Assembly (NCBI RefSeq): GCF_001540865.1
Contig: NC_033640.1
Location: forward strand, 5,092,813 to 5,156,812
Reading direction: 5' to 3'
DNA length: 64,000 nt
DNA from: Ananas comosus
Taxonomy: Eukaryota; Streptophyta; Magnoliopsida; Poales; Bromeliaceae
The notes under the pieces are model-generated. The model was not told the origin of the DNA. It worked only from the letters and a program-made list of their open reading frames with translations, and did no database searches. The position numbers were made by a program, and so were the translations under genes. Below are positions 1 to 64,000 of the stretch, piece after piece. Positions within the stretch are counted from its first letter, which is position 1. Each line of letters begins with the position of its first letter.

Positions 1-440
1 CCCATAGCTTATGGTTTTCAAAAGTTAAATCACCACAAATCTTCGATTCTACAAGCTCCGGAAGGAGGTTTGGCGCGTGGATCTCGCGTGAAGCCGAGGA
101 TTCGGTGGACGCTTCGAGGAGTTGAGGCGTTGACGCTGCGAGGAGTTGCAGCAAGGTCGATTGGTGGATTCCTATCGATCGAGGACCGGCAAAGATCACC
201 ATCAACAAGAAGTCGGTAAATTGAGTCGTGTATTTTTGTCGAAATCACTTGTACTCAAGTTTTCTTAGTGGATTTTCTTTGCGTGATCGGTCCCGTGGGT
301 TTTTCACTCCGATTTGGAGTTTTCCCACGTTAAATTCTCGGTGTGCTGTTTTATTTTCCGCTACTTTGTTTTATTTGCATCGAGATTTTCGAGTTTGCCG
401 GATTTACACCTATTCACCCCCCTCTAGGTGTTACTTACCT
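1..440. other. unassigned repeat-like DNA, possibly a copia LTR end
   Basis: No coding region is recognisable. The run TATTCACCCCCCTCTAGGTG at 411-430 resembles the C-rich motif often seen at the 3' end of plant Ty1/copia LTRs, and the upstream stretch reads like LTR sequence. No matching partner LTR or primer-binding site is visible, so the assignment is weak. Confidence 0.3.
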
Positions 441-639
441 TTTAGATCCTTGGGATCCATATCTCACACTATCTTATTCAAGCTAGCCACCCGACTCAGC
501 CTCGAGTCAATCAACTGCGGATAATCCGCGCTCTGTTCGGCTCGAGGTGAAGGAACACTCGCATACACCTCAGCTTTCAATCCACAAACCAAGTCGCCGA
601 CGGGTCGCCCAGAGCTGCGTACACCCGTGGTCAGGGATC

Positions 640-845
640 TTTCCGGTGGGAGGGGGAACATGCCACACTCGACCCGCGGTCCAAGACCCCCGATAGGGAG
701 GGGAACATGCCACACACCCTAGCGAAGCACGATTCTGCCGGCGGGAGGGGAACCTGCCGCACTCAACCCGCGGCTTCGAATCAATCAACAGCTCATCCTC
801 GAAGTTCGTCCAGTAGGAGGGGGAACCTGCCACACTCGACCCACT
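640..845. repeat. degenerate 60-70 bp tandem repeat in LTR F
   Basis: Four imperfect units contain GGGGAACMTGCCACAC followed by a form of TCGACCCGCGG. The equivalent place in the second F copy (about 38190-38220) has only one related unit, so the array expanded in this copy. Confidence 0.65.
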
Positions 846-929
846 GCTCTAGAACTATCGAGTTCACAATCCTAGGATTCCGGAATCTACTTTCCAAGTC
901 TCTAGGGTAGTCTTAACCCTATAATATCG

Positions 930-1720
930 ACCTATCTAGATCCAATGCACTTTCCACCCTAGGTCTAGCTGACTCTAGGTTTAATGCCCTTATCACATAA
1001 CCTAGGCTCATTTAATTCTAGGTTCAATCTACAACTCATGTTCTTTATTAAACTAGGTTTAATGCTTCTCTACCTAGATCTTATTAACTCTAGGTTCAAC
1101 AACACTAGGTTCGATGTCAACCTATGTTTACCAACACTAGGTTCGATATCAATCTACCTAGATCTTGATTCTAGGTTTTTTCTGTTCAACCTATGTTCAC
1201 GACACTAGGTTAATGCCACTCGATCTACCCTAGGTCCACGACTAGGTTCAACGTCATTCTTATTCATCCTAGGTTCACGACTCTAAGTTCAATACAACCT
1301 ATGTTATATAACACTAGGTACAATGCCACTCGATCTATTCGATACCTAAGTGTCCACATCGAGTTCCATAGCCATGCCTGTTCACCGTGCTAACATGCAT
1401 CTCATCCAACATAACACTATATGTTAATATGCATGCTCTCTATCATGACCTCATGATGCTAACATGCAACTAGCATATAATCCACAATGCATATATTCTA
1501 CGAGAGGTTACCATGCATTTCATTTTGCTTTTCTGCATTATGTCCCAATGCATTTATCACCTTAGCATATTCTATTTACATGCTTTAACACATTCATGAT
1601 GCCATCATGCACCTATTCCAATCAGGCTAACATGCATACATTCTATTTATTTGCTTTAGCATGCTCTACCATGCCATCATACCCATACATATGCGTCAAC
1701 AAGAACTCATAGTCTACTTT
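930..1720. repeat. CTAGGTTCA and AACATGCAT degenerate repeats in LTR F
   Basis: From 930 to 1330, CTAGGTTCAAT-like units recur every 25-45 bp, alternating with AACCTATGTT. From 1370 to 1720, CTAACATGCAT-like words recur. The same two blocks in the same order occur at 38440-39010. Confidence 0.6.
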
Positions 1721-2255
1721 GACATGCAGGCGACCTAGTCGCTTTGGTAAGCACAACCCACCTGTAAGCGCGTTTCGATTGCTTGTAGTCACTTGCTATC
1801 GGCCGTCCGCAGCAGCCGCTATCCGACTCGGCCCGAACTCACAATTGCGCACCACCCGTGCACCGCTTCGCAGCCCCGGAAATTATAGATCTTCGGTTAT
1901 GTGCTACGGTGCTCGGAATCCAATTTCATAATTTTCGGACGTTGCCTCGGCCCTCCAGGCGGAAACGAAGCTCCGAACGTCCGTTTTCTCTATAACTTCG
2001 CGTAGGCTCGACGAATCACCGAACCGACTTCGCCAACGCGTTCGTATACCTAGCAATTAGGTTTACGGAGGGTCAATTGAGATCAAACCCAACGATTTAC
2101 TAAAACCCTATTTCGGAGCCCTAGTTTGCAACTACGGCAAAACCTACCGTTAAACCTCTAGATTCTAGCATTTATCACCTATTTAGCATGCTAGGATTCC
2201 AAATAAACCAATTCTAGATATTAAAGCCCTTGATCTAGAAGGTTACCATGGATGT

Positions 2256-4936
2256 TGTAATATACCGAAAATTTGGAAAATAAATATCGAACTTTAGTCA
2301 AATTGGCCAAAGTGCGAGGATGGTACACTTCGGAAAGTCCGAAGGTGTTAAAATGAGCAAAAGTGAATTACGGGAGGTTTTCGAGAGCTATAAAATCAAA
2401 ATCTGCATTCTGCAGTTTTGAGCTCTCGGAGACCGGTCCCTGGTGGGAGAGACCGGTCCCCGAACGCGTATGAAATGAGACAGCCGAAAATCGGCTAAGT
2501 CCTGAGAAATTAGCTCTCGGGAACTGGTCCCTGCCTGAGAGACCGGTCCCCGAGAGACCGGTCCCCCAAAGAGAGACTGGTTGCCCTACGCACAACAGCT
2601 CTGGCTGCGCGGAGAGAGCCTTCGGGAACCGGTCCCTGAAGGAGAGACCGGTCCCCGCCTGCGCGAACTGCCCAGTTCGGGCAGTGTATTAAAGTGAAAG
2701 TTGAGGGGTTTATTAGCAATTATGCAACCCAATAGCTATGTTATGAGGGCTAATGAGATTTTCTCTCATTCTCACCCTCTCAAACACTCTTTTCTCTCCC
2801 TCTCTCTCTCTAGAAGACAAAGGAGGAGAAGAAGACAAAGGAAAGGAAAGAAAAAGAAGAAGAAAGTGGAGAAGAAACTATTGGAGTGAAGCCACTTCAT
2901 CTTCTTCCTCTCTAGAGCAAGGAAGGAGCAAGCTTAGAGGTAAGTTTTGCCCTATCTCATGTTAAATTCCAAACTAGGGTTTGGATTAGAGCAAGGATGG
3001 TTTTTATAGAACCTTTAGAGTATTTGAAGCTTTCTTTTTGCTTCTTTAGAGATCAAAGCCATGGTTTAGCTTGAGGTGAGCTTTGGCCACCTCTAATGGT
3101 GAAATCCAAACTAGGGTTTGGAATGAGCTAGGAATGGTTTAGATGAACTCTTTAGAGTATATTGAAGCTACTTTTGCTTCCCAATGAGATCAAACCCTAG
3201 GTTTGATATATGTATTGGAGCTAGGGTACCAAATTGGGGCTTTTGCTCATAGGAATTTCTAAGTGCAATTGACCCTCTAGAAATCTAATTGGGGGTATTT
3301 CCGACGCGTTGGTGCGCTCGGATTAACGTTACGAAAAGTCTATAGAAAGATATGGGCAAAGTGGCCTAAGTTGGCTTCGTTCTGTCGCAGGTGAAGAACG
3401 AGGAGCCTATAAATCTCGAGAAAATCATCGGAGCATCCTTGAAAGTCTACGAGGTGGGTGGTGCTTCTCAAACTCATTGAACTTCTCTCTATGCCTAATG
3501 TGTCATTCATTTGAGCATGTATATATATTGTTGCATGCATTTAGGGTAAAGTAATGATAGAAAATGTAATGATGCATGATTGTGAGTACAACTTGCATAA
3601 TATGATGAATGAGAACTATGTAAACGTCGAAAACCCTATGTGTATGCATGAGAGAAAAGTGAGCACCCAAAGTGAGCAAAAGAACAGAGTGACACAATGA
3701 CATAGATCGAGTGGCATTTGATAAAGTTAAAGTGAAATGACACTAGAGATAGTGTGAGGTAAAGAACCAATGTAATGTAAAGAATGATGAAAATGACAAT
3801 GCTTAAAGTTAAAGTAATGTGGGGAGTAAAGAACATGAAGTGCTAGAGGTAGCCAAAAGTAAAGAATGTAAAGAATATAATTGCTAGAGATAGCAAGAGT
3901 AAAGAATGGTAAAGAACAACGATTGCTAGAGTGGCAACAAAAGTGCTGAAAGAACACTAGAGCTAGTGTAAAGTCAAGATTGAACTTATAAATCCTTTGA
4001 GTTAAGGATATGATCATACTTGCTATGAGTTCCGTGCTCGAGGGCGGTCGCTCCCCCTCGGGCGATGCGCTCCGGAGTTATGCATCACGGGTTGGAGTAA
4101 ACCCGAAGGACGGTCCTAGCGGGTGAGTTCCTGCGATGATGGACTTAATGTGAAGCAAGTCAATGTGGCGATACCCCCGGGTTAGCCTTGAGATTAAAGA
4201 ACAAAGAGCAAAGAACAAATGCATAGAACAAAGAACAAAGAACAAAGAGTAAAGTGAAAAGAACAAAGAATTTGCATAATCTGCATTTATTTAATGTTGA
4301 GCATATTTCTGCTTTATTGTTCAGGCATATTAGCATCATGTATAGATTGGTTACTATATGCAACTTATTCTTTCTATTATGCCTGAGTTAGTCCTAGTGG
4401 AAAAGTCGGTGATGTTGAGGCTGAACCCACTGGGAACTTTGTTGTAGTTCTCACCCCACTATTTCCACAGAGCCGGGACCGAGCGAGCCGGCGAGCGACC
4501 GAGGTAAAGGTATCGCGCCTTAGTCAGAGGCCACCAAAGTTGGGTTTCATTTTGTAGTAAAGTACCCTATGATCATCTTTTGTACATGATGGCAAATGAT
4601 GTAAAGAAAAGAATGTAATGTGTATTTTGAGGTAAATGTGATGTAAGAAAGAAATGATGAAATGAAATATAAGGAATTCGAAAATGAACAAGAGGAATGC
4701 AATGTATATGATCAAAAATGAATCATAGTATAAGTGAATGTTTAGTTTTCCTTTCTTTCACTAATGGCTATTGCTTACCCTCGTGTAAGCCGTTTGTGTA
4801 TGTTTCCGCTAGTGCATTTCTTGTTTGAATTTGTACACGTGATGAGCCTTGGGCGGATAGAGGAAACTCTGTCCGTTCGGCGTCTGTTTGACGTGCTCGG
4901 GCCGGCCCAAAATGGTATCGGCTCCGGGGCGTGACA
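2256..4936 (+). repeat. 5' LTR of plus-strand gypsy element 1
   Basis: The LTR starts TGTAATATACCG and ends GGGGCGTGACA, eight bases before a primer-binding site, giving 2681 bp. Its start resembles the LTR at 62837 onward (shared CGAACTTTAGTCAAATT). Its last 520 bp recur at 41976-42498. It holds an ACCGGT array (2425-2660), a TATTAAAG box-like site (2686-2693) and a CT-rich stretch near 2800. The 3' LTR is not in the window. Confidence 0.8.
2425..2660 (+). repeat. ACCGGT motif array in the LTR U3
   Basis: About eight copies of GAGACCGGTCCC and close variants, partly in pairs 10-15 bp apart. The array lies roughly 170-400 bp from the LTR start and just upstream of TATTAAAG, where an LTR enhancer would sit. 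The function is inferred. Confidence 0.75.
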
Positions 4937-4943
4937 GATAGCG

Positions 4944-4955
4944 TGGTATCAGAGC
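4944..4955 (+). other. primer-binding site, initiator tRNA-Met type
   Basis: TGGTATCAGAGC, complementary to the 3' end of plant initiator tRNA-Met, seven bases after the LTR end. It marks the start of minus-strand DNA synthesis for element 1. Confidence 0.9.
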
Positions 4956-5134
4956 CAAGAGTGAAAGAATAGGAATGGACCTAGAGACCTATAGGATTGG
5001 AAGACCTTAAGGATCTAGGAAACGTGAGTGACGTGGAATTAAAGTTAGCGAAAGCATGTGATTGGGTTAAGATGGGACGTCTCTAATGTGATTAGAGGCT
5101 AAGATTAATTTTCATTTGTTTCCTACTCCTTGTT

Positions 5135-5159
5135 TTGTGTCGGGCGGCCGACGACATAA
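5135..5159 (+). promoter_or_regulatory. leader hairpin with palindromic loop, element 1
   Basis: The stem TTGTGTCG/CGACATAA (8 pairs, one G-U) closes the 9-nt loop GGCGGCCGA, which holds the 6-nt palindrome CGGCCG. It lies 179 nt after the primer-binding site and 101 nt before the gag ATG. Elements A, C and D have the same loop at a similar place on different stems. It is probably an RNA dimerisation or packaging element, which is an inference. Confidence 0.7.
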
Positions 5160-5260
5160 TGCTTGGGGCGAGAACAAATGCAGGTTTGCTTTCGCCAGAT
5201 TGGGTGTGGTCGAGTAATGTGGTCAAGTAGTTAACGTGTGTTGCTTCTTTTCAGGAAGCA

Positions 5261-6146
5261 ATGGCACCTCGTGGACGATCGCAGACAAGGTTGATGCCGG
5301 AGGAGCCGAACGTGGAGCCTGAGCGATCCAGAGCGAGGGGCGACGGAGAGCTTAGGGAACAAATGACCGCGCTTATTGGCGTAGTGCGGCAGCAAGCGGA
5401 GTCTGTTCAACGCCAAGGGGAACAGATTCAGCGGCTCCAGGAGACCTTGGAGCGCCAGCAGGCGGCGGCGGCCCAAGCGGGTGTCGAACGTGTCACACCC
5501 CCTGTGGTAGTGCCGAGCGTGGACGAGGGAGCGGCGGCAGCAGCGGCTGTTCCAGTTACGGTAGTACCGGCCGGATCGGGAACCTCAAATCCCGATAGTG
5601 CGGCGGTAGTAGCGGAGCGAGAGCGCACGTTGGCGGCTCTCATTCAGTTCAAGAAGTTCGACCCACCTACCTTCGAAGGCGGTTTGGTGGAGCCGGCGGT
5701 TGTGGAGTCGTGGATCGACTCAATGGAGACGCTCTTTGAGGACCTCAATACCTCGGAGAAGGATAAAGTGTATCTTGCCACCCATTGTCTTGAGAAAGCG
5801 GCGAAGGTGTGGTGGAAGCGAGTTAGGCGGGATCGACCTACCGACCTCCCGCCTATGATGTGGGAAGAGTTCAAGAGAGCGGTGTTCGCAAACTACTTCC
5901 CCAACACGGTGAAGCGGAAGCTACAGGACAAGTTCCGCAAGTTGAGGCAGGGCGATCGATCGGTGGGGGAGTACGAGCAAGAGTTCTCCCACCTTATTGA
6001 TTGCGTTCCCGACGTTGTTCGTGATGATCGGGACCGGGCGGATTGGTTCTTGCGAGGACTCCAACCCCGGATTTATGAAAAGGTGCAAATATTGAAGCTG
6101 ACGACCTTTGCGGAGATCTTCGACAGAGCATTGTGGGCGGAGCACG
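5261..6146 (+). pseudogene. gag: Gag of element 1, truncated by a nested LTR
   Basis: The structural Gag of a Ty3/gypsy chromovirus, which would package the element RNA. About 295 codons are open from ATG. The first ~75 residues include a Gln-rich coiled-coil-like stretch. A linker rich in Ala and Val follows, then the Retrotrans_gag core from about residue 120, with FDPPTFEGG, VYLATHCLEKAAKVWW and KLRQGDRSVGEYEQEFSHL. The zinc-knuckle end is missing because a foreign LTR starts at 6147, where the reading frame runs on artificially for 30 codons. TTTTCAGGAAGCA just before the ATG looks like a 3' splice site, with a candidate donor GTGAGT near 5026. The core is closest to the Gag of element D, not to A, B or C. 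Confidence 0.85.
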
Positions 6147-7457
6147 TGTCACGCCCCGGGACCCAGCGGAAGCCTGCCCGGCACGTGCCCAGACCTGCCA
6201 TACGTCTAAAACGTATAAGGCGTCTAAAACAACAATAATAAAAGACATCTAGAAGTATCAGAGCATAATAAATGTCTAAATGCTACAACCAAGGATAAGT
6301 ATAAACTGTAAATCCACTAGATAAGACATAAAGTAAATACAATAGGCAATCCCAAATGCAAGTGCTAAAAGTAGGTACATAGGTGGTCTCTATACATGGA
6401 TACAGAAATCTCCCAACTATAAAAAAGAAAGAGCAAACCACCTAGGCAAAGAACCGCTCCTCGCTAGCTAGCTAAGCGATCCCCTTACCGCGATCCCGTG
6501 CCTCCGCCGGTGCCGAAGGCTCTGAAAAGTAAACCACGAAAACAGGGGCATGAGAACTATTAAAAATAGTTCCCAGTGGGCAATTACTTACTTCAGTGAA
6601 CTGCGCCACAAGGCCCAAAAGCTACAAGAAGAGGTCAGTGACTAACAATGTAATAATAAAAAGGTAAGCATAAAGTGACTTACTATAACATAGAGTCTCC
6701 ACTTAGCATGATTGGCATAAGTAATAAAGCAACTATCTCATGAATTATTTTGCAGGAGAACATTGGATTGGTTGGCAGTCCTACGTTATGTTGTTCATAC
6801 CCTCAGTCTTCATGAGTAGTTGCTTTATTATTATGCCAATCTGCTAAGTGGAGCTATATGTTATAGTAAGTCACTTTATGCCTTACCTTTTTATTATTAA
6901 CTGTTATGTGCCAGTACTTTTCTTGTAGCTTTTGGGGGCTTGTGGCGCAGTTCAAATGAAGTCGATGTAATTGCCCATGGAACTTTTTAGTTATAGTTCG
7001 CACACACGGTTTTCGTTGGTTACTTTTCAGGAGCTTCGCGACCGGCGGAGGCACGGGACGTCCGATCGGCAACGCAGACAGGCAGGAGAGCAATCGCTTA
7101 CGGCTAGCTAGCGGAGCATATGAAGGCTAGGTTCTTTGCTAGGTGTTTTGTCTTTTTTTTTATAGTTGGTCAAGAGAGTGAAGAATTTACATGTATCCAT
7201 GTTATAGAGACAACCTATGGGACCTACTATTATAGCACTTGATTTGGATTGCTATTGTATTACTTTATGTGCTTATCGGTAGTGATATACAGTTTATCTT
7301 ATCCTTGGTTTGTGATTAGGAGATTAATTCATGTACTGTGATATCCTAGCATGTCTTTTATGATTGTTGTTTGAGTACGGCTTATACGATTTTAAGCGTA
7401 TGGCGGGTCTGTGGCAACGTCGGGCAGAGCTTACGCGGGGATCCGGGGCCGCTGACA
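6147..7457. repeat. large inverted repeat of two LTR pieces, head to head
   Basis: The left arm (6147-6744) starts TGTCACGCCCCGGGACCC, a minus-orientation LTR head. The right arm (6809-7457) is its approximate reverse complement and ends CCGGGGCCGCTGACA. Matching landmarks include AGTTCCCAGTGGGCAATTA against TAATTGCCCATGGAACT, and the GCAACTA/TAGTTGC blocks beside the 64-bp spacer. The right arm is the 5' LTR tail of element G. The left arm belongs to a minus-strand insertion in the gag of element 1. No target duplication was resolved. Confidence 0.75.
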
Positions 7458-10400
7458 GGCGCAGACGACAGCGATAATTTGGGGGTATCAGACTAGGGTT
7501 GAGGTTTAGGGGATCCTAGCAACTTTAGGCCGGCTTGGATGATAAGGGTAAATGAGGGTGGGTAGGAGAGACCGGAAGGGCGTCTATTCGACTTGTGAGC
7601 GCAAAGATATGTATGATTGAGACGGGGGGGGATAGTTAGTGATAACTGTAAAGGTAAGAGATAATGATTGCGAGCGTTTGGTTCTAACTTTCGCGGAGTG
7701 GTTACGTTCGCGGCGACACGTAATCGGGAGGCCCATTAGGTGGTGAAGAAACTTCTTTACTTCTTGCAGATTTGGGGTTGTGTTTAGAGCGGGATGCGGA
7801 GTAGCGTGAGTATTTGGTAACTGTAGACGTTTATGATGTGACTGTCGGGACGATGTCGATTACTACCAGCTCCCAATCTGCCGGCGGAAAATGCGGCAAG
7901 ACTTCGGAGTGAGGTTCGGGACCTCGCTACTCGTGAGGCCGCGAGGTCGGATTGAGGGGGCCAGCTTGCGGCCCCCCCATAGATTTGGGTCACTTTCAGC
8001 ATGCGCGAGGCGGCCCGCAGCGACGGAGGCGCACGCGCGACAGGAGGCTGCGGATGAAGCGTTTGGAGGAGGATTATTATCTGCAGCAGGTGGCGGGGGG
8101 CTTCCAGTGGGAGCTCAAGCCCTACACGGGCAGGAGCAACAGTTGTGACGTAGGGTGCACCCTAGCAGGCATCCCCACGCCCAGTTGCTTCGCGGTGCGG
8201 TGCTGCGGTCGCACCCAGGAGAGGTTTTGGCGGCACCACTGTGCAGAGGCTCGTGTTGGAGTGCTTTTCTACCTTTGGGGTAGGGGGGGGGCGGAAGCGA
8301 AGACAGACTGATGGAGCGCCTCAATGAGTTCAGGAGGTGCAGTCTCGAGTTTTTGACCAGGTGGGAAGGCATCGACCACTGGGATCATGAGAAGTGGTGA
8401 GCACATTGGAAAAGCTCAGTTCGCGGAACTTCGGTGGGAGGAGATGTGAAGGGGCAGGGTGGGACTCGCCTCACCACTTGGACGGCGAGCTTACCGCTGC
8501 GGGGTAATTGGATTTTCACAGGAACAGCCTAGCAATGAGGGAAGGCTTGGCAGCATTACTTGGACGAGGTTCAAGAGCGTTCTATCTGGCGCACTACTTC
8601 CAACGCAGCTGGAAGTCCAAGGACGGAGGAAGCGACTGGGGAGCAGGATAGTTGGCAGCTTGGGAAACGTGACGCCAAGGCGACCGACCAGGGTGGCCGA
8701 GTCGAGAGGAGTTCTGCTCTGGCTTCCAACTGCATGTGCGTGCCGCTTTCGAGTCGTGCGGGCGCGAGGACAGGCACCGGATCTTCGAGCGAGGGTTGCG
8801 ACCGTGAGGTCGTTTCGGTTTGTGCAATCCTCAACTGCCAACACCTACGGGAGGTGGCTGAAGACGGGCGGCGGGAGGCGGGGCTCATTCTAGAATGCCG
8901 AAAGGGAGAGCGGCGCGACAAATGATGCCAGGAAGGCAGCGTGAGGCCGGCGACAGAGGGAGGCAGAGGCGTGCGGCTGAGATGGTGGCAAAGCAGAACG
9001 AGATAACAGCGGGTGAGAGCGCACTCTAAGCGAGACGCACAGGCTTCGAGGAGCCACAAGGCCAGAGCACGTGAGGCGTTGGGACGCTCCGGGAGCTCAC
9101 CGAGGGAGGCTATAAGCTTGACCGACGCAGAATCGCGCAGGAAGCTGAAGGTGATCTGTGGTGGGCCTCCCATGTTCCCGGCAGTGCGCGCGGGGGAGGG
9201 AGGTGAGTTTCAGTGTGGCCAGAGAGAGGCACACGTTCGGAGCTGTGTGCGAGGGGATCTTCCCTGAAGGTGGGCCACCGATCAGCTGGATCCGGCATGC
9301 GCATCTACAGCGCCGGGCCAGGGGACTCCGAGTCAGGGGAAGACAGTACCACCTGAGCAGCGGCTTCAGCCGAAATGATCCAGCGGACAGAGAGCGAGGT
9401 CGATCGACGACAGGAAGGAATAGGCCCGCTGGCTGGGGGGGGGCATGTACGGGCTCTAGACTGAGGCGGCAGGAGGCCACAAGGGCCGCCAAAGGGGAGC
9501 GGCAGGGAAGGCGGCAGCGAGCCGGCGGAGGATGGTGTGTTGCAGGGTATCAATTTTATTGATGGATTGAGTTTCTGCTTTATTTGATACGGGAGCGATC
9601 ATGAGCGCATCGCATTTCATTTACTAGATCGATGATTTGCCGGTTGCTGGCATCCACGTTGGTTTTTGTTGCATACGGGGAATGTGTGTTGTACCCGACC
9701 CTGTTTTGGATATTAGAGAGTATAGCCCCTAGTTCCCTATCGGGTAGGAGATTGGATTATACTATAGATTTGCTAGCTATTGCGGCAGTAGGATTTTGAT
9801 GTGGTCTTGGCATGGAGTGGTTGACATATTATGCCACGATAGGATTGCTAAAGAAATCGCACCGGTTACTTTTAGAACCGGGGCAAAACTGAAAGGTGAT
9901 ATTTAAGTGGATGCCGGGTTAGCTGCTTGGTGATTAAGATTAGTGTCTCGAGATAGCAGCTGAATTCTGCAGAGGTTGCGTAGCCTATTTGGCTAGTGTT
10001 GGATGGCTGAGGGGCGGACGGGGGGATGTAACCCTAGGATCGAGGATATGTCCGGACTGGGCGGGAGTTTAGGGATGGGTTTCAGCTGAGCTACGGGCAT
10101 GCCTCCAATCATGTAGGGAGATTGAGTGTGGTGTGTGTAGATTTCTCGGTCCCTGCGGACGACCCCAATCTCAAAGGGCCCCATAGGGTACGGGCACGGG
10201 CAGGAGGTAGGAGGCTAGGGCACGAGCTGCAGGATTTGTTGGACAAACGGCTTTAGTGTCGGGACGAGCGTCTCGCCTTGGGAGCATCAGTTTTGTTCGC
10301 AGAAGAAGACGCGATCGCTGCGCAGTTTGGTGGATTATCGTGTCAACAAAGTCACGATCAAGGGGAAGTATCGTTACTGAGAGGCGGCAGACCATGCGAC

Positions 10401-13275
10401 GAGGTTGGTTGCATAAACTTCAGAGATGGGGGTGGTGTTATGCCCCGATAGAGCTTACAGGGTGCACGGATACCCCGTGAAGATCAATCCCGAGGATGAT
10501 CTCGAAGACGGCTTTTTAGAACACGGTTGGACATTATGGAGGTTCACAGTTTATGCCGTTTCGCGGCTTACTATGCGGGCCCGAGCTTTAGGCGATGGGA
10601 ATGAACGTGTTTCAAGCATTATCTAGATAGGTTCGTCGTCGGGGTGAACATTCATCGGGCAGGACGTATTTTTGAGTCTACTCTCGAAGTGATGTGGATC
10701 CTGAGGAGCATGTTGAGGGGATTGTACTCAGTACTGTCGAGAAAGGAGCTTGATTGACAAGTTGAAAATGTGATTTTTATCAAGGCGCGGAGAGGAACTG
10801 CCTTCCTTGGACATTTGATTTCTCGGAATGGGTATAGCGTGCGGATCCTAAGAAGATTAAAGCAATGCAAGATGGGCTGAGACCGCACGAGCGTCACGGA
10901 GATACGGAGCTCCTTGATTGGCCGGTTACTACCGGAGATTTTATAGAGGGCGTTTGTAAACTGTCTAACTCTCCACGAGGCTCACGCACACAGGAGTTAA
11001 GTTCATTGAGAATTAGCTAGTGCGAGGAGCGGAAGTTCAAGAGTTGTTGAAGCAGAGTGATTGACGACCGCGCCCGAACTCTGACCTTACCAGTAGCTGG
11101 GAGCCGTCCGGTGATGTCGGTTTATGTGAACGCTTTCACTGAATGGATTGGCTGGGTGGATTGAAAGTGACGCACGATGCAGAAGGGGATGGTATGCTTT
11201 TCTCGCCACTAAAGGATGTAATGGAGAGAAAGATATCCACCGACGCCATGATTGGAGTTGCGCCAAGCACGCGATAGTGTTCGCATGAGCACGGGGTATG
11301 GCGCCACTACCTTGGTATGGGCGTAGCGGGGCGCCCACAGGCAAGGAGGCCAAGTCGTAGAGAGTATCAACATACCAGATAAGAGTTAAATGAAGCCAGT
11401 AGCTGTTTAATGTTAGAGCGAGTTGAACTTGAGAGCAGCGAGGGAATGTGTCATGGAGCTGCTGAAGGATTATGAGGTCTGACGATGGCTTTTACCACAC
11501 CGGGCAAGGCTACAGTGACGTGGCGGTATGCTGTGAGTAGGAAATCGATGGAAAACTTAGCGAAACTGATACTGTTTGTAAAGTCAACCGCCAGGGGGGT
11601 TTGAATCAGCATGATGAGCGGTTGGAGTTGGAGGGTGAGTTGAACTCCTGACCGCCTATGGGAGTTGGATAGGCAATTGCGTGTGGTGCAACTTAATTGT
11701 TGGATAGATAAAGAAAGCAAGCTTGATGGGAGTTGCAAAGATTTCGAGATAAATGTGTGGAGGAGAGCGAAGAGCCACGACTGGATGAGTTGACGCGGTG
11801 ACTTCATTTGGACGATCAGGATTGATGGTTTCGTGGGCGGAGTTGTATAACCCGCGGCATTCGGGGATTAAGATAATATTCTTCAAGAACGCACCGAGCG
11901 GCCGTAGCTATAATCCGGGAGGGCACAAATGTACAAGGATGAAAGTTGCTTTATTGGTGGCCCGGGTATGAAAAATGACGTTTGCGAGTTTGTGGCTCGT
12001 GTCTAACTTGCCAAAGTAAAAGTCTGCAGCACCGAGTTCCGCGGGGGAAACTTCAGAGTTACTATTCCAGTGTGGGAGGGGGAGGATCACATGGCGATTT
12101 TTGTGACATGGATTGCCCGTCACATGGCGGGGCATGACTGCGTATTTGGGTGATCGTGGATAGGTGACGAAGTCGACGACTTCATACTTATGTGCATCGC
12201 TTGGACCGGAGAGAAGCTGCACAAGTGTACCTTTGATGAGATTGTGCGACTTCATGGAAGTGCCGTACATCGATTGTATCTGATCGCGACACGGCTTCGT
12301 GTCTCACTTTTGAAGGAGTTAAGGACGCCGCGTAGGCACTCGACTGGGATTCAGCACAGAATTCACCAGCAGATGGATGGCAAAGTCGGAGCGCCTATTC
12401 AGAACCTTAGAGATATTGCTCCGAGCATGCGTGATAGACTTTCAGGAGGATGGTCGCAACTCCTGACTATGGCGGGAGTTTGTTCTATAACAAGAGATTA
12501 GTCAAGAACTAGAGCATCAGAGATTGGAGCCCTTGAAGAACTATCATGGGACGGAAGTTAGAATAGCCATTCAGTTGGAGTGGAATCGGCGAGATATTGG
12601 GCTTTGGCCCTTGATGTTGGCTCAGGAAGCTGGAGGGGACACAGGTGAGTCGAATTGCATCAGGGGAGCGACTTATTGACGAGGAGCGAGAGAAGAAAGA
12701 ATAGACAGATGAGATAAAGGCGATCGACTGGACGGCGAGCGTGCGCAGTTCCAAAGTTGGGAGACCATGTTTCTTGAGGTCTCTGACCGACAGAGGAATT
12801 CAAGAGGATGGTGAGGAGTTCGGGGAGCTGCACGGGGGGGGGAGAGTCCCTTGTACTTCAATTGCGACCGATATGAGATTTAGAGGTGTCGAGGTCGGAG
12901 AGCGTATCGACTGCGTTTACCACCGCAGACCTATCGGGCATTGCACAACGTCTTTCACGTAGTCCGGCTCCTTCGGAGGTACATTCATGATCACTCAGGT
13001 TGGAAGCGCGTACAGTGACTGCGCGGAGGATTTTGAGCTTCGAGGAGCAACCAGTGAAGGATTTGGCTCGCAAAATGAAGTTAGCTGCGGAATCGGGCGT
13101 ATTCCGTATGTGAAGGGTTCTTTGGAAGCAACCTACGGGGAGCGGAGAGGCACGTGGAGCTAGAGAGTCCGTTGCAAGGAGCGCTACCCATCTGGGTTTT
13201 CAGAGGGGCTTTGAGGTAGGCGCGTTGCTATTTCGCCAGTTTCGCGCGAAACTCCGTTTTTAGGAGGGGGTGAAA
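7458..13275 (+). pseudogene. element G: heavily damaged plus-strand gypsy gag-pol
   Basis: Landmarks of a full chromovirus appear in order but in shifting frames. There is a degraded primer-binding site (7483-7494) and a degraded leader hairpin (7704-7721). The Gag coiled-coil end lies near 8040 and a MERLNEFRRC-like block at 8311. A Gag zinc knuckle (VICGGP, then CGQREAH) lies at 9150-9270. The protease motif FDTGA is near 9585, and RT block VKKKDGS/VDYR-like sequence lies at 10290-10375. The integrase core spans 11925-12450, the GDHVFL block is at about 12757, and ALHNVFHV is near 12936. Many small indels and changes leave no usable frame. Open stretches here, such as the one from 8459, are chance frames. 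Confidence 0.75.
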
Positions 13276-15255
13276 TGGATAGCACATGGACCTTTGCAAA
13301 TTGCCGAGGTTCGAGTTTCGATTTGTATTCCGCTTTCCACAACTTGGTGGAGGGGTCGAATGGGATCGTCTAAAAGTTCGATCGCTGAGAGGTTTGCAGA
13401 GTCCGGAGGTGTTTTACTCTCGGGAGACCGGTCCCTGATAGGAGAGACGGTCCACAAGTGAACGCAGTGCGCAGTGGCCGCGAGAGCAACCGGTCGCCTG
13501 GCAGTTGAGACCGGTCCCCTGAGAGGCGTCTACCGCGGGTGAGAGACCGTCCGCGCGCAGGGGAAAGACCGGATTCCGGAACGTTGGTTGTTTGTCCATA
13601 GCGGGGGAGGACCTGAGAGGTACAGGGTCCAGGTCGGAGGGGGACGCGTCCCTCTGGGCGAAATGCCCAGACCTAAGCGGGGCTAATGAATTTGGAGTTT
13701 AGTTTGAGGGCCTGATGTGGATTTGTTACTTTAGAGGTATAAGCCAGCCCTGTGCTGCTCACCTCTCACTCTCATTTTCGCTCCTCACACCTCTATACTA
13801 CACTGTCTAGAGAGAGAAAGGGAAGAGAAGAGGAGAATGAGAAGGAGAAGAGCTTGATTGGAGGCTTGTGAGCGCATCTTCTTTCCTCTTCACCTTTGGA
13901 GAGTTGGAGCTTGCGTTGGGAAGCTTGTGGAGGTCTAGAACTTAACCCTACTTCGGTTTTGAGCTTTGGATTGGGGTGCTTTTGAGGTTTGTAGACTTGT
14001 AATCCCAAATTTGTTACATGCTTTCCTAGGTGTTTACTAAATGAACCTAGGATTTTGGGGAAATTTAGGGTTTATTTTTTGGCGGTTTTTGATTTGGCGG
14101 GCTTTGGAATCCAATTGAATTGATGGGTTCATAGAGACCTCTTGGTTTTAGGTTAGATTGCGAAGGACACTCAACTCCATTTGGAGATCTGTGAGGAGCT
14201 GCTTCGCAATCGGTAAGTTTTCTCCAACGTACAGCTTGAGGAGGGCAGGCTTAATGAGGTGAGCTATTTTGCGTTAGTTTCGTTTGGGTGCCCTATTTTT
14301 GATGTTTCTAGGGTACTAGGAGCTGGGTTGGATACCTTCGTTTCGGCCGAACGAAGAAGTTGATTTTGGTGGTTTGATTCATTGGAAATAGGGCAAAATG
14401 GCCCCTTGCCTGTCTAAACTTTTGTTAAAATATTTTGATGAAATTCATCTAATATATGACTCATCGTTGTTGAATTTTAAACACTTATATGCATGGGCCT
14501 ATAGATCGTAAATTTGCACATCCATATAGTGCTATATGTGTGTTGCATGAATTGTGAATAGTGCTTGGTTTTACCAAGTTGAGAACATGTCTCCATGCTA
14601 GAGTGATGGAATTACAGCGTCATGAAAATTAATGCCAATGCTTGGAGACTCGCTCTGAACCAATTAAGTGTCATCAAGGGGCACTTGAAAAGAGTAAAAC
14701 TATTATAAATACACCTAGGCGTGACGTAGGTAAACGGCACTAGGTATATCTGCCTACCTCCGCAATGTTAGACATCATGTGAATAGAGATAGGCGCATTG
14801 AGGATACTTGATAGGTATTCCATGTTGTATAGACATGAGGACTTGCGCTCTTGAGACGTGGATCTTTGTTGCCTTGATTTTACGCATTTTGTGCTCATGC
14901 GCACATGGCTTTGAGGGTCGCTCCTGTTACAAGCCGGCACTCCGGAGGATAGCCATTCGCGGACAATTGACTCGCGGTGCGGGATTGAGGCGCGAAGGTG
15001 GTTCGGGCGGGAGGCTCATCCCTGAGTGGGGATGTTGAATACACAGGGCCAGTTAGGGCACGGGCAGGCCAACAGCCTTCAGGTGGGGTCTGGATATGAT
15101 TGGGATTAGTGAACGGAACGTGCTTTGTGAACTCTAAACTATAAAGTGGACTTGGACTAGAAAAGTAAAACAATGACATCCCTACTATTTGGGATTGAGA
15201 AAATTGGATTGGTTGATTCCTACGCTTGATGCATGTGATACCCATCCATGTATAT
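13276..15255 (+). repeat. 3' LTR of element G, cut by the gap
   Basis: It begins just after a decayed polypurine tract (AGGAGGGGGTGAAA) with sequence matching the usual LTR start (CATGGACCTTTGCAAATTGC). It carries a degraded ACCGGT array at 13421-13575, and at 14910-14950 the block GGGTCGCTCCTGTTACAAGCCGGCACTCCGGA in damaged form. It runs into the 100-N gap, so its end is missing. Confidence 0.65.
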
Positions 15256-15355
15256 NNNNNNNNNNNNNNNNNNNNNNNNNNNNNNNNNNNNNNNNNNNNN
15301 NNNNNNNNNNNNNNNNNNNNNNNNNNNNNNNNNNNNNNNNNNNNNNNNNNNNNNN
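15256..15355. other. assembly gap, 100 N
   Basis: A run of exactly 100 Ns, the conventional gap of unknown size. It separates a plus-orientation LTR without its end from a minus-orientation LTR without its head. Confidence 0.99.
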
Positions 15356-15664
15356 TAGCAACCTCCACTGAGCTCCTGCAGTCATGCTGGGTTCAAATAG
15401 ATAGGATCAAGATGTGAAATTACCAATTTAGCCCTGCTGCCACGTTTCTGCCATTGTGTACCGATACACAATGATGGCTGTACCAGTACACCAAGCAGAA
15501 AAATACTGATTCCGCTAGATCAAACCACTTTCTTGCTTTTGGCCATCCAATCATTCTCTAACTTGTCCAAAAATTTGTCCAAGCCTTTTAGAACATATAC
15601 GATAGATCCACATATCAATCCTCACACTCGAATTTCGCAATTTGCAAAAGTTCAGTGTATTACA
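15356..15664 (-). repeat. 3' LTR fragment of element A
   Basis: On the plus strand it ends CAGTGTATTACA, so on the element strand the LTR starts TGTAATACACTG directly after the polypurine tract. It contains degenerate TACCGGTACA-type words (TACCGATACA, TACCAGTACA) at 15454-15505. The rest falls in the gap. Confidence 0.75.
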
Positions 15665-15676
15665 TTCACCCCTCCT
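15665..15676 (-). other. polypurine tract of element A
   Basis: On the minus strand AGGAGGGGTGAA directly precedes the 3' LTR. This is the usual primer site for plus-strand DNA synthesis. Confidence 0.8.
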
Positions 15677-15715
15677 AAAAAGAAGTTTCGTCCGCGAAAC
15701 TTGTAAATACTTATC

Positions 15716-18700
15716 TCAAGATTCTGTCGAGAAAAGATAGGGATAGTGCTCTTGCATTGCATTCTCCAGTTCCCAAGTGGCTTCCCGTTCATCGTGATTG
15801 CTCCAAAGTATTTTCACATAGGGTATTTTGCGGTTTCGAAGCCGTTTCACCTCTCGAGCTAGTATTCTCACTGGATGCTCCTCAAAGCTCAAATCTTCTC
15901 GTAAATCCACCGGAGTACTTTCCAATATGTGGGTTGGATAAAAAACATATTTTTGAAGTGTGGACACATGAAATACATTATGCACTCCCGATAGGTTCGG
16001 CGGCAAAGCAAGCCGATACGCTACGGGACCTATCCGTTCCAACACCTCGTAGGGTCCAATAAATCGAGGACTTAACTTCCCTCAAATACCAAATCTCTTA
16101 ACCCCCTTTGTCGGTGAAACTTTCAGGAATACATGATCGCCAACTTGAAATTTCAGTTCTCGCCGACGTTTATCCGCATAGCTCCTTTGTCGACTTTGAG
16201 CTGTCAGTAAATGTTCCCGTGCAAGTCGAACTTTAGCTTCGGCTTCCTGTAACACATCTGGACCCAAGACTAGTCTTTCCCCCACTTCACTCCAATGAAG
16301 TGGTGATCTGCACTTTCTACCATAAAGGGCTTCAAATGGTGCCATCTAAATGCTTGCTTGATAACTATTGTTATAAGCAAATTCTGCCATCGGTAGGAAC
16401 TGTGGCCAACTGCCCTGAAAATCAATCACACAGGCCCACAACATATCTTCAAGGGTTTGGATGGTACGCTCGAACCGCCCGTCACTTTGGGGGTAGAAAG
16501 CAGTACTAAAATCTAATCGGGTACCCATGGCCTCCTGTAAGCTCCTCCAAAAATGCGATACGAATCGAGTGTCTCGATCTGAAACAATAGAAGCAGGTAC
16601 TCCGTGTAATCGCATAATTTCATCTAAGTACACTTGTGCGATTCTCTCCCCCGACCAAACTGTATGGATTGGAATAAAGTGGGCAGATTTGGTCAATCTA
16701 TCCACAATTACCCAAATGGCATCGTGACCTGCTTGTGAGCTGGGAAATCCAACAATAAAATCCATAGTAATCCTCTCCCATTTCCACACTAATATGGGTA
16801 GGCTCTGAAGTTTTCCTGCAGGAAGTCGATGTTCAGCTTTAACCTGCTGACAGGTTAAGCATTTAGCCACAAAATCTGCAACTTCCTTTTTCATTCAAGG
16901 CCACCAGTAAGTCAACTTCAAATCTTTATACATTTTCGTACTTCCAGGATGCAAAGTATACTGTGCCCGATGTGCTTCTGTTAAAATCTCCTCTTTAATA
17001 CCAGAATCTGCCGGTACACAAATTCTATCACTGAATTTTAACAATCCCTGATCATCCACTCGAAAGTCACTAACATGATCAGCAGTGATCCTTGCTCGAA
17101 TCTTTTGCAGAAATTCATCATGTGCCTGCTTTTCCTTAATTCGATCGATCAGGGTAGGTTGCACCACCAATGACATAAGTCGCCAAGGCGTGTCAGGAGC
17201 TACAACTTTCAAATTCAACTGTTCCATTTCCTTTACCAACAATGGTTGCATAGTTATTGACATCGCTAAATTTACCGTCGATTTCCGACTTAAAGCATCT
17301 GCTATGACATTAGCTTTTCCTGGATGATAGAGGATAGTCAAATCATAATCCTTGAGCAACTCCAACCATCTACGTTGTCTCAAGTTTAATTCCTTTTGAG
17401 TAAACAGATACTTTAAGCTTTTATGATCTGTGTAAATCTCACAATGTTCGCCGTAGAGGTAGTGGCGCCAAAGCTTCAAAACAAAGACAACAGCAGCCAA
17501 TTTAAGATCATGTGTAGGGTAGTTCTTTTCATAATCCTTTAATTGGCGAGATGCATAAGCAATTACTCTGCCATTCTGCATTAGAACACACCCTAATCCA
17601 TTTAGCGACGCATCACTGTAAATCACATAATCCATTCCAGTAACCGGTAATGCTAGAATCGGGGCAGTAGTCAACCGTTCCTTTAGCTCTTGAAAGCTTC
17701 TTTCGCAGGTTTCATTCCACAGGAATTTAGCTCCTTTATGTGTAAGTCGAGTGAGAGGCGTAGACATATTCGCGAACCCTTCAACAAATCTTCGGTAGTA
17801 TCCCGCCAAGTCAAGGAACCTCCGAATCTCTGTAACATTGGTCGGCCTAGGCCAATCTTTAATCGCTTCGATCTTCTTTGGATCCACAGCTATCCCAGCC
17901 TCTGAAATGACATGTCTCAGAAATGCTACTTCTCGAAGCCAAAATTCTCATTTCTTTAATTTTGCAAACAGTTTTTTTTCTCGAGGTACTTGTAACACCA
18001 CTCTTAAATGGTTTTCATGCTCCTCATCACTTCGAGAATATATCAAGATATCGTCAATAAACACGACCACAATCCTGTCCAAATAGGGTTTAAAGACACG
18101 GTTCATTAAATCCATAAAGGCTGCTGGGGCATTTGTCAATCCAAATGGCATAACTGTAAATTCATAATGCCCATATCCTGCCCTAAAAGCGGTATTGGAA
18201 ACATCTTCCGGCTTGATCTTATGCTGATGATAACCTGATTGCAAATCAATCTTGGAATACACTTTCGATCCTTGCAGCTGATCGAATAAATCATCGATTC
18301 TGGGTAATGGATATTTATTCTTGATTGTGACTTTGTTGATTTCTCGATAATCCACGCACAATTGAAGAGATCCATCTTTCTTTTTCACAAATAAAAACAG
18401 TGCTCCCCAAGGCGACACACTCGGTCGAATGAAGCCTTTATCCAATAAATCTTGTAACTGTGCCTTCAGTTCTTTCAATTCAGCGGGTGCCATCCTATAG
18501 GGTGCTTTTGAGATTGGGGTAGTCCCAGGGACAAGATCTATCACAAACTCAACTTCCCTATCAGGTGGCATACTAGGCAACTCAGCTGGAAACACATCCC
18601 CGAACTCCCGCACAACCGGAATATCATCAATCTTGGCGGCTTCTCCTTCGCTCACAGAAATACTAGTCAAATAGGCTACACAACCTCTCCGAATCAACTG

Positions 18701-20542
18701 TCGTGCTCGCGAAGGGCTAATAGTCATTGCGAACAATGAACTCTGGCACCCCTTATAAACAAACTCCTGCTGACCCGGTTCCCTAAAGGTCACCGTTCTA
18801 TTCGTGCAATCAATGGTCGCATAATACTGTGTTAGCCAATCCATACCCAACAATACTATATCAAACTCGCCTAGTTTGTGTAGTGCCAAAAGATCCACTG
18901 GCATAATCCAGTCGCCTACCCTAACTGGGCAGCGAGGGCAAAACTCACAAACATCTAGGGTATGGTTGGGCACGATCACTCGTCCCGGATGCAAAGTATG
19001 TACTAACTGAATGCTATGCAGCTTGGCGAACTGCCGATCAATAAAAGAATGCGAGGCACCAGTATCAAATAAAGTACGAACACGAACATCATAAATTATA
19101 ATAATACCTGCTACGACCTCCTCTGCTGTTGTGGCCTCCTCTGTCTGGGCAGCGTACATACGCACACTCGAACCCTGCCGAGGACTCTCAGACTGCCGGT
19201 GTCCCGGTGGTCATCTGTACTGAGAGGGTGCTGTCGGGGTCCCCTGACCCGGAGCTGACGGTGCAGGTGCAGATGATGATGATGGGGCAGGCGAAGAACC
19301 TCTCGGGCACTCTGAGCGAAAGTGGCCCTCCTGACCGCAGAGAAAACACCTGCCCCCACGTTATGGACACTGTGGCGGAAAGTGAGGCCCGCCACAAATG
19401 ACACAACGTGGCTGTCGACGACGCTCAGGTGCTCTGCGGGGTGCTGAAGAACCTCGACCCCTCGACTGGCCCGACTGGCCTCTCGGATACTTCGGCGGTC
19501 TCCTGAAGGATTGCTGACCACTGTTCTCAGCTGTTGGTCTTTTCCCTTTACTTCGATCCACAATATCTATTTCCTTCATAATTTCTGCCTCTTTTTTCAC
19601 AATCAAGGCTCGATTCACCACTTCCCTGTAAGTAGAAAGGTTTGACGCCTGGACCAATCTGAAAATCGCAAGCCGTAAACCCACCTCAAAAATACGGGCC
19701 TTATCCTCATCATCTCGAACCACAAAAGGAATACAGTGCAGTAATCGGGAGAACTCTCGCTCATGCTCTGCTACTGTCCTGTCCCCTTACCTCAGGTTTC
19801 TCAGATCCCTTTCCATCTGCCTCCTCACACTCTGTGGAAAATAGGTTGTCAATAGTAATTCCTTGAACCTCGTCCAGGTAATCGCTGGCAAATCCACACG
19901 GGGGTCCTCATGGATATCTACCCACCACCTGTAATCCTCGCCATCGAGGTGGTGTGTCGCAAACCAAACTCTGTATCGCTCCTCAACAAAAGTATCATAG
20001 AATAGTTTCTCCATGTGCATCAGCCATTTTTCGACCACCGAGTGATCTGCTTTTTCCCCGTCTAAGATACGAGGGTTACAACGACGGAATTCATTCAGTC
20101 GTTCCATCATCCGCTCTCGCTCCTCAACCCCCACCATCTCTGGTAACACTGTCCCTGTCGCTACCACATGCACTGGTGGTAGTACTACTGTCTCCTGTCG
20201 GGTCTCTACACTCAGAGCTACTGGCGAGGTATCTGGTACCGGTGACTATGCTCTCACTGTCGCATCCCTGTCTGGTACTGTAGGCACAGGATCAGGAATC
20301 TCTCTGTCGGTCGTCTGCCGCAGTAGTAAATCCTCTAACCTTCTCATTCTGTCATCCTGTCGACGCGCAGTATCCATCTGTTGTCGCGCTGCCGCAGCCT
20401 GCTGAGTCACTAGATCAGTCAACATCGCAAGTTGATCCTGCAACTCATGGATCCCACTAGATCCGGAAGTAACGGAGGTCTCCACTTCCTCCGCATCAGC
20501 CGCCTCAGCCGCCTCGGCGGTCCTCGAACGAGTCAAAGGCAT
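15716..20542 (-). pseudogene. gag-pol: Gag-Pol polyprotein of element A, eight in-frame stops, no frameshift
   Basis: One 1608-codon frame runs from MPLTRSRT to the stop at 15716. Domains in order: a Gag core (codons ~110-300) with EKLFYDTFVEERYRVWFATHH; CVICGGPHFP and the CCHC knuckle CFLCGQEGH; protease [11 protein letters not shown] with VKKKDGS and [11 protein letters not shown]; RNase H with YSDASLNG and [10 protein letters not shown]; integrase with CLTCQQ, DFIVGF, SDRDTRF and PQSDGRFERT; and a C-terminal chromodomain (VKRLRNRKIPYVK to REATWELE). Stops lie at 20246, 19787, 19361, 19211, 17948, 16895, 16346 and 16082 (codons 99, 252, 394, 444, 865, 1216, 1399, 1487). Several fit C-to-T change, for example Gln at codons 252 and 394 and Arg at 1487. 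The usual RNase H glutamate in HDLELAA is Lys here. The copy cannot make an active polyprotein. Confidence 0.9.
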
Positions 20543-20666
20543 CTTAAGCTGCAGCACAAAAACAAACATAGATTAATAAAACCTATACTATTAAATCTTT
20601 ACTTCAGATATAAGCCAACTAATCAAGCGAAAGTAATGAAATGTAACGCATACTAACTTCCGATGT

Positions 20667-20688
20667 CACGTTGTCGGCCGCCAACGTG
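20667..20688 (-). promoter_or_regulatory. leader hairpin, element A
   Basis: On the element strand, CACGTTG/CAACGTG (7 perfect pairs) closes the loop GCGGCCGA. It starts about 180 nt after the primer-binding site and ends 124 nt before the gag ATG. The stem differs from that of element 1 but is fully paired. Confidence 0.7.
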
Positions 20689-20868
20689 GCCCTCTGCAAA
20701 GTTAGTAATTGCACATTCCGATCAAACTCCTACCATTCGGAGTTTATAAATTACCCAATCAAAGTACTTTCGCTGACAACAAACTCGACTAGACCTCGTC
20801 ACTCACGAGCCTATCCTTATGGTCCAACCAGCCTAAGGTTTACTAGGTCTACTAATACTCAACCGTAG

Positions 20869-20880
20869 GCTCTGATACCA
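20869..20880 (-). other. primer-binding site of element A
   Basis: On the minus strand TGGTATCAGAGC, matching initiator tRNA-Met, eight bases inside the 5' LTR boundary. Confidence 0.9.
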
Positions 20881-20888
20881 CTATAATT

Positions 20889-21292
20889 TGTCACGCCCGG
20901 GTACCAACGGAAGCATATCTGGTACGTGCACAGACCCGCCATACACCTGTAGTATATAAGGCGTCTAAAAAGAAGCAAGTCGATAGGAAGAAAACATAGA
21001 AAATCTTATCTTGATATCAGAGCAGCGTACAAGTCGATAAACTATCAACAGTAGGACAAAGAGAACTCAAACCAAAATCTCACATCAAAGAGAAGTATCA
21101 CAACTATAGTTCCCGGTCCAAACAGTAATATACATCACGGGGTATACAAAAGTAGATACAATGGTAGTCTCTCTATACACTGGGACATCACCCTCGGCCG
21201 TAGCCCGAGTAGCAAGGTGATCGACTAGCAAGCTCCTAGCAATGTCTAGCTAGACGCGACTCCCTTGCCACGATCCCTAGCCTCTCTTGTAA
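20889..21292 (-). repeat. 5' LTR fragment of element A
   Basis: On the plus strand it starts TGTCACGCCCGGGTACC and shows the usual CAGACCCGCCATAC and GGCGTCTA blocks. It stops at the single N at 21293, after which an unrelated LTR tail begins. Confidence 0.85.
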
Positions 21293-21293
21293 N

Positions 21294-21485
21294 ATATTGT
21301 TTGATACCTTCCTTATGCAATCGTTGTTGAAAATTGTTCCTGTTTGGAACCTCTTGTACTTGTATTGATTGCGACGCCTTGAACGTACAGGGGAGACTCT
21401 GTCCGCGTGCAAGGAAAATCCTGTTCGTTCGGGGGTCTGTTGGCGTGCCCGAATCAGACCAAATAGGCGGGCTCGGGGCGTGACA
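21294..21485 (+). repeat. tail of a plus-orientation gypsy LTR
   Basis: It ends CTCGGGGCGTGACA and resembles the ends of the LTRs at 4936 and 42498, sharing the TCTGTCCGYGTGC/GTTTGACGTGC region. It interrupts the Gag of element B immediately after its first zinc-knuckle motif. The front part is missing at the N at 21293. Confidence 0.75.
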
Positions 21486-22379
21486 CTGCCTGCCCGCTGT
21501 GGACATTGCAGTGGAAAGTGAGGACCACCGCATATCACACACTGGGGAGGCCGATGTCGGTCGGATCCTCCTCGCTGCGCTGCCGAGCCGCGCCCATGCT
21601 GCTGGCTCCTAGGGTGCTTCGGTGGCCTCCTAAAGTGTGTCTGACTCGAACCCTCCGCCGCGGGCCTTTTTCCCTTATCCTTGTCCACCCCTTCTCGCCG
21701 TTCCTGAACATCCGCCGCGCTGCTCTCCACTATGAGCGCGCGGTTCACCACCTCCAGGTAGGTTTGGAGGTTAGAAGATTGCACAAATCGGAAGATAGAC
21801 GGTAGCAATCCTCGCTCGAAGATGCGGGCCTTGTCCTCGTCGTCCCGCACAACGAAAGACACGCAATACAGAAGCCGAGAAAACTCCCTCTCGAACTCGG
21901 CTACAGTCCGGTCTCCCTGGCGCAAGTTGCGCAAGTCCTGCTCCATCTTCCTTTTGACAATGTCGGGGAAGTAGTGCGCCAGTAGAAGTTCCTTGAACTT
22001 TTTCTAAGAGATAGCCGCCAAATCCGTGCTGGGGTTCTCCTGAATGTCCAGCCACCAGCGGTAGGCCTCGTCGTCCAAATGGTGTGTAGCGAGCCAAACT
22101 CGATCCCTCTCCTCCACGAAGGTGTCGCGGAAGAGCTTCTCCATGTGCATCAACCACTTCTCCACGATCCAGTGGTCGACCTTCTCTCCATCGAAGATCC
22201 GAGGACTGCACCTCTTGAACTCGTTGAGGCACTCCATCAGTCGGTCCCGCTCCTCTCCAACAGCTGTCACGGGAAATGCCGCCCCCGCCAGAGGCACCTG
22301 CACGGGTGGTGCCACCAACTCCTCTCCCTGCAGTGCAACCGCAGGTGTGGAGCGCGATGTGTCGAGAACGGGGGACGAC
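21486..22379 (-). pseudogene. gag: Gag fragment of element B
   Basis: A minus-strand Gag piece of the A/C subfamily. It starts in the N-terminal linker at 22379. It then shows LMECLNEFKRCSPRIFDGEK, WLATHHLDDEAYRWW, the LRQGDRTVAEFEREFSRLL block and CVICGGPHFPLQC. One in-frame TAG near 22003 replaces the Trp usual in this block (a G-to-A change), with no frameshift. The fragment ends at 21486, where a foreign LTR tail sits. The first ~100 residues are missing because the frame joins directly to B's LTR start region at 22380. Confidence 0.8.
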
Positions 22380-22507
22380 CATCAAATCTTGTACCGGTAC
22401 ACAGCTTGGCTGAGGATAACCCGAGAGCAGGACCAACAATCCACCCTTTTGGATTTTGGTGCCAAGTTCAAACCTCAATTCTCGGGATATGAGCCATAGG
22501 TCGGAAC

Positions 22508-25217
22508 TGTTATGCCCCGGGACTGGCAGAGGCCCTCCCGGTAGCGTGCCCAGACCCGCCATATGTCAACACATATAAGGCGTCTACATCAACAGCGAAA
22601 ATAAAAACAAGAAATAGGACAAATAGAATAATAACAACTAATGATATCAGAGCGAGTAAAGTTCTATCATCTAAACCAGAGTAAAAGAAACATAACTGCA
22701 CAACAAAAGTAACCATGAAGTAGTATAAAATCTGTCTCAAAGGTACATAAAAGGGTGGTCTCTAGTACACTGGTACAGCTCTCAACCTCTCCAAAATGAA
22801 ATACATCGAGAGGTAGACCACCTAAAACTCGTCACTCGCTGAAGGGCTAACTCGAAGCAACGCCCTTCCCACAGTCCCTAGCCTCTTCCGGCGTGGAAGG
22901 CTCTGAAAGAAAACATAAAATAGAGGGCGTGAGAACTATAATTTATAGTTCCCAGTGGGCAATTACTGACCTCAGCTCAATGCACCACTAGGCCCAAAAA
23001 AAAAAAGGGTAAGTAACGGCAGTAATAATAGGCAATAAAAAGCGAGTATAAGAACTGCTGAAAGAAAGCATAAATGAAATGCTATACTACTATGTCTCAA
23101 GTAAGCATGATGTCATGGTGATGTACATCTACGCTATCATAAGTTAATAAGTCCAATGCATACTATTATGCCTCAACAGAATAAACAAGTAAACCTCACG
23201 ATGCAATATGTCAATGCATAAGGAGTAATCTCTATCAAAGCAACCCAGTATACTATGATGCAATGAATAGAACAGGCAAGTATACTATATATCCCAATGC
23301 TATGTCATGAGCATGTCAAGTAATCCAACTACTAAGCCTATCTAGTAGTGATTATTCAATCTCAACCCTGTGTAGATTTCCATTTCCAATTAGGGACCCA
23401 CCAAAGGTAGTCCAGCTTGTGCCGCCTAAGTGCCTGTGGTAGCCCAACATCCCTACTCTTGGAATGTGTCTGTCCCACTCGACCCCGTAGGCTTCTCAAT
23501 ACCGCACGAGTGAACGTAGTCGCGAAGGCTAACTCCGGAGTGCTGGCTTGTAGGGAGCGACCCTCACAAGCGTGTGCGAACGAGCACAAATGGCAAGCAA
23601 GCATAGTCCATGTCTGAAGTATCCAATCCTCATGTCTCTAACATGGTATAGTCACTAGCATCTCGAAGATCTAGTTCTAAGTCACAAGTAAAGTTTCAGC
23701 ATTCATTACGCCTAGTGCCCCTTGATGACACTTAGACAATTCAATGTTCAACATGTTTCCAATCCCTCAATGGCCCTATTCACTAGGTTTAACCATGTCC
23801 CGAGCTCCATGCCGCTTGATGACATTAGCTCTCTAAATCACATAATAACCAAGTTTGGTGCCTCTATAAGGCAATTTTGTTATCTTTCACATTTCAATTA
23901 AACTTAAGTTTGGATGCATGTATCGACGTTCATTTACACAATAGAAACATGAAACCAAATCTCGCATAGGACGCTAATGCAACCCTATGTCTCTCAAGCA
24001 ACTCTCTACTACATAGAGGTCCAAAACTTCATTACATGTAATATAGGCATTTTAAGCATTCTAAAATTCACAATAAATACATATAACAAGAATATGCATG
24101 CTTTTTCATTTCACAACACTTAAATCATCAACAATGAGATTTTCTCATTGTGTGGCTAGGTCAAACCCACCGAACCGTCGCGTAGTGCCTCGATTCGCCG
24201 AACGGAGTTGTCCACGAGTCTCCAAATACCCTAAAAGTATTGAGCGAAGAGATACACAGGCATTACGATCAACTATAAGATCAAACATTAACCAACAAGG
24301 CAAAAAGGGCTAAAATCTCACCTAGGTGGAGAAAAACTCTCACAAGCTCCAAAAGAAGACTAAGATCCTTCCAATCCAACCCAAAGGAGTGCCCTAATCC
24401 AAAAAAAATCTAGCCTCAAAAGCCCTAGATCAAAAAGCCCCAAAATCAACCATAAAATCCCATTCTAGGGTTCCATATGGTAAAATCTACCAAAACAAGG
24501 ATCGAAGGGTAGAATCGAAGCACTAACCTCTTTAGATGCCTCAAAACAAGCTCCAAATCTTCTAGGGTTGAAGATTGGCCCACCACCAAGCCCTACAAGT
24601 AAGCTCCAAACCTTGCAAGGGTGGAAAGGAGAAAAAGGGTTGAAGCTCCAAGCCTCCTCAAGCAAGCTCCTCCTCCTCTTCTTCTCCTCCTCCTTCTTCT
24701 TCTCTCTCTAGAAAGTGTAGGAAGAGGGTGAGAATGAGGAAATGAGGAAGGAAAGAGGGTGGAAGGGCTATTTAGGCCATCCAAAGTAACAAAATCCCAA
24801 AAGGTCCCTCAAAAATTCAAAATTGCATCAGCCCGGTCTGGGCATTTTTCGCCCAGAGGGACCGGTCTCTTCCTGCAAGGGACCGGTCTCTCGCTGCGAA
24901 CCCGAGAAACCATCGTTCGGGAACCGGTCTCTCCCCGCGCGGGACCGGTCTCTCACTGCGAGGACGCGTTCGGGGACCGGTCTCGCCCGCCAGGGACCGG
25001 TTGCCTCAGGGCTGCCACAACACTGCTCACTGGGAGACCGGTCTCTCCTTTCAGGGACCGGTCCCCGAGAGTGAAAACTCTCAGGACTCGTCCAGAACTC
25101 AGGTTTTCGAACTTTTTGGATCGGAAAACATTCAACGACCCTCCACCAAGTGTGGAAAAGCTCGAAACACATCCAATCACTCGAACCTCACAATTTGCAA
25201 AGGTCCAGTGTGTTACA
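22508..25217 (-). mobile_element. solo gypsy LTR with imperfect target duplication
   Basis: A 2710-bp LTR starting TGTTATGCCCCGGGACTGG and ending AGTGTGTTACA on the plus strand. It is flanked by GGAAC (22503-22507) and GGAAT (25218-25222), a 5-bp target duplication with one change. There is no internal region, so it probably arose by LTR-LTR recombination. It contains an ACCGGT array and, near 23710-23850, a degenerate short form of the TTATGACATTAGCTTACT repeat that is expanded at 36660-37165. Confidence 0.75.
24855..25075 (-). repeat. ACCGGT array in the solo LTR
   Basis: Eight GGGACCGGTCTC-like words in about 215 bp. They are arranged as pairs, each in CTCGCTGCG or CTTTCAGG contexts. The array lies 145-360 bp inside the LTR start (element strand), upstream of a TAAATAGCC TATA-like site near 24769-24777. 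Confidence 0.8.
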
Positions 25218-25313
25218 GGAATACTGTCAACGACCCTCCAGAATATCTGAAAAAACTCAGAACACTCATCAAACACTCGAACCTTGCAATTTGCAAAGGT
25301 CTAGTGTGTTACA

Positions 25314-26681
25314 CTGTTATGACCCCTCCATCTGTCTCTGGACAGGTGCCCTCCCGGCTTGGTAATGAGTAAAAGGTGTCCCCTGGCTGGGACCCGGTGA
25401 AGCTGGTGCTGATGCCGATGATGGCGTTGGCACTGGACCCCTCGGGCAGTCCGACTGGAAGTGGCCCTCCTGGCCACACAAGTAACACCTACCCCGACTG
25501 CGTCGGCACTGCCGTGGTTGATGAGGACCACTGCAGATCACACAGCGCGGAGCCTGTCGACGGTCCGAACCTCCATGCTGAGTAGAAAAGCCACGTCCTC
25601 GCGACTGGCTCCAGCTCCTTGGGTGTCTCGGCGGCCTCCCAGAGTGCGTCTGGCTCGCACCCTCAGCCGCAGGCCTTTTGTCCTTACCCTTATCCAAGCC
25701 CTCACAGCGCTCCTACAAATCCGCCGCGCCGCTCTCCACAATGAGCGCGTGGTTTACCACGTCTCGGTAAGTCCGGAGGTTGGAGGATTGCACCAACCGA
25801 AAGATCGACGGCCGAAGTCCTCGCTCGAAGATGCGGGCCTTGTCCTCATCGTCCCGCACAACAAAGGGCACACAGTGCAAAAGCCGAGAGAACTCCCTCT
25901 CGTACTTGGTCATAGTCCGGTCCTCTTGGCCCATAATGCACAGATCCTGCTCCATCTTCCTCTTGACACTGTCGGGGAAGTAGTGCTACAATAAGAGTTC
26001 CTTGAACCTCTTCCAAGAAATCCCTGTAAGGTCGGTGTTGGGATTATCCTAGATACCCAACCACCAACTATAGGCCTCCCCGTCCAAGTGGTGAGTGGCG
26101 AGCCAAACTCTGTCCCTCTCCTCCACGAAAGTGTCGTGGAATAACTTCTCCAAATGCATCAACCACTTCTCTACGATCCAGTGGTCGGCTTTCTCTCCCT
26201 CAAAGACCCTGGGGTTACACCTCCTGAACTCGTTGAGGCGATTCATGAGCCGCTCCCGCTCCGCTCCCTCAACCATCACGGAGAAAACCGTCGCTGGTAC
26301 AGGCACCTGAGCTGGTGGTGCCGCGAATACCTCCTCCCGAGGTGCTACCGCAGGTGCCGCCCGCGAAGTGTCGAGTGCAGGGGACGACCCCCTGGGTGCA
26401 ACCACCTCCACCGGTGCTGGTGGTATAGGGACCTGAGTCTCCCTGGCAGCCGTCTGCTGCAATAAAAGGTCCTCTAGGCACTTCATCCGCGCTTCCTGCC
26501 GGCGCGTCACATCTGCCTGCTGCCGAGTCGTCGTCGCCTGCTGCGTCACCAAGTCAATGAGGGCCGCAAGTTGGCTCCTCAACTCACGGACCTCGTCGGA
26601 TCCGGAGGTAGCGGATGTCTCCATTTCCTCAAAAGTTGCCGCGTTGTCCGCTCAAACAAACTTAGAGCGTGTTGTCGACAT
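25314..26681 (-). pseudogene. gag: Gag of element C, broken by in-frame stops
   Basis: The frame starts at the ATG at 26681 (MSTTRSKF). It runs through the coiled-coil-like region LAALIDLVTQQATTTRQQADV, the Gag core MNRLNEFRRCNPRVFEGEKADHW and ATHHLDGEAYSWW, CVICSGPHQPRQC and the CCHC knuckle CYLCGQEGHFQSDC. It ends where B's LTR starts at 25313. In-frame stops lie at 26651, about 26049, about 25986 and about 25710, all in one frame with no indel. Those at 26651, 26049 and 25710 fit Arg or Gln codons changed by C to T. No pol follows because B and its nested pieces occupy that place. Confidence 0.85.
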
Positions 26682-26805
26682 TAGCACTACAACATCATAA
26701 AAGCGTAAGTTAATAAAACCCACGCTATCGCAACCCCACTCAAACAACTAACACCCAAATCATGCGAAAGGAAGGAAGTGTCCTTTACTACTAACCCCCG
26801 ATGTA

Positions 26806-26825
26806 ACGTTGTCGGCCGCTAACGT
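26806..26825 (-). promoter_or_regulatory. leader hairpin, element C
   Basis: On the element strand, ACGTT/AACGT (5 pairs) with an A-C mismatch next to the loop GCGGCCGA. It lies about 177 nt after the primer-binding site and 124 nt before the gag ATG, as in element A. The weaker stem fits the older age of C. Confidence 0.6.
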
Positions 26826-27001
26826 AACCTTCCGCGAAGTTAGAAGCCATACACTTCGATCAACTCCAATATTTTAGAGTTATCACAAAATACAATCATG
26901 ATACTTTCGCTTACAATCAAATAGACCTCGTCTCTCATGAGCCTATTTCCTATAGTCCAACCGGCCTAAGGTTTACTAGGTCTACTAAGACTCAACCCTA
27001 G

Positions 27002-27013
27002 GCTCTGATACCA
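27002..27013 (-). other. primer-binding site of element C
   Basis: On the minus strand TGGTATCAGAGC, eight bases inside the LTR boundary at 27022. Confidence 0.9.
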
Positions 27014-27380
27014 AATTAATCTATCACGCCCCGGGACCCGGAGTAGGCCCGCCCGGTGCGTGCCCAGGCCCGCCATATGCCTGCAAATATAAGGCATCTA
27101 CAACAAAAGCAATAAATAAACCTGAGATACAAACATCTAGAGATATCAGAGCGAGTATACAACTAGATTCTATCAACAAGTGGAATAAAAAGAGACTAAA
27201 CCACTGAAGTAAGAAGTAAAAATAATAGAACCCAAGTCTCATGATACATATAATGGGTGGTCTCTACAAAATGATATAAGTCTCTCAACCTCTCCAAAAA
27301 GAAACAAAAGAGAGGTAGACCACCTATCGACCAATCCCTCACTAGCTAGCCCGAGTCGATTCATTTCCCGCGATCCCAAG

Positions 27381-29818
27381 TGTCACGCCCCAATCCCCGC
27401 CAATTTGGTCGGGTTCGGGTCACGTCAACAGACGCCGAATGGACAAAGCCTCCCCTGCCCGCCCAAGGCTCTCAAACATGTATAATAAAGCAATCAAACA
27501 ATGAGATTACATTTATACAAGGCTTGCTCGAGGGCAAGCAACAACGGAAGCGAAAGCTATAAGCTAATACATTCACCCATACATAATACTTGATTGCTTT
27601 TGCACCAAATAAAAGTAAACTGAACTATTATATTTCTTGCTCTCATTCATAATTCTTTACATTTAGCCATTCACCAAATTACATATTGTTTTCAACTTTA
27701 CAACTTTCTAAATCAACAAAAGAAGTTGATACATGTAAACCAAAAGGGAAATGACTACAAAATGCGGAATAGTCCCGGTGGCCGCTATCTACGGCGCTAA
27801 ACCCTTGCCTCGGTCCTCCGCCGCCCCGCTCGTGCTAGGACCTGTAGGGTTAGTGGTATGAGAACTACAACGAAGTTCCCAGTGGGTTCGGCAACCGACC
27901 TCGCCGACTTACCCACTAGGTCTATCCAGGCATAAGTATTTCAATGGAAAAAAAGTAACCAATACTAATGCAACTAATACTATGCCTGCAAGAAAGAAGT
28001 CAGCGGATATATATATTCAATGCGATAATGGAAATGCATGCATACTCAAATCATAATTAAGCTTTGACTCTTACCCAATCTTACCGGTTAACCTTGTTAA
28101 CCCCAATAACTCATAACCCAAATCCCTTTCTACCGGGGAGGCTCCAAGCACTACCGACCCGAGGGACCGTCTGCGGGGACCTCGCTCCCCTAGGTGACTA
28201 TTTCCGAAAACTCACCGCTTGAGGGGGGAGCTACCACCCTCAAGCCAAGATTTATCATGAGTATCGATCGAATCCCCAACTTGAGGATACTTAGCCACTA
28301 GTCACAATGCCACTTTTATGATAGGTTTTCTACCTATTTGTTCATGTCATTCTCTAGTCATTCTTGTCAATGCCAATTTTGTCTCTATTGTCAACGTCAC
28401 CTTTGTTTTCTATTGTCCAATCCAAGTCTCTCAATCATGCAATCTCTAGGGTTCAACATTATATGTCCATCATGGTTCCATAGCTCTCTATGTTCAAATA
28501 CGTTAAGATAAATACATAGTGGAAACAACCAAAGTTCACATGTAAATTAACCCTACTATGCATGAATGGCTATATACAATATGCTCAACAAAAGTGAAAC
28601 AGACATAGAAGGGAATCCAACGATTCCGGCGTGCACCCCCCACCTCGCGTGGTCGTGTAGGTGTAGAATGTGACGACTCTCGAGCTTTACGAAAGCCGAT
28701 TTCGCACCCTATAACCAAAATAGTGCCATATTAGGCCTTTTGTACATGAACTATACTCAAACATTTTCGTAACGTCGAACGGAGTTGCCCAACGCGTTTA
28801 TTTGACCCCCAATTAGGTTTTTACGAGGTCAATTTGCCCTCGAAAAATTCCAAGGCAAAAGTCTTAAATTTGAGCCTAAACAATGCCCTAGTGGGATTTC
28901 TCTTGGATTGATCTCTCTCTTAAGCAAATAATAGCTTAAAATCACCCAAGAAGCATTCTAATTAAGTTTCCAACCCTTTGGAACCAACCCTAGGGCATCT
29001 AACTCAATCCCCAAGGTTTCATCATGAGAGCACCTTGAGCTCTCATGGGTTTCATGTTGTTCATGGCTCAAAAGAGCTTCTAAGACCTCTAAGGAGCACA
29101 AAGCTCCAAATCCTTAGATCAAAACCCAATCCCTAGAGGGAATCTTGCAAGAACTTACCTCTAGTCCAAGCACCACCAAGCTCCTCCTTGTTGGAGAGCT
29201 CCTAGACCCACCAAAGCCGCCAAATCCACCTTCCTCTTGCTTCTTCTTCTTTTTCTTCTCCAAGCTCTAGAGCTAGGGTTCTAGAGAGAGAAAAAGAGGG
29301 AAATGAGGAGAGGGTGAAAAATGGCTGTGGGAGAGAGGAGATGGCCACATAAAGTGTTGTGACAATTGCACTTAGGCCCTTCCACTTCCTATTCTGTGCA
29401 CTGCCCAGACTGGGCAACTTTCGCTCTCGGGGACCGGTCTCCCCGACCAGGGACCGGTTCCCGAACGTTGGGTTTGCAGGACTTAGTCGATTTTTCAAGT
29501 TTTTGGCTGGCTACGCAACGAGGGACCGGTCTTTCCTTCAGGGACCGGTCTCCCGAGAACCGGTCTCACTGCCAGGGACCGGTTGCCTCAGGATTCCTGG
29601 CAGGCTACGCTTACGGGGACCAGTCTCTCCTTCAAGGACCGATCCCCGAGAGCACAAAATCTGGGACTTAGCCAGATTTTGAAACTTCTCTCTCTCGGGT
29701 CCCTTTGCACTATGTATAGGATCCAACGCACTTAGGATCTTTACCAACTCGTTCCACTCCGCGTTTTGCTCGTTTCGACGGAACTCGGCACAATTTACGA
29801 GGGACGTGATATGTTACA
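27381..29818 (-). repeat. 3' LTR of element D
   Basis: 2438 bp, plus-strand form TGTCACGCCCCAATCCCCGCC to GGGACGTGATATGTTACA. It is nearly identical to 33420-35867. It contains an ACCGGT array (29431-29655) and a GA-rich stretch near 29290. Confidence 0.95.
29431..29655 (-). repeat. ACCGGT array, 3' LTR of element D
   Basis: Six intact GGGACCGGTCTC-like words and two degenerate ones (ACCAGT, ACCGAT), paired as in the other LTRs and 160-390 bp inside the LTR start. Confidence 0.8.
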
Positions 29819-29830
29819 TTCTCCACCCCT
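29819..29830 (-). other. polypurine tract of element D
   Basis: On the minus strand AGGGGTGGAGAA directly precedes the 3' LTR start TGTAACATATC. Confidence 0.8.
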
Positions 29831-29883
29831 AAAATTTAGTTTCGTCCGCGAAACTACTAAGTTTGAAATTTAGATTTCATACC

Positions 29884-31650
29884 TCACTCCGAATCTTTGA
29901 AGAGGTGAGGATAACGCTCCCTCGTTTCGTTTTCGAGCTCCCACGTTTCTTCCCGGTCATCATGTTCGCACCAATGAATTTTAACATACGAAATTTCACG
30001 GTTCCGTAGTTTTCTCACTTCCCGATCTACGATGTAAGCCGGGAACTCCTCGTATGTCATATTCTTCTGAAGCTCTATCGGCATATACGAGAGAACATGA
30101 TCTGGATCGTAAACATACTTGCGGAGTTGGGATACATGGAATACATTATGTACTCAGGCGAGGCTAGGTGGTAATGCCAACCTCTAGGCCACCGCGCCAA
30201 CTCGTTCCAAGATCTCGAAGGGTCCGATATAGCAGGGACTCAGCTTCCCGCGAACACCGAACCGCTTAACTCCTCGCATTGGTGATACTTTTAGAAATAC
30301 GCGGTCTCCAACCGCGAACTCGATATCCTTTCGTCGCTTGTCGGCATAACTCTTGTGCCTTGATTGTGCTGTCACCAATCTTTGTCGGGCAAGACGGACT
30401 TTCTCTTTCGCCTCCCGAACCACGTCAGGGCCAAGCACCATCTTCTCGCCCACATCGCTCCAGTGTATTGGCGAGCAACATTTCCTTCTATACAGGGCCT
30501 CGAATGGCGCCATCGCAATGCTTTCTTGATAGCTATTATTGTATGCGAATTCCGTCATCGGTAAGTGATCATGCCATCCGCTCTTATAATCGAGTACACA
30601 CACTCGAAGCATATCCTCAAGTATTTGAATAGTCCTTTCTGATTGACCGTCACTTTGAGGATGAAATGCCGTACTAAAGTCGAGCCGTGTGCCCAATGCA
30701 TCTTGCAAGCTCCTCCAAAATTGAGATATGAACCTAGGGTCTCGATCCGATACAATAGATGTCGGAACCGCATAAAGTCTCACCACCTCGTCAAGGTATA
30801 CTTGGGCTAACTTGTCCCCCGACCAAGTAGTGTGGATCGGCAAAAAGTGTGCCGATTTTGTGAACCGGTCCACAACTACCCAAATCGCGTCATGTCCACC
30901 TTGGGATCTAAGCAAACCCGTCACAAAATCCATTGCGACGTTTTCCCATTTCCACACGGGTATAGGTAGACTTTGTAATTTTTCCGCCGAAAATCGGCGT
31001 TCCGCCTTTACTTGTTGGCACGTGAGATATTGCGCCACGAACTCTCCTATATCTTTCTTCATGCCCGGCCACCAATAATGCAATTTCAGGTCTCGATACA
31101 TTTTGGTGCCGCCCGAGTGAATGCTATAGGGAGATTGATGCGCTTCTTGCATAATCGCCCTCCGAAGATTGTCGTCCTTGGGCACGCACCAACGATCCCG
31201 ATATCGTAGTGCGCTATCGGTCCCAATGCCAAACTCATCGGCACTGTCGCTCTCAACTTTGCCCCGCACCTTTTGGAGAAATTCATCTTACGTTTGCAAT
31301 TCTTTGATCTTCTCCAACAAGGTCAGTCGCACAACCAATGTGGCAAGCATTGCCGGCACTCCCGGCGCCACCACTTCTAGACCAAACCGCTGCATCTCTT
31401 TTCGCAAAGCCGGTTGGGGTGTAATTTCCGTCGCCAAATTCTCCGCCGACTTTCTACTTAGAGCATCAGCCACGATGTTCGCTTTCCCGGGGTGGTAGAG
31501 AATCATGACATCATAATCTTTGAGCAACTCTAACCACCGCCGCTGTCGCAAGTTTAACTCCTTTCGGGTGAACAAGTATTTGAGACTTTTATGGTCGATA
31601 TAAATCTCACAATGTTCCCTATACAAGTAATGCCTCCACAATGCGTGACC
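29884..31650 (-). pseudogene. pol: RNase H end, integrase and chromodomain of element D
   Basis: It starts abruptly at [22 protein letters not shown], the last part of RNase [14 protein letters not shown] and the integrase follow: a zinc finger where the usual CLTCQQ reads YLTCQQ (first Cys lost), then DFVTGL, SDRDPRF and PQSDGQSERT carrying the DDE residues. The chromodomain block (VRKLRNREISYVK to REETWELE) ends near 29884. In-frame stops lie near 31280, at 30184 and near 30153. The frame differs from that of Gag and protease because of the deletion at about 31650. Confidence 0.88.
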
Positions 31651-31805
31651 TCTATGCCATGAGCTAGTGCCAATGATGCTGTTATGAATGACTGAGATGC
31701 ACCTGTGTCAAATATGGCTCTAGTTCTAGTGCCTCTGATAAGAATAATACCTGCCACAACGTCGTCGGGAACGGTAATCGGCGGCTCCTCCACCTGAGTG
31801 GCAAA
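31651..31805 (-). pseudogene. protease start of element D, fused at a deletion
   Basis: Codons in the Gag frame read EEPPITVPDDVVAGI and then the aspartic protease motif [10 protein letters not shown], with ALAHGIEV after it. Right after that the sequence changes to RNase H in another frame. Roughly the rest of protease, all of RT and most of RNase H are missing, about 1.3 kb by comparison with element A. Confidence 0.8.
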
Positions 31806-31808
31806 TAC

Positions 31809-33080
31809 CTACCCACTAGGTGCTCGAGAGGCTTCCGGTTGACGAGGCGCCGATGATCGTCCAGCAGATACGGCGGGTGGCAGTCCCGCCAGTTGTAACT
31901 GAGTGTACTGAACTGAAGCTAATGACGGAGCTGGGGATGCGCTGCCCGGGCACTCTCGGCCTATGTGTCCTAGTTGGCCGCATCGGTAACACCGTCCCTC
32001 CCGCTGTGGGAAAGTAGTAACTCGGTGGTCTCCGCCACATATCACGCACGGGTAGGTAGTCTGGCCCTGAGTCTGACTCCTACCTCCCCGCCCCTGTGAT
32101 CGCTGAGGTCGCGGGGGTCGCTTTGAACTTGATTGCCCGGCCGATCCACCAGTCGGTCGCTTCTTGGACCTATCTTTTTCCCCGTCCTTCTCAAAAGCCT
32201 CGCGCTCATCTCGCACAATGGCATTCCCGCGCTCTACCCAAAGCACGCGGTCAAGAACCTCTTCGTAGGTCTTCAAGCGGAATGCATGAACAACCTTGAA
32301 AATCTCGGGTCGCAACCCGCGCTCGAATGCCTCCGCCCGGTCCCTATCACCATGAACCAAGCTCGGCACGCAATTGATGAGGTGCGTGAACTCCCGTTCA
32401 TACTCCCGCACCGTGCGACTTCCCTGCCTTAGCCTTCGAAAATCCTCCTTGATTTTTCTTTTGTCGCTCTCAAGAAAATACTCCATAAGTAGCATCTCCC
32501 GAAACGCCTCCCAAGTAACAGAAGCGTGCTCCAACGAATGATTTTTCTTCACTTGATTCCACCACAACCGAGCCGACCCATCGAAACCGTTAGCCGCAAG
32601 GTGAACTTTATCCTTCTCAAGTGTGTAGATATCCTCGAACAATGCCTCCATCGCGGCTAGCCAATTCTCCGTCACCCACGGATCCTTCACGTCACCGTTA
32701 AAGGTCGGAGGGTTGAACCGCTTGAATGCCGTCAGCGCCGCCAACATACGCTCCTGCTCAGCCTCAAGTACATCGGGAATAGGAGCCGATGAACCCGATG
32801 CCGTCGAAGGAATAGCCGTCACCGGTGCTGCCGCCACCGCAGGAGGTGGTGCTATAGGAGCAGCAGGCGCGGGCGGATCCCTCGGCACAGATGCCGCCGC
32901 CGCCGCCTATCGCGCCATCATCTCGCGGAGCTGTCCAATCTGCTCCCCTTGAAGCTGCATAGCCCCGGCCAATGCCGCTACCTGGGCTCGCAGCTCGCAC
33001 ACTTCATCCGACCCCGTCTGCTGGGGCACTTCATCAGGTAGTGCCGAAGCGGCTCTACGCGTGTAGCGTCTCGGGGACAT
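31809..33080 (-). pseudogene. gag: Gag of element D, one internal stop
   Basis: About 423 codons from ATG (MSPRRYTRRAAS). The N-terminus has a coiled-coil-like stretch (LRAQVAALAGAMQLQGEQIGQL), then an Ala/Pro-rich linker. The Gag core shows FKRFNPPTFNGD, MEALFEDIYTLEKDKVHLAANG and LRQGSRTVREYEREFTHLINCVPS. The CCHC knuckle is CYRCGQLGHIGREC. An in-frame TAG at 32907 (codon 58) breaks it, and TAG at 31809 separates it from protease. The core is closest to Gag of element 1. CAG ends 5 nt before the ATG on the element strand. Confidence 0.88.
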
Positions 33081-33196
33081 TGTTCCTGAAATGCATCACA
33101 CGCATTAGCACTCAACACACGTGACTCTTACACGTTCCAAATAACTACCCAATTAAGCGAAAGCAATAGGCAGAATCATTTCCACTCTCGTTGTTA

Positions 33197-33215
33197 TGTG
33201 GTCGGCCGCCCCACA
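33197..33215 (-). promoter_or_regulatory. leader hairpin, element D
   Basis: On the element strand, TGTGG/CCACA closes the 9-nt loop GGCGGCCGA, the same loop as in element 1. The second pair from the loop is G-C here and C-G in element 1, a compensated change. It lies about 185 nt after the primer-binding site and 116 nt before the ATG. Confidence 0.7.
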
Positions 33216-33400
33216 AAGTCCCTTAAGTAGTCATCAATTAAGCCTTCTAATCCATCTCTACTTCCTTCTAGAGAAGTGTTATCGTTAACCCAATCATTCG
33301 CGTTCGCATAAGCCAAATCCACGTTAAACGTTTCCTAAGCTGCTAAGGTCTCCAATTCCTACGGTTCCTAGGTCATTCCTAGACTTTTGCTTTCCAATTC

Positions 33401-33412
33401 TCTCTGATACCA
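33401..33412 (-). other. primer-binding site of element D
   Basis: On the minus strand TGGTATCAGAGA, initiator tRNA-Met type with one change in the last base, seven bases inside the 5' LTR. Confidence 0.85.
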
Positions 33413-33419
33413 TTATATC

Positions 33420-34043
33420 TGTCACGCCCCAATCCCCGCCAATTTGGTCGGGTTCGGATCACGTCAACAGACACCGAACAGACAGAGCCTCCCCTGCCCG
33501 CCCAAGGCTCTCAAACATGTATAATAAAGCAATCAAACAATGAGATTAGCATTTATACAAGGCTTGCTCGAGGGCAAGCAACAACGGAAGCGAAAGCTCT
33601 AAGCTAACACATTCACCTATACATAATACTTGATTGCTTTTGCACCAAATAAAAGTAAACTGAACTATTACATTTCTTGCTCTCATTCATAATTATTTAC
33701 ATTTAGCCATTCACCAAATTACATATTGTTTCCAACTTTACAACTTTCTAAATCAACAAAAGAAGTTGATACATGTAAACCAAAAGGGAAATGACTACAA
33801 AATATGGAATAGTCCCGGTGGCCGCTATCTACGGCGCTAAGCCCTTGTCTCGGTCCTCCGCCACCCCGCTCGTGCTAGGACCAGTAGGGTTAGTGGTGTG
33901 AGAACTACAACGAAGTTCCCAGTGGGTTCGGCAACCGACCTCGCCGACTTACCCACTAGGTCTATCCAGGCATAAGTATTTCAATGGAAAGAAAGTAACC
34001 AATACTAATGCAACTAATACTATGCCTGCAAGAAAGAAGTCAG

Positions 34044-34089
<46 letters not shown>

Positions 34090-35867
34090 GCGATAATGAA
34101 AATACATGCATGCTCAAATCATGATTAAACTTTGGCTCTTACCCAATCATACCGGTTAACCTTGTTAACCCCAATAACTCATAACCCAAACCCTTTTTAC
34201 CGGGGAGGCTCCAAGCACTACCGACCCGAGGGACCGTCTGCGGGGACCTCGCTCCCCTAGGTGACTATTTCCAGAAACTCACCGCTTGAGAGAGGAGCTA
34301 CCACCCTCAAGCCAAGACTTATCATGAGTATCGATCGAATCCCCAACAATACTTAGCCACTAGTCACAATGCCACTTTTATGATAGGTTTTCTACCTATT
34401 TGTTCATGTCATTCTCTAGTCATTCTTGTCAATGCCAATTTTGTCTCTATTGTCAAGGTCACCTTTGTTTTCTATTGTCCAGTCCAAGTCTCTCAATCAT
34501 GCAATCTCTAGGGTTCAACATTACATGTCCATCATGGTTCCATAGCTCTCTATGTTCAAATACGTTAAGATAAATACATAGTGGAAACAACCAAAGTTCA
34601 CATGTAAATTAACCCTACTATGCATGAATGGCTATATACAATATGCTCAACAAAACTGAAACAGACATAGAAGGGAATCTAACGATTCCGGCGTGCACCT
34701 CCTACCTCGCGTGGTCGTGTAGGTGTAGAATGTGACGACTCCCGATATTTACGAAAGCCGATTTCGCGCCCTATAACTAAAATAGTGCCATATTAGGCCT
34801 TTTGTACATGAACTATACTCAAACATTTTCGTAACGTCAAACGGAGTTGTCGAACGCGTTTATTTGACCCCCAATTAGGCTTTTACGAGGTCAATTCGCC
34901 CTCGAAAAATCCTAGGGCAAAAGCCCCAAATTTGAGCCCTAACAATGCCCTAGTGGGATTTCTCTTGGATTGATCTCTCTCTTAAGCAAATAATAGCTTA
35001 AAATTACCCAAGAAGAATTCTAATTAAGTTTCCAACCCTTTGGAACCAACCCTAGGGTATTTAACTCAATCCCCAAGGTTTCACCATGAGAGCTCCTTGA
35101 GCTCTCATGGGTTTCATATTGTTCATGGCTCAAAAGAGCTTCTAAGACCACTAAGGAGCACAAAGCTCCAAATCCTTAGATCAAAACCCAATCCCTAGAG
35201 GGAATCTTGCAAGAACTTACATCTAGTCCAAGCTCCACGAAGCTCCTCCTTGTTGGAGAGCTCCTAGACTTAAAAATTCACCTTCCTCTTGCTTCTTCTT
35301 CTTCTTCTCCAAGCTCTAGAGCTAGGGTTCTAGAGAGAGAAAGAGAGGAAAATGAGGAGAGGGTGAAAAATGGCTGTGGGAGAGAGGGGATGGCCACATA
35401 AAGTGTTGTGACAATTGCACCTAGGCCCCTCCACTTCCTATTCTGTGCACTGCCCAGACTGGGTAACTTTCGCTCTCGGAGACCGATCTCCCCGACCAGG
35501 AACCGGTTCCCGAACGTTGGGTTTCCAGGACTTAGCCGATTTTCCAAGTTTTTGGCTGGCTGCGCAGCGAGGGACCGGTCTTTCCTTTAGGGACCGGTCT
35601 CCCGAGGACCTGTCTCACTGCCAGGGACCGGTTGCCTCAGGATTCCTGGCAGGCTACGCGTACGGGGACCGATCTCTCCTTCAAGGATTAGTCCCCGAGA
35701 GCACAAAATCTGGGACTTAGCCAAATTTTGAAACTTCTCTCTCTCGGGTCCCTTTGCACTATGTACAGGCTCCAACGCACTTAGAGCCTTTACCAACTCG
35801 TTCCACTCCATGTTCCGCTCGTTTCGACGAAACTCGGCACGATTTACGAGGGACGTGATATGTTACA
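33420..35867 (-). repeat. 5' LTR of element D
   Basis: 2448 bp, the partner of 27381-29818. The main differences are a longer AT microsatellite at 34047-34084 and a short deletion near 34345. The ACCGGT array is at 35477-35700, with several core changes (ACCGAT, ACCTGT, ATTAGT). Confidence 0.95.
34047..34084. repeat. AT microsatellite in the 5' LTR of D
   Basis: About 19 AT units. The partner LTR near 28010 has about five, so the change arose after or during insertion, or is an assembly difference. Confidence 0.9.
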
Positions 35868-36659
35868 CCAAGCCTCTCTCGGAGTGGAAGGCTCTGAAGA
35901 AAATATAAAACAGGGGACGTGAGAACTATAATTTATAGTTCCCAGTAGGCAATTACTGATCTTTAGTAAATGCACCACTAGGTCCAAATCATGAGCAGAT
36001 ATGAATAACTGAAATAACTGCAGAAAGGAAGCATATAATAAAATGCTATTTTACTATGCCACAAATATACATGATATGAATATGGAGTACATCTACTCTA
36101 TCATGATCCAATATGCCAAAATATATTTAGTATGCTCTATCACGGCACCCAAGTGTACTAAAATGCAATAAACAATACTATCAAGTATACTACATGTCCA
36201 AGTGTCCAATACATATCTAGTATGCACTATCATAGCGACCAAGTATACTATATGTCCCAATATCCACTGGATCCAACTACGATATACTATCAAGTAGTGA
36301 TTATTACATAAATGACTCCGTGTCGATTTTCATTTCCAATTAAGGACCTACACGAGGTAGTCCAGCTTGTGCTGCCTAAGTGCCAGTGGTAGCTCCAGCA
36401 TTCCCCCTCGAGGAATGAGTCTAACCCTCTAGGCCCCTGTAGACTTTCCAATACAGTACGAGCGAGCATAAGTCGCGTAGGCTAACTTCGGAGTGCCGAC
36501 TTGTAGGGAGCGACCGTCACAAGTATGTGTGAATGAGTACAAATGGCAAGCAAGCATAGTCATCGTCACAACGATCCGGTCATCATGGCTCAACCATGTA
36601 AATGATCGCTAGTAACCCATAGGTCTAATCCAATGTCCCAAGTAAAGATTTGACCATTT

Positions 36660-37165
36660 ATTATGTCCAATGCCCCTTTATGGCATTATATCTCACTATG
36701 CCCAAGTCTTGTTCCAACACTAATGCCACTTCATGACATTAAGTTTACTAAGTCCGCACATATTCCAAGCCTAATGCCCCTTTATGACATTAGCTTGCTA
36801 AGTCCAATTCCAAACCCAATGTCTCTTTATGACATTAGCTTACTATACCAATTCCAAGCCCAATGTCTCTTTATGACATTAGCTTACTATACCAATTCCA
36901 AGCCCAATGCTTTTTATGACATTAGCTTACTATGCCAATTTCAAGTCGAATGTCCCTTTATGATATTAGCTTACTATACCAATTCCAAGCCCAATGTCTC
37001 TTTATGACATTAGCTTACTATACCAATTCCAAGCCCAATGTCTCTTTATGACATTAGCTTATAATACCAATTCCAAGCCCAATGGCCCTTTATGACATTA
37101 GCTTACTATACCAATTTCAAGCCCAATGTCTTTTTATGACATTAACTTACTATACCAATTATGAG
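36660..37165. repeat. 44-bp minisatellite inside the LTR of element C
   Basis: About ten units built on CCAATGTCTCTTTATGACATTAGCTTACTATACCAATTCCAAG (given here by its landmarks TTTATGACATTAGCTTACTA and CCAATTCCAAGCCCAATG). Spacing is very regular at 43-44 bp from 36780 on. The related LTRs at 23700-23850 and 14640-14690 hold only two or three degenerate units. Confidence 0.85.
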
Positions 37166-37254
37166 TCTAAGTCCAAGAATACATTGCACTTGTCATTTTC
37201 ACTATATGAAATATGATCCAAATCCACACATAGGAGTGCTATCCATAGGTGTAA

Positions 37255-40200
37255 TGTCACGACCCGCGACCCCCGCCTATTTGGCCGGATCGCGGCGCCG
37301 CCGACAGACCGCCGAACGGACAGAGTTTCCTCTGTACGTCCTAGGCGTCGCAACAAGTACAATACAAAGGTTCCAACCAGGAACAGTACTTGGCAAACAG
37401 ATTGCATCAGGAAGGTATCAATCAACATAAACACAACCTAAGTTATTACATTCATTCATTTGACATTCATTTTACATCACAATTGCTAACTGATTTCCTC
37501 CAAATACAATCTAGAATATTACAACACTTTTCTTATTTACAATTTGATACATTCTTTTAAACTTAATCCCCCGAGCTAGACTGCCAACACTGGTACTGCT
37601 ACCTCTGGTCTCTGGGTAGGGCACTATCTATGGAGCTACGCCCTTACCTCGCGCCGCCGCGCTGCTCACGTGTGAACCTGAAAACCCCAAAACAACGTAG
37701 GGTGAGAACCAACTCCATGGTTCCCAGTGGGTACGGCCACCCAAGGAAAATGCTCGTCCGACAGGTTCAAAGGAGGCAACTGCAGGTTAGCTTAATAAAC
37801 AGATAGATAGATATTTAACTATGCAATTAATAAAACCATACCTTGCCTCGCAATTTTAACAATGACATGCTATATGTAATTCATGCAAGAATATTCTACC
37901 ATAAGTAAACTTTGTTGATTCTACTTATATTTTGTTATCATACTCAGATCCAACAAATCTCTAAGGTGTCATTTACCTGATTGAAGCTAGCCACCCGACT
38001 CGGTCTTGAGTCAATCATCCGCGGAATGCCGCGCTAAGCCCGGCTCGAGGTGAAGGACGTCTCACTTGCACTTAAGCCTTAGATCCACTCAACTGGAGTA
38101 CCAAATCCACTCTATTGGGAATTTATATGCTTATCACCCAATTTATGGCTAACCCGCAGGTTCGCCTACTGCTCACTAGCCATCTCGCCAGTAGGGAGGG
38201 TTACTCACACTACGACCCGAGACCGTCGGGCGGGACCCCAAATAGGTAGTCCCTAACGTGACCACTCCGGAGCGCACTACTTGTGTGGGGCTTCCACTAC
38301 AAGATTTAACCGACCGTGAGCATGATCCAATCCTCTCACACGAGGATACCCTGTCAACTAGGGTCATCAATCCCTCAGGAACTCAACTGTCTCTATGACT
38401 ATGTCTCAAGTGTCTTTTGCAATAGATTCATCAACACTAAGTTCATGTACCATTCTTTTTCATCATAGGCCCTTGACACTAGGTTCATTGCAACCTATGT
38501 TCACTAATACTAGGTTCCTTGTCATTCTTATCCACCTAGGTTCACGACACTAGGTTCATATCCGACCTATGTTTAAAACACTAGGTTCATATGTCATTCC
38601 TGTTCGACCTATGTTCCATAACACTAGGTCCTTGTCATTCTTATCCACCTAAGTTCACGACGCTAGGTTCATGCCACTCGATCTATTGGATACCTAATTG
38701 TCCATATCGAGGTTCTATAATCATATGTACTTTAGCATGCATCTTTTCATAATATTAATATGCCATGCCCTCTAACATGCATTCTCTAAGCATACAATTT
38801 AATATGCAATTACCAACTAGCATGCATTCACATAATATTAACTTGCATACACATTTCTCATTATGCCATTAACCATTATCTAACATGATCTCATGTTCTC
38901 TAGCATGCTCTCATACATGTCATCATGAATCTATAGTGCTAACATGTTCATACATTTAACAGTTTCTCGTATGCTTGACATTCATTAATATGTTCATGTT
39001 CTTTAGCACTCATCAGATTACAACAAGACCTAAACCAAGAACACTTGCAACTGTAGCTAAGCGAGGTTTAAGTGTGAGAGCCCCGTATTATCTTGATATA
39101 TTAATCTAAAATGAGAAACAAGCTTACTTACTCTTTTTCATGAGGAACGTTTAAATCTGACAATACCGCGTTGACTCATCAGATTACAATAAGGCCAAAA
39201 CCATTATGAAATACCTTGAACACGTGTAGCAAAGGAACGGGTGAAACAGGAGAAACCCGTATCAATCGTGTTATAGCAACCCAAAACTATAGAAACTAAG
39301 AGAACGGGAATCTTCCTCAAAGCAGGAACGTTGTTAAATATGACAACTGAGCTCGTGTTGACAATCGAGTCAAGAGTTACAACAAACCAACTAACCGAAA
39401 GCAGACTAGCAACTCAAGGGGACACCGAAGCGCTAGCAGCACTAACCAGATCGCCTGAAATTGAAGCACCTCAAAAAGCTAAGGAATCCAATGCGTAGAG
39501 AGCTCGGTTATAGAGATCAACCTAAAGAGAGTATCGAGCTCAGTAAAACCTCAAGGCCTCACGAGTATACCGTAGCGTACGAGCCCCAGCACTTATACGA
39601 ACACTTCCAACCTATGCACCTTGTGTAACACGTCAGGACGCTCTCGAAGCCCACGTTACGTTCAGCTATGCGGTGACACCGTCGAGCGAGATTCGAGAGC
39701 ATCCCGGGCCAGAGTTCGCTCCTCAATCGATAAGGAGCATGCAACATGGAAAAGCGCGGAACGAGAGCCACTGTCCAAGGTCCTGTGCGCCAGTCCATGG
39801 CGCAACAGGTTTAGAGCGGCCGCAGATAGGCGTACCGAAACGACAGAGCTGACGCAGCACTCGTTAGAAAACGCTCCGTCCCGCTCTGGAAGAGAAGGCG
39901 AACAGCGTTGGGTAAACCCGGCTCCAGGCGCGCGACCCAATACAACCACGTTACATATCCTCTGGCTGTATGGGCAGGTATCTCCCGGAGTATGCCACGA
40001 AAGACACATGATCGCACTATAGATAATAACATCCGCTTGAGCCGGTGGAGCGCTATCCACCAGTCTAGGTTGACACCAAACTAGTCAGTGACTACCTCGC
40101 GAGCGTGGTATACGAGGTAACAAACATATCAGGAAAGACAAACAGCTAGTCAGACTCACGGGACTTCCCGTCTCGATTTTAGCTCGGCACACGGTTCCCA

Positions 40201-41974
40201 AAAGACGTACGAGAAGGTCACTACGCACCACAACACCCCGCAGTGCTAAGCAACGCAAAGCTAAACACGGTGGTGGTACGTCACAGTCATAAAGCAGGTC
40301 TACGTGAAAGCCACTGAACAGTGAACCGGTGACCCACACTTAAACGTTCAGTACTCGGCAGAAGCAATTAGCCAGAACATGTTAATAGGTATAATCGTAG
40401 TACCGGTGGGAAACTATGCACCATGCGACTCGTACTTCACGTAGGTATATAGGAGCGTAAAGGTATGCACCTAACCATTTGAAACTTCGAAAGGACGACC
40501 CTTAGCTTCGAGCCGGAAATGTGACTACCTGTCATCACATTCCATGGCCTGAAGATTTTGATCCTTCAATACCACATGTTACTAAACCCCTCGGTAAACT
40601 TACCAGGGCCACCTCTTACATTGTATGGTCTAAAACCATATTTTTATTATTTATTTATTTTTATCACACCCTATGATAAAAATAACCTAAATCTCTTTAT
40701 TTTGTATTCAGATCTTAACTGAACACGACTTTAGCCTTACTTTTGTCTTCTAGATCTTAAAAGACAGCTTCTGCCCCGTCTATTTAATCGTCTTTTACGT
40801 GTCAGAGTCTTTTAATACTTTTAACCGTCTCTACAGTCTTTATAAAAATACTCCGATCGATACTTCAAAGTATAAAAAGACTGTGGTCTTTTCACACTTA
40901 GTCTATAGGCTTTCATAGACTATTTCTAATGTCAAGCCATGTCAAAAGTCACTGGTTTGCCACAGCTTTGACTTTATAATTTTAAAGCAACCTGAGCAAT
41001 ACACTTTGGCTCGGTCGGACAGTTCAAACTCGAGTTTGCCTGTAAGTCCCTCGAGGCCGCTTTCTATAGTCTAAAATTTGACGGGCCTCTACTTATCACT
41101 AAACTCCTACAACTGAAATTAATCTTCGATTAATCGAAGAAGAAGAAGAAAGAGGGTGTCGGCGTCGTCGGACGTTCGTAGTGCGTGCGTACCCTCCCCC
41201 TCTCTTTGGGAAGAGAGAGAGAGATTTCTAGAGAGAGTAGAGAGATATAGAGAGCGAGTTTAAGCGCCCCAACCACCTCTTCTACGAACGCTTGCGCAAC
41301 CTCCGCTGCCTAGCTCGAAAGCACGCCGGCAACCTCGCTACACAAAAGCAGCGCCGCAAGTGTAACCCCATTCGAAAACCCTAAAACAAATTTAGGAAGT
41401 ACTTACTACAAGATCATCATAGATCTCACGAGATTTGTACAAGAGAGGTAAATTAAACCTAATAACCTCCAATTAACGTATAATCCCAAGTTTTTACCCT
41501 AAAACGTTTTACCATCACAAACTAGAGTAAACTGGGAAGCATTTGGATTAACAATCCATTGCTTTGCGCAACCGCTTCTGCCAAGCCGCTAGGCAGCTCG
41601 GCAATGTTTCTATAATTTCTTTACCTGCAAATCCAAAGCAAAGGCGGACCTCCCGGCTCCGCTGCAGCATTTTAGTACCTTTACCTAAACTCCGTAGCAC
41701 CGTGTATTGGCTTCTGGATATTAAAAGCCCCGACGTTTCGCCTCGTGCCAACTCCGCGTCAACGCTATAGCCCGGCACGGCCCATGCCTACGGCGCCCTC
41801 CGGCTAGCGTTCACAGCTGTTCGTTAGTCTTACGTTATCGTCCACCCAACACAAATGGCTTCGCTGAACCAGCGGGGCGTACAGTTTCGCCTTACACCTT
41901 AGAATAACTACGTATTTACCTACACGTATACTTGTACAATCATAATATCTAAATACAACTGTACATCCTCTCGT
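37255..41974 (-). repeat. LTR family F (copy 2), end missing
   Basis: It starts TGTCACGACCCGCGACCCCC inside the LTR of element C. Matches to copy 1 (460-1700) run from about 37980 to 39010. From 39040 to 41974 no gene or known repeat is recognisable. A GAGA-rich stretch near 41210 resembles the leader region of other LTRs, which suggests a long LTR or a chimera. It is cut by the single N at 41975. Confidence 0.55.
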
Positions 41975-41975
41975 N

Positions 41976-42498
41976 CCTGAGTTAGTCCTAGTGGGAAAGT
42001 CGGTGATGTTGAGGCCGAACCCACTGGGAACTTTGTTGTAGTTCTCACCCCACTATTTCCACAGAGCCGGGACCGAGCGAGCCGGCGAGTGACCGAGGTA
42101 AAGGTATCGCGCCTTAGACAGAGGCCACCAGAGTTGAGTTGGGTTTACATTTTGATAGTGGCTACCCTATGTTCATCTTTTGTATATGATGATTAGTAAT
42201 GTAAAGAAAAGAATGTAATGTGTATTTTGAGGTAACTGTGATGTAAGAAAGAAATGATGCAACGTGTAATGAAGTACAAAGAATCATGAATGTAAATGAA
42301 TGTTTAGTTTTCCTTTCTTTCACTAATGGCTATTGCTTACCCTCGTGTAAGCCGTTTGTGCATGCTTCCGCTAGTGCATTTCTTGTTTGAATTTGTACAT
42401 GTGATGAGCCTTGGGCGGATAGGGGAAACTCTGTCCGTTCGGCGTCTGTTTGACGTGCTCGGGTCGGGCCAAATTGGTCTCGGTCCCGGGGCGTGACA
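41976..42498 (+). repeat. tail of an element-1 type LTR
   Basis: It matches 4381-4936 nearly base for base at the start (CCTGAGTTAGTCCTAGTGG, AAAGTCGGTGATGTTGAGG) and ends CCCGGGGCGTGACA. The first ~2.1 kb of the LTR is absent, lost at the N at 41975. Confidence 0.85.
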
Positions 42499-43357
42499 GT
42501 AGGCCCAAGCCCAACATGCAAACTCTCTACTACATAGAGGTCCAAAAATACATTATACATAACATGTGCACTTTAAACATTCTAAAATTCTCAAATATTC
42601 TATCTAGTATGAATATGCATGTATTTTTATTTTACGATAAGTAAAATCATAGGGATGATTTATCCCGTTTTGGTGAGGTCAAACACATCAAGTCCTCGCA
42701 ACCCTTCGTTTGCGCCGACGAAGGTGCCCATAAGCCTCCTAGCTCCCTAAAGGTTAAACTAGGAGTGTTACACAAACGTTACGAACAATACAAAAGTTAA
42801 ACATTAACAAACTTTAACAAAAGGGCCAAAACTCACCTATAGTGTAGAAAATCCCTCTCAACCCTCAAATGAGAGCTAGAACCCTTCCAATCCAACCTAG
42901 AGGAAGGTTCTAATCCAACCAATCGAGCACCAAAAGCCCTAGTTCAAAATTTCCCAAATCACACCCTAATTTCACATATCTAGAGTTCTATGCCAAAATC
43001 ATGCAACAAAAGATCTAGAGAGAGGAAGAAAGCCACTAACCTCTAAGGAAGCTTCAACAAGGCTTGGGGATGAGCTAGGGTTGAAGATCTCTCCTCCAAC
43101 AAGCTCCAATCCAAGATCCAAGTCTTCTCCAATGGTGGAAAACCACCAAGATGCCCAAAAGAGAGCAAAAGAGAGGATTTAATCAACAAAATCCAAACTA
43201 AAATTAAAGAAACCAAAGAGGAGTGGAGGGCTCCTTACCTCTCTCTCCTCTGTTTCCAAGCACAGAGAACACCAAGGGGGCGTGGGGTTATTTGTAGTAT
43301 AGCTACAATTCTAAAAACACCCCTCAAAAACTGCCATTTTGTAATTTGGCAAAGTGA

Positions 43358-43515
43358 ACCGGTACACGGAAAAGTGTACCGGTACAAAATCCTATACGCG
43401 CAAACCCGAGGCTCGGGTTGGCTGAGAAATCACATTTGTACCGGTACAATCATCGAGTTGTCACCGGTACACTTTCTGTACCGGTACAACCATCAAGGTG
43501 TACCAGTACACAGCC
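43358..43515. repeat. TACCGGTACA array in the LTR of element C
   Basis: About six words built on the same ACCGGT core but flanked by GT...AC (GTGTACCGGTACAA and variants). They sit where the GGGACCGGTCTC array lies in the solo LTR. Confidence 0.75.
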
Positions 43516-43707
43516 CAGCAAAATGTAACCCGAGAGCAGCCTGAGTCTATCACTTTGGTGACGTTAGCACTACTTTAGATACTACAATTCTCGGAATACG
43601 AGCCATAGGTTGGAACACTGTCAACGACCCTCCAAAATATCTGAAAAAACTCGGAACATTGATCAAACACTCGAACCTCGCAATTTGCAAAGGTCCAGTG
43701 TGTTACA

Positions 43708-43863
43708 ATTTCTTTCAAAAATTTTCTATATTTGTGACGGGTCTGTTGCACTCTTGGGCGTCAACATTTTAATAAAGAAAAAGGGGCCATTTTTCGCTTA
43801 CTTTGATTTATAAACATAGCTCGATTTCGAATCGGCTTTCAAAAATAGACCCCGGGGCTTGAC
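43708..43863 (+). other. possible LTR end between element C and a copia remnant
   Basis: The stretch ends GACCCCGGGGCTTGACA directly before copia coding sequence, like a plus-orientation gypsy LTR end. No start or partner is visible. Confidence 0.3.
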
Positions 43864-44007
43864 AAGAAGATAGAGGAAGGTTATGTTACAATTGAATATG
43901 TCGATACCAAGTTTATGATTGCAGACTCAATGGCCAAGGGGCTGGCACCTGGGTTATATACAGATCATGTTAAAAGTATAGGTTTGATTAGTTCTTTTGA
44001 TGTATAA
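43864..44007 (+). pseudogene. copia RNase H C-terminus fragment
   Basis: 48 codons end in a stop. They contain IEEGYVTIEYVDTKFMIADSM and AKGLAPGLYTDHVKSIGL, matching the last part of plant Ty1/copia Pol (the ADxxTKGL block, here ADSMAKGL). The rest of Pol is not upstream, because LTR sequence joins directly at 43863. The copia 3' LTR follows at 44454. Confidence 0.75.
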
Positions 44008-44222
44008 CATTATAACGGTTTATCTTCTTTCAATAAAGTTAAAGTTTAATACAGCTATATTGGGTCATTTGATAGACATAAAGTTTTGTCTGTTAACGAA
44101 TGGACATATAGTTTAAGTTCATTCATAAAATTGTGCCATATGAAGTACTTACTCGGCTAGAAGATGAAGATGATATGGTAATTATGAAAAAATTTCAATA
44201 TGAAGAGATGGACCACCATAGT

Positions 44223-44416
44223 TGTCACGCCCCGGGACCGGCGGAGGCCCTCCCGGTAGCGTGCCCAGACCCGCCATATGTCAACACATATAAGGCGTCT
44301 ACAACAAAAGCGGAAGTAAAAGCAAGAATAGAGCAAACGACGAGGTGAAATAACTATCAACTAATGATATCAGAGCAAGTAAAGCTAGACAATAAAGAAA
44401 TCATAAGTAGTACAAT
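44223..44416 (-). repeat. gypsy LTR head in the copia 3' region
   Basis: It starts TGTCACGCCCCGGGACCGG and matches 22508 onward (GTGCCCAGACCCGCCATATG). It stops after 194 bp at the single N at 44417, after which copia 3' sequence continues. The remainder of the insertion is missing from the assembly. Confidence 0.8.
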
Positions 44417-44453
44417 NTTTATGGAATATGGTTAATATGACCAATTGGAAGAT

Positions 44454-44880
44454 TGTTAGGATTTTCATAATTGTGGCCCAATTAATTATATTCAAATTTG
44501 GATTTATTATAAATAAAGGTCAATCCTAATAGATATAGAACTACTTGATATGGTATATTTTATCCCTTTTTCCATCTATTTAAATTAAATAAAATCAGAA
44601 TCGGACTTTGATGGGAAGTCGATCCAGACTATATATAAAGGGGTATTGGTCCTACCATATTCTCATACGCATTCTGATGAACAATTACCATCAGTTTCAC
44701 ACCATATGGGAGAGAGCCTGAGAAAGAAGGAGATACCAAATTACCTAAATTCAGTTGGTGACGTTCAAATTATAGCCGGACTTCTTGCTTCCACAGATTG
44801 ATGAAGAATTTTTTTTCTATGGCACTCTGTGAGTTATTTTATTTTGTATGATCCTAAATTTTGGTATGGATTTATTTTTA
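44454..44880 (+). repeat. copia 3' LTR (end uncertain)
   Basis: The candidate start TGTTAGGATTTTCAT follows GGAAGA, a short purine stretch, as expected after a copia 3' untranslated region. TATATATAAAG at 44630-44640 is a good TATA box. The right end was not located, and no target duplication was found. Confidence 0.5.
44630..44640 (+). promoter_or_regulatory. TATA box of the copia LTR
   Basis: TATATATAAAG, about 180 bp into the LTR, is the usual place for the U3 promoter. Confidence 0.5.
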
Positions 44881-46946
44881 TTGTTGTTTTACATACCTAT
44901 AAAAATCTATCACATCCTACTAGAATCTCTTTTCTGAGACCGGTATCGAGACATTTGAATGTTGCTATCTATTATCTTTTATACTAATGAATCAAACACC
45001 TTGCGTAATCCAGGATATCCTATTTGGTTTTAATAAATTAATGCATCTTATCAAAAAAAAAAAATTAGGTAAATTACACTACTAGCTAGTCTTAAAACGT
45101 TTACCCAAGTCTCACTGCTGTCCTCAAAACTTTAAAGCTGAACATTCCATATGCTGAATTTACCGGAAATGTTTCACTTTTTCTCCAAGCCTAATTAAGG
45201 AAAATTTACTGTCTACAGTATTGTCAAGTGTAAATCTAGTGGCCATCCAGCGCTATAAATCCAATTGTCCAAATTAAGCAAAGAAAAAGCGACAATTCAA
45301 TCAATGACGCCACTGAAGTATGAGGAGTAAGAACCACAGGCTAGCTATATAGTGCGTTGGTTCTTATCTTCGATCGGGGCTTTGGAGATATATAGTTAGG
45401 TTCAAGTCAGGCATGTGCCTATTTATAGGGCTTGATATATCCTCCGACCTTCTTTGATGCTAAGCATATAGTAGGTTGAGTTTGGGATAGAGTACTGGTT
45501 ACGGGCATGATAAATAAGAAAAAGGAAAAAAACGAGATGGGGTTGAGGGGTGATAGATGCGCGCAGCGTACATCCATCGATCTATACGCAAATGCCCCAG
45601 GAAGAGGCAATAATGCATCATTTGGTAGTAAATACCAATTATGAGGACTAAAGTAAACTACTTTCAAAATTTTGAAGCATTTAACTTTAAATTTAAAAAA
45701 ATTTGAGGACTTGGAAGGAACGTGGCAATTAAAAAGTTGAGGCGCTGATGTTGCAATTTATCCAATTTTGGTCCGTAATAATCTGGTCATGCTGGAAAGC
45801 AAGTAGTAGGTATGAGTGGTGGTAGTTCATACATAGCATCTATGCGGGTCTGCATTTTTTACTTGACCTCTAAGTCTCCCTTTTAACACCCGTCTCAGGC
45901 TGAGCCACCTTTGTCCCCACTCCACCGCATAAAGGCTTCGTTCACAAGCTACTTTAGTATCTACCAAAGTTTCAACAGTATTATTATTCACCTTTTTCTC
46001 CCTTTCAACAAACATAAAAATGTATAAATATTAATCCAACTGCACACTATTTTAATTCAACTATATATATGTGTATATATACATATATACAATCTTTTAA
46101 AATTCTTCAGATATAAAACTTAAACTAATTGCTTACTTTAATAAATTTATATTTACGTAAATTGCATAAAATATACTAATTAAACCACGCACTAAAGATA
46201 AACTTGGCATTAAAATTTTGAAGTTAAAAAGACACTAATTAATTGACTCGAATCAAAATAAGTTAAAAGATCAATTAATTAATAAAATCAAAGTTTTTGT
46301 AAAAAACTAGATTATCAAATCCAAATGTACGTGACAGTAAAGTAAGTTTTATACATTTTTACCTTCAAAAAATAATTAATATCAGCTAACTAAAGACATA
46401 AAAATACAATGTAAAGGTTGCAAGAGCAACAATTTAATGTTTAGAAATATTAAATAGCGCGCACTATTAGTTCCTGAACTTCTAGTCAAGTTTTATTTAT
46501 TTCAGTTGTCTCAAACTTTCGAAAATTATTTTAAGTTAATTCTTGTCATAGAAAAAGGAAAATATAGCTTTACACCAATTCAAGATATTGCCACCATACC
46601 TACTCAGGAAAATGACCATCACACCAAATCGTAAGCTTGTGTTGGAATGTTTACGAAGGCCTAAAATTTTAGTTGTTAGTGAAATTACCATTACCATACT
46701 GCATGCGGTACTAGGTAGTACAAAATACGCATCAAGAGAATGATGTTTGTGCTTGTGGGATACAACCATTTGGCTTCACAAAAATTAAACCAGGGCTGAT
46801 TTGTATGCAAAGAGAGAATAAAAAAGAATAAAGAAACACATAAAAGAAATCATCACCAACACTTCCTTTCTTGGTGACCAATAAAAATGGTTCGCTTCTT
46901 TAGATATGCATTCATTTTATAAATGTAAAATGAAACTAGTCTTTTG
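44881..46946. other. AT-rich intergenic DNA upstream of the golgin gene
   Basis: No coding region is recognised. 45062-45776 may be an old miniature element. One end reads TAGGTAAATTACACTACTAG, and the other end reverse-complemented reads GGATAAATTGCAACATCAG, a weak inverted match. Short TA-rich microsatellites occur near 46065-46095. Confidence 0.4.
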
Positions 46947-46966
46947 TATATATATATATATATATA
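46947..46966 (+). promoter_or_regulatory. TA tract, possible core promoter of the golgin gene
   Basis: TATA repeats about 95 bp upstream of the start codon could serve as a TATA element. This is suggested by position only. Confidence 0.3.
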
Positions 46967-47059
46967 ATAAGAAGCTGTAAAAGGAAGAGAGTTAGATGTT
47001 CACCATATATACCGAAAGAACGGACCTGCTGGAAGAGGTGAGGTTGTGTGAGAAGTAAC

Positions 47060-48574
47060 ATGCAGAATCAAATGCCAACATGGGATCATCAGCAACAACA
47101 AGTTCTGCGAATCAAGAACTCGAGCCAGAACTACAGTGAGAGCCCCACAATGGAAGAGAAAGAAGAGGAGGAGAGTTCGCGGTCGGCGCTCTCCACATTC
47201 CGTGCAAAGGAGGAACAGATAGAGAGGAAGAAGATGGAGGTGAGAGAGAAGGTTTTCGCACACCTCGGAAGGGTTGAGGAGGAGACCAAGCGCTTGGCGG
47301 TGATTCGCGAGGTAAGTTGACATTGTTGGCTCACCAATTTCGCACTTTACCCAACTACAAAGTATAGGTGAAATATACAACATTGTAAGAGAACATATAT
47401 ATTTGTGCTTTGTTTATATGAAATAAGGCTTTCCGTGGAGTCTTTTATATTAGTACTGTTATCTTTCAAAGCTCAAAAAAACAAAAGAGAAAAAATTCTA
47501 AACTTGATATTGTACAGGAACTCGAAGTAATGGCAGATCCGACAAGGAAGGAAGTTGCCGCTATTCGGAAGAAGATCGATGTGGTTAACCGTGAGATGAA
47601 ACCTCTTAGGCAAAGTTGCCTGAAGAAGGTGAAGGAATTTGGCTTAAGAACGAACTAATTTAAATTTGACGATTCTTAGAGTTTAATTGTAATTATTAAG
47701 TTTCAGTTTACTCATAAAAATAAAGCTTAGTAACCATGAGTTTGGCTTTTGTTAAATGTGAAGGAGAAGGAATACAAGGAAGCACTAGAGGCATTCAATG
47801 AGAAGAACAAGGAGAAGGCACAATTAATCAACAAGTTAATGGAGGTAACATATTTGTTACTTATTTAAGGCTAACAGCAATTTACAACCTAGATATATAT
47901 AGTGCATTGTGTATACATAAACCTTAAATAAAATAAAAGAATTGCTAAGCCTACAACCAATTAAGGGGTTTAATCCTACAGCCCCTCGTCCAAGGATGCC
48001 TACGGTTTACTAACCCACTTTTATTTTAGCTTTCAGGACAATAATAATAATAATAATTATTATTATTATAATAAACACTAGTAGTGAATAGTTAGCCTTT
48101 GGATGAGGGTGTTGTAGGATTACACACAATTTTGGATTGTAAACCTACCATTGCTTATAAAAAGTATGAGCCCATTTTAGCCCCTAAATGATACAGCAAT
48201 TGCAATCAGGAATCGGTGTCGAGAGAAAGAATGCAAGTGCTATCAACATTGACAAGCAACCTAGTTGCAACTTATTATATCCTCTAGAGGGGTAAATGTA
48301 TATTTTTCTGTAATTCTAGATATTATGTGCAAAATGCAATACATTAATTAAGCAAGTAAATTTGAATATTGGCCTTTTAATTTTCTAGTAAAATGACCAC
48401 AATATGCGAAGAGCATTTTCAACCTACAAAAATGGAGATACATAAAGTTATTTCGAATATAAACGTATGGATTCTTGATCGTTTGTCTGATTTTAACAGC
48501 TGGTCAGTGAGAGTGAAAGACTCAGGATGAAGAAGCTGGAAGAGTTGAGCAAAACAATTGATTCTCTCTGCTAA
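47060..48574 (+). CDS. RAB6-interacting golgin-like protein (DUF662), four exons
   Basis: A small coiled-coil protein of the plant GORAB/DUF662 family. Relatives are described as Golgi- or microtubule-associated, but the exact role here is unknown. Exons are 47060-47311, 47518-47628, 47764-47844 and 48500-48574. All introns are GT-AG and phase 0, giving 172 residues. The N-terminus is Gln-rich and weakly conserved. From about residue 38 the helix-forming core begins: SRSALSTFRAKEEQIERKKM, LGRVEEETKRLAVIREELEV, ADPTRKEVAAIRKKIDVVNR, KEKEYKEALEAFNEKNKEKA, and the end LVSESERLRMKKLEELSKTI. The ATG at 47060 is the first in frame, and a second lies four codons on. No stops or shifts occur, so it looks functional. 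It is the only intact host gene in the window and lies between repeats. Confidence 0.9.
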
Positions 48575-48928
48575 ATTAATTTGGTCCTCACAAGGCCTTT
48601 GTGATGTCGGATTCATCATTTTATATGTTTCTAATTGGAGTTTGCAATGATTGTTTCTTTCATGTTTGAGTTTGTTGACAACATGATGATCTAACAAGGG
48701 GAGGAGTTCCAGTTAGGTTGTAATTGAGAGAGTTACTGGACATGTATCATGAAAATATTATTCCTATCCCAGGATCCTCACTATGTCATGTGAAATTTCT
48801 CTTCATTTCAGTATATTTTATCTTCGGGTTGTAGTTGCAGTTAGAGTGATTTTTTTTTTCTTTTTCCCTTTGCGTTGTTGCTTTAATTCCAACCAACAGT
48901 TACAGTCTCTTCCAAGTTGTGTTCCAGG

Positions 48929-49700
48929 TAGGGATGTAATGTTCAAATTAGTCGGGCCAAAAGGGGCTAGAGGTTGGCCCAGCGCGGCCTGGTTTCATAT
49001 CAAGGCCGAACCGAGCCGTGCCAGGCCGGAGCTAACAACCCTCTGGCCCGGGAGCCACGAGTCATGCCGGTCCGGGCCAGCCCCTAAAATTTTTTATTTT
49101 TGAATTTTTTAAAAAAAATATGTAAATTTTAAAAAATAAAAAAAATAAAATTATTTCTATTTAAATTGATATTTGATTAAAAAAATCTTAAGTTTATAAA
49201 AATAATTATAAAATAACAAATTTTCAAATTTTAATTAAAAAAATATAAATTATTATTAGTATTATTTTTTTAAAAAAAGATGGGTTTTTGGTCCAATGGA
49301 CCAAAAAATTGTTTGGTCCATTGAACCAAAAATCACTGCTTCAAAGGTTTGCCACTACAGACCTTGGGCAGCGAGCTTCTAGATAGAAGGGCCCCCAAGG
49401 AGGTCAGACCCCAAGGCCCAAGGCAACTTGCCTTGAGCCTTGGGGTCCGGGCGTGCTAGCCCGACTAACATGGCCCAAGCAGATCGTGTCGTATTGGGCC
49501 GCAGGCCTCTCGTCAGCTCGGCACGGCCCAGACCCGTTATGGACCAGGCCATCGAGCTCAAGAGGCCTAACATGACCCAGAGTTCGAGCCGGGTCGGGCA
49601 GGGCCGGCACGGGTGCTATAGCACCTATGCTATGTTGTAGCCCGGCCCGAACCAGTGCTGGGCCGGGCGCTCGAGCTGCCCAGTCCGTTTTACATCCCTA
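48929..49700. mobile_element. hAT-like non-autonomous DNA element
   Basis: The ends form an 11-bp inverted repeat, TAGGGATGTAA and TTACATCCCTA. Subterminal regions are full of GGCCCGGGC/GCCGGGCC words around an AT-rich centre, as in plant hAT-type elements. No transposase is encoded. No 8-bp target duplication is seen beside the ends (GTTCCAGG against CAAGTAAC), which lowers confidence. Confidence 0.5.
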
Positions 49701-50228
49701 CAAGTAACGAGTTGAAATCCATATGTTTTCATGAGTTTGCATATGGAAAACCATTTGCATTCCCATACTTCTCCGTAAACAACATGCGGAGCCTGTTTGG
49801 TTCCTAAGAAAATATCCCAAAAAGCTTTTTTCAGGCTGAATTTTTTTTCTTGTATTAGGTTCGCATGAAGTGATTTTGAATGGAATTCCCCACAAGAATT
49901 CTAATGTGTCTCCCTATGAGCTTTAGAAAGATGGAAGGCTAATTTGAATTATTTTAAAGTATGGGGGTGCCTAGCTAAAGTGAAGATACCTGAAAATAAG
50001 AAGAGAAAGATTGGACCTAATTAAGACTGTGGATACTATTTTTCTGGGTTATGCACAAGATAGCAATGTAAATAGATTTTTGGTGGTGAATTCTGAAATA
50101 AGTGAGATTTCTAACAACACTATTATTGAGGCTAGAGATGCAGTATATTTTAAGGATGTTTTTCCTTTTAGAACTAGAGTAGATAGACCTATTCCAGCTG
50201 AGCCTATAGGTAATTCTAGTAAACCTTN

Positions 50229-50965
50229 TTCCATATAGTAAAACCTACCAAATCAAGGATCAAAGGGTAGAATCCAAGTACTAACCTCCCAAGATGCCTC
50301 CAAATAAGCTCCAAATCTTCTAGGGTTGAAGATTGGTCCACCACCAAGCTCTACAAGCAAGCTCCAAGCCAAGCAAGAGTGGAAAAGAGAGAAAGGGGTT
50401 GAGCTTCAAGCTCCCTCAAGCAAGCTCCTCTTCTTCTTCTCCTCCTTCTTCTTCTTCTCTCTATAGAAGGTGTAGGGTGAGGATAAGAAATGAGGAGGGA
50501 AGAGAGGGAAATGGCTAATAAGCCCATCTAGTGTAACAAAATCCGGAAAGGCCCCTCAAAAACTCAAATTTACATCAGCCCGAACTGGGCAGTTTTCGCC
50601 CAGAGGGACCGGTCTCTCCCCGGCAGGGACCGGTCTCTCGCTGCGAACCCGAAAAACCAACGTTCGGGAACCGGTCTCTCCCTGCGCGGGACCGGTCTCT
50701 CACTGCGTAGGCGCGCTCGGGGACCGGTCTCGCCTGCCAGGGACCGGTTGCCTCAAGGCTGCCGCAGCACTGCTCACTGGGGGCCCGGTCTCTCCTTTCT
50801 GGGACCGGTCCCCGAGAGTAAACACTCTCTGGACTTGTCCAGAATTCTAGTTTTCGAACTTTTTAGGTCGGAAAACATTCTACAACCCTCCACCAAGTGT
50901 GGAAAAGCTCGAAATACATCCAAACACTCGAACCTTGCAATTTGCAAAGGTCCAGTGTGCTGCAT
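50229..50965 (-). repeat. gypsy LTR start fragment inside copia Pol
   Basis: It matches 24480-25215 of the solo LTR almost throughout (CTCCAAATCTTCTAGGGTTGAAGATTGG region, ACCGGT array, TTTGCAAAGGTCCAGTGTG). It ends GTGCTGCA where TGTTACA is expected. On the element strand it is the first ~740 bp of an LTR. The rest of the insertion is lost at the N at 50228. Confidence 0.85.
50603..50820 (-). repeat. ACCGGT array in the LTR fragment
   Basis: Seven intact GGGACCGGTCTC-like words and one degenerate word (GGGCCCGGTC), with spacing the same as at 24855-25075. Confidence 0.8.
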
Positions 50966-52567
50966 AAACGTCCTCGAGTAGCGAAAAATTTTGGAGATGA
51001 TTTTTGTGTCCTACTAGTAGAAGATACTCCATCTACCTATGACCAAGTTATGACGTCTGTAGATGCATCATTTTGGAAAGAGGCTATTAATCTGGAGATG
51101 CAGTCTATTCTACAGAATCATACTTGGGAGTTGACTAATTTACCTTTAGGATGTAAGCCTGTAGATTGTAGATGGATTTTTAAGAAGAAGTTGAGACCCG
51201 ATGGATTTGTAGATATGTATAAGGCTAGATTAGTGGCACAAGAATTTACACAGAAGCCTGGGATAGATTATTTTGATGTTTATGCTTCTGTTGTTAGGAT
51301 TACTTCTATCAGAGTGTTAATTGCCTTGGTCTCTATCCATAGTTTGGTTGTTCATCAAATGGATGTTAAGACAGCTTTTCTGAATGGTGATTTGGATGAA
51401 GAGATTTATATGAAGCAACCTGAAGGTTTTATACTTTCTGGACATGAGAACAAAGTGTGCAAGTTGAATCGATCTTTATATGGACTTAAGCAAGCTCCTA
51501 AGCAGTGGCATTTGAAATTTGACTCTTTGGTTGTATCAAATGGTTTTCATGTGAACATGCCTGATGAATGCGTGTATTCGAAGGAGTATAATGGACAGAT
51601 AGTGATCTTATGCTTATATGTTGATGATATCTTAATTTTTTGTACTAATATGAATGTTATATATGAGGTGAAGAAATTATTAAATAAAAATTTTGATATA
51701 AAAGATCTTAGGCAAGCAGACATTATTCTCAACATGAAGATCATTAGAAAATCAAAAGAAATTATTATGAGCCAATCCCACTACAGTGAACAGTTATTGA
51801 AAAAGTTTGGATACTTTGATGTTAAATCTGTAGTGACACCTTATGATTCTAGTGTGCATCTTAAAAAGAATCGAGGAGATCTAATAGGCCGAAATAGATA
51901 TTCACAGATTATTGGATCTTTAGAATATTTGGTGGATTACACTAGACTTGATTTGGCTTATGCTGTGAACCGATTGAGAAGATATACCCATAATCCAAAT
52001 AAAGAGCATTGGAATGCCTTAGAAAGAGTTTTGAGATATCTGAAGGGGACTATATCTTATGGATTACATTACACTGATTTTCCTGCAGTATTGGAAGGAT
52101 ATAGTGATGCTAATTGGATTAGTGATACTGCTGATATAAAGTCTACTACTAGATTTGTTTTTCTTTTAAGATGAGCAGCTGTTTCTTGAAAATCAACTAA
52201 ACAATCTTTGATTGCTAGAAGTATTATGGAATCTGAACTCATAGCTTTGGATACAACTGTGGCAGAAGCTAAGTGGATTAGAGAGTTTCTTTATGATTTA
52301 CCACTTATGTAGCGACCTTTAGCACCTATATGTATTCATTGTGATTACAGATCTGCTATAGATAAGTGTGCTCAAGAGAATGTGGAAACGAAGATGAATA
52401 GATTCATAAAAGTGAGACATAAGTTCATTCGACAGAATTTGAAGGAAAATGTGATTGGATTGGAATTTGTGAAATCTACAAAGAATTTTGCTGATCAGCT
52501 TACGAAGGGATTATCTAGGACAGTGATCCTAGAATCGTCGAGGGGGACGGGGCTTAGCCCACAATAG

Positions 52568-53116
52568 AAGTTACCGGCTATGGCAACCCAACCTGTTGCA
52601 GGTTCAATGGGTAGAAACAAGTCGAACAGGTAGCTGTGAGGAGCACTGTTTTTATATGCTCATCCCTATGGCGACAATGCTCATATATGCAAGTGGATAG
52701 GAAGGGCGTTGGCCCTGAATGGCTCCAAGACCTATAAGGCAGGGTGTGACCTTACAGATACCCTTTAAGGACCTACTATATGTGTGGAGTCATGAGGCCG
52801 CGACTATGGGAAGAGGGCAGTTCCCTAAAACACACACGAAGCGATACTAACGCATGGCCATAAAAGCGCTCACTCGTTTAGAACCTAAACAGCTGTACCA
52901 TGTGTACTGTTCGTCGAAATCTGACTCACTGGTCCTGGTTCAAGGCATAGTCCACCATCGTGCTCTCGGATGTACATTGACAAGCTCTAAGTGAAGGTTC
53001 AAACTCGAAAGGTACCTTTACCGAATACATGGTATAAAGTCCAGCATTCTTTTTATTTATTTTGAATTTTAGATTATTTGTTTTCTTTATTTCAAGTTTT
53101 AAATCATGTGGGGGAA
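52568..53116 (+). other. copia 3' untranslated region and polypurine tract
   Basis: Non-coding sequence between RNase H and the 3' LTR. It ends with the purine tract GTGGGGGAA at 53108-53116, directly before TGTTGGG. No other gene is seen. Confidence 0.7.
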
Positions 53117-53515
53117 TGTTGGGTTTTTATTGGATTTTGTGATTTAAAACTTATTAAAACCACTAGAGGAGCCCAATAATTATTAATGGGCCTCTTGGGA
53201 GCCCAACTTAAAATATCCATGTGAGATATTTAGTCCCACATTGGAAACCAAAAGGGTGTTTGTGATTTTTATATATTGCTTTATTCTCAAACTAGTTGCT
53301 TGGAAGAAAATAAGAGTAATGCTCTCGTTTAAATACACACACGCACGGCACGAGCCGGGCCCGGCGGGCGGCAGCGCGCGCGGTCCATACACCTGATTTA
53401 TTTTATTTTGTCGGTTTTATCTTTATTTTAATACTTATCTTTTTACTAATCCTAATTCTTATCTTTATTCGTATAATCTTAGGCTTATCTTGTTATACAC
53501 GGATTTGACGCGTTG
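53117..53515 (+). repeat. copia 3' LTR (right end uncertain)
   Basis: It starts TGTTGGGTTTTTATTGG right after the polypurine tract. A TATATATTG TATA-like site lies near 53270. The right end is approximate because no 5' LTR is present for comparison. Confidence 0.55.
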
Positions 53516-53819
53516 AAGCAAGATTCTCGCCTAGATTATAAATATGGGGCGAGGTTACACGAGTTAATTAATAACCCGAGCATACCTAAAGCCTCTCATC
53601 TTTTTCCACTTTCTGGATTTTCACCGAGTTTTCTTTTGCTGGATCTGAAGCTGGTTGGGTTCGTCTTGCGCCACCTTGGAAGCGTGCCGACGAGGTGGAA
53701 CGTGGTCGTTGTATCGCTAGGAGTAATTGCCGGGAAGCCTCGCACGTGGAGGGGTAATTTCGCTTTTAGGACAGTGCTCTGCACGTCTCGATCCACAGGC
53801 CTTATCTAAACCTTTTCTT

Positions 53820-54682
53820 TGTCGTATTTGTTATTTAATTTCATTTCACGATTTTCCTAAATCTGTAATTAAATTTTCAAATTGGTTTTTAAAGAATATT
53901 GTAATAAAAGATCATAAAGTTTTTCCAACATATAGTGGATAGGTTGGCTATGTGTCGACGGAACACTAGGTCGGTGTGGGGCTTGGGCGTTAGGCGGGCG
54001 CATTCTTAACAAAACCTATGAGTCGGTCGGTATGATTAGGTTACAGCTTTGGCTTTTTCAGTAGCTAATTGATGCATGCTTACCATGATTTAACAGTTTT
54101 CAATAGTAGTAGTAAGAGGCATGGTAGTGATAGTTTATTTTCAGCATTTGTATCTTGCTTGCATACGGCTCACTTTACTATCTTTGCATCTAGTAGAGCT
54201 AGTGGTGTAAGTTGTCATTGTTGACGATGGTATCCACTGGGGACTACGGTTCAGTAGTTCTCATGCCCTTTTTTTTTTGTTATTTTTTCATTTCAGAGTC
54301 ATCAGCTCCAGCTACATCTTATTGAGGTAAGGAGATTGCGAGATAGGTAAAATCTCCTACTAGAGTGGACTAGACTAGAGGAGGATACCAGTAGAGGCTT
54401 ACTATTTTGTATAGCAGCATGTGGTTGTATAACTGGCTTAGCTAGTGGGAAACTTATGTATCTGAATGTGGCCGTTATTGTATTTTGGTGATGTTGGATA
54501 CTATATGTACATGTTGGCTATGCCTGTTTTGTTATTAATTCTCTGATACCTATTAGTTGTAGACTCCTAGGATTGTCTTTTTCACAGGTACTTTTGACGC
54601 TTCGTGCATGCCGAATGCTTCCCATTCATACGGCAGATCTATTGGCATACTAGGTGCTTTCACTGTAGCCTGGGGCGTGGCA
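53820..54682 (+). repeat. decayed plus-strand gypsy LTR end (element H)
   Basis: It shows the usual CACTGGGGACTACGGTTCAGTAGTTCTCATGCCC block near 54236, in diverged form, and ends CCTGGGGCGTGGCA. The start is not defined, and the primer-binding site after it is too decayed to call. Confidence 0.6.
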
Positions 54683-54776
54683 GAAAGTTAAAACTATTTG
54701 GTCAAATAGTTAGAGTGCATCTAATGGACCATTAGAGGTGGATTCATATTGTTGTTTATTCTCCGTTGAGGGAGGT

Positions 54777-54798
54777 CATATTGGCAGCTAGCAATATG
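54777..54798 (+). promoter_or_regulatory. probable leader hairpin, element H
   Basis: CATATT/AATATG (6 perfect pairs) closes GGCAGCTAGC, which aligns with GGCGGCCGA plus transitions. It lies about 128 nt before the decayed gag start, as in the other elements. The stem sequence is unrelated to the other stems but fully paired. Confidence 0.5.
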
Positions 54799-54926
54799 TT
54801 GCCTAGAGATGGGAATAGATACCCTTATGTAGCTTTCACCTAAATTAAGTTTGCTAATTGTACGCCTCTTTTGCATTTGACTTTGAGGGTCAAGGAATTG
54901 ATCAAGATCATTGTGTTTCAGGAACG

Positions 54927-55360
54927 ATAGCACCACATGGCCAACCACCAAAGACGTCTGTGCCGAAAGCACCAACCAAGGTACCCACGCAATCTAGGGT
55001 GCGTGGAGATCAAGAACTTCACGATCAATTGGCGGCGCTAATCAGGGTGGTCCATAGCAGGCCAAGGCTTCTTGACGCCAGGAGGAGCAGATTAAAAGGC
55101 TCTAGAAGACAACGTCGCAACAGGCGACCATGGCTAGGGCGAGTCAGAAACTGCCCTCGCCTCCAAGTAATTCACCGAACGTTACCAAAGAAGTTGATAC
55201 GGCCGCTGCGCCACTTACAGTGCACCGTGCACAGTTGGAAGCCGTGGAGTGTACCCCTCCGACGGCTTCAGATACTCTAGCCCCCAATTATGCGGCGATG
55301 GAGGCGGAGAATGAGCGAGCGCTAGTGTGTCTCACTACCTTCATACATTTTCAAGATTGA
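54927..55360 (+). pseudogene. gag: Gag N-terminus of element H, decayed
   Basis: The start codon is ATA (54927) in place of ATG, right after TTTCAGGAACG. Codons for APHGQPPKTSVPKAPTK and RGDQELHDQLAALIRVV match the N-terminus of Gag from element 1. A frameshift follows near 55060. NERALVCLTTFIHFQD at 55310-55357, matching the start of the Gag core, runs into a stop. The rest of the element is missing. Confidence 0.65.
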
Positions 55361-56233
55361 GTTAAAGACATTATCCAAAGTCAGTAGCAAAGTCATTAGG
55401 AGTTGATAATCAAGAAGAAACCCATAAAACCACAAACGCTAGCCAACAAAAATTAAGATCAACATAGCTCGCTTAGATCTTAGAATTTCCCCCCACAATA
55501 TAGCTTAATGCAGGTCGAGATCTCTCCACCACAGCTCGTAAGGCTCGATTTTCTGATGGAGGACCTTGACTGGGGAGGAGGAGGAAGGCACACCCTCCAA
55601 TAAGACTACAAGAGGGTGCAGGTGAGAGTGGAAGCGAGTGAGAGGAAGTGGTGAAAGAGGAAAAAGGGTTAAGAGTTCTCCGGGGGTATTTTTACAAAAA
55701 AGAGTACACAAATGCAAATAAACCCCTCGACAATTCCCAACTTAGCTTTTCCCCCAACAACAACTCTCACAGGCTCAGATCAGACGGTTTCTGGAACATT
55801 ATTTTTATGTCCCGAAACAAAATGGCCCGGTTCTGCAAATACAGCTCATGTTTTGTAGAAACAGACAGTTTCTGCCACCCAATGTTATGTCTTACGTTCT
55901 AGAACCTCAGGAACAGGTACCAGAACTTGACATAAAACTGAAATTTCTTTTTCAAGATTTTAGTATCACAACATCAGACCACGAAGAATAACCCTCTCCA
56001 TTACATTAACAGTACCTGAGGTACGCAACAGGCCAAGAAGAATAACCCTTTCCAATTGCATTAGCACTTCTTTCTGCTATGAAGCTCCGTTAACAAAAAT
56101 ATGTTTAGCAAAAGAAAAGACAGCAAACCCAGCTAAATTATCACCTAGCATAACGCATAGGCGATGATAACCTTTTGCATCAGATTTTGCCCGTCTTACA
56201 AGTTCCAGAAAACAAACAAAATGCTACGAGACG

Positions 56234-56288
<55 letters not shown>

Positions 56289-58100
56289 ATATTAATACGA
56301 TTGTTTGGGATACAATTAACCTCCCTAAATTGAACTGCTACACTGCCATTGGCATTGAGACTTGAAAGATGTAGTAACTCTAACTGCACAGTTACAACAG
56401 CAATAATCTTCATTGCAACCGAGAGTCCAAATGACACCTCAATTATATAGGTCTGCAACCTATTAAAGTTGAACAATTTGCACACTCAAAGGAAGAAAAA
56501 TCTCGCTGCACAATAACGGCATAATGAGTGCCCATAATAAGGGAGAAATATGGAGGATATAAATGAAGAGGCGTTCAAAAGGAAATACCACACAGCTAGA
56601 CATAATTAGACGACTTGTCCTTTGCTATTAAGTTCCCTGGGTTTATTACCTTTGCTAACTTCCTTTTCCTGCAACAGAGGTTCGGAAAAAAAAAAATTAG
56701 ATAACATAATTTGTGTAACCAGAATAGCAATCTAAGAAGCAAAGCTGCACAATCATAAGAATTTCATCAAGACTCCTCTGAACTGTAAATTGCCAATGTA
56801 CATTGCCAATGTAAATTGTAAATTGCCACTTTGTTCATTTCATTTCTCGGCTTATTCAGATAATAACAAATAAAGACAACCCCCTATCTGCACCATAATT
56901 ACAACAATTCATCGAGCCGCCAAGGAATTCCGAATTGGAAATTGTGATCCAAATCATGGATCACTAGCAAAGAACCGAACAGCAACAAGAAGCGATCCAG
57001 TGCCTTCTTAATTAATAATGAAATCGCATTTAGACCAACACATACACATATATACATGTATTCATATATACATGCATTCGTATATATGTATAGGTGCATG
57101 TGTATCTGTTTCTATCCACATTCCCTGTTCCAAGTAAATTATTTTTGTTTCTATAAAACATGAAAAGAGGAATATCCCCATCATAACCTAGTTCAAGGAC
57201 AAGTGGCGTTCTACAATTCAGTTTTTGTTCTGCGAACAATATTGACCCGTGTTTTTGCTAACCATGATCCACAGCTCTTCCTAAGTGTACAGAACAACTT
57301 TTGCAGGTTGTTTCTTTGTGCATACGTCAAAATGTTGATGAAGTAGGTACATTTGCCTACCAATTGGCCTTTCTGATCATACAGCAAACCATTTCCTCGC
57401 CTTATTTTTTGCTCCAATCAACACTTCTATTATCATCCTTTGGACAATTAACAAATTGGCAGCTACATGTAAAAAATATATCACTTCTTTCCACAAGCCT
57501 TCCCATATTCAAGCCCTAGCCAAACCCCATGTTGTAGAACAAGAAAAACGTGAAGTTAATAATGAATGTGTCGGCAATTTTGAAAAGTGAGAAAATTTGA
57601 CAATTGATAAGAGAGTACCTGCCAATCATAATACACCTTGTCAACTTACTTAAAGACCTGAAAGTGCATGATTGATTGGCAAATATGATTTCAAAACCAA
57701 AAACTCACAACTGGATAATCTTCGTAACACGATTGGCAAATATGATTTCAAAACCAAAAATTCACAACTAGACTAGATAATCTTCCTGAAATAATTCTCA
57801 CTGTTTTGAAAATAGGTAGTCCAGCTGTCACACCCTGAGTATATTTGGAAAAGCATTTCCTTGAAAAGCACTTGAACTTTTTTCTTTTTTTTCAACCAGA
57901 GGTCACAGGAAGCAATTTCAAATATAGTTTAGAACTGCTCGGGACATGCATAGACCAGCCATACGGACGACGACAACTTTGTCCATGCACGGTGTGATCG
58001 GGGACGACAAGAATTTAAAACAGTTCCAACAGTTCTAGATAAGGCGGCGTTAGTTCCAATCGTTGCCGATGAGACGGAGACGGTTCCAACTACTTCGGTT
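55361..58100. other. no gene recognised; simple repeats
   Basis: No protein family is recognisable on either strand. A 52-bp A run lies at 56236-56287, and a direct tandem duplication of 57 bp at 57674-57787 (GATTGGCAAATATGATTTC in each unit). GACATGCATAGACCAGCCATACGG near 57945 faintly resembles gypsy LTR head sequence. Open frames here are short and lack known motifs. Confidence 0.5.
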
Positions 58101-58405
58101 GGGATAAAGATCAAGGTGGTTTCAGCGGATCAGGAGAAAGATCAAAACTGTTTAACCAATTTTGATAAGGATAGGATAAGAAGGTTAGGTGGTTTTTCAA
58201 ATATTTTTGTTTTTATCTTTTTGCAAGCCCAGAAGGTTATAAGTAGGAGCCTAATTGACTCTTGTAAATTCACTCTAGTTAAAGAGCAAATACACGAAGT
58301 TTTTTCACCTAAACATTGTGTTCTTTGTTTCTTTCCTTTCTAATATGGTTTCAGGTGTCCAGCGGGGAGATGCTACAACAATGCCTCCTCCTCCAACGGA
58401 TAAAG

Positions 58406-59120
58406 TGGTATCAAAGTGAATGACCCTTGTGCATAATACGAACTAGAAGCGTTTATAAAACTATCAGCAAACAGCACTCTGCCCTTGACATCTTTCTCAA
58501 GCTACCAAAAAGAAAAACGAAGAGCGCGCCTGTCATGTCGACAGACAAGCAGACAGCGATACCATCTAATCTTGCCGCCAAGATCGCCGCGCTGTCTAAC
58601 GACATGAAGACCGTCATTGATTAGATCAAGTGTGGCACCATCAACAACGCCGGTAGAGAAGAGCAGTCTGCTCTTAGAAACCCCTCCTTCAAAGGCACGC
58701 ATGACGCCAATGAAGGGCGCTGCCAAGAATACCTCAGGTGGCGAGACAACGATGACTCCAACAATGACGTGAGCATGGCTCCGTCACTTGCAGAAGGGAG
58801 GATGCAACCGTTCAAGGTCAAGGCCAAGATCGAGAACCCCAACTACGAACGTTGTCGACGCTGAAAAGCTAGACACCTAGCTTGACCAGCTGGAGATGTT
58901 ATTCGATCTCTACAGCTATAGCAATGCGAAAGTGACTTTCGCAAAGCTCAAGCTGGCGGGTCATGCATTGGAAGGCCTCTCCAAACTACCATTAATGAGA
59001 ACTTCACCCTGACATTAGTTCAAGCGACTTTGCGCAGGGCGACTTGGCGCATACGATGGATCTATTATCGCTTGGATCTATTATCGCTTTCCAGGAGCTT
59101 CTGCTGCAACCCGAGGTATG
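58406..59120 (+). pseudogene. gag: gag remnant of another LTR retrotransposon
   Basis: TGGTATCAAAG at 58406-58416 is a degraded initiator tRNA-Met primer-binding site. From the ATG at 58535, codons read MSTDKQTAIPSNLAAKIAAL with an in-frame TAG at 58622, then PFKVKAKIENPNYE. After a frameshift near 58860 comes DAEKLDT, a stop, then LDQLEMLFDLYSYSNAKVTF and AKLKLAGHALE. This matches the Retrotrans_gag core of a gypsy lineage distinct from elements 1, A, C and D. Confidence 0.6.
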
Positions 59121-59195
59121 AAACATATGGCATTTTCAAATGAAGAGATTGAGCAGGTAATTTGTTACTAACATATAAAGAAAAACACAATGCCT

Positions 59196-60685
59196 CTAAC
59201 CAAAATTGTGCAGGCATACCAACTTGAGACAGAAGTGTGCGAGTAACTTCAACTTCAATAAGATGGCGATGCCTCCACTCTGCAACACTATTTTGTTGCA
59301 GTGTGTGAGGGCATGATATGAGATGAGTAATCCCATGAGAACTGAAAAAGCGGGTGACATTGTTTTAACATGTTCACTGCCACCATCTGACTGAAAATAA
59401 CAAAATTTATCTCCAAACACATTTGAGCAAGGTTTGGCACAGTACCAGGGGGTCTCGGACCCCCCTCCGTGCCGCAGCACGCAACGCCGTGCCACACGAG
59501 ATAGAGCGGCACGGCGCAGCGTGCCACGTTTTTTTTTACTTTTTTTTTTCTTTTTTTTCTTCATTTTGTTTTGTTCTTTGGGATATCCAAAACATTCTGG
59601 ATACTCTACGCCCTCCCTAAAGACATCGCAAATCGAAAATTTACTTATTAGATAAGTTAAAAAAATTATAATTTAATTTTTTTTGTTTATCAATATACGG
59701 ACAAAGGATTTGTCCCAGCCCTCCGCTTCCACCAAAAATATCTATTTTTTCTTCACAAATTATTTTATCAAAATTTGTCGCACCATGAAATTTTTGGCAA
59801 ATTAAGGGGAAAAAATCAAACTCAATAAATAAATTTTGAGCTACATCAAACATAAAATTTTATTTTTGCGCTAGAAGATTAAAAATACTAATAAAATTAA
59901 AAGCTAAATTAAATCAATTGATACTTAAATTTATTTAATTTATTTGTCATATAATTTATTGCTTAATTTTTTTGATAGATCTTTTTTGAAAAAATTAATT
60001 AAAAGATATTTTTTTTCAAATACTTTTTTAAATAATTTTTTCAAATAATTTTAAAATTATTTGTTTGTATTTTATAAAAAAAAGGTTGTAATATGGTCAA
60101 AAGAAAAAAAAAAGATGTCTTTGCATTTTAAAAATTCTAACCTGTAAAAATTTCTATTCTACATCAGGTATAATTGTACTCTACATACAAAAAAGCTTAC
60201 AAATATATTAATTGATGAGTATAGTAAACCATACATAGCAAAGATTCATAATTATTTGATTAAATCTTTCAAAATAACATTATAAGAGCTTATTGGAAGC
60301 AAAAAAACTGAAATAAGTTCGTGCCAAAGCGTGCCAGTAGGAGATCGTGCGTATCCAATCCATCGGCACGCAAGCGTACCATGTATCAACACAGAAGCAT
60401 GCCGGTGCTGTACCGTGTCAGGCAGACAGCAGCACGCCCCCTGTGCCACGGCACTTTAAACCTTGCATTTGAGACAATATTGTAGAACTTTTGAAATGAG
60501 AGAAAACCTTTTTTTTTTGCAAAGTGCTTAAAATCCAAGAAGAAGAGCTTGAATCCCTTCAAAAGAAGGAAGGGGAAGTTGGGTATAAGAGGGATGACAA
60601 GGCTATCATGTACAGGAGGAAGACCTTGAAAAAACTTGCATAACAAGACCATGGTTATTGTGTCCCACAGCATGAAGTGCATCAT
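59196..60685 (-). pseudogene. copia integrase fragment split by a hAT element
   Basis: Minus-strand codons DFKHFAKKKGFLSFQKFYN (60466-60540) continue after removal of 59428-60465 into the SDGGSEHV block near 59395. After a shift they continue to GITHLISCPHTLQQN, EVTRTLLSQVGMPAQFW. This is the catalytic core region of a plant copia integrase. Frameshifts are present, and no RT is nearby. Confidence 0.65.
59428..60465. mobile_element. non-autonomous hAT element with 8-bp target duplication
   Basis: 1038 bp, ends CAAGGTTT and AAACCTTG (8-bp terminal inverted repeat), with GTGCCGTGGCACAG/CGGCACGGC-rich subterminal regions. It is flanked by CATTTGAG at 59420-59427 and 60466-60473, a perfect 8-bp target duplication as made by hAT transposases. 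No transposase frame is visible, so it depends on an autonomous partner. Confidence 0.88.
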
Positions 60686-60689
60686 GCAA

Positions 60690-61378
60690 ACTTTTGGCTT
60701 GATGAAGATATCCCGATATATTTTTTTGAGAGATAGGTAGCACGCTACCCGCTTCGTTTTATTTCATTTAGAAATAAACTTAGCTGGAAACTTCCATGCT
60801 ACCAAATTATTTTCAATGATGGGACATTCGAATCAACAATCAACTCCATTAGAAATGATCACAACTATTAAAACTAATCTAGAAATCAAATTTCATAATT
60901 TTTCGACATCATTTATAAAGTGAATTAGTACTCTCAGAATGTATAGTAAATATCTCATAAAAAGTAATAATAGAGGACTTAAATTTCAGATTAGAGCTAC
61001 TGATCTTACAATAGTGAAAGAATTTTCTAACAAAATTTCACTTGATTTGAATTGTTCTACACCATTCAACTTAAAACATGTCAAATAGGACATTAAAAAT
61101 TGTCTAAAAGAACCATTTACTCTAAATAGTGAAAAAATATTCTATAAATAATTCACCAGATTTGAATTGTTCTACATCAAATCAGCCGTTAAAATAGTCA
61201 ATTTTGAGATTGTTTGATCACTGAGCAAAAAATTGTTGAAACATCATGAAATAGGATCCTAGATACTTTCAATAGTGTAGATCATGTCTAACGGTGTCGA
61301 TTGTCAATTCAAATGACCTATCATCAAAAACAATTTGGTAGCACAGAAGTCTTCATTCTTCTAATAGTATTCTAACTG

Positions 61379-61414
<36 letters not shown>

Positions 61415-62836
61415 ATATATACATACATACGACAATAGAATGTTTAGAAGATCCTATTCTAGTATTTCTAATGCAGAATTGTATTTCTACCATTAAATGC
61501 ATGAATAAATCCCATTCCAATAATAATAATAATAATATTCTATAATTGCAATGAAACAACCATGCTAAAAATACCCAACACCTACTCCATCAAAGATCAA
61601 ATGAACTTATTCAAGAAGAAGTAGCTCAAATATAGCTCTATATGCAAAAGAAAACCTTCACAGCTTAGATCCAAATTGAAGTACTATCCCTGTTATTTGA
61701 TCTTTACAAAACAACAAACAAAGACATAACAGCTAAGGTTCGCATAAATGAATTACAGGAATACGCTAGTCACCAACAACTTTGAATGTCTTAAGACTAA
61801 CGATGTTTGGCTAAGGTAAATCAAGCAGCTTTATTAAGCCAACATGAGAAAACAGCTCTCTAGACCTAGATTTCCATCATCCCAGACTGGTCAATTGTGA
61901 AGACAAAAGCACAAACATTTCAAACCATGCACTTTTACGAAAAAATGGGCTCCTAAATGAACCTCAACTAGACCGAATACTGCAGATAGGTCTAACCTAA
62001 TCCGAGAATAGAAGTTTGCACAAGTTATCAAAAGCACCATGTAGACAGCTAGGTGAACCACCTAGCAAGATTATATAGTAGAATTACCTAGAGCCAACTG
62101 ATTGGGCATCTTAAAGAATATGTGCCCAATACAGTAGGCAACAACCTTAGGATTGCCTACGCTACATAAGCCGTCATCTAAGCAGCAACATAACTTCTCA
62201 TTGCAAAAGTTTTACTATCTTTTCACTGCCTTTAGCAAAAATTATATTTTCAGGGCAGGAGAAAGCTAATCTAGGACAAAAATAGCTATGGTAAGATTTT
62301 GATGTTGGGCGGAATAATAGGATTTGAAAAGCCATCAACGTTTCAAGATTTAGGAATCTCGACAGAACAACCAATATTTTAGAGCGCATCAAGAATCATC
62401 CAAGAGATCAAAAATCTTCATGAAGCACTCAGAAATTTTTCATGCCTTTAGTCGAGGTTCCGAAGATACAATATTGGTTCTTGATATATATTAGTGAGGC
62501 TGACAACTATTGTGAGTTGTAGATTATTGTAGTGTCAGGTTGGCTGGGTTTATAAGCTTTACGATACGGCCCATGAAGGTTCGAGGACTTTTCTCGGCAG
62601 AGACAAATAATTGTTGATGAAAACGTGAATGTGATGAGTAAACAAAATTTCTATGGGATTGTGAAGTTCTATGGTGGGGGTAAGTTGAAGAATAAAGATA
62701 TACAAAGAAAACAAAGCTCTAGAATTTCGTAGTAGAAACGAACAAATCTCAAACGACGTTAGAAGTTCCAAACAACTAGAGGCCTGTTTGGATGCATGAA
62801 CATCATAATCGACATATCTCTTTGACTTATTCAAGA
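60690..62836. other. no gene recognised; simple repeats
   Basis: AT-rich sequence without recognisable coding motifs. A CT microsatellite of 32 bp lies at 61381-61412 and an AAT run near 61520-61540. GAGATAGGTAGCACGCTACC near 60732 looks like the end of a dispersed repeat, but this was not confirmed. Confidence 0.45.
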
Positions 62837-63134
62837 TGTGCTTCGGTAGACTATGTCGAACTTTAGTCAAATTGACCAAAGTGTCCAAGAGAAATAATTG
62901 GACAAAGTCCATTTAACATTCCAACAAAGTTGGAAGGGTTAAAGTTGAGTTCCAAGAGAGTTAGAAAGGTTTTAGCATTGCTCGGCGCGAATTGGAGTCG
63001 AAACAATGCAAAATTGAAGTCTGAAGCATTGTTAACCGGTAAAGCATTGGAGCAGTAAAGGTACCAGGCAGGCCACCCGAGAAGCTAACTCTCGGGTTTG
63101 GCCTCTGGAGGTCTGCTTAATCGGTGACACCCCT

Positions 63135-63240
63135 GGCGCGTACCGGTACCCTGCTGCAACCCGAGAACAGCCAGCTCTCGGGTTGAGGTTGATGAACAGG
63201 GGCGTACCGGTGACGCCCACCCGCGTACCGGTACACAGTG
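63135..63240 (+). repeat. TACCGGTAC array
   Basis: Four words with the ACCGGT core (CGTACCGGTACC, CGTACCGGTGAC, CGTACCGGTACAC and GTTAACCGGTAA nearby at 63033). They sit 70 bp upstream of TATAAAG at 63310-63316. Confidence 0.65.
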
Positions 63241-63309
63241 CTACGAACAGCAGCTGCAGTCTGCTGCAAATAAAAAGAAATTGAGGGTCTATTTGCTATT
63301 GTAGCAACC

Positions 63310-63316
63310 TATAAAG
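63310..63316 (+). promoter_or_regulatory. TATA box of the LTR
   Basis: TATAAAG, followed about 60-90 bp later by a CT-rich stretch as in the other LTRs. It is the clearest TATA box among the gypsy LTRs here. Confidence 0.5.
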
Positions 63317-64000
63317 TACCCCAACCTTTCTTTTCTCTTGTTCACAGCAAAGAACACATCCCTCTCTCATTTCTCTCCCTCTCTCTCTCTAGAAACTCTC
63401 TCCCAAGGTGAAAGGAGGAGATCAAGAGGAAGATTTGGAGGAGATTTGGAGTTTTAAAGGCTTTGGAGCTCACCTACAAGGAGGAGCTTGGAGTGCTTTT
63501 GGGCTAAAGTGAGGTTTCTTGTAAGAACTAGGCTAGGGTTTGATTTTATATCCTAGAACCCTTGGATTTGATCTTCTTACATGAATGGAAACCTTGTAGA
63601 GACCATGGAATCCATGAAAACCCATGTTTCTCCATGAGCTCTCATGGTAGAATTCTAGAGTTTGTTTTAGGTGCCCTAAAAATGGTTTAGATGACCTAGA
63701 AATGGTTTAAGTTGAACCTCTAGATGGAAATAAGCTTGTTTTTGCTTATTTTAGAGATCAATGTGGTGTATTGTGATATATGTCATTGTTAGGGCACCAA
63801 AATTGAAGCTTTTGCTCTAGGTTTGTTTAAAGGGAAATTGACCTTATAGAAACCAAATTGGGGATATTTCTAACTCGTTGGTGGACTCGGTTCGCCGATC
63901 CGACGAGTCTACGTAAAGATATTAAGAAAAAGCCTAATTTGGCTTCGTTTTGCCGCAGGCGAGAGAATAGGCGCCCAAAAATCACGAAACTTGAACTGTA

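Follow-up and report, generated by a model that had tools for sequence, protein, structure and literature searches.

A palindrome-tipped leader RNA domain in a pineapple LTR retrotransposon family, a probable kissing-loop dimerisation site

The leaders of a family of pineapple (Ananas comosus) retrotransposons, likely Del/Tekay-like chromoviruses by their coding sequences, contain a closed RNA domain between the primer-binding site and gag. One arm of this domain is tipped by a self-complementary hexamer, and the domain probably holds a dimerisation site of the retroviral kissing-loop type. There is almost no doubt that the arm and its tip are a conserved structured RNA; for the closing stem this is less sure. 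Pairing between RNA molecules is the likely function on comparative grounds, and a role in packaging is plausible from position and analogy. The elements were studied in a window of 64,000 nucleotides (the whole stretch of contig NC_033640.1 that was analysed) and in copies from the pineapple genome. A dimerisation signal had been proposed in an earlier note from hairpins in the window; structure-level tests now support that reading, as does new evidence, the occurrence of other palindromes in the loop of one subfamily.

A stem scan of the window recovered the four leader hairpins of that note at their places in elements 1, A, C and D, together with an altered copy in element H and a decayed one in element G (Table 1). 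For the first four the scan found a short self-complementary word in the apical loop, which reads GGCGGCCGA in 1 and D and GCGGCCGA in A and C. Outward from the loop, the stem of element 1 is G-C, C-G, T-A, G-C, T-A and that of D is G-C, G-C, T-A, G-C, T-A; the exchange of C-G for G-C, one two-sided change that keeps the pair, had been described correctly. Three pairs are kept with both sides changed between 1 and A, two between A and H, and none between A and C. The element A stem has seven pairs, of which the first (A/C) and seventh (T/T) are broken in C. An unpaired G or GG precedes the palindrome and an unpaired A follows it in elements 1, D, A and C, and in 6/6 copies of subfamily III (see below). 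The reported distances, about 180 nt from the primer site and 100–125 nt from gag, also agree with element 1, in which 188 nt lie between primer site and loop start, and about 105 nt between the end of the stem and the gag ATG. Hairpins with a CGGCCG loop occur at five sites in the window, four in leaders and one elsewhere, and appeared in 1/15 order-1 Markov copies of it. The site elsewhere (14336–14356; TTCGGCCGA, 6-bp stem) carries the palindrome with no surrounding leader seen.

Table 1. Positions of leader features in the 64,000-nt window.
Feature	Element	Position	Strand	Remarks
Apical hairpin of arm P3	1	5135–5159	+	stem 5138–5142/5152–5156, loop 5143–5151, palindrome CGGCCG 5145–5150
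Leader domain	1	5048–5195	+	P1 5048–5054 with 5189–5195
Hairpin P2, GTCTCTAAT/ATTAGAGGC	1	5079–5099	+	domain MFE fold; consensus pairs
Primer-binding site, TGGTATCAGAGC	1	4944–4955	+	0 mismatches
gag reading frame	1	5261–6238	+	Pfam PF03732, 1e-20
Leader domain	A	20627–20773	-	apical hairpin 20667–20688
Primer-binding site	A	20869–20880	-	
Leader domain	C	26764–26910	-	apical hairpin 26806–26825
Primer-binding site	C	27002–27013	-	
Leader domain	D	33157–33307	-	P1 with one mismatch; apical hairpin 33197–33215
Primer-binding site	D	33401–33412	-	one mismatch
Apical hairpin	H	54777–54798	+	7-bp stem, altered loop GCAGCTAG
Decayed apical hairpin	G	7704–7721	+	
GCTCTGATATCA-type sites		21012–21023, 27141–27152, 22642–22653, 44365–44376, 6253–6264	-	
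GCTCTGATATCA-type site		54540–54551	+	

The hairpins themselves were well described in the earlier note, which missed the larger closed domain of 147–151 nt that holds each of them in the four elements. This domain consists of a closing stem P1 (GCGAAAG/CTTTCGC), a hairpin P2 and an arm P3 tipped by purine-CGGCCG-A; in element D the 5' strand of P1 is GCGAACG, one base off. The pattern GCGAAAG N{70,100} GCGGCCGA N{30,60} CTTTCGC matched three times in the window (elements 1, A and C) and never in 100 shuffles. When the domains were folded alone, 7, 7, 7 and 6 of the seven P1 pairs formed in 1, A, C and D, with a P2 that differs in sequence between elements; in the fold of C the palindrome's outer bases are paired to one another. 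Single-sequence folds stood out from their shuffles in three domains (1, A and C; z -3.1 to -3.8), but that of D did not (z -1.17, 39/300). In minimum free energy folds of the whole leader, A and C retain both P1 and the apical hairpin, element 1 retains the hairpin and lacks P1, whose mean probability is 0.05, and in D both are lost (0.03). P1 may therefore be one of two states, or be absent from the copies in 1 and D. No Rfam family matched the window at its gathering score, and three sub-threshold matches (E 1.4–3.5) fell in the leader of element 1.

Copies of the domain are abundant in the pineapple genome. The pattern P1+loop+P1' matched 1007 times (473+534), compared with six matches (1+5) for the reversed pattern, and a pattern blind to the loop found 970 copies (463+507) against three (1+2) for its control. 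From 100 listed copies of the first pattern, whose P1 and loop are constant because the pattern selected for them, 80 were fetched; with the four window elements they make 84 domains (mean identity 0.675; seven groups at 80%). The palindrome lay in an apical loop (stem of at least 4) in 65/83 domain folds and in 1/415 inner-shuffled ones. In subfamily 1, 12/25 folds lacked the apical loop by the rule used, part of the palindrome being paired in some (L125, L147). A primer site with at most one mismatch was found upstream in 73/80 fetched copies and in 17/20 gag-anchored leaders. Two short motifs accompany the closing stem: TGATTGGG follows its 5' strand (5040–5075; at most one mismatch in 74/80 fetched copies) and GATTGGG its 3' strand (5196–5210; 64/80 fetched copies, among L020–L099). 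They make up a repeated motif to which Gag might bind. Among viral contigs, primer site plus loop gave one match, a GC-rich one in which the 501 bases read showed no other part of the leader, and P1 plus loop gave 10 matching stretches.

Two samples are unbiased with respect to the loop, namely 20 gag-anchored class I leaders, hand-picked from the best 42 of 123 gag matches, and the copies found by the loop-blind pattern. Absence of the loop word from most members had been named in the earlier note as evidence against its reading; the word was exact in 19/20 gag-anchored leaders, the remaining one having two changes, and in 62/85 loop-blind domains (first 85 of 100 listed places), with another loop in 23. 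Such constancy would also be expected of a packaging hairpin whose loop is read by Gag, self-pairing being incidental, and one mutant of the mouse mammary tumour virus (MMTV) pal II dimerised and yet lost packaging, according to the available part of PMC4264320. This explanation is nevertheless unlikely, given that subfamily III uses five different hexamers whose common trait is self-complementarity.

The structure of the domain appears to have been kept while its sequence changed. RNAalifold applied to a MAFFT alignment of the domains of 1, D, A and C returned the P1-P2-P3 plan with 30 pairs, 10 of them with both sides changed. In this alignment 92.5% of cells were paired, against 38–52% with slid partners, and 0/500 shuffles reached that value; the number of further pair types was reached by 46/500 shuffles. 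Compared with column shuffles, the four-domain structure gave z -9.55 (0/500), the class I pair -5.4 and the class II pair -6.2. The flanking controls were null (primer site to P1, z +0.57; downstream, -0.9), and the antisense of the domain also exceeded column shuffles (z -8.4). When stem halves were swapped between subfamilies, pairing fell by little, from 7.4 to 6.6 of 8. A per-pair covariation test on the 84 domains (home-made G-test with APC and a tree-based null) found 0/10,296 pairs at E<=0.05, a test of low power because there are about 5.3 changes per column. Covariation beyond phylogeny, whose absence the earlier note had named as evidence against its reading, was not detected for single pairs, but tests at the level of the structure, by column shuffles and in trees, were positive.

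In tree tests with structures derived from the same alignments, changes that break pairs were rare on internal branches, with 3 against 12.8 expected in class II (51 sequences; 0/300), 2 against 10.8 in class I (33 sequences; 0/300) and 7 against 13.1 in all 84 domains (1/300). Double compensating changes on internal branches were in excess in class II (7 against 1.4 expected, 0/300), in class I (2 against 0.3, 16/300) and overall (4 against 0.6, 0/300). Breaks on terminal branches were at expectation in class II (24 against 23.6) and class I (21 against 21.9), and above it in all 84 domains (23 against 14.9). Structures taken from single-sequence folds gave few internal breaks for 6/6 references (0, 0, 0, 0, 4 and 1 of 300). 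The corresponding values for internal doubles were 4 (wA), 14 (wC), 0 (L029) and 18 (L021) of 300, and weak for w1 (31/300) and wD (93/300). Terminal breaks were low as well for wA (15/300) and L029 (8/300). Slid controls were mostly null, although a slide of -1 gave low internal breaks for L029, w1 and L021 (0, 1 and 3 of 100). On balance, the depletion of internal and not of terminal breaks fits a structure that is kept during replication and lost after insertion. These results make it very improbable that the domain lacks an RNA function and owes its conservation to common descent or to a role as a DNA element. The copies are indeed related and the per-pair test is null, but internal branches avoid pair breaks, and sense folds are more stable than antisense folds in the four window domains (-49.3/-37.4, -49.2/-44.2, -47.8/-31.9 and -34.7/-23.6).

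The case for pairing between molecules comes chiefly from exchange of the palindrome. Among the 23 places with another loop, six belong, to judge by their P2 motif, to a further subfamily, III (83–92% mutual identity). Their loop words are GTATAC, CGTACG, GTGCAC, GTGCAC, GCGCGC and ATGCAT, that is, 6/6 palindromic and five different, in a set of n=6 noticed after the fact. The word is unpaired at the tip of P3 in 6/6 domain folds (in L160 with a 4-bp stem). In three of the copies the flanks were read as well; the primer site is exact in two, and CAG precedes a gag-like ATG in two. The other 17 changed loops, of classes I and II and read by eye, comprise 16 in which a single change in CGGCCG, for the most part C>T or G>A, destroys the palindrome, and one in which a symmetric double change, CAGCTG, preserves it. 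Relative to the commonest word of subfamily III, 4/4 differing words are palindromic, against 1/17 in classes I and II (Fisher p 0.0008). This natural exchange, 6/6 in subfamily III, suggests that the palindrome can be replaced provided that the new word is self-complementary. Symmetric C-to-T decay could also turn one palindrome into another. Among the 64 palindromes ranked by energy in a fixed helix, GCGCGC is 5th, CGGCCG 7th, GUGCAC 15th, CGUACG 32nd, GUAUAC 35th and AUGCAU 39th; subfamily III thus holds weak palindromes, which speaks against a simple stability rule.

Self-complementarity that is kept through replacement is useless within a single hairpin and so points to pairing between two molecules. 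The different self-matching tips suggest that pairing itself is what evolution keeps. The palindrome might instead act as a long-range switch by pairing with a remote part of its own RNA. A CGGCCG at 5568, inside the gag frame of element 1, could be such a partner, P1 and the hairpin of D yield to other pairings in whole-leader folds, and long-range U5-Gag pairing has been described for MPMV in the available part of PMC7674771. However, the partner would have to change with every new palindrome, and the palindrome itself would be needless, which leaves this arrangement highly unlikely.

It is just as improbable that the domain serves mainly in translation or splicing, with ribosomes skipping it by a shunt or splicing excising it as a leader intron. 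Seven ATGs precede the gag ATG in element 1, CAG|GAA stands before the gag ATG in 19/20 gag-anchored leaders, and YAG..ATG is found in 72/80 fetched copies. Nevertheless, a donor-like GTGAGT is present in 13/20 class I leaders but in 20/80 fetched copies and 0/38 of the largest subfamily, and the pyrimidine rule for an acceptor is satisfied only in 1 and A. Accordingly, a leader intron was rejected as a general feature, YAG before gag being common and the donor not, and a ribosome shunt was rejected on the variable places of the upstream ATGs between elements. Neither explains replacement of the palindrome, and either could coexist with dimerisation. YAG just before the gag ATG, together with branch-point-like motifs, was observed at 5240–5263 (+) and at 33075–33090, 20535–20560 and 26675–26700 (-).

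The coding parts of element A stand in the gypsy order gag-PR-RT-RH-IN, the integrase core scoring 28.6 bits (cut-off 32.6) and the rest passing. A chromodomain (PF00385) follows the integrase at 20.4 bits in A and 21.9 bits in D, both below the cut-off of 25.1. Proteins matching the element 1 gag were mostly named Ananas comosus (68/73), with one from Corylus. No relatives of the RNase H/integrase-region protein of element A were found elsewhere, and a search for relatives in other genome contigs gave 0 matches. Element D (27381–35867, minus strand; LTRs 93.5% alike) has no more than about 540 bases separating the gag frame from the integrase frame, which leaves no room for protease and reverse transcriptase, and is therefore probably a non-autonomous copy. 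The primer-binding sites presumably match initiator-Met tRNA. A sequence complementary to them, GCTCTGATATCA or a near match, lies roughly 106–142 bp before the LTR end in LTRs of the A/C class and in H; its commonest form makes 12 pairs with the primer site, including one G-U. With at most two mismatches it was found in 36/38 and 8/8 fetched copies of two subfamilies, 0/34 of the others and 1/80 shuffled tails. By its complementarity it may hide the primer site; alternatively, it may be reminiscent of the self-priming reportedly used by Tf1. The window further contains a 1.3-kb stretch (6147–7457) that matches its own reverse complement at 77%, being two head-to-head repeats, and tandem repeats at 36712–37160 with units of roughly 44–51 bp, as judged from self-matches.

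The available parts of several papers describe comparable sites. The palindromes of HIV-1 are few, chiefly GCGCGC, GUGCAC and GUGCGC (PMC5874298), and the SL1 dimerisation palindrome of this virus sits in the loop AAGCGCGCA (PMC4264320). The pineapple site resembles SL1 in its 5' leader position and its 6-nt palindrome with two purines before and one after, and GCGCGC and GUGCAC are among the words in use in subfamily III. In contrast to SL1, it belongs to a plant LTR retrotransposon, has P1-P2-P3 surroundings and is known by comparison; no homology is claimed. CGGCCG is also the pal II of MMTV, located in the 5' UTR and needed for dimerisation and packaging (PMC4264320); MMTV is an animal retrovirus, and the likeness drawn here is one of word and place. 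In Ty3, of the same superfamily, the candidate CUGCAG at 391–396 (DS/PAL6) lies at the apex of a short hairpin and is a proposed, SHAPE-supported dimerisation site (PMC11381356); by its place it is in GAG, whereas the present palindrome is in the leader and rests on comparison. Loop-loop contacts in the Ty1 leader domain are proposed to start dimerisation and packaging (PMC5454406), although that system has no single palindrome but a pair of distinct, complementary 7-nt motifs within a pseudoknot. The plant element BARE is said to have conserved dimerisation and packaging signals (PMC3735527); it is of the Ty1/copia type (PMC12786077), and the available main text of that first paper uses neither 'kissing' nor any form of 'palindrom-'. 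No dimerisation site of a plant Ty3/gypsy element was found in the open-licence literature searched, among the matches listed, and the main text of a 2025 review of the plant LTR retrotransposon life cycle has no word starting with 'dimer' (PMC12786077).

In the proposed mechanism, the domain would act in cis in genomic RNA. Comparison suggests that a 6-nt self-complementary word is exposed in an 8–9 nt loop of P3 and flanked by purines, that pairs were kept while replicating lineages changed sequence, and that the word was replaced by other palindromes in one subfamily. Two genomic RNAs would meet through kissing of their loops, Gag would stabilize the pair, perhaps as an extended duplex, and it is as a dimer that the RNA would enter particles and be reverse transcribed.

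Del elements make up 16.4% of the pineapple assembly in the available part of PMC6022998, and the choice and pairing of genomic RNA in plant LTR retrotransposons seem little studied. With about a thousand natural copies of the domain and natural loop exchanges, the question can be tested with ordinary RNA gels. The agreement of the words with HIV-1 and MMTV would be a remarkable convergence or a deep retention of mechanism. A more speculative idea, with a small chance of being right, is that subfamily III swaps its dimerisation word while staying palindromic, giving related elements different kissing codes that distinguish self from non-self. If true, RNAs would find partners chiefly within their own lineage, and the particles of a lineage would largely exclude RNA from defective or non-autonomous relatives that exploit them.
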